DNA of 64,000 nt, from the NCBI RefSeq assembly GCF_963662735.1, contig NZ_OY759744.1, positions 2,150,153-2,214,152 on the forward strand, written 5' to 3'. This DNA is from an uncultured Methanoregula sp. GTDB lineage: Archaea > Halobacteriota > Methanomicrobia > Methanomicrobiales > Methanospirillaceae. The notes beneath the pieces are model-generated. The model did not search any database. It saw only the letters and a list, made by a program, of their open reading frames with translations, and was not told where the DNA came from. The position numbers and the translations under genes are program-made. This document shows, in pieces, positions 1-64,000 of the stretch (positions are counted from its first letter, which is position 1; every line of letters starts with the position of its first letter).

Positions 1-182
1 ACTTCCTTGATTTTAAAAAGCAGGATTGCATGCGACAGGGAAAACAGTGAATATGCGGCACCGAAGTACAGCGGGGTCGGCTTCCCGATACGATAAAATC
101 CCCAGAGACTTATGGTGACGATGGTAAGGCTCAGTACGAGGTTTGTGAGTATGGTTATGTCTAATGTTTCAAGCGGGATCAT
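1..182 (-). CDS. Partial integral membrane protein (N-terminus only)
   Basis: The minus-strand frame opens with ATG at 180-182 and runs off the left edge of the window, giving 60 visible residues starting MIPLETLDITILTNLV. Two hydrophobic stretches are visible, around residues 9-30 and 38-57, so this is the start of a polytopic membrane protein. The general layout resembles the membrane protein at 2192-3022, but I cannot show homology from so short a piece. It is divergent from the permease at 456, with a ~270-bp region between them that contains two copies of a palindromic motif. No function is assigned. Confidence 0.6.
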   Translation of the reverse strand, partial: MIPLETLDITILTNLVLSLTIVTISLWGFYRIGKPTPLYFGAAYSLFSLSHAILLFKIKE

Positions 183-276
183 GATATTGCCTCACAATCT
201 GGTTTAGGGCCTGGTCCGTTTACCGTGCCCGGAAGATATGGTCTGATTTATCTCATGTACCTATAAACAAGGCGTT

Positions 277-297
277 GACTGAAAATTATTTTGCAGT
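277..297 (+). promoter_or_regulatory. Copy 1 of the recurring 21-bp operator-like motif
   Basis: GACTGAAAA-TTAT-TTTGCAGT, imperfectly palindromic (ACTG.AAAA..TTTT.CAGT). It lies just after a TATA-like CTATAAACA (260-269), upstream of the permease at 456. Six similar sites occur up to 10.7 kb. Confidence 0.55.
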
Positions 298-332
298 AAG
301 AATCAGCCATTTTTTGTAAAAATACGCAAGAA

Positions 333-358
333 TTGAGTGAAAAAAAATTTTCACTCAA
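333..358 (+). promoter_or_regulatory. Perfect palindromic operator-like site
   Basis: TTGAGTGAAAA - AAAA - TTTTCACTCAA: perfect 11-bp arms around a 4-nt centre. Each half contains the GAGTGAAAA core of the recurring motif. It sits ~100 bp upstream of the permease start and could be a strong regulator site or a hairpin in the leader. Confidence 0.6.
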
Positions 359-455
359 CCTTTGTTTTATAGGAATCCCTGTCTGAATATTCATTATCGT
401 TGGTACTGCTGCCGGGCCCGGTGTAAGAGCGCGGCACTGACCGGGAAACGCGCTC

Positions 456-2012
456 ATGAAGATCGGGGAATTTTTCAATCATTCAATGTTCCGGAGAAAG
501 CCGGTCCAGGACCTTCATACTGAAATGAACAACCGGCCCACGCTCAAACGCGTGCTCAAACCCTTTGACCTGATCCTGATGGGGATAGGAGCCATTATCG
601 GCACCGGGGTTTTTGTGTTGTCCGGTGTTGCAGCAGGTCTCCACGCGGGAAATGCCCTCCCCCTCTCGTTTATCATAGCCGGTATCGTCTGCCTTTTTGC
701 CGCTCTCTGTTATGCAGAATTTGCCTGCATGATTCCCGTAGCCGGGAGTGCCTACACGTACTGCTACACGGCTCTTGGGGAGATCTGGGCATGGATCATC
801 GGCTGGGATCTTATTCTTGAATACGGGCTTGCAATATCGGCAGTAGCCATTGGCTGGTCCGGCTACTGTTCCGTTCTTCTCTCATCGGTCGGGATCCACC
901 TTCCTCCCGCACTTTCGCACCCGTTCGGCGTTGAAGGGGGAATCGTTAATCTCCCGGCAATCATCATTGTCCTGTTCCTGACGGTTCTTTTAATCCACGG
1001 AACCAGGAAAAGTGCAAAGGCCAATGCAATCATTGTTGCCATCAAGATTTTTGTGATACTCCTCTTCATCGTGCTCGGCATTGGTGCAATCCAGCCGGGG
1101 AACTGGGAGCCTTTCATGCCCCCGGCCGGGTGGTTCGGGGTATTCTCGGGAGCCGCTATTGTATTCTTTGCATTCATCGGCTTCGATGCCGTGGTAACCG
1201 CTGCCGAAGAGACCGAGAACCCGCAGAAGAGCATGCCGATAGGGATCATCGGGTCCCTGATTGTTGCCATGATCCTCTACGTTATTGTAGGGATCGTGCT
1301 CACGGGTATTATCCCGTATTCAGAACTTACCGTTCCCGCAGCCCTGAATGCCCCGATTGCGTTTGCCCTTGAGCATATCGGCTATTCATGGGGCGCTGCG
1401 ATCGTTTCAATCGGTGCCATCTGCGGCATGACCTCGGTACTGCTGGTGATGATCTTCGGACAGAGCCGGATCCTTTTTGCCATGTCCCGTGACGGGCTGG
1501 TACCGGCAATATTCTCGGTAGTCAACCCGGTGACCCGGACTCCTGCCAATGTCACGCTCTTCACCGGCCTTGTCACATCCGTAATCGCAGGATTTTTCCC
1601 TCTTACGATTGTTGCCGAGCTCGTGAACATCGGGACGCTTGTTGCATTCCTTATTGTTGCCCTCGGCGTAATTGTGCTCCGCTACCAGCAGCCCGGGCTT
1701 ACCCGCCCGTTCCGGTGCCCGGCAGTACCGATCGTTCCCCTGCTCTGTATCGGGTTCTGTATCTTTCTCATATTCCACCTCAATACCCTCTCCCACCAGC
1801 TCTTTATCCTCTGGCTCTTCATCGGGCTCGTGGTGTACTTCCTATACGGGGTGAAGAACAGTACCAACCGGCAGAACGGGGGTATTGCACCGTGTGATCC
1901 CATTCCCTGCATAATCAACCCGGAGACTCCCCTGCCCGGCCTGCCGGAGGTCGGGATGCCACCTGATTACCACCCGGACCTGCCGGAATATTCTGCCCCG
2001 GAGCGATCCTGA
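456..2012 (+). CDS. APC-superfamily amino acid permease
   Basis: A 518-residue polytopic membrane protein of the amino acid-polyamine-organocation superfamily (cationic amino acid transporter/YfnA type). The hallmark first helix is present at residues ~38-60 (LILMGIGAIIGTGVFVLSG), followed by EFACMIPVAGSAYTYCY, GEIWAWIIGWDLILEY, and the conserved FFAFIGFDAVVTAAEETENPQKSMPIGI loop near residues 240-265. About twelve membrane segments can be counted. The C-terminal tail (last ~45 residues) is Pro-rich and cytoplasmic-like. A second permease at 8523-10004 on the other strand is clearly paralogous. The upstream region carries two copies of the recurring operator-like motif, so expression is probably controlled with the neighbouring membrane genes. 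The substrate cannot be read from the sequence. Confidence 0.92.
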   Translation: MKIGEFFNHSMFRRKPVQDLHTEMNNRPTLKRVLKPFDLILMGIGAIIGTGVFVLSGVAAGLHAGNALPLSFIIAGIVCLFAALCYAEFACMIPVAGSAYTYCYTALGEIWAWIIGWDLILEYGLAISAVAIGWSGYCSVLLSSVGIHLPPALSHPFGVEGGIVNLPAIIIVLFLTVLLIHGTRKSAKANAIIVAIKIFVILLFIVLGIGAIQPGNWEPFMPPAGWFGVFSGAAIVFFAFIGFDAVVTAAEETENPQKSMPIGIIGSLIVAMILYVIVGIVLTGIIPYSELTVPAALNAPIAFALEHIGYSWGAAIVSIGAICGMTSVLLVMIFGQSRILFAMSRDGLVPAIFSVVNPVTRTPANVTLFTGLVTSVIAGFFPLTIVAELVNIGTLVAFLIVALGVIVLRYQQPGLTRPFRCPAVPIVPLLCIGFCIFLIFHLNTLSHQLFILWLFIGLVVYFLYGVKNSTNRQNGGIAPCDPIPCIINPETPLPGLPEVGMPPDYHPDLPEYSAPERS

Positions 2013-2157
2013 TCTTTTTGGTTTTTCCCCGGCAGGTTGCTAGTTTAGGAGAGGAATCCATCCCTCTATCGTCTGAATTTACCTGAACTCCCGTTTTCCA
2101 CTAAAAAAACACTCTGTCCGATTCCAGACTCACGGGATACAGGACAATCCGGGTGAT

Positions 2158-2166
2158 CCTATATAC
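2158..2166 (+). promoter_or_regulatory. TATA box of the 2192 gene
   Basis: CCTATATAC centred ~29 nt before ATG 2192, which is the spacing expected for a leaderless archaeal transcript. It argues for starting the gene at 2192 rather than at an upstream in-frame ATG at 2153 that overlaps this box. Confidence 0.5.
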
Positions 2167-2191
2167 ATCTAGAACCAGATTTACAGTATAC

Positions 2192-3022
2192 ATGGAAACA
2201 ACACGATGCGGGAGCACTCCCCTAAAAATGCCCCGTTCCTACCGGTGGCTGCTCCCGCTCCTTTGGATGATTGTCATCCTGTCTGCAGTTTTTTTTTTGC
2301 TGATCTTTGTTATTCCCATGGAGTCATTCCAGTACTATGGCAATGTTTTCGAGACAATTATGCCCGTATTCTGCCTGGTCTGCTGCCTGTATGCCTACCG
2401 GACCATCTCCAGCCGGGTCTGCCTGCTCCTTGCAGCATTCGCGTTCATGAGTTATGCCTTCTCCAACGCGTACTGGTATACCTTTTCGATTATCCTTGGC
2501 AGGCCCGTTGTCTACATTTCTGTTGCGGAACTCGGGTTTTTCAGTTTTTTCCTCTTCCTTATCGCCATGATCGTCATCGAATTTCCCGACGAGGGAATGG
2601 CAATTCCTGCAGCAGCCCTGCTCTTTCTCCTGTACCTTGTCTTCCCGTTAACCTATGTTTTCTCCGGTGAAGATTTCCTGCCCGTTCATGTTGCCTTGTT
2701 TGTTGTCCGGGTAATCCTTCTCGAGCAGCTGGTTGCCGCGGCAATCCGGCATGGCATTTTCCGGTACCCGCTTCTCTGGGCCGGCATCTGCCTCAACTGC
2801 ATTGCCTCACTCCTCTATGGCCTGCGTGAGACGGTTTTTACCAGTTTCGATGTTCTTCTCTTTCAAGGGACCAGTGCAACCAATCCCCTTACCGTCTACG
2901 AGTTCCTGAGTATTGTCGGCCCTATGACCACTGCTTCCTTTGCGCTTATCCTCGCGGGGCTTCTCCTGTATATTGTGAATGTGGAGAAACGAGAAGATCA
3001 GGGAGAACCCGTCAGCTCCTGA
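2192..3022 (+). CDS. Polytopic membrane protein of unknown function
   Basis: A membrane protein of 276 residues from the chosen start, with about eight hydrophobic helices (for example LLPLLWMIVILSAVFFLLIF, then VAELGFFSFFLFLIAMIV) and a short charged C-terminal tail. I recognise no catalytic motif. The arrangement resembles the 7-8 TM sensor modules that precede kinase domains in methanogens, but no signalling domain follows. The ATG at 2192 is preferred because a TATA box lies ~29 nt upstream; starts at 2153 and 2228 are also in frame. It converges on the PrsW-like gene with a 24-bp gap. Confidence 0.7.
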   Translation: METTRCGSTPLKMPRSYRWLLPLLWMIVILSAVFFLLIFVIPMESFQYYGNVFETIMPVFCLVCCLYAYRTISSRVCLLLAAFAFMSYAFSNAYWYTFSIILGRPVVYISVAELGFFSFFLFLIAMIVIEFPDEGMAIPAAALLFLLYLVFPLTYVFSGEDFLPVHVALFVVRVILLEQLVAAAIRHGIFRYPLLWAGICLNCIASLLYGLRETVFTSFDVLLFQGTSATNPLTVYEFLSIVGPMTTASFALILAGLLLYIVNVEKREDQGEPVSS

Positions 3023-3046
3023 AGATTGTGGACCCGGCAGCCGGCT

Positions 3047-3709
3047 TCAGGCCGGTGGATCGAAGGCCCGCAGGTCCGGCCGGAACAGGGTAGGAAGATC
3101 CACATGATAGCAGACGAGGAGGAACAGGAAGAGCAGGAGCGGTAAGAAGAGATCGGCTACTGCTCCGGCAAGTCCCATGTAGAGGGCATTGAGATTGTAG
3201 AACGCATGGATGAGGACTGCAACCATAAAAAATCCCAGCAGGAGAGCCGGGATGGTTTTTTTGTGGGAATCCCGGATCAGCACCATGCCGTAACCGATGA
3301 TCCCGCAGGTGCAGCCATGCATCAGGGACGTTGAGAAGGACCGTATAAGGATGGCATAGAAATCCAGATTCTCCCTGCCAAACAGCGCCCAGTTCTCCAC
3401 GATGGAAAAGCCGATACCTGATGCCAGGGCATAGACCAGGATATCCCGGTTATTGTTCCGGTTGCCCAGGATTACCGGGATAATTATCGGCAGAGCTTTG
3501 AAAAACTCCTCAATGAGCGGGGATATATTCAGCTCCATGCTCACGATCTCGGGGAAGTTGCTGGTGATGGCCTGGTCGAGCAGGACCACCGGTATGGATG
3601 CGATGAAACCCCAGAGCAGGTACAGGACAAACCGTTTTCCTGTATGGCCGATGAATGCCGAGAGAAAAATGATCGGCAGGAAATATGCAAGCACTAACAG
3701 GATTTCCAT
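3047..3709 (-). CDS. PrsW-family intramembrane metalloprotease-like protein
   Basis: A 220-residue protein with about seven membrane segments. PrsW/M82-type motifs are visible: PLIEEFFKALPI (EExxK-type, residues ~64-75), GFSIVENW (~98-105), a His in SLMHG (~127), and AVLIHAFYNL (~163-172). In this family the paired Glu and later His residues lie in membrane helices and are thought to coordinate a catalytic metal; bacterial PrsW cleaves anti-sigma factors. Archaea lack such anti-sigma factors, so the substrate here is unknown. The start is ATG at 3709. It is followed on the same strand, 180 bp upstream, by two small membrane genes. Confidence 0.75.
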   Translation of the reverse strand: MEILLVLAYFLPIIFLSAFIGHTGKRFVLYLLWGFIASIPVVLLDQAITSNFPEIVSMELNISPLIEEFFKALPIIIPVILGNRNNNRDILVYALASGIGFSIVENWALFGRENLDFYAILIRSFSTSLMHGCTCGIIGYGMVLIRDSHKKTIPALLLGFFMVAVLIHAFYNLNALYMGLAGAVADLFLPLLLFLFLLVCYHVDLPTLFRPDLRAFDPPA

Positions 3710-3889
3710 GTGTTACCGGCTCCGGAAAAACGATCCCGGGGATCGGTTCCTGAAAAGTACTATGCACCCCGAATATCAATAATAGTATTGACTGATATAT
3801 TCCCCGCCAGGCTTCAGGTGATCCGGAATCTCCTCAAGGTCTCACCGATGGATGGTTTCGCAACAATTTTTTCCGGATCGTGTACCTGA

Positions 3890-4201
3890 TTATTTTTTAG
3901 TACGACCCGGCAGCCGGAACCAGACCAGCAGGACGATGATGACTCCCATGAGCAGAAGGGGCGAGATCAGGATCCCGGCAAGGATGATCAGTGCGGCAAT
4001 AATGAGGCGGGTCCTGTCATCCGGCTCCAGCAGATGGTGACGGAGAACTGATACGGTGTACCCGACATATCCGAGAAGAATGGAGAAGACAGTAATGCAG
4101 GCAATCAGGACCAGTGCCATAAGCACGTGCATCGTGATTATCCCCAAGAGAGCGATTGCCGCGATGATGGCGGCCATGACAACAAGAATCTTTTTTTCCA
4201 T
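3890..4201 (-). CDS. Small three-helix membrane protein
   Basis: A 103-residue hydrophobic protein: KKILVVMAAIIAAIALLGIIT, then ALVLIACITVFSILLGYVG, a polar loop HHLLEPDDRTR, then IIAALIILAGILISPLLLMGVIIVLLVW, ending in basic residues. It follows the 4210-4785 gene by only 8 bp on the same strand, so the two are probably co-transcribed. No family is recognised. Possible roles as a subunit or accessory to the larger membrane protein are inference only. Confidence 0.65.
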   Translation of the reverse strand: MEKKILVVMAAIIAAIALLGIITMHVLMALVLIACITVFSILLGYVGYTVSVLRHHLLEPDDRTRLIIAALIILAGILISPLLLMGVIIVLLVWFRLPGRTKK

Positions 4202-4209
4202 GATTCACA

Positions 4210-4785
4210 TCATCCCCGTTCAGCCGGGTTATGGATATCCGGCGACTGTCCTTTCCACAATACCGGGTACCTGAGGAAAGCTCCGACCAGGATGGCGGCG
4301 ATAACGAGCGTTAAGAAATACTGCACACCTGCATGGAACCAGACTGGCCAGAGCATGAGATCATAGGTCATTGGCACCGGGGGATAGATCCAGACCATGG
4401 CATCCCGGAGCCCGGCCCACCTGCCAAGATAAAAAAAGCCCATCTCCGCATTATAGGCAATGAACGTGACCACGAAGACAAGGGACGGGAGATTATGTTC
4501 ACACGGCAGATTACGGAAGCAGAGCGAGGCAATGATAACTGCCAGCGGAAACCAGAGGATCCCGATGAACCCGACCATAATATTTACGGGAAAACTGCCG
4601 ACATGCAGGAAGGCAACAGCGGCAAGGGAGACAATCGCGAGGACCGCAGCAAAGATAATCCTGTCAGTCCGGGTGTTTTCCTGTTCAAGGGTTTTTGCAA
4701 GTACTGCCGCAACGAGCGAGACGAACAATGCCGGAATTATCTCAAAAAGAACGTAAATCAACGGGCCTTCGGGAACATTTGTCAT
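4210..4785 (-). CDS. Membrane protein of unknown function
   Basis: A 191-residue protein with five to six hydrophobic segments, starting ATG at 4785. The loop between segments includes LCFRNLPCEHNLPSL and MVWIYPPVPMTYDLMLWPVWFHAGVQYF. No enzymatic motif is seen. It is the first gene of a likely two-gene unit with the 103-residue protein downstream. A copy of the recurring 21-bp motif lies 100 bp upstream (4885-4905), which ties it to the putative local regulon. Confidence 0.65.
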   Translation of the reverse strand: MTNVPEGPLIYVLFEIIPALFVSLVAAVLAKTLEQENTRTDRIIFAAVLAIVSLAAVAFLHVGSFPVNIMVGFIGILWFPLAVIIASLCFRNLPCEHNLPSLVFVVTFIAYNAEMGFFYLGRWAGLRDAMVWIYPPVPMTYDLMLWPVWFHAGVQYFLTLVIAAILVGAFLRYPVLWKGQSPDIHNPAERG

Positions 4786-4884
4786 ACGGGGCAGCTCCTG
4801 GATATACTCCCGGGTCAGGTACCGCCATTTTCCACCGGGAGATTATACAAAGAATCGCCGGTATCTGGTGATAATTCCATGCTT

Positions 4885-4905
4885 GAGTGAAAAAAGATCT
4901 GCACT
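4885..4905 (+). promoter_or_regulatory. Copy of the recurring 21-bp motif
   Basis: GAGTGAAAA-AAGA-TCTGCACT, 100 bp upstream of the minus-strand membrane gene starting at 4785. It is one mismatch-rich member of the seven-copy set. Confidence 0.45.
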
Positions 4906-4987
4906 AAAAACGGTATCATTCCCTGAATGATACATATCGGAAATGAGCGAGAATGTTATGTACCCGGCATATTGAAAACAGGGTGTC

Positions 4988-5710
4988 TCAGGATGATATC
5001 TCATTTTTTTCGAAAATGATTTTATTTGCCTTTCTTTTGCGGTATCCGGCAATGACCCGGAATCCCAGCCCTGCTAAAATAAAGGTGAGCATTAACCCGA
5101 TTATTGAAACAGAGAAGTGAATGAGTACCGTGATTTCCGGGTTTCCCGGGACAGAGGGGGGAATCGTATTCATACCATTAAAAACTCCCGGCACAATCCT
5201 GATACCTGCCAGGATCAGTCCTCCCGCAATTACAACAAACGCTGAACAGAATGCTGCATCTTTCCAGATGATCTTGTTTTCCGGCCAGAACCAGAGCATG
5301 CCGGCAAGAACGATAACAAGCGGGAATCTGCACATTTCAATTACATACAACAGGCTCGCCAGATATCCGCCCATTCCCCCGGACATTGTTGTCATTAACC
5401 ACGGTGTGCAGATATCCTTAACCATAATGATTCCCAGAAGAATTCCAAGCGCAATGAACTGGTTTTTTCTCTTCTGAACACATCCGGCAAGCAGGGAAAA
5501 AATTGCTGTTACAATCATGACGCTGACTACAAGAGTAACGATATTGATGAATAAGTCCAGCGAGCCTGCTATGAAAGCAATGGGAGTGCCCGGGTGAGGG
5601 TCTGTTGTTTCCGCGGTGACAATGAGTTGACCCACAACCAGGGTAAGAATTACCAGAAATATGCATCCGTAAAAAAGACAGGGCCGGACAGAATCAAATC
5701 GCGGGTTCAT
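4988..5710 (-). CDS. Polytopic membrane protein of unknown function
   Basis: A 240-residue protein with about six to seven membrane helices, starting ATG at 5710 and ending in a lysine-rich tail (YRKRKANKIIFEKN). Individual helices such as LFINIVTLVVSVMIVTAIF and PLVIVLAGMLWFWP are clear, and the aqueous loop before the last helix is Pro/Asn-rich (VFNGMNTIPPSVPGNPE). No known family is recognised. A very good copy of the 21-bp motif sits 65 bp upstream of the start, next to a GATAAACACTG element, which suggests shared regulation with the permease and the lipoprotein. Confidence 0.65.
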   Translation of the reverse strand: MNPRFDSVRPCLFYGCIFLVILTLVVGQLIVTAETTDPHPGTPIAFIAGSLDLFINIVTLVVSVMIVTAIFSLLAGCVQKRKNQFIALGILLGIIMVKDICTPWLMTTMSGGMGGYLASLLYVIEMCRFPLVIVLAGMLWFWPENKIIWKDAAFCSAFVVIAGGLILAGIRIVPGVFNGMNTIPPSVPGNPEITVLIHFSVSIIGLMLTFILAGLGFRVIAGYRKRKANKIIFEKNEISS

Positions 5711-5774
5711 GGGGATTCTCCATTATTGGTTACTCGTTTAGCCGTTAGGAAAAAATACTGATAAACACTGCGAT

Positions 5775-5795
5775 GAGTGAAAAAATTTTTGCAGT
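5775..5795 (+). promoter_or_regulatory. Best-match copy of the recurring 21-bp motif
   Basis: GAGTGAAAA-AATT-TTTGCAGT, between the divergent genes starting at 5710 (minus) and 6031 (plus). Preceded by GATAAACACTGC, comparable to TATAAACAAGGC before the copy at 277. Confidence 0.55.
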
Positions 5796-6030
5796 TATTT
5801 TCACTACTTCAAAAACGTCATTTTGGTTCCTGATTATGTAAAAAATGTTGAATCATGCTCGGATGTTGTTCAAAAAAATAATCCGGAATTCTAAACGCCC
5901 GAATGCCCGATAAAATTCGCCGGTGGAAAGCAATTATAATGATAAAAATTCTATAAACAAGGGGCACGGTAACCCGTTGGATCTCCATGATCCAGATTTT
6001 CGGATTATTCCGTACCAAAGGTGTATGCGA

Positions 6031-6435
6031 ATGAGTGCAATTTTTTTATTCACAAACAATAGTTCCGCGAGGAAACTCGGTATCGCAGCAGTAATCGCGG
6101 TACTTGTTTTCGGGATGGTTATGGTAACAGGATGTACCAGCTCATCCTCCACGACAACCCCTGCAACTGCAGTCACTACGACAAGTCCTGCCGTAGTATC
6201 GGAGAGTAAAGCAGTGACCCCGGCAAGTGCTCCGTCAGGCGCTCCTGCTGTGAATATGACCGGTGCTCCGGCCGCAGAGAAGCCTGCAGGCCACGAAGGG
6301 AACATGACCGCCAGCCCGGGTGAGAAAGGAAAGGGAGGTCCCGGTGGAAACATGACCGGCGGCAACCCGAGCGGCACTCCCCCAAGCGGTACCCAGCCGA
6401 GCGGAACCCCGCCCAGTGGCACCCCCCCGGCATAA
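6031..6435 (+). CDS. Thr/Pro/Gly-rich secreted lipoprotein
   Basis: A 134-residue protein from ATG 6031, chosen because AAAGGTG precedes it at a suitable distance; longer in-frame starts exist at 5923 and 6025. A basic stretch and hydrophobic helix (LGIAAVIAVLVFGMVMVTGC) lead to a lipobox Cys followed by a Ser/Thr run, so export and lipid anchoring are likely. The mature part is low-complexity, with Met-containing NMT repeats (three EGNMTA/GGNMTG-like units) and a C-terminal PSGTPPSGTQ repeat. There is no catalytic motif. Such proteins are common on methanogen surfaces; the repeated NMT sequons could be N-glycosylation sites. Confidence 0.7.
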   Translation: MSAIFLFTNNSSARKLGIAAVIAVLVFGMVMVTGCTSSSSTTTPATAVTTTSPAVVSESKAVTPASAPSGAPAVNMTGAPAAEKPAGHEGNMTASPGEKGKGGPGGNMTGGNPSGTPPSGTQPSGTPPSGTPPA

Positions 6436-6508
6436 CCTGTTCACAACGAACAATACATTTCTTTTTTTAACATCGCGCACTGCCAGAATTGTCTATTTAA
6501 AAAATATG

Positions 6509-6530
6509 TGCAGGATTTTTTTCACTCATC
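6509..6530 (-). promoter_or_regulatory. Reverse copy of the recurring motif
   Basis: On the minus strand: GATGAGTGAAAA-AAAT-CCTGCA. It lies downstream of the lipoprotein gene, so its target is unclear. Confidence 0.4.
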
Positions 6531-6806
6531 GATCGCTTTATTGGCATTGGTATGTTATGAGGTAATGCCAGTAACATGGCACCCTGAATGCGAATCCCTG
6601 CTCCAGGGGATTTTGCATCAGTGCAGCGGGAGCATCAGAAAAACCCCATTATCGAACAGACGGTACAGCACGGATAATGCATGGTAAAAACAAACACAAC
6701 AGGCACCCAAAACCAGCTCCCCGCACATTCAGGGATTTCATTCTACCCTTTCACACCAGCAATCTTTGAGGAAAATTCTTTTCTGATTTATGGAATTATT
6801 CCCGGT

Positions 6807-6827
6807 AAGTGAAAACTTTTTTTCAGT
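6807..6827 (+). promoter_or_regulatory. Copy of the recurring motif upstream of the winged-helix regulator
   Basis: AAGTGAAAA-CTTT-TTTTCAGT, immediately before a TATTTATAAG box. Its position fits autoregulation of the gene starting at 7051. Confidence 0.45.
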
Positions 6828-7050
6828 TATCGGCGGCTATTTATAAGATACCAGCCGGAATTAGCTTATACCACTCGACACCGATAAGGTCCGTCGTGGG
6901 ATAAAACCGGAAAAACCCCCCAGAGCATCAAAACGGATTAAAGCCCTGCTGATTATTCCAGGCATGGCACCGGGAATGATGCAGGATTTGCCGGGTTCTG
7001 CCTGTGTGGATTCCCCCGGGGGATTAAAAACCAGGAATGAGGCTGTACCT

Positions 7051-7752
7051 ATGGAAGATGGAGATATTCAGACACTACGACCGGAGGCCCTACATGTGCC
7101 CCAGCCTGCCAGCCCGCCGGGTTTTGGCAGCACGCCGGATTCCGCGGATCCAATGAATACTGCAGATGAAGTTATCATCCTTGAACCCGGCCAGGAGCAG
7201 GCCCAGAAGTTCATCAAGGCGATATCGAACCAGAATGCCAGCGTTGTCATGCAGCTGCTCCGGGAAGCAGGTCCCCTCAGGCTATCGGATATTGCCGAAC
7301 AGCTGGGCATGTCGCTGAATGCAACAAAGTACCACATCGAGAACCTGATGGATGCAGGTCTCCTGGAGATCTCCAATACCCGGTACAGCATCAAGGGCAG
7401 GAAAGTCAAAATGTACCGGATGAAGAACCAGATCTTTATCGTTGCTCCGTCAATGACCCAGAAGAAGCAGATCATTTCTGCGGTGCTCAAGTACGGTTCG
7501 TTCCTCGGCATGTATATTTTCGTCGCGCTCGTCTTCCTCGTACTTGTCCCGTTACCTGCACTATCAGGCCCAATCCCGCTCGCAGGTTCCAACCCGCAGA
7601 ACGGTCCCGCACCAGGCACTGTCGCCCTCTCCGGTGTCCTTGGGAGTTACGTCATCGCCATGTTCCTCGCCGCGGTCGTGACAATTGTCGGGCTTATCCT
7701 GTATTCCATCCTCATAAACCGGAGACAGTCAAACGACCAGTCCGGTATCTGA
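7051..7752 (+). CDS. Membrane-anchored winged-helix transcriptional regulator
   Basis: A 233-residue protein from ATG 7051, chosen for the upstream GAGG at proper spacing (6964 is an alternative). After a low-complexity N-terminus comes an ArsR/MarR-like winged helix: KFIKAISNQNASVVMQLLREAGPLRLSDIAEQL, then MSLNATKYHIENLMDAGLLEI and a wing NTRYSIKGRKVKMYRM. The C-terminal third has two membrane helices (MYIFVALVFLVLVPLPAL and YVIAMFLAAVVTIVGLILYSIL) separated by a short Pro/Asn-rich extracellular loop. Archaeal regulators of this type bind DNA from the membrane. It is surrounded by copies of the 21-bp motif and is the best candidate in the window for binding it; that link is inference. Confidence 0.82.
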   Translation: MEDGDIQTLRPEALHVPQPASPPGFGSTPDSADPMNTADEVIILEPGQEQAQKFIKAISNQNASVVMQLLREAGPLRLSDIAEQLGMSLNATKYHIENLMDAGLLEISNTRYSIKGRKVKMYRMKNQIFIVAPSMTQKKQIISAVLKYGSFLGMYIFVALVFLVLVPLPALSGPIPLAGSNPQNGPAPGTVALSGVLGSYVIAMFLAAVVTIVGLILYSILINRRQSNDQSGI

Positions 7753-8078
7753 ATATTTTTTTGGTTTTGTTGAAACTGGTATGAACCGACAGGGTTCACC
7801 AAAACAGTGAATATTTTTTTGGAATATGATCTTCCCTCTATCGGATCTCTCCCGGATAATGTTGGTCAGGCAATCTCAAAGTTTGTTGATTTTATTTTGT
7901 TACTGATCCGCCGCTGGAACAAACCGTGAGGAAGAAGCAGATCTCCCCATTCCTTATGGGCAGGAGACCGGAATTGATCCCGATCCGGACGATCTTTATC
8001 CAGAACGTTGCGTAACGAAACAATGCCGGAAAATGTGTGCAACAGGTTCGGACTCTGGTGTAAAGAATCAAAATGTCA
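7753..8078. other. Intergenic, nothing recognised
   Basis: A 326-bp stretch after the regulator gene. T-rich runs just after its stop (TATTTTTTTGGTTTTG) could terminate transcription. No gene or repeat is seen. Confidence 0.4.
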
Positions 8079-8333
8079 TTAATTTTTCAGATAACGAGGC
8101 GGGTAACTAAACCATTCCTGAACTGCATATGACCGTTCCCCATCATGAGTACATGAGGTAATCACCCTGTGAATCGAATTTTGAAATATGTCATTATATT
8201 TCGATTCCCGGTCCTTTGCCTGTGCAAATCCCACGGTATTGTAAGGATATGTTGAAAGAGTAATCCAAAAAGTCTCTTTTCCCGGTTGTGCAGCTATATC
8301 TGATGGTAAATCTCTGTGAAAATTGCATGCCAT
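8079..8333 (-). CDS. Possible small hypothetical protein
   Basis: An 84-residue frame starting ATG at 8333 and ending at 8079, with ordinary amino acid composition (for example TLSTYPYNTVGFAQAKDRESKYNDIFQNSIHRVI). A TAATT-rich stretch lies just upstream, but there is no strong ribosome site. It stands alone on the minus strand between the regulator and the second permease. It could be a small host protein or a remnant of a larger gene; no family is recognised. Confidence 0.35.
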   Translation of the reverse strand: MACNFHRDLPSDIAAQPGKETFWITLSTYPYNTVGFAQAKDRESKYNDIFQNSIHRVITSCTHDGERSYAVQEWFSYPPRYLKN

Positions 8334-8522
8334 CGATAAGATTTAATTGTGCGGTGTGACCATCTAAAGGTTCGTTACGTTTGGTATACGGAAAGTCAAT
8401 TCAGAACAGAATCCCCGGCGATCACCTGCTGCCGGGAAATAGTTCCGTTATTTTTGTTTTCATTAGTCAACAATGTGTTAAAAATGGATAAACACTGCAA
8501 TAAGAATTAAAAAAATCCGGTT

Positions 8523-10004
8523 TTATTCTTTCCATCCTGTTTCGCAGGGTATATCCGTGACTGCGGTTATCGCTTCCCTGCCGGTATCAGCCCCACGGTT
8601 GTTGCTGTGCTTTGAACCGAAGACAAAGTACAGGCAGAGTCCGATGAGCATCCAGACAATGAACCTGAGCTGGGTTACGACCGGGAGCACAAGAATGAGG
8701 GCTGCGCAGGAAATGATGCACAGGACCGGGAGCCACGGCATGCACGGGCACCGGAACGGCCGCACGCGGTGAGGATCGACTTTACGCAGGACAAGGACGC
8801 CGATGGCAACAATGATGAAGGCTGCAAGTGTCCCGATGTTCACGAGTTCGGCTATCACATCAAGCGAAACAAATCCCGCCAGGAGTGCGGTTAAGATACC
8901 GACAACAAGGGTCACTTTTGCCGGCGTCCTGAATTTTTTATGGATTTCGCTGAAAAAATCCGGGAGCAGGCCGTCGCGGGCCATGGCAAAGAAGATCCGG
9001 GTCTGGCCGTACAGGGCGACGAGTATAACCGATGTGATACCGCACAATGCGCCGACCGAAATGAGGGCTGCCCCCCAGGTGATCCCGATCCGCTCCAGGG
9101 CAAAGGCAACCGGGGCGCTGGTCTGGAGGAAATCCGCTGATGGCACCATGCCGGTGAGGACTGCTGCAACCGCGACATAGAGGACCATGACGACAACCAC
9201 GGAAGCGATAATCCCTAGAGGCAGGTTCCTCTGCGGGTTCTCGACTTCCTCGGCCGCGGTCAGTACGGCATCGAACCCGATGTAAGCAAAGAAAACTATC
9301 GCCGCCCCGGCAAGCACACCGCTCCAGCCAAAGGGCATGAACGGGTGCCAGTTCACGGCCTCGATATGGCCGTACCCGAGGATAAGGAAGAGCAGGATCA
9401 CTGCGACATTGACGACCACGATGATGGTGTTGAGCCGGGCGCTCTCTTTCATGCCTATGATGAGAACCGCGGTGATGACGAGAATGATAAGCATTGCCGG
9501 AATATTCACAAATCCGCCGGCAACCCCGGGCGGGTTGATGAGTGTGGGTGGGAGTGCGATTCCCGCAGCCGAGAGCAGGCTCACGACATAGGCGGACCAT
9601 CCCACGGCAACAGCCGATATCGAGACTGCATATTCGAGGACCAGGTCCCAGCCGATGATCCATGCCCAGATCTCCCCGAGCGAGGCATAACAGTAGGTGT
9701 ACGCGCTTCCCGCTACCGGGACCATTGCTGAAAATTCCGCATAGCAGAGCGCTGCAAGGATGCAGATGAGCCCGGAGATAACGAACGAGAGGATGATCGA
9801 CGGCCCTGAATATTTTGCGGCTGCAACACCGGTGATGACAAAGATCCCGGTTCCTACCACGGCACCGATACCGAGCAGCACCAGTTCATAGGGTTGCAGC
9901 ACCCGCTGGAGGCCTTTTTCCCCCTGGCAGTGTTCCATGAGATGTTCGATCGGTTTTGTTCTGAACATCCGATGGTTTTTCAAAAATTCAAAAAACGATG
10001 CCAT
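8523..10004 (-). CDS. APC-superfamily amino acid permease (paralogue)
   Basis: A 493-residue permease, clearly paralogous to the one at 456-2012 along its whole length. It shares YELVLLGIGAVVGTGIFVITGVAA (residues ~38-61), the EFSAMVPVAGSAYTYCY helix, GEIWAWIIGWDLVLEY, and FFAYIGFDAVLTAAEEVENPQRNLPLGI. About twelve membrane helices are present. The start is ATG at 10004. The N-terminus (FFEFLKNHRMFRTKPIEHLMEHC) also matches the paralogue's (FFNHSMFRRKPVQDLH), which supports both starts. Unlike the first copy, no 21-bp motif lies directly upstream. The amino acid substrate is unknown. Confidence 0.92.
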   Translation of the reverse strand: MASFFEFLKNHRMFRTKPIEHLMEHCQGEKGLQRVLQPYELVLLGIGAVVGTGIFVITGVAAAKYSGPSIILSFVISGLICILAALCYAEFSAMVPVAGSAYTYCYASLGEIWAWIIGWDLVLEYAVSISAVAVGWSAYVVSLLSAAGIALPPTLINPPGVAGGFVNIPAMLIILVITAVLIIGMKESARLNTIIVVVNVAVILLFLILGYGHIEAVNWHPFMPFGWSGVLAGAAIVFFAYIGFDAVLTAAEEVENPQRNLPLGIIASVVVVMVLYVAVAAVLTGMVPSADFLQTSAPVAFALERIGITWGAALISVGALCGITSVILVALYGQTRIFFAMARDGLLPDFFSEIHKKFRTPAKVTLVVGILTALLAGFVSLDVIAELVNIGTLAAFIIVAIGVLVLRKVDPHRVRPFRCPCMPWLPVLCIISCAALILVLPVVTQLRFIVWMLIGLCLYFVFGSKHSNNRGADTGREAITAVTDIPCETGWKE

Positions 10005-10113
10005 GCCATCCTGCCAGAGTGTGACGTATCCACGGGGGGTTCATGCTGCAGACCTGTTTCCGGTTATTGTTCTGAAAAACGAAATGGTGTACCGGCAGGA
10101 CCGCAGGGGCGGC

Positions 10114-10599
10114 TCACCGGACTTCAAAATCCAGGGAGAAATGCTGTTCGGCTCCTGTTTCCGGTTCCCACCACCGCTTGCAGGTGGCGGAGAACGATTT
10201 TTTCCCGGACGCATTGGGAGTGATGGTGATGTGGCGCCATCCTCCCTGACCGGTTATCCTGCCGGTGGGATCCGGGTAGATGTACGAGTCATCGAGAATC
10301 GTGATCCCGTTGCTGCCGGAAACATCCCACTGGTATCCTGTCGAGGGGTTTTCCGGCAGCCGGATTGCCACGACATCGTCCGGGTGGATGGTGGTCAGGG
10401 TACCGTTGTCCCATTCGGTATACATCCGGTATTGCGCATCGGGGGCTTTTTCGCTCCCCATGACCGGGGTTTTCTGCTCTCCCGTGATCGTTTTGTAAAC
10501 TTCGGTCATCCCGAACGCCACGGTAAGGCTCAGGACAATCATAATGCCTATCCACAGGTATTGTTTTTTGGTCATTGGGTTCCTCACGGTCGGGTTCAT
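10114..10599 (-). CDS. Chagasin-family (I42) protease inhibitor-like protein
   Basis: A 161-residue protein with an N-terminal membrane anchor or signal (LWIGIMIVLSLTVAFGM) and an exported beta-rich domain. The three I42 inhibitor loops are visible: NPSTGYQWDV (residues ~82-91), a glycine-rich GQGGWRHITI loop (~116-125), and KRWWEPET (~140-147), matching the NPTTGY, GxGG and RPW signatures of chagasin. These loops block the active site of papain-like cysteine proteases. Start: ATG at 10599, with 10575 as an alternative. It is divergent from the thioredoxin-like lipoprotein, with a copy of the 21-bp motif between them. Its protease target is unknown; protection against external proteases is inference. 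Confidence 0.75.
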   Translation of the reverse strand: MNPTVRNPMTKKQYLWIGIMIVLSLTVAFGMTEVYKTITGEQKTPVMGSEKAPDAQYRMYTEWDNGTLTTIHPDDVVAIRLPENPSTGYQWDVSGSNGITILDDSYIYPDPTGRITGQGGWRHITITPNASGKKSFSATCKRWWEPETGAEQHFSLDFEVR

Positions 10600-10657
10600 A
10601 TTTCCCGATCTCGTAGTATACCATCCGGTTTTCTTAAAATGGCTTTAACGTGGCGTT

Positions 10658-10678
10658 GAGTGAAAAGATTTTTGCGGT
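10658..10678 (+). promoter_or_regulatory. Copy of the recurring motif in a divergent promoter region
   Basis: GAGTGAAAA-GATT-TTTGCGGT, between the I42-like gene (start 10599, minus) and the thioredoxin-like gene (start 10730, plus). A TATA-like AATTATATCT follows at ~10694. Confidence 0.5.
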
Positions 10679-10729
10679 CATTGGTGCCGGATCCCAAGGA
10701 ATTATATCTGGCCCCGGTCCAGTTCAGGT

Positions 10730-11326
10730 ATGGGCACCATACGAAGACAGGGACCGGTCCTCCCCCTAATGCCGGTATTCCTTCTTCTGGCCATCCTGTT
10801 GTCTGCCGGATGCACCGGCCCGGGTCCTTCCCCCCGGAACCCGGACCCGGCTTCACCCATGTCCTCCGCTGCGTACGACAACCAGTCATGGATGAATTAC
10901 CCCCTGGCAGATTTGGCCGGGAAAGGAAATTTCAGCGTGAATGCCTTTCCCGGAAAGACCGTGCTGGTGCCGGTTGTCTCCACAGCCTGCCCGACCTGCA
11001 TTGTCCAGCTGGTCCGGCAGCTGGACGAGATCGACCGGCTTTCCGGTGTCCATGACGGGAGCATCGTTGTCGTGTCCCTGGATCTCGATCCCGCGGATGG
11101 GCCGGGCTTCATCGCGACCTATGCCAACCGGTCCCGGGCCAGCGGGTACTCTGCCCGTTCGCCAACTGCCCTTACCCTGCAGGTCCTTGACACATTCGGG
11201 CCGTTTTCTATTGGTACGGATACTATTCCCGTGATCCTTGTCTGCCCGGATGGGCATGCCCTCCTTCTCCCGTCCGGTCTCAAGACTTCAGAAATGCTCA
11301 ATGCAATGATATCGGAAAAGTGCTGA
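10730..11326 (+). CDS. Thioredoxin-like lipoprotein
   Basis: A 198-residue protein with a signal helix (LMPVFLLLAILLSAGC) ending in a lipobox Cys, then a thioredoxin-fold domain. The active-site motif CPTC sits in VLVPVVSTACPTCIVQLVRQLDEI (residues ~84-87), and a cis-Pro-type segment TIPVILVCPDG occurs ~80 residues later. It is therefore an exported TlpA/Sco-like thiol oxidoreductase. The ATG is ~30 nt after a TATA-like AATTATATCT. The CcdA-like gene begins 1 bp after the stop, so the pair probably moves electrons across the membrane: CcdA carries reducing equivalents out and this protein uses them on extracytoplasmic thiols. The substrate is unknown. Confidence 0.82.
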   Translation: MGTIRRQGPVLPLMPVFLLLAILLSAGCTGPGPSPRNPDPASPMSSAAYDNQSWMNYPLADLAGKGNFSVNAFPGKTVLVPVVSTACPTCIVQLVRQLDEIDRLSGVHDGSIVVVSLDLDPADGPGFIATYANRSRASGYSARSPTALTLQVLDTFGPFSIGTDTIPVILVCPDGHALLLPSGLKTSEMLNAMISEKC

Positions 11327-11327
11327 C

Positions 11328-12008
11328 ATGGATGCCGCTACCCTGTTCTGGTTGTCGTTCCTTGCGGGGATTTATGCCTCGGTCGGCTCGCCCTGCGCTC
11401 TTGTACTGTACCCGGGCTATCTTTCGTTCCTTGCCGGACGATCAGGAGACAGCCAGCGCCTGCCCTGGCCGCTGCTGTTTGGTATTGCGGTTGCTGCCGG
11501 TGTCATAACGGGAATGCTTGCAGCCGGTATCCTGTTTATCCTGGTGCTGGCCATTGCCGGGGAAACCGGGCGCATTGCCATAACCTCATCAGCATTTGTT
11601 CTTCTCCTGATCCTCTCGCTCCTGCTGATTCTCGATATCGGTTACGGGCGCCTGGCAAAACCTTTTCCATTCCCCCGGGTGGAGCGCCCTCTCTTTGCGG
11701 CATTTCTCCTTGGCCTGGGCTTTGGGATTATTATCCTGCCCTGCAATGCTGCGCCGGTCGTGATCCTTTTTGCGCTGGCATCGTCAGCACCGGGTTTCAC
11801 CACGGGCCTGGGATCATTTTTCTGGTTTGGTATCGGCATAACGTTCCCGCTCCTTGTGCTTGCCGGCCTTTCCCAGGCACGGAACCGGCAGATCATGGGA
11901 TTCCTGACCGGCCACCGCCGGGCTATCCGGCTTGTGGCTGGTATTATGATGCTCGCGATTTCCGTGGGGTATCTTACCCTGCTCGCCTTTCCCCGGTTTT
12001 TCTTCTGA
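11328..12008 (+). CDS. ccdA: CcdA/DsbD-type transmembrane electron transfer protein
   Basis: A 226-residue protein with about six membrane helices. The N-terminal helix has the CcdA signature FLAGIYASVGSPCALVLYPGYLSFLAG, including the SPC-x-LxxxPxY pattern, and a second Cys occurs in FGIIILPCNAAPVVILFA (residues ~140-150), the usual pair of redox cysteines in this family. It carries electrons from cytoplasmic thioredoxin to an outside acceptor, here most likely the adjacent lipoprotein, whose stop is 1 bp upstream. Its 3' end is overlapped by the antisense 3' end of the receiver gene annotated at 11814-12602. Confidence 0.8.
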   Translation: MDAATLFWLSFLAGIYASVGSPCALVLYPGYLSFLAGRSGDSQRLPWPLLFGIAVAAGVITGMLAAGILFILVLAIAGETGRIAITSSAFVLLLILSLLLILDIGYGRLAKPFPFPRVERPLFAAFLLGLGFGIIILPCNAAPVVILFALASSAPGFTTGLGSFFWFGIGITFPLLVLAGLSQARNRQIMGFLTGHRRAIRLVAGIMMLAISVGYLTLLAFPRFFF

Positions 12009-12602
12009 TGCTCCAGTGGCATTTTCCTGTACCTGTGTCCGTTCATGCGGATGATTAGGGAATAAAACAGATCTGTGCTGAAAGCCGGGATCAAAAACTG
12101 CCGGGTCCGTTGTCATGGATATGGATATCGGTAGGCAGGACCGGCTTTTTGTTTTATGGCCTGGTGATGCCGGCAATTTCCCGGGGGAATCCTGATCTTC
12201 TTTCCATTCCCCGTTTTTTCTAATCTTCCGGTTCTCCAGTGTGTCGGTGATCGCATCACCGAGTTCAGCATACCGGGCCCGGGCATCGATCCCTTTCTGG
12301 ATATAGGAACCTGACTCTTCGTTCAATGCCCGGGTGATATTTTTTTCACGCTCCCATACCGTGAACAGGATGAACGGGATCGTATTCCCTGCATTTCTAA
12401 TCTTTCTTAAAAAAAGGATCCCATCCATCTCCGACATCTGGTAATCGGAGACAATGACATCGAAGTTCCCTGATTTCAGCAGGGTAAGTGCAACGGGAGC
12501 AGAACAAGCGGTGGTTACGCTGAACCGGCCGTTTTGCTCAAGAAATATTTTCCCGAGTGCAAGCACATCCTCTTCGTCATCCACATACAGCACATGGATC
12601 AC
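11814..12602 (-). CDS. Response-regulator receiver protein with aberrant C-terminal tail
   Basis: A 262-residue frame. Residues 1-~130 are a receiver domain: YVDDE acidic pair, phosphoacceptor Asp53 in DVIVSDYQM, and PFILFTVWERE and YIQKG at the positions of the conserved Thr and Lys. It resembles the receivers at 20506 and 21737, but the segment after the conserved Thr is diverged. After ~145 residues the frame becomes low-complexity and basic, and its last 195 bp lie antisense to the end of ccdA. The tail is probably not a domain but readthrough after a truncation or frameshift. It is the last gene of the SatP-MCP-CheW set (20 bp after cheW) and may work as a CheY-like output. Confidence 0.6.
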   Translation of the reverse strand: MIHVLYVDDEEDVLALGKIFLEQNGRFSVTTACSAPVALTLLKSGNFDVIVSDYQMSEMDGILFLRKIRNAGNTIPFILFTVWEREKNITRALNEESGSYIQKGIDARARYAELGDAITDTLENRKIRKNGEWKEDQDSPGKLPASPGHKTKSRSCLPISISMTTDPAVFDPGFQHRSVLFPNHPHERTQVQENATGASEEKPGKGEQGKIPHGNREHHNTSHKPDSPAVAGQESHDLPVPCLGKAGKHKERERYADTKPEK

Positions 12603-12622
12603 GGAAATTGCACCCCGGTGTA

Positions 12623-13156
12623 TTACAGCGATGCATCAATGTCGCTGAGCAACTGTTTGATATCGATCCAGATGATCAGTTCGTTAATCTCCTTGTCTTT
12701 TATCTTAACTTTCCGCTTGATAATCCCGATGATGGACGTCTCTTCCTTGCTCACGGACGCGGAAGTATAATCCACCTGGTTATCCTCGAATGTCGATACG
12801 GAAGTAACATCGTCGACAAGAATGCCTATCTTCGATTTGGCAATCTTGTCGTCAAGGACAATAATCCGCGAGGATTCAAGCGATGTGATACTTTCCTCGG
12901 TGATGTTCAGCCGTTGTTTGAGATCAATTATCATCGTGATCTCGCCGCGGAGATCGATGATTCCGCGTACATAGGTTGGCACGTTAGGAAGTTTGGTGAT
13001 GGTAGTATATTCCACCACTTCCTTGACATCGAACAAGTCGATAGCAAAATGTTCACTTCCCAGCACGAATTCGACAACCTGGATAGAATTTGGCATTTTT
13101 TCAGGAATTGCGGAATTCTTTACCATTGCTACAGGTTCGCTTGCTTTTACGGCCAT
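12623..13156 (-). CDS. cheW: CheW-like chemotaxis adaptor
   Basis: A 177-residue protein whose core (IQVVEFVLGSEHFAIDLFDVKEVVEYTTITKLPNVPTYVRGIIDLRGEITMIIDLKQRLNI) is a textbook CheW domain: LPNVPxxVRGIIxLRG and IDLK. CheW couples methyl-accepting chemotaxis proteins to the CheA kinase at the inner face of the membrane. It begins with ATG at 13156, preceded by GGGAGGG, and follows the MCP gene by 18 bp on the same strand. No cheA lies in the window, so the partner kinase must be encoded elsewhere. Confidence 0.9.
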   Translation of the reverse strand: MAVKASEPVAMVKNSAIPEKMPNSIQVVEFVLGSEHFAIDLFDVKEVVEYTTITKLPNVPTYVRGIIDLRGEITMIIDLKQRLNITEESITSLESSRIIVLDDKIAKSKIGILVDDVTSVSTFEDNQVDYTSASVSKEETSIIGIIKRKVKIKDKEINELIIWIDIKQLLSDIDASL

Positions 13157-13174
13157 GGGTGATTCCCTCCCGTG

Positions 13175-14653
13175 CTAGTCCACCCTGAACCGCTTGTTGG
13201 CTTCCATGGCCTGGACTGCAGTATTGTTGACATCCTGGATCATGTGCGTAATCTCGTCGATAGCCGCCGCCGATTCTTCCGTTGCCGCGGCTGCATCACC
13301 TGCTTCTTTTGCAGTCCGTTCGATCAGGTTGGCCACTTCATGGACACTTGCCGTGATCTCCTCTGTGGTTGCTGCCTGCTCCTCGGTAGCGGCTGCGACT
13401 TCGGAGGCACTGTTCGCAACCGTTTCTGCAGCTCTCTGGATCTCCCTGAAGGCTTCGAGTGCCTGTTGTGATTCCTGCAGTCCCTTGTGGACGAGAACCT
13501 TGGATCCTTCCATTGCGTCCGTTGCTTTCCTGGTGGCAAGATTGAGCTGGGTGATCATCTCCTCGATCTTTTCCGCACTGGAACGGGATTCCTGAGCCAG
13601 CGATTTGACTTCCGATGCAACGACTGCAAAGCCCCTGCCGTGTTCCCCGGCCCGGGCTGCTTCGATGGCCGCATTGAGGGCAAGCAGGTTGGTCTGGCTG
13701 GCAAGGTCACGGATCAGGACAATGATCTTCCCGATATCGTTCATCTGTTTCTCGATATCCTTGACAATCCCGTACACGTTGTTCGTGGACGTTGTGATCT
13801 CGGTCATATTCTTGTTGACATCCCCGGCAAGGACGGCACCGCTCTTGGCCGATGTATTTGCATTATTTGCCTGGGATGATACACTCTCCATGCTGGATGT
13901 AATTTCCTCGACCGCCGCACTCATGTCCTGCATAGCTTTTGTCATCTGTTCTACGCCTTCGGATGCTTTCTGGGCATTCTCTGAGACAACACCAGAGTTC
14001 TTTGCAATCTGGTTGACGCTCTTTGAGGCATCGTCAACACTTCTCGATGCATTATCTGCAGCAGAAGTCAGGGAGACCATTTGTTTGTTGACAGCCCTGA
14101 TATTCACCTGGAGGTTTGCGATAATCCCGCGGACGGATGTCCTCAGTTTTGTGAGAACCTCGAACGTGTCCTGAAGATCAGGATCCTTGGGTGCTTCGAC
14201 CGTATGGGAGACCGTCAGATCACCTGCAGCCATCTTGTCATAGGCTTGTATGAATTCGTCTATCTCGCGGCCCATGTATTCCCGGTTCTTTTCGATCCTG
14301 GTGATGTCACTGTACGTGATATAGACAAATTTTACATTCCCGTCACTCACCAGCGGAACGTTACCCCGGGCAACAATGTGCAGACCAGATGGCGATTCAA
14401 AGGTGCTCTGGCCATTGGTTACCCGCCGGCTGTTAATTGCATCGGTAACCGATTCACCGGAGTCTTTGAGATACTTGATCATTCCCTGAGCCCGCAAATC
14501 GGAATATTTTATTGCCAGTAACCTGTCTTTGCTGTACCCGATCATCTTACAGAAGGTTTCGTTTGCCATGAGAAACCTGAGATTGGTGTCCACAACTGCC
14601 TGGGGCAGGGGACTCTTTTCAAACATTTCGATAAAATCCTGTAATTCTACCAT
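13175..14653 (-). CDS. Soluble PAS-containing methyl-accepting chemotaxis protein
   Basis: A 492-residue protein from ATG 14653, chosen because GGTGAG precedes it at good spacing; a GTG at 14662 overlaps the upstream stop. An N-terminal PAS domain ([29 protein letters not shown], residues ~15-125) is followed by a HAMP-like linker ([23 protein letters not shown]) and a long coiled-coil signalling domain with the invariant hairpin tip [29 protein letters not shown]. No transmembrane segment is seen, so it senses a cytoplasmic signal. It sits between a SatP-like acetate transporter and cheW, which suggests a link to acetate or intracellular energy status; that is inference. Confidence 0.92.
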
Positions 14654-14658
14654 TGTTC

Positions 14659-15285
14659 TCACCCGAGTCTGATAACCTGTTCTTTATACACTTCGTTCAT
14701 TACCTGCCCAAGGCCCGTGTACATCGCGGAGAGCCCGCAGATTATTCCTTCAATGCCTGCGACCTGGAGAATCGTTACATTGCCCAGCGCATTTCCCACG
14801 ATCAGGAGAAGGAATAATACGGTCAGGAGCCCGAAAACGACCTGGAGCGCCCGGGAAATTCTCAGCGTGATGATGAACATCACCAGGGAGAACAGTCCCC
14901 AGATTGCAAGGAAAGATACCAGCGCTTCTTTGGGCACAGCCGCACTCCACCCGAAGGCCGGCATAAGCAGCAGGCCCACAAGGGAAATCCAGAAGAAACC
15001 ATAGGAGATGAATGCGGTCATCCCGAAGGTATTGTTCTTTTTCCATTCCATGATCCCGGCAATAATCTGGGCAACTCCCCCGTAGAAGATCCCGATTGCA
15101 AAAATGGTTGATCCGATAGCAAAGAGCCCTGCATTGTGCAGGTTCAGCATCACCGTTGTCATGCCAAAGGCAAGAAGACCCAGCGGTGCCGGGTTTGCCG
15201 TGGTATCCAGAATTTTCATTGAATTTGCATTGTTCTCTGTACAAGTCATTTCAGTCATCTCTGTCGTTGCGTGCATCTCCTGCAT
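14659..15285 (-). CDS. satP: GPR1/FUN34/YaaH (SatP) acetate/succinate transporter
   Basis: A 208-residue protein with six membrane helices. The family signature [23 protein letters not shown] starts at residue ~32, and [21 protein letters not shown] (the FYGGxxQxxAGxxExxxGNTF pattern) follows. Members carry acetate or succinate across the membrane, and homologues are common in methanogens. The N-terminal ~30 residues are polar and Met/Thr-rich, with several possible starts (15285, 15276, 15261). It is the first gene of a four-gene unit with the MCP, cheW and a receiver. Confidence 0.88.
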
Positions 15286-15339
15286 TGGGACGTTTTTTTG
15301 TGAGATAATGTTGATCTGATACGGCCTCCGGCCGGTTCA

Positions 15340-15495
15340 TCAATCGTCCGGGTTGTATGGCGGGCATTTTCCTGTGTCCTGGTTCCTGCTCGTTTCATTT
15401 TTTACCCAGTCGGAAACCATGCCCGTTTCTACCATCAGGTCAGTATACTGGATCCAGAGTGCATCGGTTTTTAGTGTGACATCCCTGTGTTCCAT
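15340..15495 (-). CDS. Small hypothetical protein, 51 residues
   Basis: Starts at ATG 15495 after a good GAGG ribosome site 8 nt upstream (an in-frame extension to 15666 looks non-coding). The protein MEHRDVTLKTDALWIQ... is hydrophilic, with two Trp and a Cys near the Pro-rich end (KCPPYNPDD). No family is recognised. It lies just before the SatP unit on the same strand, but 55 bp away, with its own A/T-rich upstream region. Confidence 0.5.
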   Translation of the reverse strand: MEHRDVTLKTDALWIQYTDLMVETGMVSDWVKNETSRNQDTGKCPPYNPDD

Positions 15496-15746
15496 GTTTT
15501 CATTCCTCGTTGGTTGTATTTTCAAAACCCCGGAGTGCTGACGGGTTTTATCCGGTTTTTTTCCAGTTTCATGGCGATTATCCGGATGCTTAAATGGGTT
15601 ACACGAATTCACTGAGATTCTGAATACAACAATATTCCCGAGGAAACAGCGGGTTAATAAAAACACTTAATTGCAATACCTTGATGCCTTGCATGAGACA
15701 CTAATGATATGCATTTTTTAGGAGTGCGAATGGAATGCAATTGTAA

Positions 15747-18557
15747 ATGAATGACACGCAGGAGATTCTTTCATCGATACTACGGATTCTGTCTCAGCAC
15801 CCAGAAGGGCTGATGATGAAGAATCTTGCTGATGCCCTTTCCCTGAACCGGAACGCCGTTGCAAAGTACATGGATATTCTTTTCCAGCAGGGGAAAGTTG
15901 ACATCCACTACATGGGTAAAGCAAAAGTGATCACCGTTTCGAAACGTGCCCCGTTCTCGCTTCTAGCCGAACTCTCTTCAGATTATATTGTTGGTATTAA
16001 CCGGAACCTGAATTGTATCGATGCAAATTCCCGGTTTTATGCATGGGCCGGTATTACCCCGGAAGAAATTTCCGGAAAACGTATCGATAACCTGCCCGTT
16101 CCCGTTTTCCAGCATTCCCAAATTATGGACCTGGCACGAAACGGCATTTCTTCTGTATGTGATCCGGTACGGATCACGTGCTCCTCCCAACAGGGAAACG
16201 GGATCTATGAAATCCAGTGCCGGCCGGTTGTTTTCGGGGACGGCACCACCGGATGTGCGCTCATCATACGGGATATTACTGAACGGGAAACTGCGCAATC
16301 CCGGATTTTTCTTCTTGAAGAAAGATACCGTGCGCTCGTTGGTACCCAGTCGGAGTATATTGTACATCTCCAACCGGATGGCACCATTACCTACACGAAT
16401 CCTGCTTTTGCAGAATTCGTCAATATTACTGCCGGGCAACTTGTCGGGAAAAAATACAAGCCTAAAATTCCCGATGAGGACATCGAATTTGTAAAAAAAT
16501 GTTTTCACTCTTTCACTCATGAGGAGCCCCAACAGTGTATTGAACATCGTATCATCAACCATTCAGGTAAAACCAGGTGGCTGTTGTGGAAGGTCCGCTG
16601 TATATTCGAAAATGGAACACCGGTTGAATATCATGCTCTCGGCACCGATATCACGGAACTGAAAACGGCACGGGACCAGATACGGTTCTACCAGGAAAAT
16701 TACAAAAAAATCGTCCAGGAAAAGACCGACGATCTCCAGAAAATAAACCATGACCTGCGCATAGAAATCCAGAAACGTAAATCAATCGAACAAAACCTGT
16801 ACAAGACCCAGTTCAGCGTGAATAATTCCAGCGATTTGATCCTCTGGACCGATAAGGATGGAACAATCGCCTCTTTAAACAAATCTGCACTCAACACGCT
16901 GGGTTTGCTTCCCGGCAGTATCCCGCAATTCTTAAGGCCGGAAACATCTGGTTTGCAAAAACCTATCCCCTGGGAGGAGATCTGGAGAACCGTAAAACAG
17001 GAAGGGTACATCCTGTTTGAAGCAATAATGCCGGATAAAGCCAATAATCCGCTTCACGTCGAAGTTCTGGGTAATTATCTCTACTATTATGACAGCGAAT
17101 GCTGCTGTCTTTTTGCACGGGATATCACGAACCGTAAAAAGGCAGAAGAGGCGCTGCGGATGAACGAGGAACGGTTCAGGAACCTGATCCAGAATGCATC
17201 CGACATGATCTTTATCATCGACAAAAATGGTCTCATAACCTACGGTTCCCCCTCCGTCATGAGAATCACCGGGTACGATCCTTCCAAAATGACAGGAAAA
17301 AGTTCGTTTATCCTGGTCCATCCCGATGACCGGAATCTTGTGGAAGCTGCGATGGGTGATATCCTCGACCGGACTAATCATGGCGTACCTACTGAGTTCC
17401 GGATGCGGTGTGCCAGCGGGACCTATATCGATGTTGAGGCCATTGCCACCAACCAACTGGGGGTACCGGGGATCACCGGTATTGTCGCTACCCTGCGGGA
17501 TATAACCGAACGCAAACTGGCACAACGGGCATTGTTGGAGAGCGAGGAATTATTTGCCACGGCATTCTATCACAGTCCTCTCGTGATGTCTATCAGTGAT
17601 ATCGATACGGGCCAGTTTGTAGATGTCAATCATCGTTTTACCAGCATTTCGGGTTATTCCAAAGAAGAGGTAATCGGAAAGACTTCTGTTGACGTGGGTT
17701 GGATTTCGAAAAAAGACCGGGATTCTTTCCAGATGGAATTAACACGTGATGGAAAAATTGGCGGCCTGGAACTCATGCTGACAAAAAAGGACGGGAATAC
17801 ATTCTGGTGCTCGTATTATGGCGAGATTATTAACGTAGCCGGAAAATTACAGCTCCTGTCCCTGATAGAAGATATCCATGAGAGGAAACTAGAGGAAGAG
17901 GCAACCCGCCGGATCAATAAAAAGCTCAAACTCTTCTCAGGCATTACCCGGCATGACATCAATAATCAGCTTACGGTTCTTAAAGGCAATTTTAATCTCC
18001 TCAAAAAAGAACACCCAGAAATTATCCCCAGCAATTATTTTAAGAAGATCGATATTACTGCAAAACGCATAGCATGGACGATCCAGTTCACGAAAGAATA
18101 TGATGAGATCAGTGCCATGACACCCGCATGGCAGAATGTAAGAACCATTGTAACGGTTGCAGCAAGTCAGGTTACGCTCGGAAATGTAATATTGAACAAC
18201 GAGCTTCCTGACGAAACGGCTATTTTTTCCGACCAGCTGATCTTCAAAGCCTTCTTCTACCTCATTGATAATGCAGTCCGGTATGGGACTAAGATTACTT
18301 TTCTCCGGTTCTGTGTGGCAGAATCCGGAGATAATCTTGTTATCCTCTGCGAAGATGACGGGATCGGGATTCCCCTCGATGAAAAGGAAACGATCTTCCT
18401 GCAGGGATTCGGGAAGAACACCGGGCTTGGACTCTACTATTCCCGGGAGATCCTCAATATCAATGGCATAGCTATCAAAGAAACGGGAAGTGAGGGTACC
18501 GGCGCACGGTTTGAGATGACGGTACCCGCAGGGCTATACCGGGTTCCTCGCAGTTAA
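15747..18557 (+). CDS. Winged-helix/multi-PAS histidine kinase
   Basis: A 936-residue cytoplasmic sensor kinase. Residues ~1-60 form a winged helix (ILSQHPEGLMMKNLADALSLNRNAVAKYMDILFQQGKV). About five PAS domains follow: ~72-185, ~190-305, ~350-465, ~473-590 and ~598-712, with a coiled coil near 305-350. The phosphoacceptor box is GITRHDINNQLTVLKGNF with His736, the H-D-I-x-N form common in methanogen kinases. The ATPase domain shows EDDGIGIP and GFGKNTGLGLYYSREIL (~870-905). It has no membrane helix. A DNA-binding fold at the front of a kinase is unusual and may tie signalling directly to a promoter. No receiver gene is adjacent; the receivers at 20506 and 12602 are possible partners. Confidence 0.9.
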   Translation: MNDTQEILSSILRILSQHPEGLMMKNLADALSLNRNAVAKYMDILFQQGKVDIHYMGKAKVITVSKRAPFSLLAELSSDYIVGINRNLNCIDANSRFYAWAGITPEEISGKRIDNLPVPVFQHSQIMDLARNGISSVCDPVRITCSSQQGNGIYEIQCRPVVFGDGTTGCALIIRDITERETAQSRIFLLEERYRALVGTQSEYIVHLQPDGTITYTNPAFAEFVNITAGQLVGKKYKPKIPDEDIEFVKKCFHSFTHEEPQQCIEHRIINHSGKTRWLLWKVRCIFENGTPVEYHALGTDITELKTARDQIRFYQENYKKIVQEKTDDLQKINHDLRIEIQKRKSIEQNLYKTQFSVNNSSDLILWTDKDGTIASLNKSALNTLGLLPGSIPQFLRPETSGLQKPIPWEEIWRTVKQEGYILFEAIMPDKANNPLHVEVLGNYLYYYDSECCCLFARDITNRKKAEEALRMNEERFRNLIQNASDMIFIIDKNGLITYGSPSVMRITGYDPSKMTGKSSFILVHPDDRNLVEAAMGDILDRTNHGVPTEFRMRCASGTYIDVEAIATNQLGVPGITGIVATLRDITERKLAQRALLESEELFATAFYHSPLVMSISDIDTGQFVDVNHRFTSISGYSKEEVIGKTSVDVGWISKKDRDSFQMELTRDGKIGGLELMLTKKDGNTFWCSYYGEIINVAGKLQLLSLIEDIHERKLEEEATRRINKKLKLFSGITRHDINNQLTVLKGNFNLLKKEHPEIIPSNYFKKIDITAKRIAWTIQFTKEYDEISAMTPAWQNVRTIVTVAASQVTLGNVILNNELPDETAIFSDQLIFKAFFYLIDNAVRYGTKITFLRFCVAESGDNLVILCEDDGIGIPLDEKETIFLQGFGKNTGLGLYYSREILNINGIAIKETGSEGTGARFEMTVPAGLYRVPRS

Positions 18558-18702
18558 CAAAAAAAGGGATGCCAAAAAATCCGGGATCATTTCAGGTCCA
18601 GTATCCGGACGGAAATCATTCCGTATACCGGTGCCATGAAACCGGCATGATCCGGTCTTCTTTTTCCTGCAGATAACCGGGATGGTCTTTTCCGGTCCTC
18701 CG

Positions 18703-19029
18703 TTATTTCTTTTCCTTTCGTCCCATCTGCACTTTCTGGACCGTGACAAGGCCATGCTCTACCATTGCTTCGACTTCAGGAACGATGGCCATGATCTTCT
18801 CTTCAGTGTCCACCACATCGATCACGACCGGGAGATCCAGCGAGAGATTGAGGATATCCACTGTGTGGATCTTGTACTCGTGGCCGTACCCGATCATTCC
18901 CCGGAAGACCGTGCAGCCGGGAAATCCCTTTGCCAGGAAATAATCAACCAGGTATTTGTATGCCGATTTCTCGTTGATGCGTACCGATTCCGCGATATAG
19001 ATCCGTAACAGCATTCCATCCGCTAACAT
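18703..19029 (-). CDS. DUF190 protein of the fluoride-channel cluster
   Basis: A 108-residue protein starting ATG at 19029: LLRIYIAESVRINEKSAYKYLVDYFLAKGFPGCTVFRGMIGYG, followed by LPVVIDVVDTEEKIMAIVP. This matches DUF190, a PII-like ferredoxin-fold family often encoded beside crcB. It is 12 bp downstream of the second crcB on the same strand, so the three genes form an operon. By analogy with PII proteins it may sense a ligand and adjust channel function; this is unproven. Confidence 0.85.
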   Translation of the reverse strand: MLADGMLLRIYIAESVRINEKSAYKYLVDYFLAKGFPGCTVFRGMIGYGHEYKIHTVDILNLSLDLPVVIDVVDTEEKIMAIVPEVEAMVEHGLVTVQKVQMGRKEKK

Positions 19030-19041
19030 ACTTTCTCTCCC

Positions 19042-19395
19042 TCAAATTAACCACAGGACAGCCAGGTACCCCGCACCCACCCCGAGAAGGCTGCCTGCAA
19101 CATTGATGAGCACGTTTGTAATCATCATAGGATAATCATGGTCTTCAAGCATACGGAATGTCTCGAAACCAAAGGTCGAGAACGTGGTGAACCCGCCCAG
19201 CCCCCCGATGCCTATGAGGGCGTAGAGATCCCCGGGAAGAGCGGCAAAGACCACGAGCGCGAACGCAAAACTCCCAAGGATGTTCACAAGAGCTGTTCCT
19301 GCCGGGATGCCCCTGATTGGTTGCAGTTTCGAGAGCTCGAACCGGAGGATGGATCCAATCGCCCCGCCAACTCCCACAAGAATAACCGGTTCCAT
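19042..19395 (-). CDS. crcB: CrcB/FluC fluoride channel subunit 2
   Basis: A 117-residue four-helix membrane protein. The family motifs are visible: [14 protein letters not shown] near the start, [17 protein letters not shown] (the N of the selectivity region) and [17 protein letters not shown] with the Phe-rich TTFSTF box. FluC channels expel fluoride as dual-topology dimers; when two genes are adjacent they are thought to form an antiparallel heterodimer. The ATG directly abuts the stop of the other crcB. I looked for, and did not find, a crcB-type fluoride riboswitch upstream of the pair. Confidence 0.9.
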
Positions 19396-19761
19396 TCAGT
19401 TCCACCTCTGGTACGAGATGATGTGCCGTCCCGCAAGGATGCCGATGAATCCGAGCAGGAGGTTTGCAAGGATGTTTGCCATCCCGAGCGCCGGCCCGGC
19501 CTGGAAACTCTGGACTGCAAGCGCCGAGAACGTGGTGAATGCCCCGATGACCCCCACGCCGAAAAAGATACGGGTGTCCCGGCTGAATTTCCCGATATAG
19601 ATCGATTCGTACATGAACACGCCCATGACGAAGCACCCGAGGAAATTGACGATAAGCGTTCCCCCCAGAGACGGGATCTGCACATCAATGTACCAGCGCA
19701 GGATTGCACCCGTAAAACCTCCCGCTGCAATGAGTACGTAAGGGTAATAATTGATTTTCAT
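19396..19761 (-). CDS. crcB: CrcB/FluC fluoride channel subunit 1
   Basis: A 121-residue four-helix membrane protein, first of the DUF190-linked pair, starting ATG at 19761. It has GGFTGAILRWYIDVQIP, TLIVNFLGCFVMGVFMYE and GVIGAFTTFSALAVQSFQ. The last aligns with [14 protein letters not shown] of its partner, but only TTFS is retained. The different charge pattern of the loops fits an oppositely oriented partner in a heterodimeric channel. Role: removal of cytoplasmic fluoride. Confidence 0.9.
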   Translation of the reverse strand: MKINYYPYVLIAAGGFTGAILRWYIDVQIPSLGGTLIVNFLGCFVMGVFMYESIYIGKFSRDTRIFFGVGVIGAFTTFSALAVQSFQAGPALGMANILANLLLGFIGILAGRHIISYQRWN

Positions 19762-20013
19762 GTCGTGGGTTCACCGTGTCGGGGGCGGAGTTGTGTGCGG
19801 TATCCTGAAGTGCCGGTTGAGTTGCAGGAAAACCGGGCCGTGTGCCGGTAAATCTGGGGAGTGATGGTAAAAAAATCAGGCGCCCGTACATGTCAGATGG
19901 ATTTCTGGTTGTCCGGGAATTTTTACTTTCGCACGGGATAGGAATTTTTCCTCCATGACCGGGTGGGCCGGTCCTTGTCCAGCGCTCCGGCATCATCCGT
20001 TCCTCAAAAATTC

Positions 20014-20268
20014 CTATCTTCTCTTGTCGAGAATCCTCCCAACCAGTTTTTCCATGTATTCTTCACCTTCATCAGAACTCAGCCAGTCGGAAACCTGGTG
20101 CTTCAGCTCATTTTGGTGATTCTCAAAAAATCTTCTCAGCGCGGCAGTAATGATATCATTTCTTGAGGAGTATTCCCCGTTTTCAATCACAGTATTGATT
20201 TTCAATAACAAATCATGAGGGCATTTATACGAAATCTGTTCTTTAGGTTTACCTCGTATAGGCGGCAT
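20014..20268 (-). CDS. Ribbon-helix-helix DNA-binding protein
   Basis: An 84-residue protein (start ATG 20268) with a CopG/NikR-like ribbon-helix-helix: the beta strand EQISYKCPHDLLLKINTVIENGEYSSRNDIITAALRRFFENHQ has the typical strand, helix, GEYSSRNDII turn and second helix. The C-terminal tail (SDWLSSDEGEEYMEKLVGRILDKRR) is acidic then basic and could contact a partner. No toxin gene is adjacent, so it is more likely a stand-alone regulator than an antitoxin. Upstream sequence is A/T-rich with TATA-like elements. Confidence 0.8.
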   Translation of the reverse strand: MPPIRGKPKEQISYKCPHDLLLKINTVIENGEYSSRNDIITAALRRFFENHQNELKHQVSDWLSSDEGEEYMEKLVGRILDKRR

Positions 20269-20505
20269 TTAAGTAAGAATGCAGGGGAAATGTTAATTCT
20301 TTTTGCAATTCTAGGGAGGTTCTAGAAAACCTTTTTATGATAACAGATTTTAAATAGATTTGTTGAGCATGAAGGTTCCGGTTGCGGCAGTACCTGGCGA
20401 ATGCCGGTTCATATTGTTATGCGGGAGAACGGAACCATTTCCTCTCATAAAAAATGCTGTATCGCTTCTTAACATATGGAACACCCTGTTTTTGCGGGCT
20501 TTAGA

Positions 20506-21282
20506 ATGATTTCGGTCCTGTACATAGACGATGATCCATCCCTGCTGGAAATCAGCAAAATGTATCTCGAAGATTCGGGAGAATTTCATATCGATACCGT
20601 GGAATCGGCCACCCGTGCGCTCGATATTCTCCAGCACCACAATTACGACGCGGTCATATCCGACTACCAGATGCCGGAAATGGATGGCTTAGAATTTTTA
20701 AGAAACCTGCGGAAAGAAAACCCGCTCATCCCGGTCATTATTTTTACCGGAAAAGACCGGGAAGAAATTGCCTTTGCCGCAGTTGAAAACGGGGCAGACT
20801 CCTATCACCAGAAAGGGGGCGATCCGGAAATCCAGTTCGCTGAACTGTCGCACAAGATCCGGAAATCCGTAGAACAATACCCGACAAAACTGGCGATCAG
20901 GAAAAGCGGGATCCGGCACCGGTTCGAAACCGTTCCCTGTTATACCCGGGTCCTTGATAATGAATGCCGGGTCATCTGTGACTCTCCTTCCACCGCATAT
21001 ATTCTCGGGTATCCCGAATCTTTTTTCACCGGGAAGATTGCGATTGATTTTATCCACCCGGAAGATCGTGAGACCGCGAAAGCTGCATTTGACCGGGTCC
21101 GGACCAGGACAAACCCCGGCACCCCGACCGGGTTTCGTCTTCGCAAGGCCAACGGGACCTATATCAGCGTAGAATCCGTTGCCATGAACCTCACCGGTGT
21201 AACCGGTGTTGACGGGATTGTCGTGACAACCTGGCTCTCCCCCGGTAAAAAAGGGATGAACCGGTATTTTGGCACGAACTAG
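20506..21282 (+). CDS. Receiver-PAS protein
   Basis: From ATG 20506 (an upstream in-frame ATG at 20476 exists; a CATATG TATA-like element near 20475 favours 20506) the protein has 258 residues. Residues 1-~120 are a receiver: DDD acidic patch, phosphoacceptor Asp53 in AVISDYQMPEMDG, conserved Thr in VIIFTGKDREE and Lys in YHQKGG. Residues ~145-250 form a PAS domain (TRVLDNECRVICDSPSTAYILGYPESFFTGKIAIDFIHPEDRETAKAAF). It lacks any kinase domain, so it is probably an intermediate in a phosphorelay, perhaps with the kinase at 15747 or at 21737. Confidence 0.85.
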   Translation: MISVLYIDDDPSLLEISKMYLEDSGEFHIDTVESATRALDILQHHNYDAVISDYQMPEMDGLEFLRNLRKENPLIPVIIFTGKDREEIAFAAVENGADSYHQKGGDPEIQFAELSHKIRKSVEQYPTKLAIRKSGIRHRFETVPCYTRVLDNECRVICDSPSTAYILGYPESFFTGKIAIDFIHPEDRETAKAAFDRVRTRTNPGTPTGFRLRKANGTYISVESVAMNLTGVTGVDGIVVTTWLSPGKKGMNRYFGTN

Positions 21283-21736
21283 AAAAATACCAGGATTGTT
21301 ACCATGATGCTTCAGAAAGAATATGCCGGAGATAAAACCCGGAGATCGCGGGTGATGACCGGATGAAAACCGACCAGATCCGCCAGATGGCGGTCAACGA
21401 GAAGATTGCAAGGCATATGGTTCGGGGAAACGCTTTTTCCGCAGATCCCCGCAGGTATTCCCGTAATTCCCTGAATTTTCACCGGACCTGTACACCGGCA
21501 ATGTGCCCTGCCGGCAATCGTATACACCAGGGCCGGGAACGCGTATGGTACCTTCCCGTACTCCTGGAACGGGCCGGGGTACCGGCAGCCCGGTGAACCA
21601 TTCGGGTCCGACGAATGAATGTACCGGAAATTTCCGATTGCAACCTGGTTACCTGCCGGATTCCGGTGCATAGCATTATGCAGGAACCGGAACCATCATA
21701 AGATCGCCCGAATAACGTGAATTAACTCCGATATCC
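21283..21736. other. Intergenic between two receiver genes
   Basis: About 450 bp with no convincing gene. A 77-codon frame at 21363-21596 (MKTDQIRQMAVNEKIARHM...) has plausible first residues but degrades into Pro/Arg-rich sequence; it may be a remnant. The last ~60 bp (GCATTATGCAGGAACCGG) resemble the sequence upstream of the other receiver gene near 20415 (TTGTTATGCGGGAGAACGG), a possible shared promoter element. Confidence 0.4.
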
Positions 21737-24454
21737 ATGATCACCGTTCTCTATGTTGATGACGAACAGCACCTGCTGGATATCGCCAAGATATTTCTTG
21801 AACGGACCGGCAATTTCCTTATCGATACCGCAATTTCTGTTGCTGAAGCGCAAAAGAAACTTGAACTCTTAAAATACGATGCGATCCTTTCCGATTACCA
21901 GATGCCGGTTACTGACGGGATAGAGTTCCTCAAATTCGTCCGCGAACACATCGGCTCAATCCCGTTCATCCTGTTTACCGGCAAGGGGCGTGAGGAAATT
22001 GTCATCCAGGCACTGGAAAACGGCGCTGATTTTTATGTCCAGAAAGGCGGGGACCCCAAATCGCAGTTTGCCGAACTGCAAAATAAGATCGAAAAAGCCG
22101 TCAACGAGAATACCGCCATCTGCGCCCGGAAGGAATCCGAGCAGCGGCTGATCGATATCATCAATTTTCTCCCGGATGCCACGTTTGTCATCGATACCCG
22201 GGGGACCGTCATTGCATGGAACCGGGCCATGGAACAGATGACCGGGGTTCCTGCTACTGACATACTCGGCAAAGGCAATTACGAGTACGCGCTCCCGTTC
22301 TACCACGAGCGCCGTCCCATCCTTCTCGATCTCATTCTCTCCTACGACTTATCCTATGCGCAGACCTACGACGATATCCGGCAGGATGGCGACCAGCTCG
22401 TATCAGAAAAATTCATCCCGGCCCTTTCCGGGGGGAAAGGGGCCCATCTCTGGTTTGTTGCATCCCCGCTCTATGATGCGAAGGGAACCATTGTCGGGGC
22501 TATCGAATCGATCCGCGACATCACCGGGCAGAAAAACCTGGAACAATCGGCGAGGGCCAGCGAACGGCGGTACCACAATGTTTTCAATGCCGTAGCAGAG
22601 GCGATGATTGTCGTGGACCGGGACTCCGGATCAATTCTCGATGCAAACACGGCTGCCATCCGGCTGTACGGGTATTCCTGCGATGAATTCAGGCGGCTGC
22701 AGTCACGGGACCTTACGGACGATAACGAGCGGATGATCCCGGTTGACCGGGAAGGAATCCTGCATATTCCCGAGCGCCGGCACCGGAAAAAAGACAACAC
22801 CCTTTTCCCGGCTGAAATCACTGGCAATGTCTACCCTCAGAAAAACCGGACAATTGCTATCATGACGGCCCGGGACATCACGGATCGCAAAAAATCTGAA
22901 CAGGAACTCGCACAGAGGAATGACGAACTCCATGCTGCCAACGAGCAACTCGCGGCGACAACAGAAGAACTCCGGCAGAACTGCGAAGAACTCGGCAATA
23001 ACCAGCGCCAGCTGATCCGGACCAATGAGTTTCTCACAAGCCTGATCTCCGCTTCGCCGTTTGCCATTGTTGCATTTGACACCATGGGGACTATCCTTAA
23101 GTGGAATCCTGCGGCAGAACAGATGTTCGGGTGGCGGGAACAGGAAATGGTAGGGAGAACATTCCCGCACATCCCCAAGAAGAACGTACGGGGATTCGAG
23201 GCAGTTCTCCGGCAGGTTTTTTCCGGCGAATCCGTTTCCGGCCTTGAACTCCGCCGGCCTAAAAAAGACGGTACGATTATCGATATCCGTCTTTCTGCAG
23301 CACCGATCTACTATGACGAGGAGACGATCAGCGGCGTTATCGGCATCATCGAAGACATTACCGAACAAAATGTGGCAAAAGAAACACTGGCCGAGAGCCG
23401 GAGAGTCCTGGACACGCTGATGAATAACCTGCCGGGGTTGGTGTACCGGTGCAAAAATGACCATGACTGGACCATGGAATTTGTCAGCAGGGGATGCCTG
23501 GACCTTACGGGATACCTGCCGGATGACCTGATTGCTAACCGCACGGTCACCTATGCATCGCTCATTGTTCCTGAAGACCGGCAGCGCGTCGAGGACGAGG
23601 TGCAGCAGGGAGTAACCAGCCAGCGCCCGTTCCAGATGGAGTACCGGATAACCGACCGGGCCGGGGCGGTCCGGTGGGTCTGGGAGCAGGGCCGGGGAAT
23701 TTTCAATGCCCGCGGGGAACTTGCGTTCCTTGAAGGGTATATCACGGATAACAGCGAGCGCAAACATGCAGAAGAGGCACTCCGGCAGGCAAACAGCAAG
23801 CTGAACCTGCTCTCCGGCATTACCCGGCACGATATCATGAACCAGTTATTTGTCTTACAGGCATATATCCGGAAATGTGGGGATGCGATCGACTCGCCCG
23901 TCCAGCTGGCCGAATTGTTTTCAAAGGAACAAAAGATTGCAAAAAGTATCGAGCACCAGATCGATTTCTCCCGCGATTACCAGGACCTGGGTATGCAAAA
24001 ACCCGTCTGGCAGAATGTCGCTGCAGTAATCCACCGCATCCATGCAACCCACCTGATGGGCGGGATCCGGATCCATGTTGACCGGGAGGATCCCGAGGTA
24101 TATGCCGATCCGCTTTTTGAAAAAGTGATGTACAACCTTATCGACAACGCTCTACGGTACGGGGGCGAGGCATTGACTGCCATCACGATATCCTCCCGTG
24201 AGGAAAACCGGTCCCTCATCATTACGGTTGCCGATGATGGCGCCGGTATCCGGGCCGAAGACAAGCCGAAGCTGTTCACCAGGGGCTTTGGCAAGAATAC
24301 GGGGCTTGGCCTCTTCCTCTCCCGGGAAATCCTGTCGATCACCGGCATCGCCATCACCGAGACCGGGGAGCCGGGCAGGGGAGCACGGTTCGAGATCACC
24401 GTGCCGGACGGGAGGTACCGGTTCTGTCAGGATTCCTCCCCGCTGCGATCGTGA
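21737..24454 (+). CDS. Receiver-multi-PAS hybrid histidine kinase
   Basis: A 905-residue cytoplasmic hybrid kinase. Residues 1-~120 are a receiver (YVDDE, Asp53 in AILSDYQMPVTDG, FILFTGKGREE, YVQKGGDP). PAS domains follow at ~137-260, ~272-390, ~430-550 and ~555-680, with a coiled coil at ~385-425 (QRNDELHAANEQLAATTEEL). The phosphoacceptor box is GITRHDIMNQLFVLQAYI with His698, and the ATPase domain has VADDGAGIRAEDKPKLF and GFGKNTGLGLFLSREIL (~833-866). The architecture matches the kinase at 15747 except that a receiver replaces the winged helix. The receiver is nearly the same as that of the preceding gene, which points to duplication and a local phosphorelay. Confidence 0.92.
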   Translation: MITVLYVDDEQHLLDIAKIFLERTGNFLIDTAISVAEAQKKLELLKYDAILSDYQMPVTDGIEFLKFVREHIGSIPFILFTGKGREEIVIQALENGADFYVQKGGDPKSQFAELQNKIEKAVNENTAICARKESEQRLIDIINFLPDATFVIDTRGTVIAWNRAMEQMTGVPATDILGKGNYEYALPFYHERRPILLDLILSYDLSYAQTYDDIRQDGDQLVSEKFIPALSGGKGAHLWFVASPLYDAKGTIVGAIESIRDITGQKNLEQSARASERRYHNVFNAVAEAMIVVDRDSGSILDANTAAIRLYGYSCDEFRRLQSRDLTDDNERMIPVDREGILHIPERRHRKKDNTLFPAEITGNVYPQKNRTIAIMTARDITDRKKSEQELAQRNDELHAANEQLAATTEELRQNCEELGNNQRQLIRTNEFLTSLISASPFAIVAFDTMGTILKWNPAAEQMFGWREQEMVGRTFPHIPKKNVRGFEAVLRQVFSGESVSGLELRRPKKDGTIIDIRLSAAPIYYDEETISGVIGIIEDITEQNVAKETLAESRRVLDTLMNNLPGLVYRCKNDHDWTMEFVSRGCLDLTGYLPDDLIANRTVTYASLIVPEDRQRVEDEVQQGVTSQRPFQMEYRITDRAGAVRWVWEQGRGIFNARGELAFLEGYITDNSERKHAEEALRQANSKLNLLSGITRHDIMNQLFVLQAYIRKCGDAIDSPVQLAELFSKEQKIAKSIEHQIDFSRDYQDLGMQKPVWQNVAAVIHRIHATHLMGGIRIHVDREDPEVYADPLFEKVMYNLIDNALRYGGEALTAITISSREENRSLIITVADDGAGIRAEDKPKLFTRGFGKNTGLGLFLSREILSITGIAITETGEPGRGARFEITVPDGRYRFCQDSSPLRS

Positions 24455-24569
24455 TCTCAAATACCGGACGTTCCCCTGCAATATTGCAGCCCGCGGCAAG
24501 ACAAAGAGTAAATGACTCACAACTGGATTCGGATTTTTCTGCCCTGGAATTATCCTAATCCCCCTTTGC

Positions 24570-24935
24570 ATGGTTTTGCCGGGCTCACTCCAGGGCCCGA
24601 AAAAATCACAGATTGTCGTTTTTGAGGAAAAGAAGCTGCTCCTCGAAAACAGCTCAATTGGATTTGAAAATAATTCCGGCAGGACGCTGCCTCTCACCAT
24701 TTCCCCCCAGGATCCGAAGACCTTTACGGTCCTCCCCCCGAGCGGGGCCACTCCCGATATCAATAAAACCTGGGTGCAGATGGCGATTATTAAAAATCCT
24801 TTTTTTTTGGAAGGGGGGACTCTTCCGGCAGGCCGGATTTTAATCCCATCGAATTCGATGTGGATAAACGAAGGCGAAGATGGAATTCCGTATTTTAAAA
24901 ATTATGATATTACCTGGAATGATTTTATCATGTGA
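24570..24935 (+). CDS. Hypothetical protein, 121 residues
   Basis: A frame starting ATG 24570 with protein-like composition: a lysine-rich start (GPKKSQIVVFEEKKLLLENSSIGFENNSGRTLPLTISPQDPKTF), then WVQMAIIKNPFFLEGG and IPSNSMWINEGEDGIPYFKNYD. A TATA-like GAATTATCCTAAT lies upstream at ~24546. It overlaps the convergent lipoprotein gene by 34 bp at the 3' ends. No signal peptide and no known family. It could be a fragment of a beta-rich protein. Confidence 0.45.
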   Translation: MVLPGSLQGPKKSQIVVFEEKKLLLENSSIGFENNSGRTLPLTISPQDPKTFTVLPPSGATPDINKTWVQMAIIKNPFFLEGGTLPAGRILIPSNSMWINEGEDGIPYFKNYDITWNDFIM

Positions 24936-25780
24936 TCGAAAACTTCACCTGAAGCATCCACCTGATCGGTGTACAGTACGATTGCATATTCATGTCCGCC
25001 CATTCCATAGTCCCAGACCGGTCCATTTCCTTTTTTGCTGACCTCGTAATGTCCCGGTACCGTGAAGTTATACCCCTGAATCGTTCCGGCATGCAGAAGA
25101 TAATACGTGGACCACCATCCCTGGGTATCCCGGGCATCCGGGGCAAATACCAGTTTACGCGCTGCAGCATACCCGGAAAGAGAAACGGGATCATTGCTCA
25201 CTAACCTGCGATATAAATACGAGCCGCCACTTGAACCTGAACCGCAGGTAACCGGATTACCTGCCCCGTCAAGACAATATTTCGCTGTCAATCCTTTGAT
25301 GATATTTTCTGTCCATACCCCCTGGCTGTTCTCTGTGGGTGTATCCAGCGGATACATATGGGTTCCCGACCCGGCATTGTCATTCATCTGGACACCCAGC
25401 GGGTACTGGTATAATGTCAATGTGCCCGGTGCCCCCCCGGTATCGTCGATGTAAACATCTGCACCTGATTGCTTATCCGGGCTTGAAAACCGGTAAAATC
25501 CGCCCCATGTATTACTGGACACCTGACTACCCGTCCAGTTTGACGGGTAATCCATGGTAAATCCATAGGAAGGATCGGAATTCATCACGCTGAAATCTGC
25601 CCTGTTATAGGTAAGTGATGGTGCCGGGGCAGCGGTTGCCTGCGGGGTCGTGGCAGGAGTGTTCGCAGTTGTCTGGAGAGTTGGCTGCGGGGTCGCGACG
25701 ACTGTATTCTGGCTTTGGCCAACACAACCGGCAGTTACCAGCGCTGCAATGACAACGACAATAAAAAGAAGATTTTTCAT
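24902..25780 (-). CDS. Secreted lipoprotein with PsbP-like domain
   Basis: A 292-residue exported lipoprotein. The signal helix LLFIVVVIAALVTAGC ends in a lipobox Cys, followed by a Thr/Pro/Ala-rich linker (~residues 20-55) and a globular domain. Its start (YGFTMDYPSNWTGSQ) and end (EYAIVLYTDQVDASGEVFDHMIKSFQVIS) have the pattern of PsbP-like folds (YGFxxxYPxxW ... FxxMxxSF). Many methanogen surface lipoproteins share this fold; ligand unknown. The domain carries an insertion with two Cys (YCLDGAGNPVTC), perhaps a disulfide. A 17-bp palindrome lies 41 bp upstream of the ATG. Confidence 0.75.
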   Translation of the reverse strand: MKNLLFIVVVIAALVTAGCVGQSQNTVVATPQPTLQTTANTPATTPQATAAPAPSLTYNRADFSVMNSDPSYGFTMDYPSNWTGSQVSSNTWGGFYRFSSPDKQSGADVYIDDTGGAPGTLTLYQYPLGVQMNDNAGSGTHMYPLDTPTENSQGVWTENIIKGLTAKYCLDGAGNPVTCGSGSSGGSYLYRRLVSNDPVSLSGYAAARKLVFAPDARDTQGWWSTYYLLHAGTIQGYNFTVPGHYEVSKKGNGPVWDYGMGGHEYAIVLYTDQVDASGEVFDHMIKSFQVIS

Positions 25781-25820
25781 ACCCCCTCTTCTCTGATTGC
25801 CAATAAAGCAATTCCCCTCA

Positions 25821-25837
25821 TTTGCAATTATTGCAAA
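25821..25837. promoter_or_regulatory. Perfect palindrome, candidate operator
   Basis: TTTGCAAT-T-ATTGCAAA, perfect 8-bp arms around one base, 41 bp upstream of the lipoprotein start at 25780. It shares the ATTGCAAA word with the palindromes in the repeats at 25916 and 27342. Confidence 0.55.
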
Positions 25838-25879
25838 TAAGTACTGTTGTGGTGTTCGGTCCGGACTATAAGGTTAAGG

Positions 25880-26041
25880 TCCGTGCCGGAGATCCAGCTC
25901 CGGTCCCGGAATCATATACATTGCAAATGTATCCTTTATGCCGTTTATTTACATTACTAATGTATAAAATTTTTATATGACGTGGGATCGTGAAATGAAA
26001 ATATGGCATCCAGGAAACTGAAGCAGTCCTGAAGGCTGGAG
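25880..26041 (+). repeat. Direct repeat copy A with two palindromic operators and TATA box
   Basis: About 160 bp, strongly similar to 27306-27470. Within it: ATACATT-GCA-AATGTAT (25916-25932), TACATTA-C-TAATGTA (25950-25964) and a TATAAAATTTTTATA box (25963-25977). The downstream half, including CAGTCCTGAAGGCTGGAGA, is also shared. It lies just before the gene at 26082. Confidence 0.75.
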
Positions 26042-26081
26042 ACCAAAAAAGAGTCATTGTTAAAGACTGCATATTTTTTTA

Positions 26082-26699
26082 GTGAACGTATCATCCAACC
26101 TGCCGGAACAACTCCTTTTCCATCATTGTATTCCGGTAGATAAAATACGGAATCGCATATTCCGGGCGAACCGGAACTATTCGGACCGGTCCTTCCGCCC
26201 GGCATACGAATGGCTTGAGGAGGAGATTGGGTACTATCCATTCTTCTTTTCAGTGGGATCTGATGAATCTGCAATACGGATGACAGGGTATGAAGATAAC
26301 TGGCGGGTCCTGACGGGTTCCAGAATCATCCGTGGGGAAAGAAAAAATATTTACCGGAAACGGGGAAAATTTCCCAATCTCGCTCTTTTCTCGTTTGAAA
26401 TGATGGGGGGTATCTTCATGGATTACGGGAGCTGGCATATTGCTCTTAATGCCTGCATGAACGGCAGATATGTGACAGATGCTGAAAAGAAAATGATTTT
26501 CAAACCCTCATGGAACCGGAACCGCTGGATCCGGGCTGCACGAACCAGCTCCCACTCTGTCCAGCTTGCTGCAGCAGTTCTGCCCCTTGATGAGGCAAAG
26601 CGCGTGTATGTCAGGAACCTGGAAACCGGGGAAAGACTCCGTCTTATGGGGTTTCCGGATCCTGAAGTGAAACGAATCCCGGTAATGGGAATTTTCTGA
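26082..26699 (+). CDS. Hypothetical protein, about 205 residues
   Basis: The frame opens at GTG 26082, just after repeat copy A and its TATA box. The protein contains FRANRNYSDRSFRPAYEWLEEEIGYYPFFFSVGSDESAIRMTGYEDNW, a basic middle, a segment FMDYGSWHIALNACM, and a C-terminal RVYVRNLETGERLRLMGFP. No signal or membrane segment is seen and I do not recognise the family. The gene sits with the SRPBCC gene between two copies of the duplicated operator region. An internal ATG would shorten it to under 140 residues, so the GTG start is preferred but uncertain. Confidence 0.55.
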   Translation: MNVSSNLPEQLLFHHCIPVDKIRNRIFRANRNYSDRSFRPAYEWLEEEIGYYPFFFSVGSDESAIRMTGYEDNWRVLTGSRIIRGERKNIYRKRGKFPNLALFSFEMMGGIFMDYGSWHIALNACMNGRYVTDAEKKMIFKPSWNRNRWIRAARTSSHSVQLAAAVLPLDEAKRVYVRNLETGERLRLMGFPDPEVKRIPVMGIF

Positions 26700-26803
26700 T
26701 CCGCGATCTGGCAAATGCCCGGGCCGGTGCTGCACCAGGCCTCCGGCGGCAATGAACCCCATGACAAACCTTTATCCGAGATCACCGTCACAGGGAATAC
26801 GTG

Positions 26804-27244
26804 ATGAAGGAACTCCGGAGTGAGATTAAAATCCGGGCATCCGCCGAACGGGTATGGAACATCCTCACCGACTTTGCCGGTTTTCCGCAATGGAACCCGT
26901 TTATCCGCCGGGCACATGGTCCTGTTCGTGTGGGGGAGCAGCTCCACGTTACTATTCAGCCGTCCGGTGCAAGAGGAATGAATTTCCGTCCGGTTATTCT
27001 CAACGTTGAACCCGGCCGGGAGTTACGGTGGGTGGGTCATCTTCTCGTACCGGGACTCTTTGATGGTGAGCATATCTTTACCATTGAACCCTCAGGACCC
27101 GGTCGGGTTCGTTTTATCCAGCGTGAAATCTTCACCGGTCTGCTCGTCCCGTTGTTTTCCCGGGGACTGGATACTGATACCCGAAGGGGCTTTGATGAGA
27201 TGAACCGGGCCCTGAAAGTCCGGGCAGAGCAGGCTGCGGAATAA
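26804..27244 (+). CDS. SRPBCC (polyketide cyclase/START-like) domain protein
   Basis: A 146-residue single-domain protein. The start MKELRSEIKIRASAERVWNILTDFAGFPQWNPFIRRAHG is a classic SRPBCC opening (AxxxxVWxxLTDFxxxxxWNP), and the end RGFDEMNRALKVRAEQ is the expected long C-terminal helix. The family binds hydrophobic ligands in a deep pocket. There is no obvious partner gene. The ATG at 26804 directly follows a GTG. It lies between two copies of a duplicated regulatory region; the ligand is unknown. Confidence 0.82.
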   Translation: MKELRSEIKIRASAERVWNILTDFAGFPQWNPFIRRAHGPVRVGEQLHVTIQPSGARGMNFRPVILNVEPGRELRWVGHLLVPGLFDGEHIFTIEPSGPGRVRFIQREIFTGLLVPLFSRGLDTDTRRGFDEMNRALKVRAEQAAE

Positions 27245-27305
27245 ACAACCGTGAATCCTCGTAATGCTCTCATTTTTCAGATGCGGGTCCCGTATGGTCA
27301 CGGGG

Positions 27306-27470
27306 TCCATGCCGGAGATTAAGATCCGGTTCCGGAATTATATACATTGCAAATGTATGCTTCATGCCGTTTATTTACATTACCAATGTATAAAATTTTT
27401 ATACGGAGTGGGATGGGGATATTGAAATTTAATATCCAGAAAAACGGATCAGTCCTGAAGGCCGGAGATT
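27306..27470 (+). repeat. Direct repeat copy B with two palindromic operators and TATA box
   Basis: Diverged copy of 25880-26041. It holds ATACATT-GCA-AATGTAT (27342-27358), TACATTA-C-CAATGTA (27376-27390, one arm mismatch), the TATAAAATTTTTATA box and a conserved CAGTCCTGAAGGCCGGAGA end. No plus-strand gene follows, so this looks like a promoter orphaned by deletion. Confidence 0.75.
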
Positions 27471-27474
27471 TTCA

Positions 27475-27657
27475 TTAATAGATTTCTTCAATATCCGTCT
27501 CTGCGATCTTCACGACGAATTGTTCCGGAACGTCGATTCTGGTCCGGCCGTCTCTCTTTTTCTGCCGCACGAGAATTTCGTTCTGGCCATTTGAGAGCGG
27601 ATGATCAAGGACGATTGTGCGCTCGTCAACCTTTTTTCCTTCGACTGTAACCGGCAT
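27475..27657 (-). CDS. Small hypothetical protein, 60 residues
   Basis: Starts at ATG 27657 behind a good GGAGTG ribosome site. The sequence MPVTVEGKKVDERTIVLDHPLSNGQNEILVRQKKRD... is beta-rich and charged, without Cys or membrane segments. Length and composition resemble small antitoxin-like proteins found in methanogens, but no family is recognised and no toxin is adjacent in the same unit. It ends next to repeat copy B. Confidence 0.6.
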   Translation of the reverse strand: MPVTVEGKKVDERTIVLDHPLSNGQNEILVRQKKRDGRTRIDVPEQFVVKIAETDIEEIY

Positions 27658-27730
27658 GTTCACTCCATTATTGATAATACTGCTGGTGTGTCTGCTTCTC
27701 ACTTATCGGGTGAATAAAAACGGTTTTAAT

Positions 27731-27748
27731 CCCGTCGAATTCGACGGG
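27731..27748. terminator. Palindromic hairpin between minus-strand genes
   Basis: CCCGTCGAATTCGACGGG, a perfect 18-bp palindrome followed on the minus strand by ATTAAAACCGTTTTTATT. It probably ends the transcript of the MNT-HEPN unit that stops at 27768, although an operator for the 27657 gene is possible. Confidence 0.5.
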
Positions 27749-27767
27749 TTTAGAAAACAAAAAAATC

Positions 27768-27977
27768 TCAATCCTTAATCTCCGAGAGCGAAACATAATC
27801 CTCTTTCCTTCGGCACTTCCACATTCTGACATTTTCCTCAAGCCGGTGCTTCTTCCGGTCTTCGATCATGCCTGCCCGGATATCTGTAATGTTATGACCA
27901 GCCGATTGCATTTCTGAAGATTCTTTCATAGATTCTATTAACGGGAAAGGGTTCTGCCCTATGGGTTCAGATTTCAT
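27768..27977 (-). CDS. Small basic protein downstream of MNT-HEPN
   Basis: A 69-residue protein from ATG 27977 that overlaps the end of the MNT-HEPN gene by 11 bp, so translation is coupled. It contains the segment DRKKHRLEE, also found in the 57-residue protein at 28820-28993; the DNA is nearly identical there (AAGCCGGTGCTTCTTCCGGT on the plus strand). The rest of the two proteins is unrelated, which points to partial duplication or recombination of small genes. Function unknown. Confidence 0.55.
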   Translation of the reverse strand: MKSEPIGQNPFPLIESMKESSEMQSAGHNITDIRAGMIEDRKKHRLEENVRMWKCRRKEDYVSLSEIKD

Positions 27978-28647
27978 CTTCACGCGGAATAACACTCACC
28001 AGGATTGGAATGACGAGGGGGACAATTTCCCGGGCAATCGTATTCATTGTCGTACTCTTACGGTCAAGAGGATTTTCTTCAAATTCCTGACGGGCATCAT
28101 CGAGAATGTCCCACGTGATCTGCGGCAAACGGTTTCTTGTCGGGGAATCGACTCTTCCTACAGAAGCAACGAACTGGCGGATATTGAAACTGATTGCATG
28201 GAACGTCATTTCATCGTGATCGATTGTTCCCTTTGACTTTTCCTTCATCAGATCCTGGATTGCCCGGGCCCAGATGAGCATATCGAGCAGGTAAGACATC
28301 TGTCGGTGGACCGGGGGCTTTCCTGAAAGAATCCCTTTCCGCCGGATATAATTCGGGCTTGCGTCAACTGACCTGCGATCGGCAAGATCAACTTTGCGCC
28401 CGAAGAGATGTTCGAGCTCTTCCGTCATCTCAAACAGATCATGGAAAGAGTGGTGGGCGTCGGGCCGGTATTCTACGAGTACATCGATGTCACTGTCCGG
28501 GCGGAAATCATCCCGCATGATGGAGCCATAAAACCGGAACGAATCGATTTTCCATTTCCAGCAAAATGTCAGGATGGCCTTTTCCGGCATCGGGATATTG
28601 GGGTTGGTAATGTTGAGTGATATGTTATCGGCCGGAATGTTTTTCAT
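27967..28647 (-). CDS. MNT nucleotidyltransferase-HEPN fusion with degenerate HEPN motif
   Basis: A 226-residue protein from ATG 28647 (a longer frame to 28704 is antisense remnant). Residues ~20-110 form a minimal nucleotidyltransferase: FYGSIMRDDFRPDSDIDVLVEY has the GSxxR and DSDIDVLV metal-binding motif (residues 41-58). Residues ~125-226 resemble a HepT-type HEPN domain (LLDMLIWARAIQDLMKEK ... LPQITWDILDDARQEFEEN). MNT and HEPN are usually separate antitoxin and toxin; MNT can add AMP groups to a conserved Tyr of the HEPN toxin. Here they are fused, and the RNase R-x4-H motif seems replaced (ARQEFEEN), so the toxin part may be inactive or changed. Confidence 0.75.
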   Translation of the reverse strand: MKNIPADNISLNITNPNIPMPEKAILTFCWKWKIDSFRFYGSIMRDDFRPDSDIDVLVEYRPDAHHSFHDLFEMTEELEHLFGRKVDLADRRSVDASPNYIRRKGILSGKPPVHRQMSYLLDMLIWARAIQDLMKEKSKGTIDHDEMTFHAISFNIRQFVASVGRVDSPTRNRLPQITWDILDDARQEFEENPLDRKSTTMNTIAREIVPLVIPILVSVIPREDEI

Positions 28648-28750
28648 AATTGTTCCTTCCGGTACACTTCCGGCAAAAATCCCTTGATCTCCCGATGGTT
28701 CCAACCGGAGAACAGATACGATTTTGTGAACGGTTCATGGTCTCTCCAAC
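28645..28750 (-). pseudogene. 3' remnant of the 29000-29326 gene
   Basis: The minus strand encodes EPFTKSYLFSGWNHREIKGFLPEVYRKEQL and a stop that overlaps the MNT-HEPN start (TTATGA). The intact homologue at 29000-29326 ends EHFTKPGLFSGWNHREIKGFLPEVYRKE. Only the last ~30 codons remain, so this is the tail of a duplicated, truncated gene. Confidence 0.75.
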
Positions 28751-28819
28751 CCAAGCCAGAAACCGGCGTAGCATTTCACCGCACTAATCGTCCTGTCCTG
28801 ATATTTTCCGGTAAAGAAT

Positions 28820-28993
28820 TCAGACATTGTCTGAACAATCTCCTATGAGGTCTGTTTTCCTGTCAGTATTCCGGCATGCTTTGCTCTTGTAATGTTTCTG
28901 GATTCCCTTTTTTATCTCATGGTCGAGAGCCATGATATCCTCTTCCTCAAGCCGGTGCTTCTTCCGGTCCTTGATCCTCTTTGCGATTATCAT
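28820..28993 (-). CDS. Small basic protein, 57 residues
   Basis: ATG at 28993 lies 10 nt after AAGGAG and 6 bp after the stop of the upstream gene, so it is well supported by translation signals. The protein MIIAKRIKDRKKHRLEEEDIMALDHEIKKGIQKHYKSKAC... is highly basic and helical, and shares DRKKHRLEE with the protein at 27768-27977. It may bind nucleic acid or act as a small partner of the gene before it; unknown family. Confidence 0.6.
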   Translation of the reverse strand: MIIAKRIKDRKKHRLEEEDIMALDHEIKKGIQKHYKSKACRNTDRKTDLIGDCSDNV

Positions 28994-28999
28994 AATCAA

Positions 29000-29326
29000 T
29001 CACTCCTTCCGGTACACTTCCGGCAAAAATCCCTTGATCTCCCGGTGGTTCCACCCAGAGAATAATCCCGGTTTTGTGAAATGCTCCCGGATGAACCGGG
29101 CGGCATCTTCTCTTGATATTATCTGGCACATGCCCGAGCTGGTGCTGTCCCGGACCCCGTACCGGAAATAAAATGTTATTGTCCCGTCTGCGTCATTTGC
29201 AACAAAGAGATCTGTCCCGCGTTCCTTTCGCGAGCCGTCACCGGGATTGTGGCGCAGCGAGCGGTAGAGGATGATGTCGGTCTCGGGGTCGAGCGTGGGG
29301 ATTTTTCTGTTGGGGGTTTTGTGCAT
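29000..29326 (-). CDS. Hypothetical protein with a truncated second copy nearby
   Basis: A 108-residue protein from ATG 29326, chosen because the frame farther upstream is unlike protein (Cys/Ile runs) and overlaps the divergent promoter. It reads HKTPNRKIPTLDPETDIILYRSLRHNPGD, FVANDADGTITFYFRYGVRDS, IISREDAARFIREHFTKPGLFSGWN. It has mixed alpha/beta composition and no known motif. The C-terminal 30 codons are duplicated at 28645-28750. It is followed by the 57-residue basic protein, so the two probably act together. Confidence 0.6.
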   Translation of the reverse strand: MHKTPNRKIPTLDPETDIILYRSLRHNPGDGSRKERGTDLFVANDADGTITFYFRYGVRDSTSSGMCQIISREDAARFIREHFTKPGLFSGWNHREIKGFLPEVYRKE

Positions 29327-29456
29327 GGGACATTTCCGGTCACATCCAAATAATTGTTGGGCGTTGGAGCCTATTAATTTTGCTACACATATGCAACATA
29401 TATACAACATTAGTACCACATGATTATTACACATACTCTTACGAACAATATTTTTG
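29327..29456. promoter_or_regulatory. Divergent promoter region with TATA elements
   Basis: Between the divergent genes at 29326 (minus) and 29457 (plus). It contains CACATATGCAACATATATACAAC (29385-29407; two imperfect repeats of CA-ATATG/ATATA-CAAC), with a TATA box usable in both directions. The repeated CATAT words may be sites for the adjacent winged-helix protein. Confidence 0.5.
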
Positions 29457-29714
29457 ATGTACAATCTCGTAAGTTTCGCAGCACGGGGAAGCGTGAGAAG
29501 AAAAGTACTCAAGGGACTTTTCCGGGCGAACACCCCAACGGAACTTGCGAAAACTCTGGATCTTGATCGTTCATCTGTCAGCCGGACCATCCAGGCACTT
29601 GAGAAAGTAGGACTTGTGGAGTGCCTGACACCGGATGAAAAGATGAGCCGGTATTACCAGACAACCGCGACCGGTAAGAAAGTCGTTGATATCATTGAAG
29701 GAAAAGCTGAGTAA
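29457..29714 (+). CDS. Winged-helix (MarR/ArsR-like) regulator, 85 residues
   Basis: ATG at 29457 directly follows a TTG. The whole protein is one DNA-binding domain: GSVRRKVLKGLFRANTPTELAKTLDLDRSSVSRTIQALEKVGLVECLTPDEKMSRYYQTTATGKKVVDIIE. Helix-turn-helix TPTELAKTLDLDRSSVSRTIQAL and wing DEKMSRYYQTT are clear. It is divergent from the hypothetical/basic protein pair and probably controls that promoter and its own. No ligand domain is present. Confidence 0.85.
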   Translation: MYNLVSFAARGSVRRKVLKGLFRANTPTELAKTLDLDRSSVSRTIQALEKVGLVECLTPDEKMSRYYQTTATGKKVVDIIEGKAE

Positions 29715-29830
29715 GCCAATTTTTTTGAGAGATAACGAGTGAATACCATTGAGTGTCCGCTTGCACACGAAACAATTTACTTCGTGAAAATGTAATCTGA
29801 TTAAGATTCCCGTATTTCGGTTCATATGAG

Positions 29831-30085
29831 TCAGGGATTGACCTCATTGCCGGGATCGGGTTTAACTCGGTCACGATGTATGAGTATTTCGACAAGACTC
29901 GAAAAAAGGACTGCTTCCAAAGCATCATCACATCCCATGAAAGCTTCACTCGAACGCTTTTTTGCAAATACAACGAGCATCTCCCCATGTTGCCGGTCCT
30001 CTCGTTTGAGAGCCCGGGTTTCCCGGGCCCAGCGGTCAGCCATCCGGTTTGCACGTTGCCGGACACTTTCAATACTTCTTCCCAT
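29831..30085 (-). CDS. Small Arg-rich hypothetical protein
   Basis: An 84-residue protein from ATG 30085, with GGAG 9 nt upstream. MGRSIESVRQRANRMADRWARETRALKREDRQHGEMLVVFAKKRSSEAFMG is strongly basic and helical, followed by CDDALEAVLFSSLVEILIHRDRVKPDPGNEVNP. Similar short helical proteins occur beside mobile or toxin-antitoxin genes, but I cannot assign it. It converges with the winged-helix gene. Confidence 0.5.
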   Translation of the reverse strand: MGRSIESVRQRANRMADRWARETRALKREDRQHGEMLVVFAKKRSSEAFMGCDDALEAVLFSSLVEILIHRDRVKPDPGNEVNP

Positions 30086-30244
30086 TATTGTTTCTCCGGG
30101 AATCACTATCCTGCTTACAAGGATAAAGCTCAGGAATGGGTGTTGTGAAAGTATCGATAAACGAGTCGTTTTCCTCGTACCTTGCAGTGTCCGGATAACC
30201 CCCTTTTAACTGATTATTCCGACGTTCCCTCATTTTTAAGGGTC

Positions 30245-30505
30245 ACCTGAAAAAAATGACCTTCATATTCGCGTTCTGGCAGGCTTTTCAGGTATGGACA
30301 ACCCAAAAAAATAACCTCCAGCCAATGAACGATAAGTGTCATTGTATGAGGTGCATTTCAGCCCGCTTTTGGCAAAATAACCAAAACCCGCACCCCGTTT
30401 CCATAGGAAAACAAACGGATGATTTTACAGGGATTTTCGATCAGGGCCGGAACGCAAAAAAGAGAATCGGAGCCCGTATGGGGCTTATTTTCCCTCATGT
30501 ATCCT
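30245..30505 (+). repeat. Dispersed repeat copy 1 (left edge of the accessory block)
   Basis: Diverged direct repeat of 59003-59270. Shared blocks in order: AAAAAATGACCTTCATATTC (30247 on), GAGGTGCATTTCAGCC (30347 on), an ACAGGGATTTT block, and GAGCCCGTATGGGGCTTATT (30470 on). The last forms a hairpin (AGCCC-GTATG-GGGCT) followed by Ts. It lies 52 bp downstream of the RNase III-like gene. Confidence 0.7.
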
Positions 30506-30557
30506 GACTCCTATGATCCAGGCATCACCGACGGAACGAATTTCCCGGGATCAGGAA

Positions 30558-31064
30558 TCACTGGCGGTATTTCACTTCCATTTCTTTTATTTCTGTTACA
30601 AATAGCGTCGAAATGCACTGTATGACAGCATCCATCGAATAGTTGCTATCAATAAAAATTGCACCAATTAGTGCCTCGACCGTGTCAGATAAAACCGCAA
30701 CAGATCCTTCCTTTAGCTTTTCATCTATCCCGACTTTATGCTGAATTAATTTATCTTCGAGAAGGCGGAGTTCTTTCCCGACTTTTGCGAGTTGCAAATT
30801 ATTTTCAAGATCTGTTTTTGAAATAGTAATATCCCCTTTGGTTTCCATTCCTTTTTCGAGGAGGATGGAGATCAGTCCTGCCTTTAAAACAGCATCCCCC
30901 AACGTTGCATATATCGCCTGATCCGGGCAATCCTTTGCCCCGGTCTTTTTCTCCCTTTCTTCTTTTGCAAATGATGGATGGGTGAGAGCCCGATGCAATT
31001 CTTTCGGGTTCTTGAATGAATATCCCAAACGATGTTCGAGTTCCTGGATCTTGGCCGGGTCCAT
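30558..31064 (-). CDS. RNase III-like domain protein lacking a dsRNA-binding domain
   Basis: A 168-residue protein made of one RNase III domain: LEHRLGYSFKNPKELHRALTHPSF at the start, IYATLGDAVLKAGL (equivalent of LEFLGDAVL) and VLSDTVEALIGAIFIDSNY. Asp57, Asp127 and Glu130 occupy metal-ligand positions, but the Glu four residues before Asp57 is Ala53. There is no double-stranded RNA-binding domain. RNase III is rare in archaea. It could be a weak or structural nuclease, or a Mini-III-like enzyme acting with a partner. ATG 31064; a TATA-rich region lies upstream. Confidence 0.8.
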   Translation of the reverse strand: MDPAKIQELEHRLGYSFKNPKELHRALTHPSFAKEEREKKTGAKDCPDQAIYATLGDAVLKAGLISILLEKGMETKGDITISKTDLENNLQLAKVGKELRLLEDKLIQHKVGIDEKLKEGSVAVLSDTVEALIGAIFIDSNYSMDAVIQCISTLFVTEIKEMEVKYRQ

Positions 31065-31158
31065 GATATGGTGATAGTCAGGTATGAATAAAAAACAAAC
31101 TCAAAAAGGTGTATAATCAAAAAATTTATTATATGCACATACCATAACCAGTGTTCAT

Positions 31159-31461
31159 ATGAATTTGGAATCTATTTCTAGAACCATTGGGTTCTTATTG
31201 CTTCTAAATTCGAGTATTACGCTTTACTATAGTCCATTGGTACCGATGGACATAAAGAATGTATTTTTCTTGACAATAGTTGGAATTGTAGCATATTTTA
31301 CTATTATCGGTCTCATGGGAATGGGTGCAGGTTTAAAACAAAAGCAATGCATTCTTCGAGAGGATTTGAAAAAATATCCTATTCATCTATTAATCACTTT
31401 CAACGATTTATTAATGAATTTCAATTTTCAAAAAAAAAAAAATATTTTTCTTAATAATTGA
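31159..31461 (+). CDS. Small AT-rich membrane protein
   Basis: A 100-residue protein with two to three helices (TIGFLLLLNSSITLYYSP, NVFFLTIVGIVAYFTIIGLMGMGAGL) and a basic cytoplasmic tail ending FNFQKKKNIFLNN. The base composition is much more A/T-rich than the flanking host genes, which suggests recent acquisition. It is divergent from the RNase III-like gene. No family recognised. Confidence 0.55.
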   Translation: MNLESISRTIGFLLLLNSSITLYYSPLVPMDIKNVFFLTIVGIVAYFTIIGLMGMGAGLKQKQCILREDLKKYPIHLLITFNDLLMNFNFQKKKNIFLNN

Positions 31462-31804
31462 CTAATTAGCTATAGTTGGATTCATTCGATTGGGATTTTA
31501 ATTAAAAAGAAAAGAAACAGCCTATCGATCAAGATTGCAATTTGCCCATTTTGAAATAAATTTGATAAATTGTTAAATTTCATAAAAGAATTTTCTGAAT
31601 TTTACGTGATATTTATCATATTCATTCTTTTCATAATCATCATGATATAATCGGTTTTGCTTTGGATGGATTCCACAAGCAAGTGGTGATATAATTTATG
31701 GAAGATCATTTAATTAATTTTAAAAAGATCTTACGAAACAAACTTTCTGAATTTTTGGCGATATATATCCATACTTTTCAAATTTTCCGGAAAAATGTTT
31801 ACTT
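31462..31804. other. AT-rich spacer without genes
   Basis: 343 bp of very A/T-rich sequence; no credible frame. It marks a composition change before the GC-rich virus-like cluster that ends at 31805. Confidence 0.5.
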
Positions 31805-32389
31805 TTATCTCCCCATCCCCGTCATTATCCCCACCACATGCTGCGCCGTCACCGGATCCACAACTTGCGCCAGCACCATCCCGGCCATTGCCACGAATAA
31901 GGCCCAGAACACTTTCCTGACGTGCTCGTTCTTCCCGAACATATCGATCGCTGCATCTGTATCCGCCTTCATCGCCCGCTGAATCAGCTTTGGCAGGAAC
32001 ACAAAGAGCGGCAGGAACAGGATCACCGCACCGATGAACGCAAGCGTGATCTCCGTCCGGCCTGCAAGATAGATCCCGAGCGGAACGGCAAACACCCCGG
32101 CCAGTATCGCAGCCATCCCAACCTCGCCGAACCAGAAGTAATGCCGTTTCACCGCGTAGTTCAGCTTTTCTGCATCCGTCAGCACGGAAAGATCAAAGAT
32201 GCCGAGCGTGTTCAGCATCCCGTACCATACCGCGTGCATTTCCTCAGGATCAGCAACCAGACCGACGAATAGCACTGCAACCGGTCCGATGAGAAGAAGA
32301 ATGGGGAGATGGGCCAGCACCAGGACCAGCCCGAGCAGGATCCCGGTCCCGCAGATGGCGCACCGGGTCTGCATTTCATTCTCGAACAT
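31805..32389 (-). CDS. Membrane protein of the virus-like cluster
   Basis: A 194-residue protein from ATG 32389, overlapping the previous gene by 14 bp. After MFENEMQTRCAICGTG (a CxxC) come helices LGLVLVLAHLPILLLIGPVAVLFVGLV, VGMAAILAGVFAVPLGIYLA, LAFIGAVILFLPLFVFL and VFWALFVAMAGMVLAQVV. Loops are charged (MKADTDAAIDMFGKNEHVRK). No known family. Its place at the end of a tightly overlapping minus-strand set of ORFans suggests a structural or membrane-anchoring role in a viral or plasmid element. Confidence 0.6.
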   Translation of the reverse strand: MFENEMQTRCAICGTGILLGLVLVLAHLPILLLIGPVAVLFVGLVADPEEMHAVWYGMLNTLGIFDLSVLTDAEKLNYAVKRHYFWFGEVGMAAILAGVFAVPLGIYLAGRTEITLAFIGAVILFLPLFVFLPKLIQRAMKADTDAAIDMFGKNEHVRKVFWALFVAMAGMVLAQVVDPVTAQHVVGIMTGMGR

Positions 32390-32858
32390 CGTCTTCCTCC
32401 GCAATCCGGATCTCAAAGACCGGGCTCGTGTATCCCCCGTTCGCCGGGCTGAAATCCCGGACCCGGCCCATCTGGGCGAACTTGCGCCGGCCGGTACGGA
32501 TCTGGACCGTATGGATGCCCGGGGCACGCGGGTAAACCCGGCGTCCATTGATGTCGTGCATCTCATTGTATGGCGGGATATCGAACCAGTCCGGCCAGAA
32601 CCGGATCCCCCGTGGGATATCTGTTCCCCGGAACAGGTCCTGCAGCCGTATCGGTGCAAGGTTATCGTAGATCAAATCGATGATCAGGTTTTCATCGTCC
32701 TGCTCCGGGTGCAGGTCCAGTTCATAGAAGATCGGGTTGCGGTGCACCTCTTCAAGTGTCAGCGGCTTATCCAGCGTGAGCGGTTCAAGCCCGCTGAACT
32801 TTCCCCGGTACAGCCCGGTCACGGCTGCGACCGGCTGCACTGCGGTTTCAGGTTCCAT
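32376..32858 (-). CDS. Soluble ORFan of the virus-like cluster
   Basis: A 160-residue protein from ATG 32858. It is rich in Pro and Asp with a mixed fold (LTLDKPLTLEEVHRNPIFYELDLHPEQDDENLIIDLIYDNLAPIRLQDLFRG, then IPRGIRFWPDWFDIPPYNEMHDINGRRVYPRAPGIHTVQIRTGRRKFAQMGRVRDF). No membrane segment and no recognised motif. It overlaps the genes before (11 bp) and after (14 bp), so the three are translated as a coupled set. Confidence 0.6.
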   Translation of the reverse strand: MEPETAVQPVAAVTGLYRGKFSGLEPLTLDKPLTLEEVHRNPIFYELDLHPEQDDENLIIDLIYDNLAPIRLQDLFRGTDIPRGIRFWPDWFDIPPYNEMHDINGRRVYPRAPGIHTVQIRTGRRKFAQMGRVRDFSPANGGYTSPVFEIRIAEEDDVRE

Positions 32859-33012
32859 GATAATTCTCCCTGTGTTTTTCGTGCTCGTTCCGGAGTTTCC
32901 TGAACTCCTCGACGATCTCATCATACTGTCCGATTTTCTGGTGAATCGTAAACAACACGGGATAGAGCGGAAGCACGGCTCCCAGCAGGATCCCTAACGT
33001 TTCAATGTCCAT
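32848..33012 (-). CDS. 54-residue membrane-anchored coiled-coil protein
   Basis: ATG at 33012. The protein has an N-terminal hydrophobic helix (ETLGILLGAVLPLYPVLFTI) and a charged helix (YDEIVEEFRKLRNEHEKHRENYHG). It resembles small phage accessory proteins of the XhlA/holin-associated kind in layout only. It overlaps the next gene by 11 bp. A real gene is likely because of coupling and composition. Confidence 0.55.
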   Translation of the reverse strand: MDIETLGILLGAVLPLYPVLFTIHQKIGQYDEIVEEFRKLRNEHEKHRENYHGT

Positions 33013-33101
33013 TGCGGCCCTCCGCGAAAAGTGACGAAATGACTAAAAAAGAGAGGGGACCGGAGGTCTCCTCCCCCTCCGGTCATTTCGTCCGGATGAC
33101 T

Positions 33102-33605
33102 CTAGGCGAGAGCGGCTACCGAATCCGCCCAGGTCTCGACCTTCGTCCGGATTGCATCATCCTCATAGGATGTGATTGTGACCCGGTCGCGGGTGAAGTT
33201 GACGATGTAGAGCTCGCCGTTCGTGTCGTGGCACTTCAGGGTCGCGGAGAAGGCATCGTTGTCGGAATCATGGATGATGGTGCCTCCGTGCGCCGTGATG
33301 TTGTTGGTTGCCGCAAGCACGACCGGGATCCCGGCATTGTAACCGGTGAGGGTATGGTACTTCTCGGTGGTGTTGCCAACGGTCTTGGCATCGGAATCCT
33401 GGTAGATGAACTTCGCGGTGTAGGATTCCTTTGTTTTTTCCACGGCGGGATGGTTCTCGCCGGCAGTCATGTATGCTACGCAGGCAAACGGGTTGGTCGT
33501 GATGACCGACTCGACGATCGTGTTGAACGCCGCCACGTCCGCTATGGGTCTCGCGAGTGTGCGGACCGCACTCTTGACATTTGCACTCTGTACGAAATCT
33601 GCCAT
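33102..33605 (-). CDS. ORFan of the virus-like cluster, possible structural protein
   Basis: A 167-residue protein, ATG 33605, with a strong AAGGAG ribosome site and a perfect 12-bp hairpin in its leader. This is typical of a highly expressed gene. The protein starts MADFVQSANVKSAVRTLARPIADVAAFNTIVESVIT and then is beta-rich with many Thr/Asn (HTLTGYNAGIPVVLAATNNITAHGGTIIHDSDND). The C-terminus is a helix (TKVETWADSVAALA). One Cys pair is not evident. A capsid or other structural role is inferred from context only. The first ~24 codons recur at 58428-58502 in opposite orientation. Confidence 0.65.
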   Translation of the reverse strand: MADFVQSANVKSAVRTLARPIADVAAFNTIVESVITTNPFACVAYMTAGENHPAVEKTKESYTAKFIYQDSDAKTVGNTTEKYHTLTGYNAGIPVVLAATNNITAHGGTIIHDSDNDAFSATLKCHDTNGELYIVNFTRDRVTITSYEDDAIRTKVETWADSVAALA

Positions 33606-33634
33606 TGTTTTTCAGTCTCCTTTTTTGTTGTTAT

Positions 33635-33664
33635 CCGGCAGGATTTTCTAGCAAATCCTGCCGG
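33635..33664. promoter_or_regulatory. Perfect leader hairpin of the 33605 gene
   Basis: CCGGCAGGATTT - TCTAGC - AAATCCTGCCGG: 12-bp stem, 6-nt loop. On the minus strand it precedes ATAACAAC and AAAAAAGGAG, then the ATG. It could stabilise the mRNA 5' end or be a protein-binding site. Confidence 0.6.
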
Positions 33665-34154
33665 GGTGAAGAATCGCTCCGCGAGTCTTCGGTGTCGCCG
33701 GGGCCCCTTTGACAGGATAGTATACGCCGAATGATGGGATGTGCTTTGATTATGAAGCGTGTTTTTTTAAAAACGGAGAGTGATTCTTTGAATTCTGACG
33801 AATCAGATGACGATTCTCATAGATTTGGAGGGAACAAAATTGTTCCTCATGACTATTTCATGATAAAATCCCGGGGAGGAGTATTTTGGAGCATGAGAAC
33901 CGAAACAGACAACCGGGAAAGGGCCATTTTCCTCTCCCCCCACAATCCATATGCCTTCCCACCCCCACCTTTGCCCGTCCAAAGAGACATAAAGAGACAC
34001 GTATCCAGGCCCGAAAACTATGGAAATACTTTGTTCATGGCGTAAATCAGGCATTTCCGGAAAAAAGAGACATGCGATTTTGCGAATGAGACACGTAAAA
34101 CCCCCCTTACCGACCAAACGGAGCCCGTATCGGGGAGATTTGGGATGAGGCCCG
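33665..34154. other. Spacer with partial dispersed repeat
   Basis: No gene that I trust. It contains a GGAACAA-AA-TTGTTCC inverted repeat at 33831-33846. Near 34115-34136 there is a third, partial copy of the dispersed repeat (CCAAACGGAGCCCGTAT), as found at 30.47 and 59.23 kb. Confidence 0.45.
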
Positions 34155-34178
34155 AAAACCCCTCCCGGAGGGGGTCTT
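34155..34178 (-). terminator. Terminator of the 35048-34257 unit
   Basis: On the minus strand, CCCCTCC-G-GGAGGGG followed by TTTT, 80 bp after the stop at 34257. This is a strong stem with a U-tract. Confidence 0.6.
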
Positions 34179-34256
34179 TAACGGTGAGATCCCCGGGAGA
34201 GGTTTCCAGAACGTCCTGAAAACTTAACCTTGCTGTTGAGAACGGTGATCAACGGA

Positions 34257-34610
34257 TTATACTATCTGCCTCCCGTACCGGTCCATCTCGGCAAGTCCCT
34301 TCTCTTCCAAGCGGAAGAATCTCATGGCGCCATTCGGGCACCAGAGCCAGAGCTCCCGGATTATCTCCGGGATCAGCACCGCCAGGCGGAGCTGTCCGAG
34401 TGCTTCCCGCTGCTGGGACTCGATCGCTGTCAGCCCCAGCCGGAGGTGTCGGGTCCGCCGGACCCGGACAACACTGATTCCCTCCGGGCCGATGATCATG
34501 AAATCGCCCAGCGCGTCGGTGTCCTGCCGGAAGAAGATCACCTGTCCCCGCAGCCGTGCAAGCGGATACGCGGCTTCAAGGGCTTTTTTCGGCGGCAGCC
34601 CCCGGCTCAT
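34257..34610 (-). CDS. ORFan, possibly nuclease-like fold
   Basis: A 117-residue protein from ATG 34610, overlapping the upstream stop by 4 bp. The segment AAYPLARLRGQVIFFRQDTDALGDFMIIGPEGISVVRVRRTRHLRL has the strand-turn-strand look of small archaeal restriction-endonuclease-like folds (the GDFxxxxPEG...V pattern), but the catalytic ExK is VRV here. It may be a DNA-binding or degenerate nuclease protein. It is last in the three-gene unit and is followed by a terminator. Confidence 0.5.
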   Translation of the reverse strand: MSRGLPPKKALEAAYPLARLRGQVIFFRQDTDALGDFMIIGPEGISVVRVRRTRHLRLGLTAIESQQREALGQLRLAVLIPEIIRELWLWCPNGAMRFFRLEEKGLAEMDRYGRQIV

Positions 34611-34846
34611 CCTGCAAGCTCCCGACCCGCTGACCGCGTCGCCGGGTATTTTGCGTGCGGGATTGCCGATCTTAGTTCGCGCCTGACGCTCTGCGTCCGG
34701 ATACTCACGTTGTACACGTGCGAGTAGGTCTTTTTTACCGTCACCCGTTCCAATTCCTCACCGTGGGTACGGATCCCTTTCTGGATTACATGCGGAATCA
34801 GGAAAAGGGGAACATCACCGTACACGATGGCTGCCCTGCGGGGCAT
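34607..34846 (-). CDS. ORFan, 79 residues, basic
   Basis: Starts at ATG 34846, 1 bp after the preceding stop. MPRRAAIVYGDVPLFLIPHVIQKGIRTHGEELERVTVKKTYSHVYNVSIRTQSVRRELRSAIPHAKYPATRS is basic and probably DNA-associated. No family recognised. It is coupled by close spacing to both neighbours. Confidence 0.5.
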   Translation of the reverse strand: MPRRAAIVYGDVPLFLIPHVIQKGIRTHGEELERVTVKKTYSHVYNVSIRTQSVRRELRSAIPHAKYPATRSAGRELAG

Positions 34847-34847
34847 G

Positions 34848-35048
34848 TTACTTCCTTTTCTCACCTTCGAGCCGGCATATCCTCTGCTCAAGCCGGTTGA
34901 GCTTCCTGTTGATGTAGGATGCGTCCCGCTCCAGGTTATTGCTGAACCAGGCGATCAGCTCCCCGAGGTTCTTCTCGGCAGATGCTGGTGCAGACAGGAT
35001 GTCTGCAGTGTCATTCCGGGCCCCGGATCTTTTCCCTGCAGCGGGCAT
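34848..35048 (-). CDS. Coiled-coil protein, 66 residues
   Basis: ATG 35048. MPAAGKRSGARNDTADILSAPASAEKNLGELIAWFSNNLERDASYINRKLNRLEQRICRLEGEKRK: a disordered basic start and a long C-terminal coiled coil. First gene of the three-gene unit. Small coiled-coil proteins are common in viral and plasmid early regions. Confidence 0.5.
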   Translation of the reverse strand: MPAAGKRSGARNDTADILSAPASAEKNLGELIAWFSNNLERDASYINRKLNRLEQRICRLEGEKRK

Positions 35049-35202
35049 ATCCCGATTCGGGAAGAAATGATTCTCAGAATCGTCGTTTCTTTTCCTGCCG
35101 GAAATACCGGCTTCGCTTATGCTGTATGCGGATTCTATGCTAACACTTCCCTTATTACCGGCCCGGGCATGGGAAAATTCCCGTAAAATGTACGATAATT
35201 CT

Positions 35203-35342
35203 CACATGCCTGCGGGCGGCCCGGGCAAGAGCAGGGTTCGTTGCCTGCCAAGCCCTCCATTTCTTTTGGGACAACCCCCGGCTGCCCACGAATTGGGGTT
35301 TCATTACACGATATATAACGATTCTAACGCGGTCGTCTACCG
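35203..35342 (+). repeat. Direct repeat A flanking the bacteriocin cassette
   Basis: Similar over ~140 bp to 36430-36585. The identical core GGGACAACCCCCGGCTG lies at 35268-35284. The repeat ends in a TATA-like GATATATAAC and TTCTAACGC-GGTC-GTCTACC (35322-35341). Confidence 0.7.
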
Positions 35343-35472
35343 GAGACGGGGACACGAAGTGAATTCAAGCCATGGAGTTTTCGTGGGCTGCTCCGATTGC
35401 CTCACCAGTATTCACCGATAAGATCCCGGGCAACCTGGGATTGAGACATCGTCTGTCCAAAAAAGGTGGGAG

Positions 35473-35628
35473 TTATCTGGGCCCCATGAAAAATCCTACG
35501 AGGGTTACGCCGATTGCGGGTCCCAATGAAGGTATCCAGCTGATTTTCCCTTCAATGAGGTAACTCAGTATCATACCTACTACGAATGCAACCAGCCCGA
35601 GCAGTAATGAATACCAGATTTTTTCCAT
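35473..35628 (-). CDS. Small two-helix membrane protein, possible immunity protein
   Basis: A 51-residue protein, ATG 35628, starting 24 bp after the halocin-like gene stop on the same strand. It has helix 1 IWYSLLLGLVAFVVGMILSYLI, a short EGKIS turn, and helix 2 WIPSLGPAIGVTLVGFFMG. The size, topology and position are those of bacteriocin immunity proteins, which often sit beside the precursor gene. That role is inference; in haloarchaeal halocin C8 the immunity part is instead the N-terminal domain of the precursor. Confidence 0.6.
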   Translation of the reverse strand: MEKIWYSLLLGLVAFVVGMILSYLIEGKISWIPSLGPAIGVTLVGFFMGPR

Positions 35629-35652
35629 ACGTTTTTGTTCCCCGCCTGGCAT

Positions 35653-36204
35653 TTAACAATATCCAAGTTGTGTGCATGCAGACTGGGCACCCGGGCTGCA
35701 TCCGTATTCGCTGATGAACCAGCAAACTGCCGCAGCAACTGCTGCACACAATATTCCGCCAACGATGGTTGTAATGCCGGCAAGGACACACAATGCCGTA
35801 ATACCCACCCCGCATCCGACTGCGCATGCAACATTAAACAAAATCTTGCATGCGTCACAGACCGTTGTTTTGGGCAGTTTGAGTTCGGAATCGAATTCCT
35901 TGACCGTTCCGTCCGGGTGGATTGTGGCGCCTTTCAGATGTACGCGTTTGAATTTTTCTGCATCCTCCAGGACGGTGTAATGGATCGATGACTGGAATGC
36001 TCCATCAACGGTACTGTATGTTGAAAGGATCGTTGCCTCCTTGAGAAGCGAGCCCCGTATTTCAACATAGGAATGCTGCGTTTCCTTTTGCTTGTCCTCA
36101 AAGGTAATCTCATAGTCCCCATGGATTGTCCTGATTCCCGGGGTTGATTCTTCGACCGATTTGATTACGGTAACCTCTTTTGGTTTTTTCTTCAGAATCT
36201 GCAT
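35653..36204 (-). CDS. Halocin C8-like bacteriocin precursor
   Basis: A 183-residue protein, ATG 36204 with GAGGTGA 7 nt upstream. The N-terminal ~113 residues are polar and Cys-free. The C-terminal ~70 residues are hydrophobic and hold all ten cysteines, at 116, 119, 127, 131, 139, 153, 161, 169, 177 and 183, ending in GYC. Spacings x2, x7, x3, x7, x13, x7, x7, x7, x5 match those of halocin C8 as I remember them, apart from one residue in two gaps. HalC8 is cut from its precursor and secreted by the Tat route; here I see no signal peptide. The N-part may act as leader or immunity domain. A tiny membrane protein follows. Such peptides are described mainly from haloarchaea, so a methanogen example is notable. 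Confidence 0.8.
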   Translation of the reverse strand: MQILKKKPKEVTVIKSVEESTPGIRTIHGDYEITFEDKQKETQHSYVEIRGSLLKEATILSTYSTVDGAFQSSIHYTVLEDAEKFKRVHLKGATIHPDGTVKEFDSELKLPKTTVCDACKILFNVACAVGCGVGITALCVLAGITTIVGGILCAAVAAAVCWFISEYGCSPGAQSACTQLGYC

Positions 36205-36215
36205 AGTGCATCACC

Positions 36216-36366
36216 TCAAATGTTCACGAGAGTGTTTTCACACACCCTGGTGTTTCCTGGAGCCGGAACTATATCCGGCGCGTTCACCATCGGTACCATT
36301 GTCATCGCTGCCAGCAGAAACGCGAGGCAGGACAATGCCAAATTTGTGTAGTTCCATTCGTTTTCA
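36216..36366 (-). pseudogene. Signal-peptide-like frame without intact start
   Basis: The minus strand reads NEWNYTNLALSCLAFLLAAMTMVPMVNAPDIVPAP... and ends at 36216, 11 bp before the halocin-like ATG. It looks like a short exported peptide. A start MKTN lies in the adjacent frame right after AAGGAG (36354-36366), so one base change would join the two. Either it is frameshifted or it starts at a rare codon. It is probably co-transcribed with the halocin-like gene. Confidence 0.4.
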
Positions 36367-36429
36367 TCTCCTTAGTTTTTCCATACCCTTCGCCCGGGAG
36401 GCATGAGCCAAAAGTTCAGAGGTGTGTGT

Positions 36430-36585
36430 GCAATAGGAATCCTGCTCATGCCTCCAGGTGGGAACGGGTCCGGGCAAGTTCGTCACGAGCCCGGGCCCGT
36501 CCATTTTTTTGGGACAACCCCCGGCTGTCCACGCGGGGAGGTTCCAATACGGGAGATATAACTGTTCTAACGCGACCGTCTACCG
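36430..36585 (+). repeat. Direct repeat B flanking the bacteriocin cassette
   Basis: Copy of 35203-35342. The core GGGACAACCCCCGGCTG is at 36511-36527, followed by GAGATATAAC and TTCTAACGC-GACC-GTCTACC. The TATA-like element probably starts transcription of the gene at 36658. Confidence 0.7.
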
Positions 36586-36616
36586 GATTCCGGATTGGTA
36601 GACGAATGCGTTAGAA
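36565..36616. promoter_or_regulatory. Bipartite inverted repeat, candidate operator or recombination site
   Basis: TTCTAACGC-GACC-GTCTACC, a 12-nt spacer, then GGTAGAC-GAAT-GCGTTAGAA: two 20-bp arms matching at 16 positions. The left arm also occurs in the repeat at 35322-35341. It lies directly after the TATA-like element of the 36658 gene. Confidence 0.65.
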
Positions 36617-36657
36617 ACGTTAAGAGCCGGATTCAGAAACCCGCTCACCGGTATACT

Positions 36658-37101
36658 ATGAGAGTATCCGGAATTTGTCTCGCAATCCTGATCTGCGCTA
36701 TCGTGCTCGTATCAGGAGTATCTGCAAAGGATGTCGATTCGAAAAAGGGGTATTCCGTGACCCCGGCGGGAAACCTGATCCTGCCTGCGATCATGTCACC
36801 CATGAGCGTGGGAACTATTACCCAGGGTGAGACTGACTGGTATTCATTCTATGTCTCCCAGGGAACTGCATCCCTTACAATGGACCTGAACTGGGGATAT
36901 GCCCCGGATTCCCTTACCCTTACGGTCCTTGCACCAGATTCTACCCTTGGCCCATTTTATGATAGTTCGGACGGGACAACGAACGGAAGGATCACCCTGA
37001 TTGCCTCACAACAAGGCGGACTCACACCGGGAACGTGGAAATTCAAAGTGTACGGGGAGAATGTACTGGGAACCCAGAGTTATAATTTTGTCACTTATTA
37101 A
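36658..37101 (+). CDS. Secreted PPC-like beta-domain protein
   Basis: A 147-residue protein, ATG 36658. A signal peptide (ISGICLAILICAIVLVSGVSA-type, residues ~4-23) leads to a single beta domain: GTITQGETDWYSFYVSQGTASLTMDLNWGYAPDSLTLTVLAPDSTLGPFYD and LTPGTWKFKVYGENVLGTQSYNF. This matches the bacterial pre-peptidase C-terminal (PPC) type of beta-sandwich. It probably acts outside the cell or on its surface. It is followed 45 bp later by a membrane-bound regulator, so the two may form a unit. Its promoter region holds the inverted repeat at 36565-36616. Confidence 0.75.
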   Translation: MRVSGICLAILICAIVLVSGVSAKDVDSKKGYSVTPAGNLILPAIMSPMSVGTITQGETDWYSFYVSQGTASLTMDLNWGYAPDSLTLTVLAPDSTLGPFYDSSDGTTNGRITLIASQQGGLTPGTWKFKVYGENVLGTQSYNFVTY

Positions 37102-37146
37102 AACAGAAACATAAAATTGATTATTCTCCGTGAGAGAGATGAATGA

Positions 37147-37947
37147 ATGAGATCCCGGTTCGTGTGGTCAGCTGCACTCCTTTTTTTTATTCTTGCAGGG
37201 ATTGCGCCAGTCGCTGCTGCCGCTATGGGCAGTTATACTATTGCGCCAATCTCTCCCGATGGGATAACCGGGATATCCCACGACCCCGTGCCGATATCGT
37301 TCTGGGACCTTTCCCTGCGGGAGATGCTCATTGCATTATGCCTGTCTCTTTGCCCGCTGCTCGTGCAACCGGTCGAGCTCTTCTTCTTCCTGAAGCTGAT
37401 GGCGGCCCTAGGGTACCGGAGAGCTGAACGGGACGCTATCCTGAAAAACCGGAACCGCCAGAAGATCTACGACTCTATAGCGGCAAATCCGGGCATTAAA
37501 TTCCATGCACTGGAACGGTTGTCCGGCATGAAAGAGGGAACCCTGAAGTATCACCTGCTGGTCCTTTCGGCCAGGAGGAGGATTGTCTCGTACGGCAGCG
37601 GGGTGTCCCTGCGCTATTTCGAGAACAACGGCCGGTACAGTGAACTGGAGAAGAAGGTGTTTCTGCACCTGCAGAACCCGACGACCCGCAGGATCCTTGA
37701 GATCCTCGCCACTTCCCCGGAATTCTCCCGCAAGGATATCGCAAGGATCATGGGCATTGCCGGTCCGTCGATCACATGGCACACGAAGCGGTTATCCGGC
37801 GACGGGATCATCACGACCCGGAAAAACGGGAGAGGTGTCCGGTATACTCTCTGCCCGGATGGTGCGAATATTTTCAAACAGCTTTTCGGGCTGGATGCCG
37901 GGATGGCAACCGGGAGCGCGGTTGTGGAAGAGGGACCTGGGAAGTGA
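37147..37947 (+). CDS. Membrane-anchored double winged-helix regulator
   Basis: A 266-residue protein with a signal-like N-terminal helix (SAALLFFILAGIAPVAAAA), an external loop, one membrane helix (MLIALCLSLCPLLVQPVELFFFL), and two cytoplasmic winged-helix domains: RQKIYDSIAANPGIKFHALERLSGMKEGTLKYHLLVL (~103-165) and TRRILEILATSPEFSRKDIARIMGIAGPSITWHTKRL (~177-235). Archaeal proteins of this layout pass a signal from outside to DNA. The candidate target is the inverted repeat upstream of 36658, or the bacteriocin cassette beyond it; this is inference. Confidence 0.82.
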   Translation: MRSRFVWSAALLFFILAGIAPVAAAAMGSYTIAPISPDGITGISHDPVPISFWDLSLREMLIALCLSLCPLLVQPVELFFFLKLMAALGYRRAERDAILKNRNRQKIYDSIAANPGIKFHALERLSGMKEGTLKYHLLVLSARRRIVSYGSGVSLRYFENNGRYSELEKKVFLHLQNPTTRRILEILATSPEFSRKDIARIMGIAGPSITWHTKRLSGDGIITTRKNGRGVRYTLCPDGANIFKQLFGLDAGMATGSAVVEEGPGK

Positions 37948-38175
37948 GATTTGGCAGACATGGTCTGCGGAATGGGTGTTCTCTCCAGAATAAAGAACCA
38001 CAGAATTGCCCAGACAGTCTCCGGGTAATCTGGAGTACAGTCTCAAACCGATGATAAGTGCACCGGCGAAATAACCGGTCCGGAATTGTTTATGAAAAGA
38101 AAAATCCGTAGGATTAGCCCCGGAAGAGTCCGGGGATACAGACAGAATTAACCATGAACCTAAAGGAATTTGACT

Positions 38176-38388
38176 ATGAGCATCTTTAAGAAAATGTTAC
38201 CGGTTGTTATTCTCACCGCTGTTTCGATTGCGGTGCTTCTTGCCTTAATGATGAACGAGTTTTACCATTACGGCCTCAGCTACATGGCAGTAGTTTTTGG
38301 TTTCGGTGCTGTCACCGTCCTCCAGATATCGGGCGTCTACATGACTGAGAAATTAAAAGAGATGCCCCAGCCGTTGAAATACTGGTGA
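38176..38388 (+). CDS. Small two-helix membrane protein
   Basis: A 70-residue protein from ATG 38176, with AAAGGA upstream. Helices MLPVVILTAVSIAVLLALMM and MAVVFGFGAVTVLQISGVYM, with a lysine-rich tail ending PLKYW. No family recognised. It stands alone, with its own promoter region. Confidence 0.6.
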   Translation: MSIFKKMLPVVILTAVSIAVLLALMMNEFYHYGLSYMAVVFGFGAVTVLQISGVYMTEKLKEMPQPLKYW

Positions 38389-38469
38389 GTCTGCCCGTTT
38401 GTTGCGATACTCCGGCGCCAGTGGCTGCTTCCCTTCTCCTCTTTTTCGCCAAAATGTCGTAGCAATATT

Positions 38470-38637
38470 GTGACCGACGCGCGGCGTGACCTGGGTGAGC
38501 CGGAATGGCGTGCAGAAAAGTTCGATGTCCTGTATTACCGGGAACTGCTGAAGAAAGCGCGGGAGGAGATCCGGTATGCGTTTGTCCTGGGGGAGATTAC
38601 GACCGGAGGAGTTACTTTTGGGGACTTTGTGCGGTGA
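38470..38637 (+). pseudogene. Gene fragment, 55 codons
   Basis: Plus-strand frame from GTG 38470: TDARRDLGEPEWRAEKFDVLYYRELLKKAREEIRYAFVLGEITTGGVTFGDFVR. The composition is protein-like, but there is no ribosome site. It is probably the tail of a lost larger gene, or a tiny independent protein. Confidence 0.4.
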
Positions 38638-38862
38638 CTGGTGAGATTTTCCCGGACGAATGGGTGCCACGTAAGATTTGAGATCTACAGCCGGGGGGCG
38701 GGCACCCGGGATATATTTTTGGGGTCCGGGGTTTGACGAACTTGGTTCACCAGTGCACCGGAATAGGAGTTAGCGGCGGGGAGAATAAATCTATGCACAG
38801 TATTACAACAATTACCTGTTTGTGCACTAATTCCTAAATGTGCATAATCTAAAATTGGAATG

Positions 38863-39051
38863 ATGGTTCAGAAGGAATTTATTGTTAAGTCACGACTCCA
38901 CCACGGCTCAACCACACTCGATCTCACAATTCCCTCTGATGTCGTAAAAACCAAGGATATAAATCCCGGCGATGTTTTCCGTCTGGTTGCCAAGGAAGAA
39001 AATGGAAATCTTGTTTTACAATACGAGCGGGTTTATAAGACAAAAGCGTGA
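38863..39051 (+). CDS. AbrB/SpoVT-like DNA-binding protein
   Basis: A 62-residue protein (ATG pair at 38860 and 38863) with the swapped-hairpin pattern: KEFIVKSRLHHGSTTLDLTIPSDVVKTKDINPGDVFRLVAKEENGNLVLQYERVYK. The IPSDVVKxxxINPGDVF core is typical of archaeal AbrB-like transcription factors and antitoxins. It has no toxin neighbour. It sits at the left edge of the AT-rich island. Confidence 0.72.
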   Translation: MVQKEFIVKSRLHHGSTTLDLTIPSDVVKTKDINPGDVFRLVAKEENGNLVLQYERVYKTKA

Positions 39052-39105
39052 GGGATCCTGACGCTCATTGGGGCCGATGTCCCAGCCGCGTGGGCTAACC
39101 CCGAA

Positions 39106-39325
39106 TTATAATTTTCTCAATTCAAATGAATTTCCATTCTTACGGAAATCAATCATCTTTTCGTGAACCATAATTGCTGCAAGCATTGACGCGAATCTTG
39201 GACTATGCGCTTCCCGGCAGGTCACGGCGAATGTCGGGAAGTGTTCGGTCTGCGGGGTTGTGCGGGCGGAGTGGATTGATCCGGATGGCGTGAAGCTGTG
39301 TGAGCGGTGTTATGGGAGGGGGTGA
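39106..39325. pseudogene. Junction of two gene remnants
   Basis: On the minus strand a frame ending at 39106 reads HSPRFASMLAAIMVHEKMIDFRKNGNSFELRKL. On the plus strand a zinc-ribbon tail ends at 39325 (GKCSVCGVVRAEWIDPDGVKLCERCYGRG). Neither has a proper start. They touch near 39190-39210, so this is a scar where two broken genes meet, next to the AT-rich island. Confidence 0.5.
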
Positions 39326-39540
39326 GGGGAGAGGGAGAAAATTGATGGGGTCCTTATCAATTAATCGATGTTTGAGATGTCGTTGTATTATTGTTGCAGA
39401 AATTCTCTATTAAATCAAAATATAACTCACAAGATATCTAGGAGTTTCTGTAATCAATTTCATAGCAGCAACAAATGGATATATTATTAAGATGACTAAA
39501 GCGATTAATAGTCATAAGAATCGCGAATAGAGAGATTAAT
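39326..39540. other. AT-rich leader of the defence island
   Basis: The composition drops sharply here. The region contains A/T runs and GACTA..TAGTC (39493-39513), with no gene. It probably holds the promoter for the 39541-41360 pair. Confidence 0.45.
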
Positions 39541-39987
39541 ATGTGGACTCCGGAATCTGCGTCAATAAACCAAAAGGTACTGGTAACCCCAATGCCCGTT
39601 GTACTATCATATTTTGCTGAGAATGGAAGAGGTACACGAACAGATATAACAAGAGCAGTTTTCAAAGTAGCATCCAAATTATCAAAAACTAACATCCGCA
39701 TGGATGCAGTTTTTAGAGGAAATTTGTCAACCTCCTCTAAAGGAGTATTAACAAGCGAAACTGTTGATTCGGAATTATATTTTTGGCTTTCAAACGATTT
39801 TCTGAAGGAATGTGAAATTTCTGATTCTAATGATATATGTTATGAGGTAAATTCTTCTAAATCCTTTGATAATTATCGCATTGAAAATCTTTCCAAGAGA
39901 TTAAATGAAATCAACTGGAATGAACCCACGGAGAAACAAACGTTTTTGAAAATACTTGGTGAAGCAATCGGATGTGCTAAAGTCTAA
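39541..39987 (+). CDS. Unknown 148-residue protein coupled to the HD protein
   Basis: ATG 39541; its stop is 8 bp before the HD gene. It reads MPVVLSYFAENGRGTRTDITRAVFKVASKLSKTNIRMDAVFRGNLS, then an acidic middle and a helical end (RLNEINWNEPTEKQTFLKILGEAIGCAKV). The N-terminal part could be a small winged helix, which would fit a regulator or specificity partner for the HD enzyme. There is no catalytic motif. The AT-rich composition matches the island. Confidence 0.6.
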   Translation: MWTPESASINQKVLVTPMPVVLSYFAENGRGTRTDITRAVFKVASKLSKTNIRMDAVFRGNLSTSSKGVLTSETVDSELYFWLSNDFLKECEISDSNDICYEVNSSKSFDNYRIENLSKRLNEINWNEPTEKQTFLKILGEAIGCAKV

Positions 39988-39995
39988 GGACAATA

Positions 39996-41360
39996 ATGAA
40001 AATTATCAGAGATCTTGTTCATGGATATATTCCGTTGAATGAAAATGATATCAAGATAATCGACACTCCTCATTTTCAAAGATTAAAAAGAATTCGTCAA
40101 ACAGGGTTCTATTCACCCTATCCATGCGCAAACCATACTCGGTTCGAGCATTCTTTGGGAGTAATGTATCTTGGAACGAAGGTGCTAGAATCAATTAAGG
40201 AGAAATCTGGAACCAACGCTAAGAAATTTACTGAATCTTTACAAAATACTACAAGATACGCCTGTTTACTTCATGATGTTGGTCATGCTCCGTTTTCCCA
40301 TATTGGTGAGAGTTTTTTTGATAAAGATGCATTAAGAACCGAACTCTGTAATGAACTGACATCGCAAATCGGTACAAATCGGTTTACTGGCGCTGGTGGA
40401 GCAAGTCATGAATTGTGTAGCTGTATTGTTTCCCTAAAAAAATTCGGTACCGATTTAATTTCTTTTGATGTCGATTTGGAACTATTTTGCCGAATGATCA
40501 CTGGAGAAAAATTAAATCAGGGAAAAGCTTTTGAAAATTCTCTCATTTCAATACTTAATTCTCCTACCGATGTCGATAAATTGGACTTTGTTCTCAGAGA
40601 TTCTCAAATGTCTGGAGCTCAAATCGTCACGTTAGATGTTGATAGGCTTATATCATCATATATTTTTCATAACAATACGTTAGCATTTTCCGGTAAATCT
40701 TTGAGTACCATTTCAAGTTTGATTTATGGAAGAGATGCGGTTTATACTTGGATTGTTAATCACCACATCTCAATTTATTCGAATTGTATTTTTAAACGTT
40801 TAATTGCAAATTCGATGTCTGCTAGGGAAAAAAAAGATTTTTTTTCAAGCGATTCAATCATTTCAAATCTGATTGACGACTATGATTTGATTCGTATTAT
40901 TCGACTAAAAAAAGACAGTAACGCCGATATCAAAATAATGTATGATAATTTGTTTGATAGAAACTATTATACCTCGCTTTGGAAGACAAAATTTGAATTT
41001 GAAAAAATCCTCGGATCCATGAATCAAGATATTTTTATTGAAACGGTTCGACCATTTAAAGAAAATTTAGAAAAATTAGAATCGATAATTGTGAATCGCC
41101 ACCCTGATCTATTTACTCTTGGTGATTTTTATATGGCATTTGCGGATTTTAAGCCGTTCATTCCAATCGATGGTCAGGAAATTTATTTAAAGATAAATGA
41201 CGGCGAAAGTCGTTTCCGAGATGTTTTTCACAATAGCATTCATAAAACAACAACAAAAGAATTACCGTACATATTTGTCAAAGATGATTCCGTGAAGGCC
41301 AATTTCACAACGTTATTAAGGAATATCGATGAAATTCGAGCCTGGGAACAGATCAATTGA
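39996..41360 (+). CDS. HD-domain phosphohydrolase (SAMHD1/dGTPase-like)
   Basis: A 454-residue protein. The HD motif is complete: His52 in NHTRFEHSLGVMYLG, His93-Asp94 in ACLLHDVGHAPFSH, and an Asp in SPTDVDKLDFVLRDSQMSG (~191-196). The start MKIIRDLVHGYIPLNENDIKIIDTPHFQRLKRIRQTG is the standard opening of the SAMHD1/YdhJ-type group, which hydrolyses dNTPs or acts on nucleic acids. In defence contexts such enzymes can deplete nucleotides during infection. The C-terminal ~200 residues are family-specific. It is coupled to the 148-residue gene and followed 149 bp later by a GHKL ATPase on the same strand. Confidence 0.88.
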   Translation: MKIIRDLVHGYIPLNENDIKIIDTPHFQRLKRIRQTGFYSPYPCANHTRFEHSLGVMYLGTKVLESIKEKSGTNAKKFTESLQNTTRYACLLHDVGHAPFSHIGESFFDKDALRTELCNELTSQIGTNRFTGAGGASHELCSCIVSLKKFGTDLISFDVDLELFCRMITGEKLNQGKAFENSLISILNSPTDVDKLDFVLRDSQMSGAQIVTLDVDRLISSYIFHNNTLAFSGKSLSTISSLIYGRDAVYTWIVNHHISIYSNCIFKRLIANSMSAREKKDFFSSDSIISNLIDDYDLIRIIRLKKDSNADIKIMYDNLFDRNYYTSLWKTKFEFEKILGSMNQDIFIETVRPFKENLEKLESIIVNRHPDLFTLGDFYMAFADFKPFIPIDGQEIYLKINDGESRFRDVFHNSIHKTTTKELPYIFVKDDSVKANFTTLLRNIDEIRAWEQIN

Positions 41361-41509
41361 AGATAAAATTCTCTTTTTGTATTCCTGTTAGCCAATAATT
41401 CATATGAAAATTTCAGATAAATTAGATTAAATCGGTGATAGTTATTCTCCAATTATTAAGGATGTTATTTATACCACCGACAATCAAACACAAACTCTGA
41501 GAATCCGGT

Positions 41510-43297
41510 ATGAAGTCAAAAATTTCCTTTACAAATGCAACATTTGGATCTCGATTGCTTGAAACAATCACTGATGGTCTTTATGATGGAAATGTAAATT
41601 GCATTAAAGAGTATGTTCAAAATTCAATCGATTCAAAAGCAAAAAACATTGAAATTTTTTTTGAAAATGGGAATCTGGATTTGATTATCAAAGATGATGG
41701 AAATGGGATGGTATATGATAAATTAGTTGATGCGCTGAAAATTGGAAAATCAGATAAAGGTGAATCAGAAGTCGGATGGAGAGGAATTGGTATATGGAGT
41801 GGTATTTCCGCATCAGAAAAATTAGTGATCATTACTAAGGCAAAAAAGCATTCTCCCTTAAAAGTTGTGATTGATAATAATAATATTCGATCTCAATATG
41901 ACTCAGAGCGAGATGCTATTGATATCTTGAATGAATCAATTAATGAAGTAGAGGAAGTTAGGTTAGCACAAGGAGAAACCCTAGAAGAATCACAATATAC
42001 TATTGTAAGATTGGAGTCCATTTTATATCCACAACAGTTTTTTTTCACACCAGAAAAAATTGAAATTTTTCTAGCAAAAACCGTACCTTCTCCATTCAAT
42101 AGTGATTTTAAACTGGGATCAAAAATTAACTCGATTCTGGAAAGTTATGAGATTCCTGTTCCGACTGTGAATATTTATTTTCAAGGGAAAAAAATTTTCA
42201 GACCGCCATATAATGATAATGTTTATTCTGATGAAATTACAATAAAAGAATTTGTTGTCAATAACGAATTAATAGCGATTGGATGGTTTCTCACAGTAAA
42301 TACAAATGATCAGCGAAAATGGCCTGATGCCGGTATTATCATTAAGAAGAAAGGTTTTACAACCGGTGATGAGAATTTAATTAGCACGATTTTTACCGGC
42401 CATTTTTATCGTTGGCAATTTGGAGAAATCCATGTTATTTCTGATAAGATCCGGGAAAATGCTGCGAGAAGTAGATTTGAGTATAATGGTGGCATTGTTC
42501 ATGAATTTATAAAATCTATTGAGGAATATATCAGTAATTTTCAACAATTTAACCGATTTAAATCTGCCAAAATCCCGGATAGAACGATCAGAAAAGCTGA
42601 AAAATCTTTAGAAGATGGGGATTTAGTTACAGCGAGAAATGCGATTGAAAAAGTTCGTGAAAGCCTTGCAAATAATCCATCTATTCCTTCAGACACTTCA
42701 TTCAAGGGAATTATTTCAACAGTTAAAAGAGAAGAAAAAAACCGCCAATCAGTACTCAAAAATCTTGATGTACAATATCAAAAAGCAAAGGAATCGAGTA
42801 AGACAGAACAAGTACGAATAAAAAGAGAGCATTATTTAGGAACTATCGGAAATTGTCGACCTGCGGTTAAAAAACAGTTTGAAAAAATTAGTAAAAAGCC
42901 AATTGAAAAATTAGAGATTAATGTTATGGAACCAGTCAAAGACCTCCTACAAAGTAAAACGGGTTTAAAAATTAATGAATTTAAAGAACTATCAAAAGAA
43001 TCCTTTGGTTGGGGCGGTGTTTCACCTGGTAATAAAGATCCCTTGATAACAATTGATCCGTTATTTAATAAAAATAATCCGGATAAAATGCGAAGAGATC
43101 GAAATATGCGATTTGGTGTGTTGATTTATGCATTGCAGGATTTGCTAGTTAATATCCCCAAACATGAATCTGGACAACAATCATTTGAATGGTTTGAAAA
43201 TACAACTGAAGAAGAGAAATATAAAATTTTAAGTGAGATGGCTGCTGTCGTAGATTTTTCATATCGATTTATTGAAAATGCGAAACAATATAAATAA
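41510..43297 (+). CDS. GHKL (Hsp90/MORC-like) ATPase
   Basis: A 595-residue protein. The N-terminal Bergerat ATP site is complete: N-box KEYVQNSIDSKAKNIEI (Glu34, Asn38, Asp41), G1 KDDGNGMVYD (62-67) and G2 GWRGIGIWSG (89-98). The middle (~200-330) looks like a transducer domain, as in MutL or Hsp90, with a KxxxNAARSRFEYNGG-like loop near 320. A coiled coil (~400-450) and a unique C-terminal domain follow. Such ATPases clamp on nucleic acids and occur in several defence systems. The gene stands between the HD gene and the convergent DGQHR gene (10-bp gap). Confidence 0.85.
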   Translation: MKSKISFTNATFGSRLLETITDGLYDGNVNCIKEYVQNSIDSKAKNIEIFFENGNLDLIIKDDGNGMVYDKLVDALKIGKSDKGESEVGWRGIGIWSGISASEKLVIITKAKKHSPLKVVIDNNNIRSQYDSERDAIDILNESINEVEEVRLAQGETLEESQYTIVRLESILYPQQFFFTPEKIEIFLAKTVPSPFNSDFKLGSKINSILESYEIPVPTVNIYFQGKKIFRPPYNDNVYSDEITIKEFVVNNELIAIGWFLTVNTNDQRKWPDAGIIIKKKGFTTGDENLISTIFTGHFYRWQFGEIHVISDKIRENAARSRFEYNGGIVHEFIKSIEEYISNFQQFNRFKSAKIPDRTIRKAEKSLEDGDLVTARNAIEKVRESLANNPSIPSDTSFKGIISTVKREEKNRQSVLKNLDVQYQKAKESSKTEQVRIKREHYLGTIGNCRPAVKKQFEKISKKPIEKLEINVMEPVKDLLQSKTGLKINEFKELSKESFGWGGVSPGNKDPLITIDPLFNKNNPDKMRRDRNMRFGVLIYALQDLLVNIPKHESGQQSFEWFENTTEEEKYKILSEMAAVVDFSYRFIENAKQYK

Positions 43298-43307
43298 TTT
43301 TTTACAT

Positions 43308-44750
43308 TTATTTAGAATTCATTAATTCTTTTGCCTGAATTATCCCCCTCTCACTCAAGACATTGAGCAAAACAATATGTGCTTTTCTCACTCCTTTTCC
43401 CCCACCTAAAAATGCAAATGGTGACGTATTTTTATCCCAATCAAAATCACTAATAGGGCCGAGGAATTTTTTTATCGATTCTTTTTCAAAGGGATCAATT
43501 CCTTCGTTAAGACACCAGGAATAGATGTCACTTGATAGATAATTGAACGCATAAATCGAAGTTGTTCGAAGCATCAGGAATTGCTTTCGTGTTTTTTGAT
43601 CAAAAGTTTCAGGGAACATTTCCCGGATAAACGCCCAATAATTTATTAAAAATATCTTTTTTTGATCAAAATTGAGCATTTTAAATTTTTTATTATCAAA
43701 AAGAGGTTTTAATGAAGATACAAATGAGAATAATGGGACAGGATGGCCATTACTTGTCGTGCCACCAAGATTGATAAGTCCCTCGAATGGTGAAGACGTT
43801 TTATTTAATTCGTTAACAACCGGAACAATTTCCGTTCTCCACTTCTCTTTTTCAATGACAGGTATACCGGTTATACCCGCCTTTAACGTTTTATATGCCA
43901 ATTCATCTTTTAAAGAGGGGTTGACCGGTTTCTGAGTTTTATTTATGATAAAGAAAAACGCGCCTTCGAGTTCTGTTTGTTTGATATTTTGCTGGCCATT
44001 TGACTCCTTTTTCATTCTCTCGACAATCGCTTTTGAATCGACAAAAACAATGGGGATTTCAAAAGATAATAAATCCGTTAATTTTTGTATTTGCTCTTCA
44101 CGATTTGGCATTGAATGCTTCATCTGTAATCGTTTAATTTCTTTGTAAACTTCCTCAAAGCCCCCGGTTCTTTGTTGACCATCTAAAATTGAGATTACAC
44201 CCGGCCTTAAAGGAATTTCCAGGGTTCCAAAATCATCATTAATTGAATTAAATTTTGAATTGCCAAAACTGGCTAATAGTGCGGGAACGATCGAGATTGA
44301 ACAACCTTCGAGATACTTTCGTATCTCACTCGTTTTTTCCCGAAATTTCTCTCTTTGATATCCGTCTAATGCTTCATCTCTCCATTGCTCCGATGTCGCG
44401 AGTAATAAGAGGTCTTTTGCCTGAATTTTCCCAATATAGAGGGGCATACCCTTTTGCTGAATTTTTATAACTTTGATTTTCAAATTGACATTTGAGATTT
44501 TTCTCCAAATCTCTTCAAGATTTTGAGAGTGGATTTTTGGATGGTTGCGATAGATATCAATTATTTCAATAACACTTAGTTTGTTGAAATCGCTCGTTAT
44601 CTCATTATGCGCAATCTTGTCAATTGTATCATTCATCTTATCAGGGAAGAATAGTGCAGGGTTATTCCAGCATTTGTTACAAACATATCTCCCATCGTAA
44701 GGACCATGACGCTTTCCTTTAATTTCAAATCCACATGATGAACAAATCAT
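43308..44750 (-). CDS. Zinc-ribbon DGQHR-domain (DndB/DpdB-like) protein
   Basis: A 480-residue protein. A zinc ribbon opens it (Cys3, 6, 24, 27). The core has IYIGKIQAKDLLLLATSEQW-type strands and the signature GVISILDGQQRTGG, with D190-G191-Q192-Q193-R194 in place of DGQHR. This superfamily includes DndB, which regulates phosphorothioate DNA modification, and DpdB of the 7-deazaguanine system. It overlaps the radical SAM gene by 4 bp, so it is last in the defence operon. It probably helps a DNA-modifying reaction or senses its products. Confidence 0.82.
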   Translation of the reverse strand: MICSSCGFEIKGKRHGPYDGRYVCNKCWNNPALFFPDKMNDTIDKIAHNEITSDFNKLSVIEIIDIYRNHPKIHSQNLEEIWRKISNVNLKIKVIKIQQKGMPLYIGKIQAKDLLLLATSEQWRDEALDGYQREKFREKTSEIRKYLEGCSISIVPALLASFGNSKFNSINDDFGTLEIPLRPGVISILDGQQRTGGFEEVYKEIKRLQMKHSMPNREEQIQKLTDLLSFEIPIVFVDSKAIVERMKKESNGQQNIKQTELEGAFFFIINKTQKPVNPSLKDELAYKTLKAGITGIPVIEKEKWRTEIVPVVNELNKTSSPFEGLINLGGTTSNGHPVPLFSFVSSLKPLFDNKKFKMLNFDQKKIFLINYWAFIREMFPETFDQKTRKQFLMLRTTSIYAFNYLSSDIYSWCLNEGIDPFEKESIKKFLGPISDFDWDKNTSPFAFLGGGKGVRKAHIVLLNVLSERGIIQAKELMNSK

Positions 44751-45829
44751 TTTGACACCTCACTCTTCTTTTCTGCATATAACTCAAAAGCCTCTTGAAA
44801 TCCCGATGCTTTGTTAAATTTATTGACCAATCCTTCGTAAGCTGGGAACGCTCCCCCATATCCGATTACTCGTCGTGCATGTTGGACAAGTTCAATTTTT
44901 TGAATATCCCAGTTTGGTGAGATGTAAGAGTTCTTTTCAATAGTGTAAAGTGATTCATACCTCATGGGGTAACACACAACTCCCCAACTGAGGATTTCTC
45001 GGACCCGGTGAAAAAATTCTTCGGGAGTGTCGGTATAATTGAATAATGTATAAACAAAGATATCCCGTTTCTTAATACCGACTTCAAGCAATCGATCAAC
45101 TGCACGTTTAACATATTTTTGCTGATCATGAGAATCGTACGCGAGGCGAACAGTAGAATCTAATTTTAAAGACGCGATCATTTTTGCTACAGGTTCTGTA
45201 ATGAGCCTCGCATCAATCCCTTGATTGAAATCAACTTTTTTATCGAAGTCAATAAGTTCCTTGAAAATGTCCATCCGGTATTTATTCGCTAGAAAATTGT
45301 TATCAAAGAAAATAATTTTTGAATGTCTCTCCATTACAAATGGCGCGATACTCTTTCTCATTGAATTCATTTTTCCTTCAAGACGAGGAACCGCACAAAA
45401 ATCGCAATTATTACAACATCCCCGTGAGGAAAAAATGATACTCCCATCCCATTGCGGTACTAAATCATAATCTGGTACTAAATCTTCTGCATCCGGGAAA
45501 AGACCCTGATAGATTTTATCTGCCCCAGACAATTTTGCATGATCGGGTAAGAGTGAAGCGTAAATACCTCCAAGCCACAATTCTGATTTTGGAAATGCAT
45601 TTTTATAAAATGCAACTGCATCCCAAACCGGTTGTTTTGCCCAGGTGAAAAGACTTGTAACGTAAATTTTCTTGGGGGTCTTTTTTGGCAACCGCTGGTC
45701 TTTTTTTTCAAAATTAATTAATTCGGTAGTATCTCCTTTGGATTTGTGATATGCGGATAGTTTCAACAGACCAACCGGTGGGAATTTGGAATAGTAAGCG
45801 GGTTCAATGAGAAGGATATGATTGGTCAT
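44747..45829 (-). CDS. Radical SAM enzyme of the phage/defence type
   Basis: A 360-residue protein. The [4Fe-4S] motif is RGCCNNCDFC: Cys138-x3-Cys142-x2-Cys145. The N-terminal ~110 residues (ILLIEPAYYSKFPPVGLLKLSAYHKSKGD) form a Rossmann-like domain as in B12-binding radical SAM enzymes, without a visible DxHxxG site. The core holds FFDNNFLANK and FNQGIDARLI, as in radical SAM proteins often found in phages. The reaction is unknown. Its 4-bp overlap with the DGQHR gene ties it to a possible DNA modification step. The upstream gene ends 70 bp away. Confidence 0.85.
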   Translation of the reverse strand: MTNHILLIEPAYYSKFPPVGLLKLSAYHKSKGDTTELINFEKKDQRLPKKTPKKIYVTSLFTWAKQPVWDAVAFYKNAFPKSELWLGGIYASLLPDHAKLSGADKIYQGLFPDAEDLVPDYDLVPQWDGSIIFSSRGCCNNCDFCAVPRLEGKMNSMRKSIAPFVMERHSKIIFFDNNFLANKYRMDIFKELIDFDKKVDFNQGIDARLITEPVAKMIASLKLDSTVRLAYDSHDQQKYVKRAVDRLLEVGIKKRDIFVYTLFNYTDTPEEFFHRVREILSWGVVCYPMRYESLYTIEKNSYISPNWDIQKIELVQHARRVIGYGGAFPAYEGLVNKFNKASGFQEAFELYAEKKSEVSK

Positions 45830-45899
45830 CTAGGATACATTTGTGATCTCCTTTATTTAAGATCTTTTATTTAGAGGATCTCCCATTATACATTGAAAG

Positions 45900-48800
45900 T
45901 CAGAGTTCAGAATATGAGATTGAAATTATTGCACATTTTTGAATTTTCCCTTCGATGCTCGCATCCATCTCATTGAATTGATCGCTTTTCCCTCGGGTTA
46001 CTCGCGAAATAGAACACCCAATAATCTGAAGAATCGTGCCCAAATTTTTGCCTTGAGAATTGATAAATACATAATTATTGATTATACCAAAATGCCCCAT
46101 TAAACAACCTAAGGCGTGTAAATCAAGATTATTTTTAAAATAATAGTGTTGGTGTTCATTTAATGCAAAACTACAATATTGTTTAAACGTATCTTTTGCC
46201 AGTGTAAATCCATTCGAATGGGCAAGTCGGTATAATTTATCGTAGGTAATTTGATTTTTTCCATCTGAAAATATTTGGGCTAATTGATTCGAAGATACAT
46301 GGCCAGACCATATATTATTGGCATCACACAACTGTCCTTCTAACTCTGCGAGATTTTGCTTTTGAATTAAAATTTTCAAAGTTTTAAAAAGGGCTGCGGT
46401 CTGCAAATCATTTAGCCAATACATTTTTTTCATGGAATCTGGAGAAAAGTCACCCATATAGTCAATTGAGTTTAAAGTCTCATAAAAAAGTCTTAAACAA
46501 TAAAACGGTTCAAAAATTTGTTCGAGAGATATCCCCTTTTCTTGTGCAAAATCCCTTAAAAGGAAATTGTCAATACTTTCACGCTCAGTTGTTTCGATAT
46601 AGAGTATTTCATCTCCTTCAGATAGATCATTTATCGGCGTTAAAATAAAATCTTCACCACTCCTCTTTCGTATCAACGTACCGCTCATAAATGATATTGT
46701 ATCCTCAGTGTTGTCATCAAATTTTATTTTAAGAACAATTTGTTCTCGCTGAATTGGTGAAATATCGGAAGAAGTTTTTGCATATTCGATATTGCTCATT
46801 GGTTTTTTTCTGCCGATTCGAGTCCAAATTTCCCTTAATGTGATTATCTCTTCTTTTTCGTCATCGGAAACACTTGATTCATTGAGCAATTCGGTTCGAA
46901 CTGCTGTATCGAAGATTGTATCTCCTTCCGCCATATTTTGGGGAGTCGAATCATCAATTGAAGGCTTTTCAGGAAAATCATACCTTTTTGATTTACTCAT
47001 CTGCTCAATTGAATAGAGTAAATCTACATTGGAAAATCTCGTCGCTTTTTCCGAAAAAATTTCTTTGTAAAGACCGAACTGTTTAGCTATCCGTTGCAGA
47101 TTTTTTCCAGGATATGCAAAAAAAACAATCTCTTTGAACGGTAAAAGGATGGCATCATACCCTTGAGAAATGAATAACTCACCATTCGAAATTGTCTGAA
47201 ATGGAACGGGTCCGGGCATTAAAAGTTTGCTTCGAATAATCTTTTCCTGAGAACTATGGCAAATTGCAGACAAATCGATCAATTCTATATTGAAATGAAT
47301 TTGGTGGGTTTTTGATGATGTGCCCGTGGAAGTAATGTATTTTATCAGATAACTCAATGAATTTGAATAAAATTTACTCACATTAGAGAAATCTGACATA
47401 TACGTTTCGAGATATTGTCCGTCTGGCGTAATTTTTACACGGAATATGTCCAATCCTGTACAATATTCCTTTTGATAATAGTTTTTATCAAATTCTTCAA
47501 TTCGAATATATGGTATTTGAATTTTTATTGCAACAGAAATTTCTAATAAATCGGGTTCTCTGTTCACTGATACTTCGAGAGGATACTTTTTTTCCCGATC
47601 GATAATGTTATGGACCTTCTCAAGAGATGGAAGTTTGAAGGAATTTCCCTCAAAAATAATTATTTCTTCAGTTCCTGCTTTTATAACAATTTTATTGGAT
47701 TTTTTAATTATGTTTGGAAATTTGATATGATTCCGCAAAAACAGAAAACTCTCGAAAAAATAGTTCAGAGAATCAAAATTATTTTTTCTAGTCTCAAAAA
47801 ATGGATGTAATTTCGGAATAATTATGCTAATCTCTTCATTTGTATTCTCCCCATTTTGAAATAGTTCAATTTTTTTAACTGCTTTTTGAATTTCCTCAAT
47901 AAGATATATCTGGAGAAGTGTTTTTTTGTTTAAAGCTGAGTATGCTCTCAACCCTCTCAATTCCCGAGATATATCCTTGCATGATTCAATGATTGAACAT
48001 AAACTTTGGAATGATTGAAATGAGTGATTATCCCCCCCAATCTTATTATTTATAAAATCTTGAATTGTGATGTATCTGATAGCTTTTATCCTGTCAATAT
48101 ATGCTCTTACCTTAATTTCTGAAGGAGTGAGAAATGAGTCGATAATTGTTGGAAATATCAGAATATTTTTTGTAAAATTATCTGCGATATTCTCAAAATT
48201 TACACTATCCCGGATATCGTGTAGCCGATTGTCAACAGTAGAATCTGAACCAATTAAGGATTTTAGAGAGATAGACGGACTGTCTTGCTGATTAGAAAGG
48301 GTGAATATTGAAATATTTGATTTATTTGCACTCTCCGGATAATATACAGTATTCCATAAATTTCCCTCTAACGAGAGTGGCAAAGCATTTTTTGGGGGCT
48401 TTTGAAATTTATTTTTTGATTCTAAGCAGAATCGTTTTCCAAAATGAAAAATCTCAATTTCGGAATCATTTTTAATATCGGGATCAGATAAAAAAGTGTT
48501 TAATCCTCTTAAGTATGGCCACGAAAAGTGTAAAACGAGTTTTAAATTTAAATTTCCTGTTTTTATAATCAATTTTTTTAAATGGTCAAATTGAAAATGC
48601 CGCTCGTTGATAGATTCTAGTATTATTAATCCCGGATTAAAATTTTCAATGTTGTAGTTTGTCTCTTTAAACTGAATTTTGCCTACTTCGGTAATATTTG
48701 AAGGAATAGAGTGTTCAATCGGAATTAAAACAATCTTAGGGCTTTTGTTATAATGTCCGTTGTGTAATTTTTCGGTAATCGCTTTTTCGTAAGCGTATCG

Positions 48801-49229
48801 GTAAGCACTTTTTCCATGAACCGGGTATTTTTCAATAATCAGATCGAATAATTCGTTATTATCTTCGTCGATTTTCCCTTTGCACCATAAAATATCCTGG
48901 TAAAAGAAAAAGGGGTTCGTTACAGAAGAATCGAGTATTTTTTTGTAAAGTAAAGAAAAATACTCCGAGGTGTATTCCTTATATTTATCTTGGAATGTGT
49001 GTTTTGGTAAACCAATCAGAACGTTATCGTTGTTTAATAATGCATAAAAGCAGGATATAAATGGAGTGATATTCAAGGGTCCTTGCGAAAAAACCAAGGT
49101 GACTCGTTTTTTCAGGATGGTATCGATTAGATCTAATGATAAGACCGAAAAATTTGATTTTTCTTTAGAATAGAGTTCAAATTGTTGGCCCGAATCTGGG
49201 ATGAAATCAATTCCCTTGAAATGCATCAT
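45900..49229 (-). CDS. Unknown 1109-residue protein of the DISARM-like operon
   Basis: A large soluble protein; ATG 49229 (a second ATG follows at once). It overlaps drmC by 4 bp. Residues ~45-90 (VTLVFSQGPLNITPFISCFYALLNNDNVLIGLPKHTFQDKY) recall a degenerate helicase entry (no Walker A Lys). A middle coiled region and a C-terminal part (~900-1109) follow, including YAKTSSDISPIQREQIVLKIKFDDNTEDTISFMSGTLIRKRSG and a possible helical domain. In class 2 DISARM, the unassigned DrmE is encoded beside drmABC; this protein may be a distant, larger DrmE. I see no methyltransferase or nuclease motif. Confidence 0.75.
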   Translation of the reverse strand: MMHFKGIDFIPDSGQQFELYSKEKSNFSVLSLDLIDTILKKRVTLVFSQGPLNITPFISCFYALLNNDNVLIGLPKHTFQDKYKEYTSEYFSLLYKKILDSSVTNPFFFYQDILWCKGKIDEDNNELFDLIIEKYPVHGKSAYRYAYEKAITEKLHNGHYNKSPKIVLIPIEHSIPSNITEVGKIQFKETNYNIENFNPGLIILESINERHFQFDHLKKLIIKTGNLNLKLVLHFSWPYLRGLNTFLSDPDIKNDSEIEIFHFGKRFCLESKNKFQKPPKNALPLSLEGNLWNTVYYPESANKSNISIFTLSNQQDSPSISLKSLIGSDSTVDNRLHDIRDSVNFENIADNFTKNILIFPTIIDSFLTPSEIKVRAYIDRIKAIRYITIQDFINNKIGGDNHSFQSFQSLCSIIESCKDISRELRGLRAYSALNKKTLLQIYLIEEIQKAVKKIELFQNGENTNEEISIIIPKLHPFFETRKNNFDSLNYFFESFLFLRNHIKFPNIIKKSNKIVIKAGTEEIIIFEGNSFKLPSLEKVHNIIDREKKYPLEVSVNREPDLLEISVAIKIQIPYIRIEEFDKNYYQKEYCTGLDIFRVKITPDGQYLETYMSDFSNVSKFYSNSLSYLIKYITSTGTSSKTHQIHFNIELIDLSAICHSSQEKIIRSKLLMPGPVPFQTISNGELFISQGYDAILLPFKEIVFFAYPGKNLQRIAKQFGLYKEIFSEKATRFSNVDLLYSIEQMSKSKRYDFPEKPSIDDSTPQNMAEGDTIFDTAVRTELLNESSVSDDEKEEIITLREIWTRIGRKKPMSNIEYAKTSSDISPIQREQIVLKIKFDDNTEDTISFMSGTLIRKRSGEDFILTPINDLSEGDEILYIETTERESIDNFLLRDFAQEKGISLEQIFEPFYCLRLFYETLNSIDYMGDFSPDSMKKMYWLNDLQTAALFKTLKILIQKQNLAELEGQLCDANNIWSGHVSSNQLAQIFSDGKNQITYDKLYRLAHSNGFTLAKDTFKQYCSFALNEHQHYYFKNNLDLHALGCLMGHFGIINNYVFINSQGKNLGTILQIIGCSISRVTRGKSDQFNEMDASIEGKIQKCAIISISYSEL

Positions 49230-50035
49230 GTCAAAACGGTCCCTTTCGAGTACATAGTATCAAAAATTTCACACAAACCCGTGACTTGAGATCCGGATAA
49301 TAGACATCCTACTTCGAAGTTAGCGATTAAACTGTTCTTTCTCAATTCTGCGCTACCAACATAGGCCAATTTGTCATCGGAAATAATTAGTTTCGCATGT
49401 GTGCTTGACAAAATTTTTCCAGATTCAGATAATAAATGATAGTCAACAATAGTGAGATTATTTTCTTTTTTCAGGTCCTTTGCTAAGTCTCGAATCCATG
49501 CAATCTCTCGCTCTCCTCTTGTTTTCAAATCCCTTGAGAGAATCCGTATTCTGACGTTCCGATTAAGAGCATTAGTCATACAGCTAATTAAATCCGGGAA
49601 AGCGTCATCATCAACTACATCAGATTGCATGAATGGTGAACAAATTCTGATGATTTGTGTTGATGAATCAATGAGTGTCCGAAAACAATCAATAGTGTCG
49701 ATCTGATCATTTCTCTGTTGAATATTTACCAATCCTAACTCTCGCAATCTTGGCTTTGAAATTACAATTTTAACCCCATCTATCTCTTTTCTATGCGGAA
49801 TAGTTTCTACGAGAAAAACGGTTGCTTGATCGCGAGATTCTCCGATCAGGTTATTGATATTGAGGAAACCTTTGTTGGCAGCGTCGATTATTACGTGCCT
49901 AATTTCTGATTCTGTTATTGTCGGAATGGCGGAATAATTCTCTATAAGTTCTTTGACAGTTGCAGATTTATTATTCGAAAGGTAATCCTGAAGATATTGT
50001 GAAATTGTTTTTTCAATATTCTGATTTATCTTCAT
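49226..50035 (-). CDS. drmC: DrmC-like phospholipase D-family protein
   Basis: A 269-residue protein with one complete HKD motif in STHAKLIISDDKLAYVGSAEL (~211-231; HxKx4D) and a less conserved first half (IIRICSPFMQSD, RIRILSRDL). The N-terminal ~70 residues form a small helical domain. DISARM DrmC belongs to this family; it is often dispensable and may be a nuclease. It overlaps drmB (4 bp) and the 1109-residue gene (4 bp), giving a tightly coupled order drmA-drmB-drmC. Confidence 0.85.
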   Translation of the reverse strand: MKINQNIEKTISQYLQDYLSNNKSATVKELIENYSAIPTITESEIRHVIIDAANKGFLNINNLIGESRDQATVFLVETIPHRKEIDGVKIVISKPRLRELGLVNIQQRNDQIDTIDCFRTLIDSSTQIIRICSPFMQSDVVDDDAFPDLISCMTNALNRNVRIRILSRDLKTRGEREIAWIRDLAKDLKKENNLTIVDYHLLSESGKILSSTHAKLIISDDKLAYVGSAELRKNSLIANFEVGCLLSGSQVTGLCEIFDTMYSKGTVLT

Positions 50036-51972
50036 GGCATGTAACCGATTTTATTCAAAAAACCTATTTCAAATCTAGGTCCCCCGACTAATGTCGAACG
50101 ATCTAAATCCTGGTTAAACCGTTCACAAACAATTTCTGGAACATAGCTACACGCGTTACATGACCCCCCCTCATCAATCATACATGCGGGATCTTGCGGG
50201 CAGTCTGATGCAATTTCATTCATTCGCTTAAACCAATCTTCAAGATGATAGTCGTACGTAAATTCTAACCCGCCAATATTCAAACCACTTGTTGAATAAA
50301 TGAAAAAGGAGGCCGTTTTTGGAAATATCCGTTCAGCTAAACTTTGAATTTCCAAGCCCGTATCAATTGTTGATTGCTGGATAAGCATGTGACAATATGT
50401 GTGCAGTAAAATCGTTATCGCTTCTTTGCAATTTTCGTTTTGAGAGATAATCGACCGGAAGTGGTTTTCGGCATCTCCCTCGAAAGGTAGGATTTTTATG
50501 GTTGGATCAATGGTCAATTTATTTCGATCAAGCCAGTACAGTAATCTAATAAAATCGAGTTGGAATACAATCCCTTCTGTTAAAAAATCCCTGACAAAAA
50601 CCGTAGGTTTTTTATTATTTCCTTCAGTGGTCATTATTGGATCAAATAGAAGAGGTTCACGCCTCGTTGATCCTGTAATCGTTCCAATAAGGGCTTGTAT
50701 CATATTGAAATTTGCAATATGGATAATTTGTTTTAGACCAAATATATCAAGCCACCCGGTAAAATCTTCTGGAGGAAAAATCGGGGCGTCCCTTTTTTTG
50801 GGAACCAATTTGCCCTTTTCTGTACTACTTACTGAAGTTAATAGAAAAAGGCCTTGTAAATCATTTTCATCAACTCCAATGTCTTTAACCTGGATCAAAG
50901 CATCCGAAATTTTTTCTACACCATAACGGCTTTTTAACCGGTTGGAATCACCCCCTTCAGAAATTTTCACTTTTACCTCTTTTATGATAGATCTAATCAG
51001 TCGTAAGAGATTCGTAGAATTCCACTCTTTTTTATCTAAAATGTTCAAGTCTAATTCTTCGCATAAATCTCCAATTTTCCTTAATTCCCAAAAAGAAGTA
51101 TCATTTTTGATTACTTCATGAAATTCAGAGAGATATAATAACGATTCTTCAAGGTTTGGTGAAAATAATTCTCTGAATGCCTCGGAAAGAAACATCCCGT
51201 CTCTATTTCTCCTCCCGGAACTATCGATTTCATATTCTTGGGGGATGTCTGGAATTGAAACAACGTATGGATGAATTATAGTCTGAGATCTTGAAGGTAC
51301 ACCTTTGAATTTTTTCTTGGGTTTTGTGGAGAGAATTTGACCCGTTTTGTGAATAGTGTGATCGCATTCATAGAAGTATAATCCTTCAGTAGAGTGACAG
51401 TGAATGCATTCAACACTATAGGAACTCAAATCGTCTTTTTTCGCCCATTTTAACTTTTTTAAAGAATTTTTTTGGGAGCATTTTTTACAATCATGATTAA
51501 TATTCGTCATCAGATGCATTGGCACATGTCTTCCACACACATCACAGGATGCGAGAAATGTGACCTGCTCCCAATCGTCATTTTCAGTATGACCGCATGT
51601 ACGGCCCTCATTAATCAAAAAATATTGATTGCACTTATCTTTTTTACAAATCGCCGCTTGTGGTGATAATTTAAAACGTCCTGAAAGTCCATCATCTTTC
51701 TCATTGTCGACAAATTTAATACCCTGGATAACAAGATTATCTGCCGAAATTAATTCTAAAGAATATCCTTCTTTTTGCCGTTGATGTATGAAATTATTCA
51801 TCAATCTTAAAAAAATTGGTTTATACCTCGCAATGTTGATTTGAGCGGATTTATCCCGATCTTCATAGTTTGCGAGAATTTCAAAGCTGAATTTATCTTT
51901 TGAAAAAAATTGACCAATATGGCCTTGGAAAAAAGCGCTATTCTCTGGAATTTTGTGTATGTCTAAGGGCAT
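50032..51972 (-). CDS. drmB: DrmB-like DUF1998 protein
   Basis: A 646-residue protein. Four or more Cys pairs in the first third (CKKDKCNQYFLI, CDVCGRHVP, CKKCSQKN, CIHCHSTEGLYFYEC) form zinc-binding modules. The C-terminus has the DUF1998 signature CMIDEGGSCNACSYVPEIVC followed by ERFNQDLDRSTLVGG (~594-630). In DISARM, DrmB partners with the DrmA helicase on DNA. Here it starts 1 bp after drmA and ends overlapping drmC. Confidence 0.88.
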   Translation of the reverse strand: MPLDIHKIPENSAFFQGHIGQFFSKDKFSFEILANYEDRDKSAQINIARYKPIFLRLMNNFIHQRQKEGYSLELISADNLVIQGIKFVDNEKDDGLSGRFKLSPQAAICKKDKCNQYFLINEGRTCGHTENDDWEQVTFLASCDVCGRHVPMHLMTNINHDCKKCSQKNSLKKLKWAKKDDLSSYSVECIHCHSTEGLYFYECDHTIHKTGQILSTKPKKKFKGVPSRSQTIIHPYVVSIPDIPQEYEIDSSGRRNRDGMFLSEAFRELFSPNLEESLLYLSEFHEVIKNDTSFWELRKIGDLCEELDLNILDKKEWNSTNLLRLIRSIIKEVKVKISEGGDSNRLKSRYGVEKISDALIQVKDIGVDENDLQGLFLLTSVSSTEKGKLVPKKRDAPIFPPEDFTGWLDIFGLKQIIHIANFNMIQALIGTITGSTRREPLLFDPIMTTEGNNKKPTVFVRDFLTEGIVFQLDFIRLLYWLDRNKLTIDPTIKILPFEGDAENHFRSIISQNENCKEAITILLHTYCHMLIQQSTIDTGLEIQSLAERIFPKTASFFIYSTSGLNIGGLEFTYDYHLEDWFKRMNEIASDCPQDPACMIDEGGSCNACSYVPEIVCERFNQDLDRSTLVGGPRFEIGFLNKIGYMP

Positions 51973-51973
51973 T

Positions 51974-54900
51974 TTAATTCCCCCTTTTCATAATTCTGTG
52001 TTTATCTTCGTTGACCATTCCAAGAATGAGCTGTTTTTGGATACCTCGCATTCCCGATTGATTTCGATAAAAATAATCTCCACTTTTCGCCAATATTTTC
52101 GGAAAGAACAAATTAGGTTTTTCATTACTTTGAACAATTTCATTGATTCGGTCTTCGACTTCCTGATGAACATTGATATCAAGAATATCCTTTCTATACA
52201 CTTTTTTTATGAATTCGACAATGTGTTTTTTATCATTTAGATCAAGGAATGTAACATCCTGTTTTCGATAGAGCGGTTTTCCTTTCAAATTTGATACATG
52301 ATTCATTACGGATGCACAAAAAATCGAATTAATGGTTTGATGTAGTCCCAAACGAGAATATCTGTTTACTGGAATTGGTTTTACCTGGTGATCCAAGGTG
52401 TCATGATACCGCTTAAAATTTCTATAGAAACTATCGTCACGAACTCGGTTAGGATAAAACCAGAGTAATATTACACCTAGTTCTTTTCTGCCAACCCGGG
52501 ATAACGCTTGAATATATTCTGATGTTGTATATGGAATCCCTTGAAAAACCATGAAGTTCAATTCTTCCAAATCGACACCATGAGAAACAACAGATGTGGC
52601 ATATAAGGGTTCGAAAATTTGACCTCCACTGATAATTTTTTGAGGAGCATATTCTTTGATATATTTTCTAACGTCGTCAATCGCTTTTTTTAAGTCTTCT
52701 AAATTTGTATCCCCGGTTAATGTTTTTCCTCCGATGCCTACATTGTATTTCGTATCTAAAACATCACCAATAACTGCATCCTTCAAACGATCCATATCGT
52801 AAACATCTTGCTTTTTGATGTGGTAGGTGAGTGGAATCAGGAAATGATTAATCACATCTTGACCTTTTGTCTTATCAGAGAGGGAATATAATTCACAAAA
52901 CCGGTCCGGATTGGAGTTCAGAAGTTTCTGTGCTTCGATAATGAATTCAATAAAATGTAGTAGTGTTCTCAGAGCAGCATAGTGATTATCTCGTAGATTT
53001 GGTTTTAACCCATAAATTATTCTTTTTGGGCCTTCGATTTGTTCAAAGAAAATATCTGTCGAAGATCCTACACCATCTGGGCATCGCCCTGGTATGATAA
53101 ATGTCTTCTTTTTATAGAGTTCGTCGATTTGTTTTTTCGTTCCATTCAAGGTCGCACTCATCGCAACATGTTTGAAAAGCCGTCCGGAGGGAAACTCAGA
53201 GATTGTTTCAATTAGTCCTTCAAAATGTGCAGATATAGTTCCAAATCCTTCTTTTAATAAGTGCATTTCATCTTGAATGGATAATCGGGGCCCTGTGACA
53301 CTTATTACATTTTTCCCGATATTTTTACATTGAAATGCTTCATCTTTTTTCTCTTCACAAATTTCTCCGGATGGTATGAATCCATGTCCATCGGGGCAAT
53401 GACTTCCACTACCCCCGAGCAATGAACGAATTCTTCGCTGAGCTGACAAAGCAGCCCATTTATCAACGGTTGATACAATTACCGTTGGCCTCCAGCGAAA
53501 TACTTCACGGTCACTGAAATAAATATGAAACTCTTCCCCACATTTGTCGCATTTGTGGATTATCCGAGCATGTTTTTCATCATCGATTAATCGCACAGTG
53601 CCCACGGGCTGAGTTGTGCAAAGAGGGCATCGTGAAATTATTATTGATTCAGGTGCAGGAGTCTTAAGAATATTTTTAGAATAGAGGGTATCTTTGATCT
53701 TTTTGTATAAATCAGGGAACTCCTCAGTATTGCCAACATAATACCCCAAAGAAAAATTATCACCGGGGAATAAATTCTCATTTTTTTTGCGGACGTGATC
53801 AGCATGGATTAAAATGCTGGATAATCGTTCAAGTTGTTGTATAGATAGCATCCGAAGAGGAAATTTAACAATGGCTGTGACACCCTCTTTTTTCCCTTGG
53901 CTTCTTTCAAAAAATGCAGTAAATACAACAAGTGCGAAATAAGCCTCTGACTTACCCCCCCCAGTATCAACATGGAGAACATCGACGACATCCAATTCGG
54001 TCTCTTTTACGACAGACTCCATGCTTGAAATGAGAAAAACTAACTGAAAAATTCTCCAACCGGCGTTTGGGATCCCTTTTGTTGAATAATAATTAGAAAA
54101 TGCTTCATTTGTTTTTAAAAACGATTCTCTCACGTTTATGTCGGTTTTTATCAGATCAATTCCTTTTGAAAATCGATTTATTAAAATGGCATTTTGCTGG
54201 ATTAATTCGTCACGCTCTCCCCAGGTTTTTTGCTTATCTCCGTCTCTTGGTTGGAAATCGACTTTGTTAAAATTCTGGGGGACATTCAGCAAATATTGAT
54301 CATGATGATCGGTCATCATTTTCAAGAGTTTTTCAAGACCCCCAATTGCTGATTCTGGGTTAATTAAATTATTAAAATTCAGATTTATTCCCATTAGCGA
54401 GACTCTAGGACGGGTATTCTCCTGTTCGAAATATCCAAAATGATCGGTAGAGAATGTTTTTCCTTTGAGGTCCCATGATGCCTGGCAATTGATTGTTCTA
54501 AATCCGTAAAAATATCTTTGTTTATGCCCCTCGTAAAGATATTCATCGGAAAATTCATCAGAGAAATTGCTGTTTAGTGTTCCTGTCAGCTTGCAATCAA
54601 AAAGAGTCCTTTCAAAATTGTCTGGCTTTTCGGGTTCTATCGTATTATTTTTGAGGTAAATTGTGACCATCAAATCTTTTTCATCGAAATCACTTACTAG
54701 TACAGAAATTTCCGCTCTCCAAATATCTTCATTTATTTTTTTATTTTCTTTTAGTAAAGGATCATTATTTGCAAGAAGTTTTACTGCAGAAAAATCAATA
54801 TTTTTTTGTTGGGAGGCTATCGGGGTTTCATTAAAAAGTTTCACATCCCAAGTATCAGAAAAACCAAGTCGTTTCCACTTTCGGATATCTCGGTATGTGT

Positions 54901-55354
54901 TTGGTTTTCGATTTTCGACCATATCCTTTTTTTCTTCAGTCTGATCTTGAATGATTTTTTCATTGATTTGATAAAACACATTTCCGGTAATTTTTAAAAT
55001 TATTTCAGAAGATTTATCAATTTTAGTTCTGTCTACAAGAAATGAAACTTTCAATCGCTGTGCTCGAATCGATGCGCGATCTTCGTTACTATCGTGAGAT
55101 GCCAAATCCTTTGCTCTTGGAGCGGCTAATGTTCCAATAATAAATTTTCTACTTGGACGGGCATCTTCGAATACTTCGTCATCAAGGTGAGTACCCGCAG
55201 TTCTTGAAATGATATATTTCACTAAATCGTTGGAAAAAACTTGTTTCGAGGATTCTATCAAAGATTCCCACCTAAATTCATATTCTGAAATTATACAAGA
55301 TATATGTATTGAGTTTGTTGCGAATCGAAAGATGATCTTGTTTTTAATTCTCAC
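51974..55354 (-). CDS. drmA: DrmA-like DISARM helicase
   Basis: A 1126-residue SF2 helicase. Walker A is DTGGGKSEAYFALVVF (~463-478), Walker B/DEAH is IQDEMHLLKEG (~692-702), motif III is VAMSATLNG, and motif VI is QALSRVGRKELG (~947-958). A zinc finger CPLCTTQPVG...CDKCGEEF sits between motifs I and II. The N-terminal ~400 residues are a family-specific domain. The start is GTG at 55354: in-frame upstream stops exclude a longer protein and there is no nearby ATG. First gene of a six-gene operon. In DISARM the DrmAB complex recognises unmodified foreign DNA ends. Confidence 0.9.
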   Translation of the reverse strand: MRIKNKIIFRFATNSIHISCIISEYEFRWESLIESSKQVFSNDLVKYIISRTAGTHLDDEVFEDARPSRKFIIGTLAAPRAKDLASHDSNEDRASIRAQRLKVSFLVDRTKIDKSSEIILKITGNVFYQINEKIIQDQTEEKKDMVENRKPNTYRDIRKWKRLGFSDTWDVKLFNETPIASQQKNIDFSAVKLLANNDPLLKENKKINEDIWRAEISVLVSDFDEKDLMVTIYLKNNTIEPEKPDNFERTLFDCKLTGTLNSNFSDEFSDEYLYEGHKQRYFYGFRTINCQASWDLKGKTFSTDHFGYFEQENTRPRVSLMGINLNFNNLINPESAIGGLEKLLKMMTDHHDQYLLNVPQNFNKVDFQPRDGDKQKTWGERDELIQQNAILINRFSKGIDLIKTDINVRESFLKTNEAFSNYYSTKGIPNAGWRIFQLVFLISSMESVVKETELDVVDVLHVDTGGGKSEAYFALVVFTAFFERSQGKKEGVTAIVKFPLRMLSIQQLERLSSILIHADHVRKKNENLFPGDNFSLGYYVGNTEEFPDLYKKIKDTLYSKNILKTPAPESIIISRCPLCTTQPVGTVRLIDDEKHARIIHKCDKCGEEFHIYFSDREVFRWRPTVIVSTVDKWAALSAQRRIRSLLGGSGSHCPDGHGFIPSGEICEEKKDEAFQCKNIGKNVISVTGPRLSIQDEMHLLKEGFGTISAHFEGLIETISEFPSGRLFKHVAMSATLNGTKKQIDELYKKKTFIIPGRCPDGVGSSTDIFFEQIEGPKRIIYGLKPNLRDNHYAALRTLLHFIEFIIEAQKLLNSNPDRFCELYSLSDKTKGQDVINHFLIPLTYHIKKQDVYDMDRLKDAVIGDVLDTKYNVGIGGKTLTGDTNLEDLKKAIDDVRKYIKEYAPQKIISGGQIFEPLYATSVVSHGVDLEELNFMVFQGIPYTTSEYIQALSRVGRKELGVILLWFYPNRVRDDSFYRNFKRYHDTLDHQVKPIPVNRYSRLGLHQTINSIFCASVMNHVSNLKGKPLYRKQDVTFLDLNDKKHIVEFIKKVYRKDILDINVHQEVEDRINEIVQSNEKPNLFFPKILAKSGDYFYRNQSGMRGIQKQLILGMVNEDKHRIMKRGN

Positions 55355-55453
55355 TTTTTTTCATAGCCGTATCTCTCTCCAAATTAAAATGGCTTTTTAA
55401 GGGAGGCAAAACCAAAAAAATCAATAGAAACGTTGTGAAAACTGATTTAATTT

Positions 55454-57379
55454 TCAGATATCACACAAGTCTTCCGTCTTTTCTTCCATTATCTCTCCAG
55501 TTATCCCAACACTCACCATCTCCCTCACCCCCGCCCCCACCAGCGCTTCATACGTCGCCCGCATCCCAATCTCATTCGGCACAAACACAATAAATCCATC
55601 CCGACCCCGGGTCAATAACACCCGATAACTATTCACTCGCAGCCGGTGCGGATCCTTAGCTTTAGACCGGGAAGATGGCGGACTCTTCCATTCCCCACTC
55701 CAGGTAAAATCATCGCCCCAACAGACAATCGGGAAATCAAGTTCAAGTCCTTGGCAGGAAAACTCCGTCGCCACATCGCGTAACGCACAGCAAGAATTCC
55801 GAGAGTTAGGGGGATCGTTATACCACGGACCTTCCCGCATATTCTTCGTGTAATTGTATTCATTGTGGACGTCAAAACGAGGAAGGTTCTTCGCCTTCGA
55901 GGATGCGAGCAATCCATAGCGTTTGTCCTCTTGGCCTCTGTACCGCTCCTGTACATAATTCGTTGCAACGTTGAGATCCTGCGTGATGTATACATCAAAT
56001 CCTTGATCCATGACGCGATCTGCCAAGATTTTAGCATTGTGCAGATTCCCTTCAAGAATTGCAGAGATCCATTGCGCAACATCCTCCGCTAGATGTGATC
56101 GAAGAGTAATGGAGAGATCGAGAACATCAGTTGTCACGCATTTCTTTACAACTGGAAAATTACCGGCTATTTTCTCCGGACAATGCACAACCCAAGGTTT
56201 CTGCATTTTAACAAGAGCATCATTCCATTGTGCCAAACCTGATTCTTCGCCAAGGTGAATTTCTTGTCCTTCGCCAATGAGAGCTACCATCAAACCCCAC
56301 GAGTTCATCCGCTCCGCCAAGCGTAAGAAATCTTCAGGCTCGCTCGTGGCATGGCCCCGTTTTTCGTTCACTCGTTCGGCATCCCACGCTCGTTGGGCTT
56401 CATCATAAACCCAGATATGTTCATGGGGGATCTTTTCAGTTGCTCCGCCATACTCTTTCAAAAATCCATGCACATCTTGAACAAAAATGGAATTCTTCAA
56501 GGCATGTTTGAGGACTTTCACGAGAGGCCCATTTCCCGAGAGAAATACCGCATTGTTCCGAAGGTCGGAACTATCCAGGTGATTCTCATACACTAATTGA
56601 ATGCCAACAAGCGTTTTCCCAGCACCAGGAACACCAGTCACGAGAGCGAGATGCAATTCATTCTTCGCTTGTGCCTCTTGGGCAATGGAGATGAGTTCCG
56701 CAATCGTCTGAGGAATGCCGGCGCTCAATGCTCGCTTGATCTGAGGGAGCGGTTGTTTTCCCCAAATTGTCCGTGCAGCTTGTATCAATGACGGAAGCGG
56801 AGCATATTCTGCAGCAATCCAAAGCGTTGGATCAATCAAAGCTCCGGTTTCCAATTCTGATTGGAGAGTTAAGACATCAGCAATATGGTCCGATGAAATG
56901 ACAATGACATCCTCATCAAGCGATATACGATCCTTTGCTCGGGCAAGAACAAGAATTGGGATAACGGTGTGGTTTTGTGATGCAGAATGAAAATGCTGCA
57001 AATCGCGAGCATACGCAGCAACTTGATCGCTATGGGCTTGGAGGCGTTGTGCATAATCCTTGAATTCAAGAACAAAGACGCACGGCCCTAATATAACAAC
57101 ATCCGGTCGCCGCCCACGTTCACGGGGCAATTCATATTCAAAAATGATAGAATAGTTTCCAATTTCGGGTTTGATCTGAACGAGTTGTCGCAATTCTTTT
57201 TGTAAAATATCAAATTCATGCTTCCATGCAAGAATCTGACTTTGATCAGCAGGCGCATTCATGCACCGTTGATGATGCCCCTCTAATGCGATGAGCCATG
57301 CGGCTTTTGAGATAGAGAGAAACGTGTGAATAGTTCCTGACCAGCCGCAAGGTGTATTCTGCACATCCAAAGAAAACAA
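55454..57379 (-). CDS. DUF2075 (Schlafen-like) ATPase
   Basis: A 641-residue protein. Walker A VTGVPGAGKTLVGIQL (~244-258) and a B-like HIWVYDEAQRAWD (~320-332) mark a DUF2075 helicase/ATPase of the Schlafen-3-like group. The N-terminal ~200 residues contain VVILGPCVFVLEFKDYA, a nuclease-like strand (DxxxxxxxxxxEFK). The C-terminal ALRDVATEFSCQGLELDFPIVCWGDDF and VNSYRVLLTRGRDGFIVFVP match UvrD-like motifs V and VI. The only in-frame starts are non-ATG (TTG 57379, or earlier codons after a stop near 57430). Its base composition is intermediate, so it may have joined the island separately. Confidence 0.85.
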   Translation of the reverse strand: MFSLDVQNTPCGWSGTIHTFLSISKAAWLIALEGHHQRCMNAPADQSQILAWKHEFDILQKELRQLVQIKPEIGNYSIIFEYELPRERGRRPDVVILGPCVFVLEFKDYAQRLQAHSDQVAAYARDLQHFHSASQNHTVIPILVLARAKDRISLDEDVIVISSDHIADVLTLQSELETGALIDPTLWIAAEYAPLPSLIQAARTIWGKQPLPQIKRALSAGIPQTIAELISIAQEAQAKNELHLALVTGVPGAGKTLVGIQLVYENHLDSSDLRNNAVFLSGNGPLVKVLKHALKNSIFVQDVHGFLKEYGGATEKIPHEHIWVYDEAQRAWDAERVNEKRGHATSEPEDFLRLAERMNSWGLMVALIGEGQEIHLGEESGLAQWNDALVKMQKPWVVHCPEKIAGNFPVVKKCVTTDVLDLSITLRSHLAEDVAQWISAILEGNLHNAKILADRVMDQGFDVYITQDLNVATNYVQERYRGQEDKRYGLLASSKAKNLPRFDVHNEYNYTKNMREGPWYNDPPNSRNSCCALRDVATEFSCQGLELDFPIVCWGDDFTWSGEWKSPPSSRSKAKDPHRLRVNSYRVLLTRGRDGFIVFVPNEIGMRATYEALVGAGVREMVSVGITGEIMEEKTEDLCDI

Positions 57380-57542
57380 CTCGCGATGATCAATAGTAAG
57401 CCTGGATGGATCGATAAAGATTCGTGTTTACGTTTGGGCAAGTCCATACTGTTTTTCGTGAAACTACCGTCTTGCGGTACAATTTGTAAAAAGTTATGAG
57501 AGAAATGATTTCATTGGAATGAATATCGAGGGGTCAAAGAAA

Positions 57543-58292
57543 TTAGAATTGTGGTTTCTTTGATAGTGTTGAATTCCTAACCGGGATATTGAGATTATTT
57601 TGGTCTAAAATTCTTTGGACGTTGTTAAGAAGTTTGATATCAATATCTTCAGCCCCCGGTTTTGGATATAAGACAATTTCTTCAATTAGATCAGCGGGAT
57701 CGATCCTGACATATCCTCCACGATCAGAAAAAGTGGGATTTGGCGGATCATTTTTTATTATCATTCGTATTTCGTTTTCCCCGGAGAACTCATTTTTTTT
57801 GAGAGAGAACAAAGAGATCAGATCCAAATCTTTTTTGAAAGAATCCTTATCAAAATCTGAATATTTTACACGTCTAATGTGTATTTCGTTCGGTGATTCG
57901 TCTCGGAGTGATTCCTTCAATCTCCCCAAAGTTGTTCTTATTGCGATTCCTTGATTTAATTCTGAATATTTATCCCACATATGCGTTAGTTCATGATTCT
58001 TATTGCAAAAACAGCAAATATACATCAAATTACGTTCGGCATTTGAGAATTTTTTCAATCGATAATAAGGGCTTCCCCATGCTCTTCCCCATGGAGTGCG
58101 ACCCCATCCACCTTTTTTTTGTTTGAGATAGTCATCGGGACATGAACCCTCAAAAGGCTCGCCTAACATATCCCATCGAGAGAAATAAAGACCGGTGTTC
58201 CGGATCAATTCTTCAAAACGAGAAAATTTCATGTATCTCCACAAGGGTGTTGATTCAATGAGATTTTCCTCAATATCGAAATTGCATTTCAT
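57543..58292 (-). CDS. DUF2971 protein
   Basis: A 249-residue protein, ATG 58292. LWRYMKFSRFEELIRNTGLYFSRWDMLGEPFEGSCPDDYL and YICCFCNKNHELTHMWDKYSELNQGIAIRTT match DUF2971, whose members are often encoded in defence or mobile regions and have been compared to ADP-ribosylating toxins. No adjacent immunity gene is seen. It precedes the DUF2075 gene by 160 bp on the same strand. Function unproven. Confidence 0.78.
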   Translation of the reverse strand: MKCNFDIEENLIESTPLWRYMKFSRFEELIRNTGLYFSRWDMLGEPFEGSCPDDYLKQKKGGWGRTPWGRAWGSPYYRLKKFSNAERNLMYICCFCNKNHELTHMWDKYSELNQGIAIRTTLGRLKESLRDESPNEIHIRRVKYSDFDKDSFKKDLDLISLFSLKKNEFSGENEIRMIIKNDPPNPTFSDRGGYVRIDPADLIEEIVLYPKPGAEDIDIKLLNNVQRILDQNNLNIPVRNSTLSKKPQF

Positions 58293-58427
58293 CAGATTGT
58301 TCTCAGTCTTTTAGGTCCCCCCTCGCTTAAAGATCCTTTTGCTTCTCCCCCCCTTCAGCAAAACCTAAAACCCCTCTCCCACAGAGTAATAATTCAGCCC
58401 ACGGGCCCAGGGGCGAGAAGCCAAACA

Positions 58428-58502
58428 ATGGCAGATTTCGTACAGAGTGCAAATATCAAGAGTACAGTCCGCACACTCGCGAGACCCATAGCAGAAATAA
58501 AA
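58428..58502 (+). pseudogene. Truncated inverted copy of the 33102-33605 gene
   Basis: The plus strand reads MADFVQSANIKSTVRTLARPIAEIK, then stops matching. The intact gene starts MADFVQSANVKSAVRTLARPIADVA. At DNA level the first ~65 bases are ~90% identical. Only the 5' end remains, in opposite orientation, 25 kb away. Confidence 0.85.
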
Positions 58503-59002
58503 CCCGGTATAAATTCCACATCACTCTTCCGGTGAATCCATCCCAAAAAATAATTCACGGGGAGGCCCCAGGTCATGTGGCTTCTCCCCGTGCGTGTCCC
58601 GAAATCGTAAGGTTTTCAACTTGCCAGACCACTGTTGTTCACATCCATCTGGCATCACCAATTGAGTTGCCTCAAAGATCCTGCTCTTTGAGCGTAGCGT
58701 ACTGTCGTGAACAACGGCCTGCCGGTGATTCCGGTGGTTTACCGGTTCAGGATCTCATCGTCCACACGATCCGTTTAAAATTATAATATAAACGATTTCT
58801 CGCGCAATCATCTACCGGTTTTTGAGGTGCCGCAATTTTCCATCCCCCAAATTTTCCATAAATTTTTCCTGTCTTTTTAAAAAATTGAATTCCTGTTGAA
58901 AAGTGTTATGGCTCAAAGCTTTACTGATCGCTTGTGGTGTTGCTATGTTTTTCCTCCACCGGTATTTTCATCTATTTATCCCGATTTTTTCTCCTCCGTC
59001 GT
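58503..59002. other. Non-coding stretch with a hairpin
   Basis: No trusted gene. An inverted repeat CACGGGGAG ... CTCCCCGTG lies at 58558-58595. Near 58790-58820 TATAAACGATTTCTCGCGC and CATCTACCGG recall the repeats at 35.3 and 36.55 kb, but the match is weak. Confidence 0.4.
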
Positions 59003-59270
59003 AAAAAATGACCCTCATATTCGCGTTTTAACAGGGTTTTTGGAAATCTTTTGGGGAATCTTCATGGCAAAAACAGCCTCGATCCTATGGCCATTAAGGG
59101 CCAAAAGACGAGGTGCATTTCAGCCGTATTTCAATGAAATAAGCGAAATTTGCTCGTATTTTCCACTAGAACAGAAAAGAGGCGTTTTACGGGGATTTCC
59201 TGGAGAGGATTTCTGCACAGGAAACCAAACGAAGCCCGTATAGGGCTTGTTTTACCCTATGTGGGATACC
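59003..59270 (+). repeat. Dispersed repeat copy 2 (right edge of the accessory block)
   Basis: Direct copy of 30245-30505. Shared blocks: AAAAAATGACCCTCATATTC (59005), GAGGTGCATTTCAGCC (59109), ACGGGGATTT (59197) and CCAAACGAAGCCCGTAT with AGGGCTTGTTTT (59225), again a hairpin plus T-run. It lies 45 bp downstream of the minus-strand gene at 59315. Confidence 0.7.
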
Positions 59271-59314
59271 CCCTCTTTTTGGGATACCATACGACGTTAA
59301 CTGAATCTGGATTC

Positions 59315-59668
59315 CTATGCAGGAAGCCCCGCTTTCGTCGTGCTGTCAGCAAGAAGATGTGACACGTATCCGAGGAAAAAGCAGGAGATGTAGTAGATGA
59401 GCGGCAAAAATAATCCGATAATCGCAGTCAGAGCAAAGATCCACACGACCCAACCCAGCATTTTCCGGCTGTGAAAAAATCTCCGGTGCGACCAGTTTCT
59501 CGCGGGCTCTATCACATCGGGGATTGTTCCACCAAATGCAGCAAGGAAAATCCCGATTAACCAAATGCCTACCGGAACCCAGGAGAGCGAGCTGATGATG
59601 CCGTTATGGACGTAATTGTACACGGCGAAGGCGATGATGCTGATGATGAAGTGTGCACCGTGGTTCAT
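59315..59668 (-). CDS. YdjM-like (DUF457) membrane-bound hydrolase, short
   Basis: A 117-residue membrane protein with the DUF457 pattern: an N-terminal His (MNHGAHFIISIIAFAVYN), FGGTIPDVIEPARNWSHRRFFHS, and a C-terminal GYVSHLLADSTTKAGLP. These His/Asp residues are thought to bind metal. Most relatives continue past TKxGxP by 20-60 residues, whereas this protein ends there, 45 bp before the dispersed repeat, so its tail may have been lost. Start ATG 59668. Confidence 0.72.
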   Translation of the reverse strand: MNHGAHFIISIIAFAVYNYVHNGIISSLSWVPVGIWLIGIFLAAFGGTIPDVIEPARNWSHRRFFHSRKMLGWVVWIFALTAIIGLFLPLIYYISCFFLGYVSHLLADSTTKAGLPA

Positions 59669-59955
59669 CTGTCTCCGGGTTTATTGTCTGGGGCCGGGGG
59701 TTATAAGAGATGAAGTCCGGGGGGTGAATGTTTGACGTTCGTTGGGATTCCTCCTTTACCATATGGACGACCCTCAATCGAAAATTCTTTTAAATAAAAC
59801 GGTTCAGGGAAAAGAAAGGTGGATTTGCCCGGATCGAAGTTTTCTGACCGGACCGGGAGATTGTGTTCAGAGGGGTTCCGGGAACATGATGTTCCGGTGG
59901 AAGTTATTCCATCGACGGGTTCACATGCTCTTTTAAATTATTCTCATATTATTAT
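59669..59955. other. Intergenic before the TPR gene
   Basis: About 290 bp. A 57-codon frame from ATG 59763 has poor composition and is not called. The A/T content rises toward the TATA box at 59956. Confidence 0.4.
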
Positions 59956-59966
59956 TTGTATAAATA
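59956..59966 (+). promoter_or_regulatory. TATA box of the TPR protein gene
   Basis: TTGTATAAATA ends 28 nt before ATG 59994, which supports that start and a leaderless transcript rather than ATG 59982. Confidence 0.5.
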
Positions 59967-59993
59967 AATGTTAATAGCAGAATGAATATTATT

Positions 59994-62432
59994 ATGCCAA
60001 CTGCTCAAAGTGCCGATGAAGAAGCCAATACCCAGTTAGATGACGGTCGATCTAAAAGTAAATCGAATACTCCCGATGGAGAATACCAGGCGATAAGTGT
60101 CTTTGAAAAAGTCATCGGGATGAACGGCATCAAACCCGAGACAAAGGCCCGGGCATACGAATTGACAGGGTGTTCCTATTTAAAACTCAAAAATTATCAT
60201 GCGGCAATCCCTGCCTTCGAGAGTGCAGTCCGGGAAGATCCCAAGAATATCACCGCATATATCTCCAAAGGGCGCGCACTCCAGAAGATTCGCCAATTCC
60301 TGCCTGCCCAGATCGCATTCCAGGAAGCTCTTTCCAGGGTGAAAGATTCCGAAGAGCCGAAATGGGGGACCTATGAGAGATTGAAAATATACCTCGACGT
60401 TCACTCGCAGATAGGAGTGACACTGAGCAGGGGCGCGTATGATGAAGAGGCAATAAATTGTTTTACCGAAGCAGAGGACTTCGAAAAAACCTATGATTAT
60501 ACTACCAAAGATCCTGCCGGTAAAGAAAAGGAATATTCCGAACGGTGCAGGGATATCTTATACTCAATCAGGATTAGCAAGTGTCTCTCCCAGAGCAGGC
60601 TTGGCTGGGACTCAGCAAAGGATCTGGCAACAATGATCATTGAAGAATTAAAGACGGTCCCGGTTGAGAGTGTCAGAAAGAAGAACCTTGTCCGTGCCTA
60701 TATCGTCCTGAGTGAAATATACCTGGAGTCCTCTCCGTCTGATGGCAAAGCATTGCCCATCGTGGACAAAGCAATCGGGCTTATCGGCGAACTTGACAAA
60801 GGCCTGAAATCCTATTACTTCTGGAGTGCGTACCTGAACAAAGGGCTGCTCCTCAGAAAACTGAAAAAGTACGATGAAGCAGTCCAGTGTTTTTCGGAAG
60901 GGATATCGCGATACAGTGACCTGGTGCCCAACACTAATGTATCCCTTCTCAAATATAATCGGGGTCTGACCTACATCGATATGCAGGAGTTCGACAAGGG
61001 GATACGCGAACTCACACTGCTCCAGAAGTCCAGCCCGCAATGTGCCGAGATCGACATCGCCCTTTCCGATGCCTTCCATAATAAAGCGCTGCGTGAAGCA
61101 GAGCTTGAGTTCCAGCACAGTCTGCGTGAAAAATTCAAGACGTCGGTGGAAACAACTGAGACGAACCTGCAGGTCTTAAGTAATGACATCAATATATCGC
61201 TCAAATTTGTGGCGGGATTGTTTTACATCCTGTTTATCGTAGGAATGGGTATTTTTCTCGGAGCGTTTGCATGGACGATCGCGAACGCATCAAACATCCA
61301 GACAAACCCGTTCGTACCTGCAATCGGTATCATTGGCGGCATCGATGTCATCCTCAGCATGATGCTCCTCTCCCCGGCAAAGATCCAGAAGAATCGGATC
61401 GACTACTCCCAGTGGCTCATGGGTTACTACAACTGGCTGAATACCGAGTTCGTTGCCGGGATGATCGTTTTCGAACGATTGTCAAAGATGCATTCCCCAA
61501 ATCGTACTGACGCGGATACGCTGGACTGGCAGTATGTCAAACCCATGTATAAGTTCCTGCATACCATGACAAAGGATACGATGGAGACGATCGACAAGTG
61601 CTGCGAATTCCCCGATGTGCCATATTCATTGAGTAAAAAGTCTGACGGTTCCGTTACTTCAAAGACAGATACCTCAAAACAGGATGGCAAAGGATCTTCT
61701 GTATCTGCATCGGATTCCAGCGATGGTTCCCCAGCAACCAGTACCGCAGGGTCTTCTGCAAAATCCCAGGCATCGGCGGTACAGGCCGGGGGAGGGACAC
61801 CGGCATCTGCTGCTGCCTCATCGACAGGCAAGTCCTCGGGAGATACATCCGGTGCCGCAAAGAAGTTCCCCGGCACAATCCTTTCCGAGTTCGTCCGCGA
61901 GGATGTGCCCGCCATAGCACTCGGAATCTGGCAGGGGAATCTTGTGGATGCCAGTTATAACAGCAACCTGACCAGCAATATCGTCGGCCTCAAACCGGAA
62001 CCCTTCGATCAGGTCACGGTAGCGGATGTATCCAAGGGAAAGCAGATTTATTTCACCGTCAAGGGATACAAGTCGATGATGATTGTTGTCGGGATATTCT
62101 TTTACTATCTGGATGAGGATCGGCGATTTTCTTTTGCCGCGGATCCCGATGATCCAAAATTCACTCTTATCGATATCAAAACGAACGCAGAGACAATTCA
62201 TTGCTACCAGATTGAGAGCGATTATACTATCCAGAAGGATTTATCCCTAGATGCAGGAAAATATTTCACGGACTACTTCGAACTTCCCCACCGGTATTCA
62301 GGAGAAATGGATGAGGCACCCGGCAAACATTATATTCGGTTCAGGATTGCCGAGGGCATATACGAGTCGCAGAGGAAAAATCCCAAGTGGATCTGGGAGA
62401 GCGATATGATCAAATTTACCCTCACAAAATAA
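59994..62432 (+). CDS. TPR protein with membrane hairpin and C-terminal beta domain
   Basis: An 812-residue protein. Residues ~15-380 form tetratricopeptide repeats (YELTGCSYLKLKNYHAAIPAFESAVREDPKNITAYISKGRAL and AYLNKGLLLRKLKKYDEAVQCFSEGI are clear). Two adjacent helices (~400-460: FVAGLFYILFIVGMGIFLGAFAW and AIGIIGGIDVILSMMLL) form a hairpin. A Ser/Ala-rich linker (~548-625) follows, then a compact C-terminal domain (~640-812) with many beta strands. TPRs bind proteins, so it is probably a scaffold at the membrane. The TPR and C-terminal domains lie on the same (cytoplasmic) side. No operon partner. Confidence 0.78.
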   Translation: MPTAQSADEEANTQLDDGRSKSKSNTPDGEYQAISVFEKVIGMNGIKPETKARAYELTGCSYLKLKNYHAAIPAFESAVREDPKNITAYISKGRALQKIRQFLPAQIAFQEALSRVKDSEEPKWGTYERLKIYLDVHSQIGVTLSRGAYDEEAINCFTEAEDFEKTYDYTTKDPAGKEKEYSERCRDILYSIRISKCLSQSRLGWDSAKDLATMIIEELKTVPVESVRKKNLVRAYIVLSEIYLESSPSDGKALPIVDKAIGLIGELDKGLKSYYFWSAYLNKGLLLRKLKKYDEAVQCFSEGISRYSDLVPNTNVSLLKYNRGLTYIDMQEFDKGIRELTLLQKSSPQCAEIDIALSDAFHNKALREAELEFQHSLREKFKTSVETTETNLQVLSNDINISLKFVAGLFYILFIVGMGIFLGAFAWTIANASNIQTNPFVPAIGIIGGIDVILSMMLLSPAKIQKNRIDYSQWLMGYYNWLNTEFVAGMIVFERLSKMHSPNRTDADTLDWQYVKPMYKFLHTMTKDTMETIDKCCEFPDVPYSLSKKSDGSVTSKTDTSKQDGKGSSVSASDSSDGSPATSTAGSSAKSQASAVQAGGGTPASAAASSTGKSSGDTSGAAKKFPGTILSEFVREDVPAIALGIWQGNLVDASYNSNLTSNIVGLKPEPFDQVTVADVSKGKQIYFTVKGYKSMMIVVGIFFYYLDEDRRFSFAADPDDPKFTLIDIKTNAETIHCYQIESDYTIQKDLSLDAGKYFTDYFELPHRYSGEMDEAPGKHYIRFRIAEGIYESQRKNPKWIWESDMIKFTLTK

Positions 62433-62865
62433 CTTTTTTACCTCTCCCCGATTGCAGGGAACATTTTTTCCTTCTTAATCTCTGAAAATCGTTCCCCGCT
62501 CTGTCGGAATTCAAAGAATCACTCTTTATTTTCACAAATTCCCCTCTCATAATCAAAGCCCATCACCTCCTGCAATAAACAATAGTATGTCAAAGGGGCC
62601 CCGGCCTGCTCGCCTACGTGGTGATCCCGGGGCTTCTTGTCATCTGGGACCGGGTGCTCGACCACATCGGGTCAACCGGCGGGAACCCGCCAAAGTAACG
62701 CAGTGAGAATATGAAGGACCGGGGGATACCCCGCTTCGGGATTTTTTTTGGTTACTTTTCAGCATCCACAGTATCTGTGGGTTATCCCCCGGGGAATATT
62801 ACATTCCCCCCACACGAAAGAAGCTCCTTTATGTTATCCTACGTAAAAACTGAAATGATACAGGC
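62433..62865. other. Spacer with membrane-gene remnant
   Basis: A plus-strand frame at 62606-62697 reads GPGLLAYVVIPGLLVIWDRVLDHIGSTGGNPPK and has no start; it is probably the tail of a lost membrane protein. A long inverted repeat (62719-62792) follows. The last ~70 bp hold TTTATGTTATCC, perhaps the promoter of the next gene. Confidence 0.45.
62719..62792. repeat. Inverted repeat with terminator-like T-run
   Basis: CCGGGGGATA (62719-62728) pairs with TATCCCCCGG (62783-62792). Inside it CCCCGCTTCGGG is followed by eight Ts. It may stop transcription or form a structured RNA. Confidence 0.5.
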
Positions 62866-63174
62866 ATGACAGCAATACCCCGGAAATATATTACCGATGC
62901 CAGGAACCAGAAGCAGGCGGTGATTGTCGATCTTGAAACATTCAACCAGATGGAATCCATCATTGAGAACAACGGGCTCGCAAAATGTATGGAAGAGGCA
63001 GAATCTGATGAGACTTTTGTCCGTGCACGAAGCAAAGAAGCACTACCGGTCATTAAAAAAGGATTGAAAGCCGATTCTCCCGGCTCAAATGTTATATATA
63101 GTTATATAACAGAAAATAGTGCATGGCCTCGGACACGAAAGCGGTTCATTCTCCCCAGCTCGATACCGTCCTGA
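62866..63174 (+). CDS. Phd/YefM-like antitoxin, long form
   Basis: A 102-residue protein. Its first part (RKYITDARNQKQAVIVDLETFNQMESIIENNGLAKCMEEAESDETFV) has the Phd/YefM-type strand and helix and an acidic region that could cover a toxin. After residue ~85 the frame overlaps the next gene by 52 bp and reads as Arg/Pro-rich, so the tail may be incidental. It starts the three-gene toxin-antitoxin-like unit. Confidence 0.7.
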   Translation: MTAIPRKYITDARNQKQAVIVDLETFNQMESIIENNGLAKCMEEAESDETFVRARSKEALPVIKKGLKADSPGSNVIYSYITENSAWPRTRKRFILPSSIPS

Positions 63175-63395
63175 TGGTTGAATCTTTCATCAGGGAACAT
63201 AGCGGGGAATACAAAAAACGTGCATTATGGGAGAACCTGCCCAAGAAAATGATGTACCAGACATTTTCTACAATTATAAGCTACCTTCAGGATTCCGGGA
63301 AGATTGCAACTGACGCCGACAAAAAAATATGCTGGATATATAATCCGGAGATTATAAATCGATATCTTCTCAACAATAACCTGAAGATCCGATGA
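63123..63395 (+). CDS. Winged-helix-like middle protein of the TA unit
   Basis: A 90-residue protein, ATG 63123. SPQLDTVLMVESFIREHSGEYKKRALWENLPKKMMYQTFSTIISYLQDSGKIATDADKKICWIYNPE looks like a small winged helix. It overlaps both neighbours (52 bp before, 4 bp after), so it is part of the unit and may regulate it. A third gene in such a pair is unusual. Confidence 0.7.
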   Translation: MASDTKAVHSPQLDTVLMVESFIREHSGEYKKRALWENLPKKMMYQTFSTIISYLQDSGKIATDADKKICWIYNPEIINRYLLNNNLKIR

Positions 63396-63721
63396 AGTCT
63401 GCCCTCTATTTTGCTGATGATCAGGTCAGACAGACTTTTTTCATGCTCCAGTCCGGTCGGGCAGAAGAGAAAGCGACCTATACCCAGCTGAATGCCGCTT
63501 TCGACATGATTACCGCTGATCCCTTTTGCGGGATCCAGGTTCCCAAACGGTTGATCCCAAAAATGTACATCACAAAATACGGGATCGACAATTTGTGGAA
63601 ATATAATTTCTGCAAAAACTGGCGGTTGATGTATTCTGTTGCTGGTGACGGGACGCAGATTATTGCTCTTATTCTGGAATGGCTGCCGCATAAGGAATAT
63701 GAGCGAAGGTTCGGGTACTAA
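63392..63721 (+). CDS. RelE/ParE-like toxin
   Basis: A 109-residue protein. KKSALYFADDQVRQTFFMLQSGRAEEKATYTQLNAAFDMITADPFCGIQVPKRLIPKMYITKYGIDNLWKYNFCKNWRLMYSV and ALILEWLPHKEYERRFGY have the RelE/Txe-type helix-strand order, with basic residues near WRLMY and the final Arg-Arg-Phe. Such toxins cut ribosome-bound mRNA. It overlaps the middle gene by 4 bp (ATGA). Confidence 0.75.
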   Translation: MKSALYFADDQVRQTFFMLQSGRAEEKATYTQLNAAFDMITADPFCGIQVPKRLIPKMYITKYGIDNLWKYNFCKNWRLMYSVAGDGTQIIALILEWLPHKEYERRFGY

Positions 63722-63833
63722 TCTGCCTGGGGGTAAAACCTCCTTGCGAGTTTCCACGGTCCCCCGCTCCTCCCCCCAATACGGATCTCCCCCACCTTCT
63801 CTTATATATCCACGAACCCCCCATAGACCCGGC

Positions 63834-64000
63834 ATGAAATATACGGCACGGCATGTCCAGCGATTCTTAGAATCGGGAAAGATCGATGCCCTGCTCTGGA
63901 AGAGCAACTTCCCCACGCTGCTGCCAAGCCAGGTACCGGCCTGCGGGGATTGCGGGGAGTTCAAGGGCAGGACCTGTGAAGGCGGGCGGGACCCGGTAGA
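63834..64000 (+). CDS. Partial protein with Cys motif (N-terminus)
   Basis: ATG 63834 lies ~27 nt after CTTATATATC, consistent with a leaderless start. The visible 55 residues are KYTARHVQRFLESGKIDALLWKSNFPTLLPSQVPACGDCGEFKGRTCEGGRDPV, including a CxxC. It runs off the right edge. Function unknown. Confidence 0.6.
   Translation, partial: MKYTARHVQRFLESGKIDALLWKSNFPTLLPSQVPACGDCGEFKGRTCEGGRDPV

Follow-up and report, generated by a model that had tools for sequence, protein, structure and literature searches.

The window analysed here is a stretch of 64,000 nucleotides of a Methanoregula chromosome. Between 43308 and 55354 its minus strand carries six intact ORFs in the order drmA-drmB-drmC-U1109-radical SAM-DGQHR, with successive gaps of 1, −4, −4, 70 and −4 bp, as a preliminary description of the sequence had proposed. 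The first gene, drmA (51974..55354), has a GTG start and encodes an SF2 helicase of 1126 aa with DEMH, in which a C-terminal MRGIQ replaces the MR[DEN]VE-like methylation-sensor motif. It is followed by drmB (50032..51972), encoding a DrmB-family protein of 646 aa, by drmC (49226..50035), encoding a PLD-family protein of 269 aa with one HKD motif (residue 213), and by U1109 (45900..49229), a divergent drmE of 1109 aa. The radical SAM gene (44747..45829) encodes 360 aa, with a predicted B12-binding-type Rossmann domain, a radical SAM barrel and the cysteines C138/C142/C145. The last gene (43308..44750) encodes a DGQHR (DndB/DpdB-like) protein of 480 aa, with DGQQR at 190 and an N-terminal zinc ribbon. 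A gene for a GHKL (MutL/Hsp90-type) ATPase (41510..43297) lies on the plus strand, convergent with the operon, with 10 bp between it and the stop of the DGQHR gene. Other defence-like genes, for a Schlafen-group-3 helicase (PADLOC PDC-S41) and a DUF2971 protein (PADLOC PDC-S31), flank the operon.

DrmA matched its PADLOC model at 9.8e-92 and could be aligned to the solved Serratia DrmA (7s9v); the match to NCBIfam DrmAS, at 1.4e-82, was yet under the equivalog cut-off. DrmB was matched by PADLOC at 1.4e-17 and, in its C-terminal part only, by NCBIfam NF038324 at 5.4e-16 (58.5 bits against a cut-off of 240), and no Pfam DUF1998 match was found in it at E <= 1. DrmC matched PADLOC DrmC at 8e-14 and PF13091 at 6.9e-13.

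The 1109-residue product had been described as an unknown, which is not correct. Comparison of six U1109 rows with two DrmE-like rows by hhalign gave a match over U1109 columns 28-396 with a probability of 95 and an E value of 3e-8, and the two DrmE-like rows themselves match NF038316 at 2.4e-16 and 1.4e-25. Direct Pfam DrmE matches were under the cut-off (0.12 for the window protein and 0.0053 for its homologue at L073), and the predicted structure was poor (mean pLDDT 64.8). U1109 also holds the same slot in the gene run as DrmE, and the possibility of a novel protein was rejected. Since U1109 is a divergent DrmE, the gene set is that of a class-2-like DISARM without its cytosine methyltransferase.

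Class 2 DISARM consists of drmA, drmB, drmC, drmE and drmMII. Like class 2 loci such as that of Halorhabdus tiamatea (L158) and the similar one of Lactiplantibacillus plantarum (L163), the window combines DrmA and DrmB in one run with a PLD protein of the DrmC type and a member of the DrmE family. Unlike them, its operon has a radical SAM gene and no DNA methyltransferase, its DrmE is very divergent, and the sensor motif of its DrmA is altered. We searched for five DNA-methyltransferase families (PF00145, PF01555, PF02384, PF07669 and PF02086) with set E limits. At these limits none of them had a match in the 64 kb window, in agreement with the earlier statement that no methyltransferase occurs there; the match closest to the operon in the Methanoregula genome lies some 130 kb away, and further methyltransferases are found elsewhere in it. 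DndC gave only a partial match in this genome (36 bits against a cut-off of 290). Because a DNA methyltransferase of these five families is absent from the window, we filed the operon as DISARM-like and not as canonical DISARM.

The radical SAM enzyme has a CxxxCxxC motif, the cysteines of which were invariant in an alignment of 59 sequences. As its Pfam Radical_SAM score (17.9 bits) is under the cut-off of 29.5, its family was settled by a confident predicted fold. The AlphaFold2 model (pLDDT 93.6, pTM 0.90) matched AprD4 (VIA Z 25.9), MgmA (23.0), TsrM (22.5) and MiaB (21.7) over the whole length, with identities to the fold matches of at most 17% in the structural alignments; no PDB sequence relative was found at E <= 0.01. 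The model places the enzyme in the B12-type radical SAM fold, a family which includes C-methylases and MiaB, and the whole-length fold and CxxxCxxC motif are common to it and to TsrM, MgmA, OxsB, TokK, CysS, AprD4 and MiaB/RimO. Cobalamin binding and methyl transfer are putative, and AprD4, which matched the structure best, is a dehydratase. We know of no member of the B12-type family with a role in DNA modification.

Viperin is a radical SAM antiviral (a passage in PMC12926258), peptide-effector modification has been proposed for the radical SAM domain of another conflict system (a passage in PMC7159879), and MiaB, among the structural matches, modifies tRNA. The enzyme of the window might therefore be an effector, making a viperin-like antiviral nucleotide analogue or modifying either tRNA or one of the system's proteins. 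However, viperin aligned with the barrel of the model alone (Z 11.0), against whole-length matches to B12-type enzymes and MiaB/RimO. Moreover, it is the methyltransferase, and not an effector gene, that is missing where the radical SAM enzyme is present, and the usual partners of both effector sets with which it is paired modify DNA. For DISARM, a DNA methyltransferase is annotated in 7 of the 8 plasmid loci read (the stretch read of the eighth, L157, contains no annotated one); for Pbe, described below, the partner is phosphorothioation. We consider an effector role unlikely.

In a survey of 392 genomes of the phylum, drmA was found in 20, and in 9 of these the radical SAM gene lay within the drmA gene run (co-occurrence P = 4e-7). 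Among related loci, of which the best 80 of 476 were read, the radical SAM gene adjoins DISARM genes in at least 14, the window counted. One of them, from the named isolate Methanoculleus sediminis S3Fa (L082), gives a cultured example. Another Methanoregula (L018) has all six genes in an unchanged order with 77-86% identity. Two genomes of Methanoculleus (L019/L032 and L202) also have the six, with the radical SAM-DGQHR pair shifted upstream of drmA; the six-gene arrangement is therefore not due to chance. That the genes are merely unrelated neighbours in a defence island would fit the flanking PDC-S41 and PDC-S31 genes, but with the 4-bp overlaps, the linkage in at least 14 loci, the two gene orders and the co-occurrence statistic against it, this is extremely improbable.

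The zinc-ribbon DGQHR assignment was confirmed. The protein scored 96.1 bits against TIGR03187 (cut-off 58.85) and has an N-terminal CxxC...CxxC ribbon; it matched Pfam DndB above the cut-off (2.8e-14) and PADLOC DpdB at 1.5e-14, and it was under the DpdB and Dnd-DGQHR equivalog cut-offs. D190, G191, Q192 and R194 were invariant in an alignment of 16 sequences, and its profile found nothing better than E 0.47 among PDB sequences. Like the window, the Dpd (7-deazaguanine in DNA) and Dnd (phosphorothioation) systems have a DGQHR/ParB-like protein, DpdB or DndB, accompanying a modification enzyme; here the enzyme partner is instead a radical SAM protein. The preliminary description had tied the radical SAM/DGQHR pair as a whole to drmAB. 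This holds for the radical SAM enzyme, whose link to drmA recurs across genomes, but DGQHR is present in only 5 of the 14 radical SAM-linked DISARM loci, the window counted. Thus DGQHR is optional and the radical SAM enzyme is the constant partner of the DISARM genes. According to a passage in PMC12839542, DpdB is likewise reportedly dispensable in some Dpd clusters.

The GHKL ATPase (PF13589, 3.2e-16) is 38% identical over 592 aa to a GHKL protein (L064) that adjoins radical SAM and Pbe genes. GHKL genes adjoin the radical SAM gene in many related loci, and the ATPase of the window is a possible member of the system. A mad8 reading of the GHKL-radical SAM group was dropped. It rests on one PADLOC match (L023, 7e-11), the homologue at L136 had none at E <= 0.001, and the open-access literature on MADS offered no help, so we do not claim a third, methylation-linked partner.

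To compare methyltransferases, 10 radical SAM loci (the 9 of the survey and a tenth) were set against 11 loci without the radical SAM gene. A C5 methyltransferase was found on the locus contig at 0 of the 10, several of these contigs measuring only 10-65 kb and some of the genomes being no more than 66-91% complete, and within 12 kb of drmA at 10 of the 11 (Fisher 3.4e-5). At the eleventh locus, drmA has an HmaB-like adenine methyltransferase some 6 kb away. Wherever the locus contigs of the 10 radical SAM genomes were long enough, they had no methyltransferase match up to a distance of 50 kb, and two of these genomes (G314 and G174, 99% complete) had no match to any of the five families. A hidden methyltransferase of these families as a constant partner was therefore rejected at the level of whole genomes. 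With the linkage repeated and no methyltransferase always accompanying the locus, the earlier reading of a DISARM variant is supported. In four genomes (G283, G374, G157 and G405) the methyltransferase counted near drmA is 8-11.5 kb away and may not be part of DISARM. A Chloroflexi locus (L088) has a type IIG restriction-methyltransferase and the radical SAM gene in one gene run (Pfam, PADLOC), and a phage contig (L031) has a C5 methyltransferase near the radical SAM gene. Our own HMMs, built from 1-5 sequences each, gave no match for C5, N6, N4/N6 or Dam methyltransferases or DndC in 96 loci, and they missed the type IIG gene of L088. DndC was above the cut-off in 1 of 13 genomes searched (G005, on another contig).

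The altered motif of DrmA follows the same division. [ML]RG[IM]Q was found in 13 of 13 radical SAM-linked rows and in 0 of 19 others, and the segment aligns at Serratia V1296, the reported methylation-sensing residue, where other DrmA proteins are like MRDVE. The 13 linked proteins form one clade (support 100/100), sister to archaeal DrmA of loci without the radical SAM gene, most of which have DrmE and a C5 methyltransferase. As they form one clade, the exclusivity and the motif change may each be one event, and the P values given above overstate independence. Because this segment differs with the modification enzyme, it would offer a natural test of whether DrmA reads the mark at this site.

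It may be asked whether any mark is needed. In passages of PMC9142583, Serratia DrmAB prefers 5' overhangs whatever the sequence and keeps some ATPase activity on methylated DNA, so that DrmAB might discriminate by DNA ends alone through the DrmA trigger loop, the radical SAM and DGQHR proteins being regulators or accessory genes. The 9 of 14 loci that lack DGQHR would agree with this. However, distant lineages retain the radical SAM gene in the run, in two gene orders; the cysteines of its CxxxCxxC motif do not vary in the alignment, and the gene is found again with Pbe, a system that fails without its mark. We judge a system without a mark to be quite improbable.

This second partner was found in the genus of the window itself. 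At L017, PbeA (5e-223) and PbeC (6e-121) adjoin a radical SAM-DGQHR pair, the radical SAM protein being 85% identical to that of the window. PbeA- or PbeC-like genes occur at at least 15 distinct radical SAM loci (own HMMs, loci read), one of them in the named isolate Methanohalophilus euhalobius WG-1MB (L097). PbeABCD requires the DndCDEA phosphorothioate mark and fails without it (a passage in PMC6459918), and the partners published in passages of PMC6459918 and PMC10853773 are phosphorothioation or methylation; this radical SAM family does not appear in those passages on Pbe. The three Pbe-radical SAM genomes tested had neither a C5 methyltransferase nor a DndC above the cut-off. PbeABCD systems (CxC ABC-ATPase-DndE) thus have PbeA-PbeC beside close relatives of the pair of the window, whereas the effectors of the window are of DISARM type; a scan of ten of its proteins gave no Pbe family among the matches listed (for DrmC, the best 25 of 29 families). 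In the radical SAM tree the enzyme of the window is the sister of that of L017, and the DISARM label changes 10 times (at least 9 forced) and the Pbe label 10 times (10 forced). Of its 93 rows, 36 lack DISARM, Pbe and GHKL genes alike, and a further 16 have GHKL only.

The absence of a methyltransferase, together with the recurrence of the radical SAM enzyme beside a mark-dependent system, suggests a new kind of self-DNA marking. The locus is probably a DISARM-like system in which the radical SAM enzyme, here with DGQHR, replaces the methyltransferase and marks host DNA as an exchangeable cassette serving swappable effectors. In the scheme that we infer, from DNA as the substrate and the nature of the mark to every catalytic and sensing step, host DNA would receive a carbon-centred mark, most probably methyl or methylthio, from the enzyme through its [4Fe-4S] cluster and SAM and perhaps cobalamin. 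On DNA the enzyme may be assisted by the DGQHR protein, a ParB-like NTPase, or at other loci by a GHKL ATPase, as DpdB assists in Dpd. The mark would hold DrmAB off, unmarked DNA with 5' ends would activate it, and DrmC and DrmE would assist execution. The same radical SAM module could also serve PbeABCD-type effectors.

Relatives of the radical SAM enzyme were found on plasmids and in viral contigs; for P0003, no relative was found in either. Phages often modify their DNA, and either host or invading DNA may be the substrate, so the enzyme might act on invading DNA, altering or removing phage base modifications to let effectors attack. It occupies, however, the slot otherwise filled by a gene that marks host DNA, and phages carrying it could gain by marking their own DNA, which fits a marking role equally well; we consider action on invading DNA very unlikely. 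There is about an even chance of a broader role, in which this B12-type family marks DNA for immunity by a new radical-made modification, as a mobile cassette (with DGQHR or GHKL) providing the self-mark, in archaea as well as bacteria, for several effector sets that are otherwise unrelated (the DISARM core, PbeABCD and perhaps more); phages would use relatives.

In the open-access literature (subscription papers and preprints being largely outside it), no report of the linkage described here was found, whether through radical SAM taken together with DISARM, with Dnd, with MORC or with DNA modification, or through DGQHR; what PMC9716671, PMC12926258 and PMC11208441 say on radical SAM in the passages seen deals with other matters. 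If host marking is true, a radical-chemistry DNA mark joins the self-marks already known from the immunity of bacteria and archaea. In a passage of Xiong et al. (PMC6459918), 165 of 553 PbeAC homologues have no modification gene nearby, and radical SAM marking, if true, may account for part of these.

The operon at 43308-55354 runs on the minus strand in the order drmA, drmB, drmC, a gene for a 1109-residue protein, a radical SAM gene (rSAM) and a DndB/DpdB-like DGQHR gene. The intergenic distances are 1, -4, -4, 70 and -4 bp, so the order and gaps of the preliminary description were confirmed in the sequence. The genome is a single contig of 2.82 Mb, of which the window covers positions 2150153-2214152. 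Family searches backed the DrmA, DrmB, DrmC and DGQHR assignments. The rSAM protein was marginal to Pfam (17.9 bits, cut-off 29.5); its structure model was confident (pLDDT 93.6, pTM 0.90) and matched B12-type radical SAM enzymes over its whole length, namely AprD4 (Z 25.9, rmsd 3.0, 334 aligned), MgmA (Z 23.0, rmsd 3.3, 300 aligned), and TsrM (Z 22.5, rmsd 3.0, 323 aligned). It also matched MiaB (Z 21.7, rmsd 3.9, 312 aligned).

The 1109-residue protein, at first described as an unknown, is DrmE as judged from sequence profiles and its place in the gene run. Genes in the same position in loci L063 and L072 matched the DrmE family (NF038316, 2.4e-16 and 1.4e-25, respectively) and Pfam DrmE_C (1.2e-15 and 1.5e-13). 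A profile of six proteins of the 1109-residue type matched the profile of this pair with probability 95 and E 3e-8 over columns 28-396 of the former. Direct HMM matches were weak (the window protein reached 0.12 and its L073 homologue 0.0053), and direct HMM search with three other such proteins gave no DrmE match.

An HD-domain dGTPase-like gene (39996-41360, plus strand) and a GHKL ATPase gene (41510-43297, plus strand) are convergent with the operon and possibly belong to the system. Directly upstream of drmA is a Schlafen-group-3 helicase gene with a weak NERD domain (55454-57379, minus strand; PADLOC PDC-S41, 1.1e-135). A DUF2971 gene at 57543-58292 (minus strand; PADLOC PDC-S31, 1.2e-20) is another defence candidate. 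The window also encodes a 905-aa multi-PAS histidine kinase with a receiver domain (21737-24454, plus strand), a portion of which is similar to the 748-750 aa genes adjoining rSAM in L065 and L066.

Among 392 genomes of the phylum, rSAM was found in 25 (four query sequences, E <= 1e-20) and DrmA in 20 (E <= 1e-60). Nine genomes (G000, G073, G293, G174, G230, G290, G314, G342, G389) had both, always in one gene run (P = 4e-7 for co-occurrence), and G005, of the same genus as the window, is a tenth. The search for drmA-drmB homologues next to rSAM thus gave a repeated link. A pattern scan of 84,980 species, one genome each, found 476 rSAM relatives; the best 80, together with 16 loci from other searches, were annotated with purpose-built HMMs. 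DISARM genes occurred in 13 of these 96 loci, or 14 counting the window. The radical SAM member of the originally proposed pair is recurrent with DISARM, but DGQHR accompanied it in only 5 of the 14. GHKL genes occurred with rSAM in 2 of the 13 screened DISARM loci, besides the convergent one in the window. Outside the screen were rSAM loci L014, L016, L020-L022, L025-L031, L065-L068, L070 and L074-L076; those inspected individually had no visible DISARM or Pbe genes.

The gene order was drmABCE-rSAM-DGQHR in Methanoregula, rSAM-DGQHR-drmABCE in Methanoculleus, rSAM-drmABCE in G174 and drmABCE-rSAM in G230, G389 and G314. In L092 the DISARM core was seen only in part, at the contig edge and on the opposite strand; DrmC was unrecognised in L072 and L098, and L189 had only a doubtful one. 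Three genes lie beside the G005 locus (L018:2152-6723): one for a calcineurin-like phosphoesterase, one for an ORC-CDC6-like ATPase of 712 aa (PF24389) and one, of 366 aa, that matched nothing in Pfam.

In the rSAM-DISARM genomes searched, the methyltransferase is absent from the locus. We compared 21 DrmA genomes, 10 with rSAM and 11 with rSAM-less loci. Ten of the 11 rSAM-less loci had a C5 methyltransferase (PF00145) no more than about 12 kb from drmA; for four of them (G283, G374, G157, G405), where the distance is 8-11.5 kb, its operon membership is only putative. In the eleventh, G184, an adenine methyltransferase of HmaB type (PADLOC 2.5e-48) is encoded about 6 kb away from drmA. PF00145 was found on the locus contig in none of the ten rSAM genomes, and genome-wide there was none in eight. 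The Fisher test of this contrast gave 3.4e-5, with the reservation that the rSAM-linked DrmA proteins form a single clade (support 100/100), so that the loci are not independent. Families PF01555, PF02384 and PF07669 (searched in 21 genomes) and PF02086 (in 11) gave no match up to 50 kb away on the locus contig of any of the ten rSAM genomes, five of these contigs being short (10-65 kb). G293 had one weak partial methyltransferase match about 60 kb away; G314 and G174, both 99% complete, matched none of the five families at the E limits used. Among these five families, no methyltransferase always accompanying the locus, the possible counter-evidence of the preliminary description, was thus found. 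L088 has rSAM together with a type IIG restriction-methyltransferase, so the two are able to coexist.

V1296 of Serratia DrmA contacts a DNA base and is the proposed methylation sensor, and 5-methylcytosine in DNA reduces DrmAB ATPase activity, as described in PMC9142583. V1296 is the V of SMREVE, counted in an alignment ending at residue 1302. DrmA of 19 rSAM-less rows (18 distinct, L158 and L190 being one locus) had [ML]R[DN][VITM][DEG] here, and all 13 rSAM-linked rows had [ML]RG[IM]Q. The altered motif would fit a different mark; it may also be a one-time change of the clade.

In G034, of the window's genus, PbeA (5e-223) and PbeC (6e-121) adjoin the rSAM-DGQHR pair in place of DISARM genes; the pair is 85% (rSAM) and 77% (DGQHR) identical to that of the window, and the DrmA search of 392 genomes gave no match in G034. 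Near this locus is a 74.5% identical copy of the Schlafen-group-3 helicase (L017:14944-16965, minus strand); DISARM genes separate it from rSAM-DGQHR in the window, and Pbe genes plus two others do so in G034. PbeA- or PbeC-like genes occurred in 16 of the 96 loci (15 distinct, L064 and L097 being one). Three Pbe-rSAM genomes searched (G034, G382 and G381) had neither a C5 methyltransferase nor DndC above cut-off; PF02086 had one distant match in G034. DndC exceeded the cut-off in one of ten rSAM-DISARM genomes (G005, on another contig). The rSAM tree of 93 sequences left out duplicate L097 and three loci in which no ORF qualified. On it the DISARM label required 10 changes, of which well-supported branches forced 9; the Pbe label likewise required 10, all of them forced. 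The window rSAM and the Pbe-linked rSAM of L017 are sisters (100/92). The module has thus switched repeatedly between DISARM and Pbe effectors.

According to PMC6459918, archaeal PbeABCD protected only when the DndCDEA phosphorothioate mark was present, and 165 of 553 PbeAC homologues lacked a nearby modification gene. In the accessible text of Rakesh et al. (PMC10853773), Pbe-type systems are described with phosphorothioation or cytosine methylases, and radical SAM appears only for DndC chemistry. All four plasmid Pbe loci inspected lacked an annotated radical SAM gene; three carried annotated dnd or DNA methyltransferase genes, and the other had a gene associated with phosphorothioation. Seven of eight plasmid DISARM loci inspected had an annotated DNA methyltransferase. 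In both DISARM and Pbe, the published partner in the slot of rSAM makes a DNA mark, which is the main argument for rSAM as mark-maker. By a strict test the operon, having no methyltransferase, is a DISARM-like system and not canonical DISARM, with an apparently new marking module. The proposed variant held for its DISARM-like genes, their linkage to rSAM and the missing methyltransferase; for the self-mark we infer that rSAM, with DGQHR or GHKL, would mark host DNA and DrmABCE would attack DNA without the mark. The best analogue of the optional DGQHR is DpdB, described in PMC12839542 as a ParB-like ATPase that drives Dpd base insertion and is dispensable in some clusters.

The rSAM family is wider than these systems: of the 93 tree rows, 36 had none of the DISARM, Pbe and GHKL genes, and another 16 had GHKL alone. 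GHKL with a relative of a 560-aa mad8-like gene occurred in 12 of the 96 loci; the 560-aa gene of L023 matched PADLOC mad8. Four genes recur together at L023:5004-11262 and L136:5545-11398: two encoding about 390 and about 560 aa, then a GHKL gene and an rSAM gene of about 470-600 aa. Alphaproteobacterial plasmids also carry the family with DGQHR and GHKL genes; in L012, L013 and L015 the order is DGQHR, radical SAM (about 540 aa), GHKL ATPase, adjoining PIN-like and ATP-binding genes, without DISARM or Pbe genes. At L062:13334-17287 and L080:11069-14911, the protein encoded after rSAM-DGQHR has 780-791 aa and is possibly a further effector; it carries a DndB/DpdB domain and matches PDC-M34B, and the L062 copy also has a weak match to Swt1-like HEPN. 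The rSAM gene of G079 (L020:11175-12330) is spread over two frames and may be broken or misread. On viral contigs, an rSAM relative overlaps a PAPS-reductase-like gene (L025:9223-10930; weak, 0.0011) and another lies near a C5 methyltransferase (L031:6800-9355).
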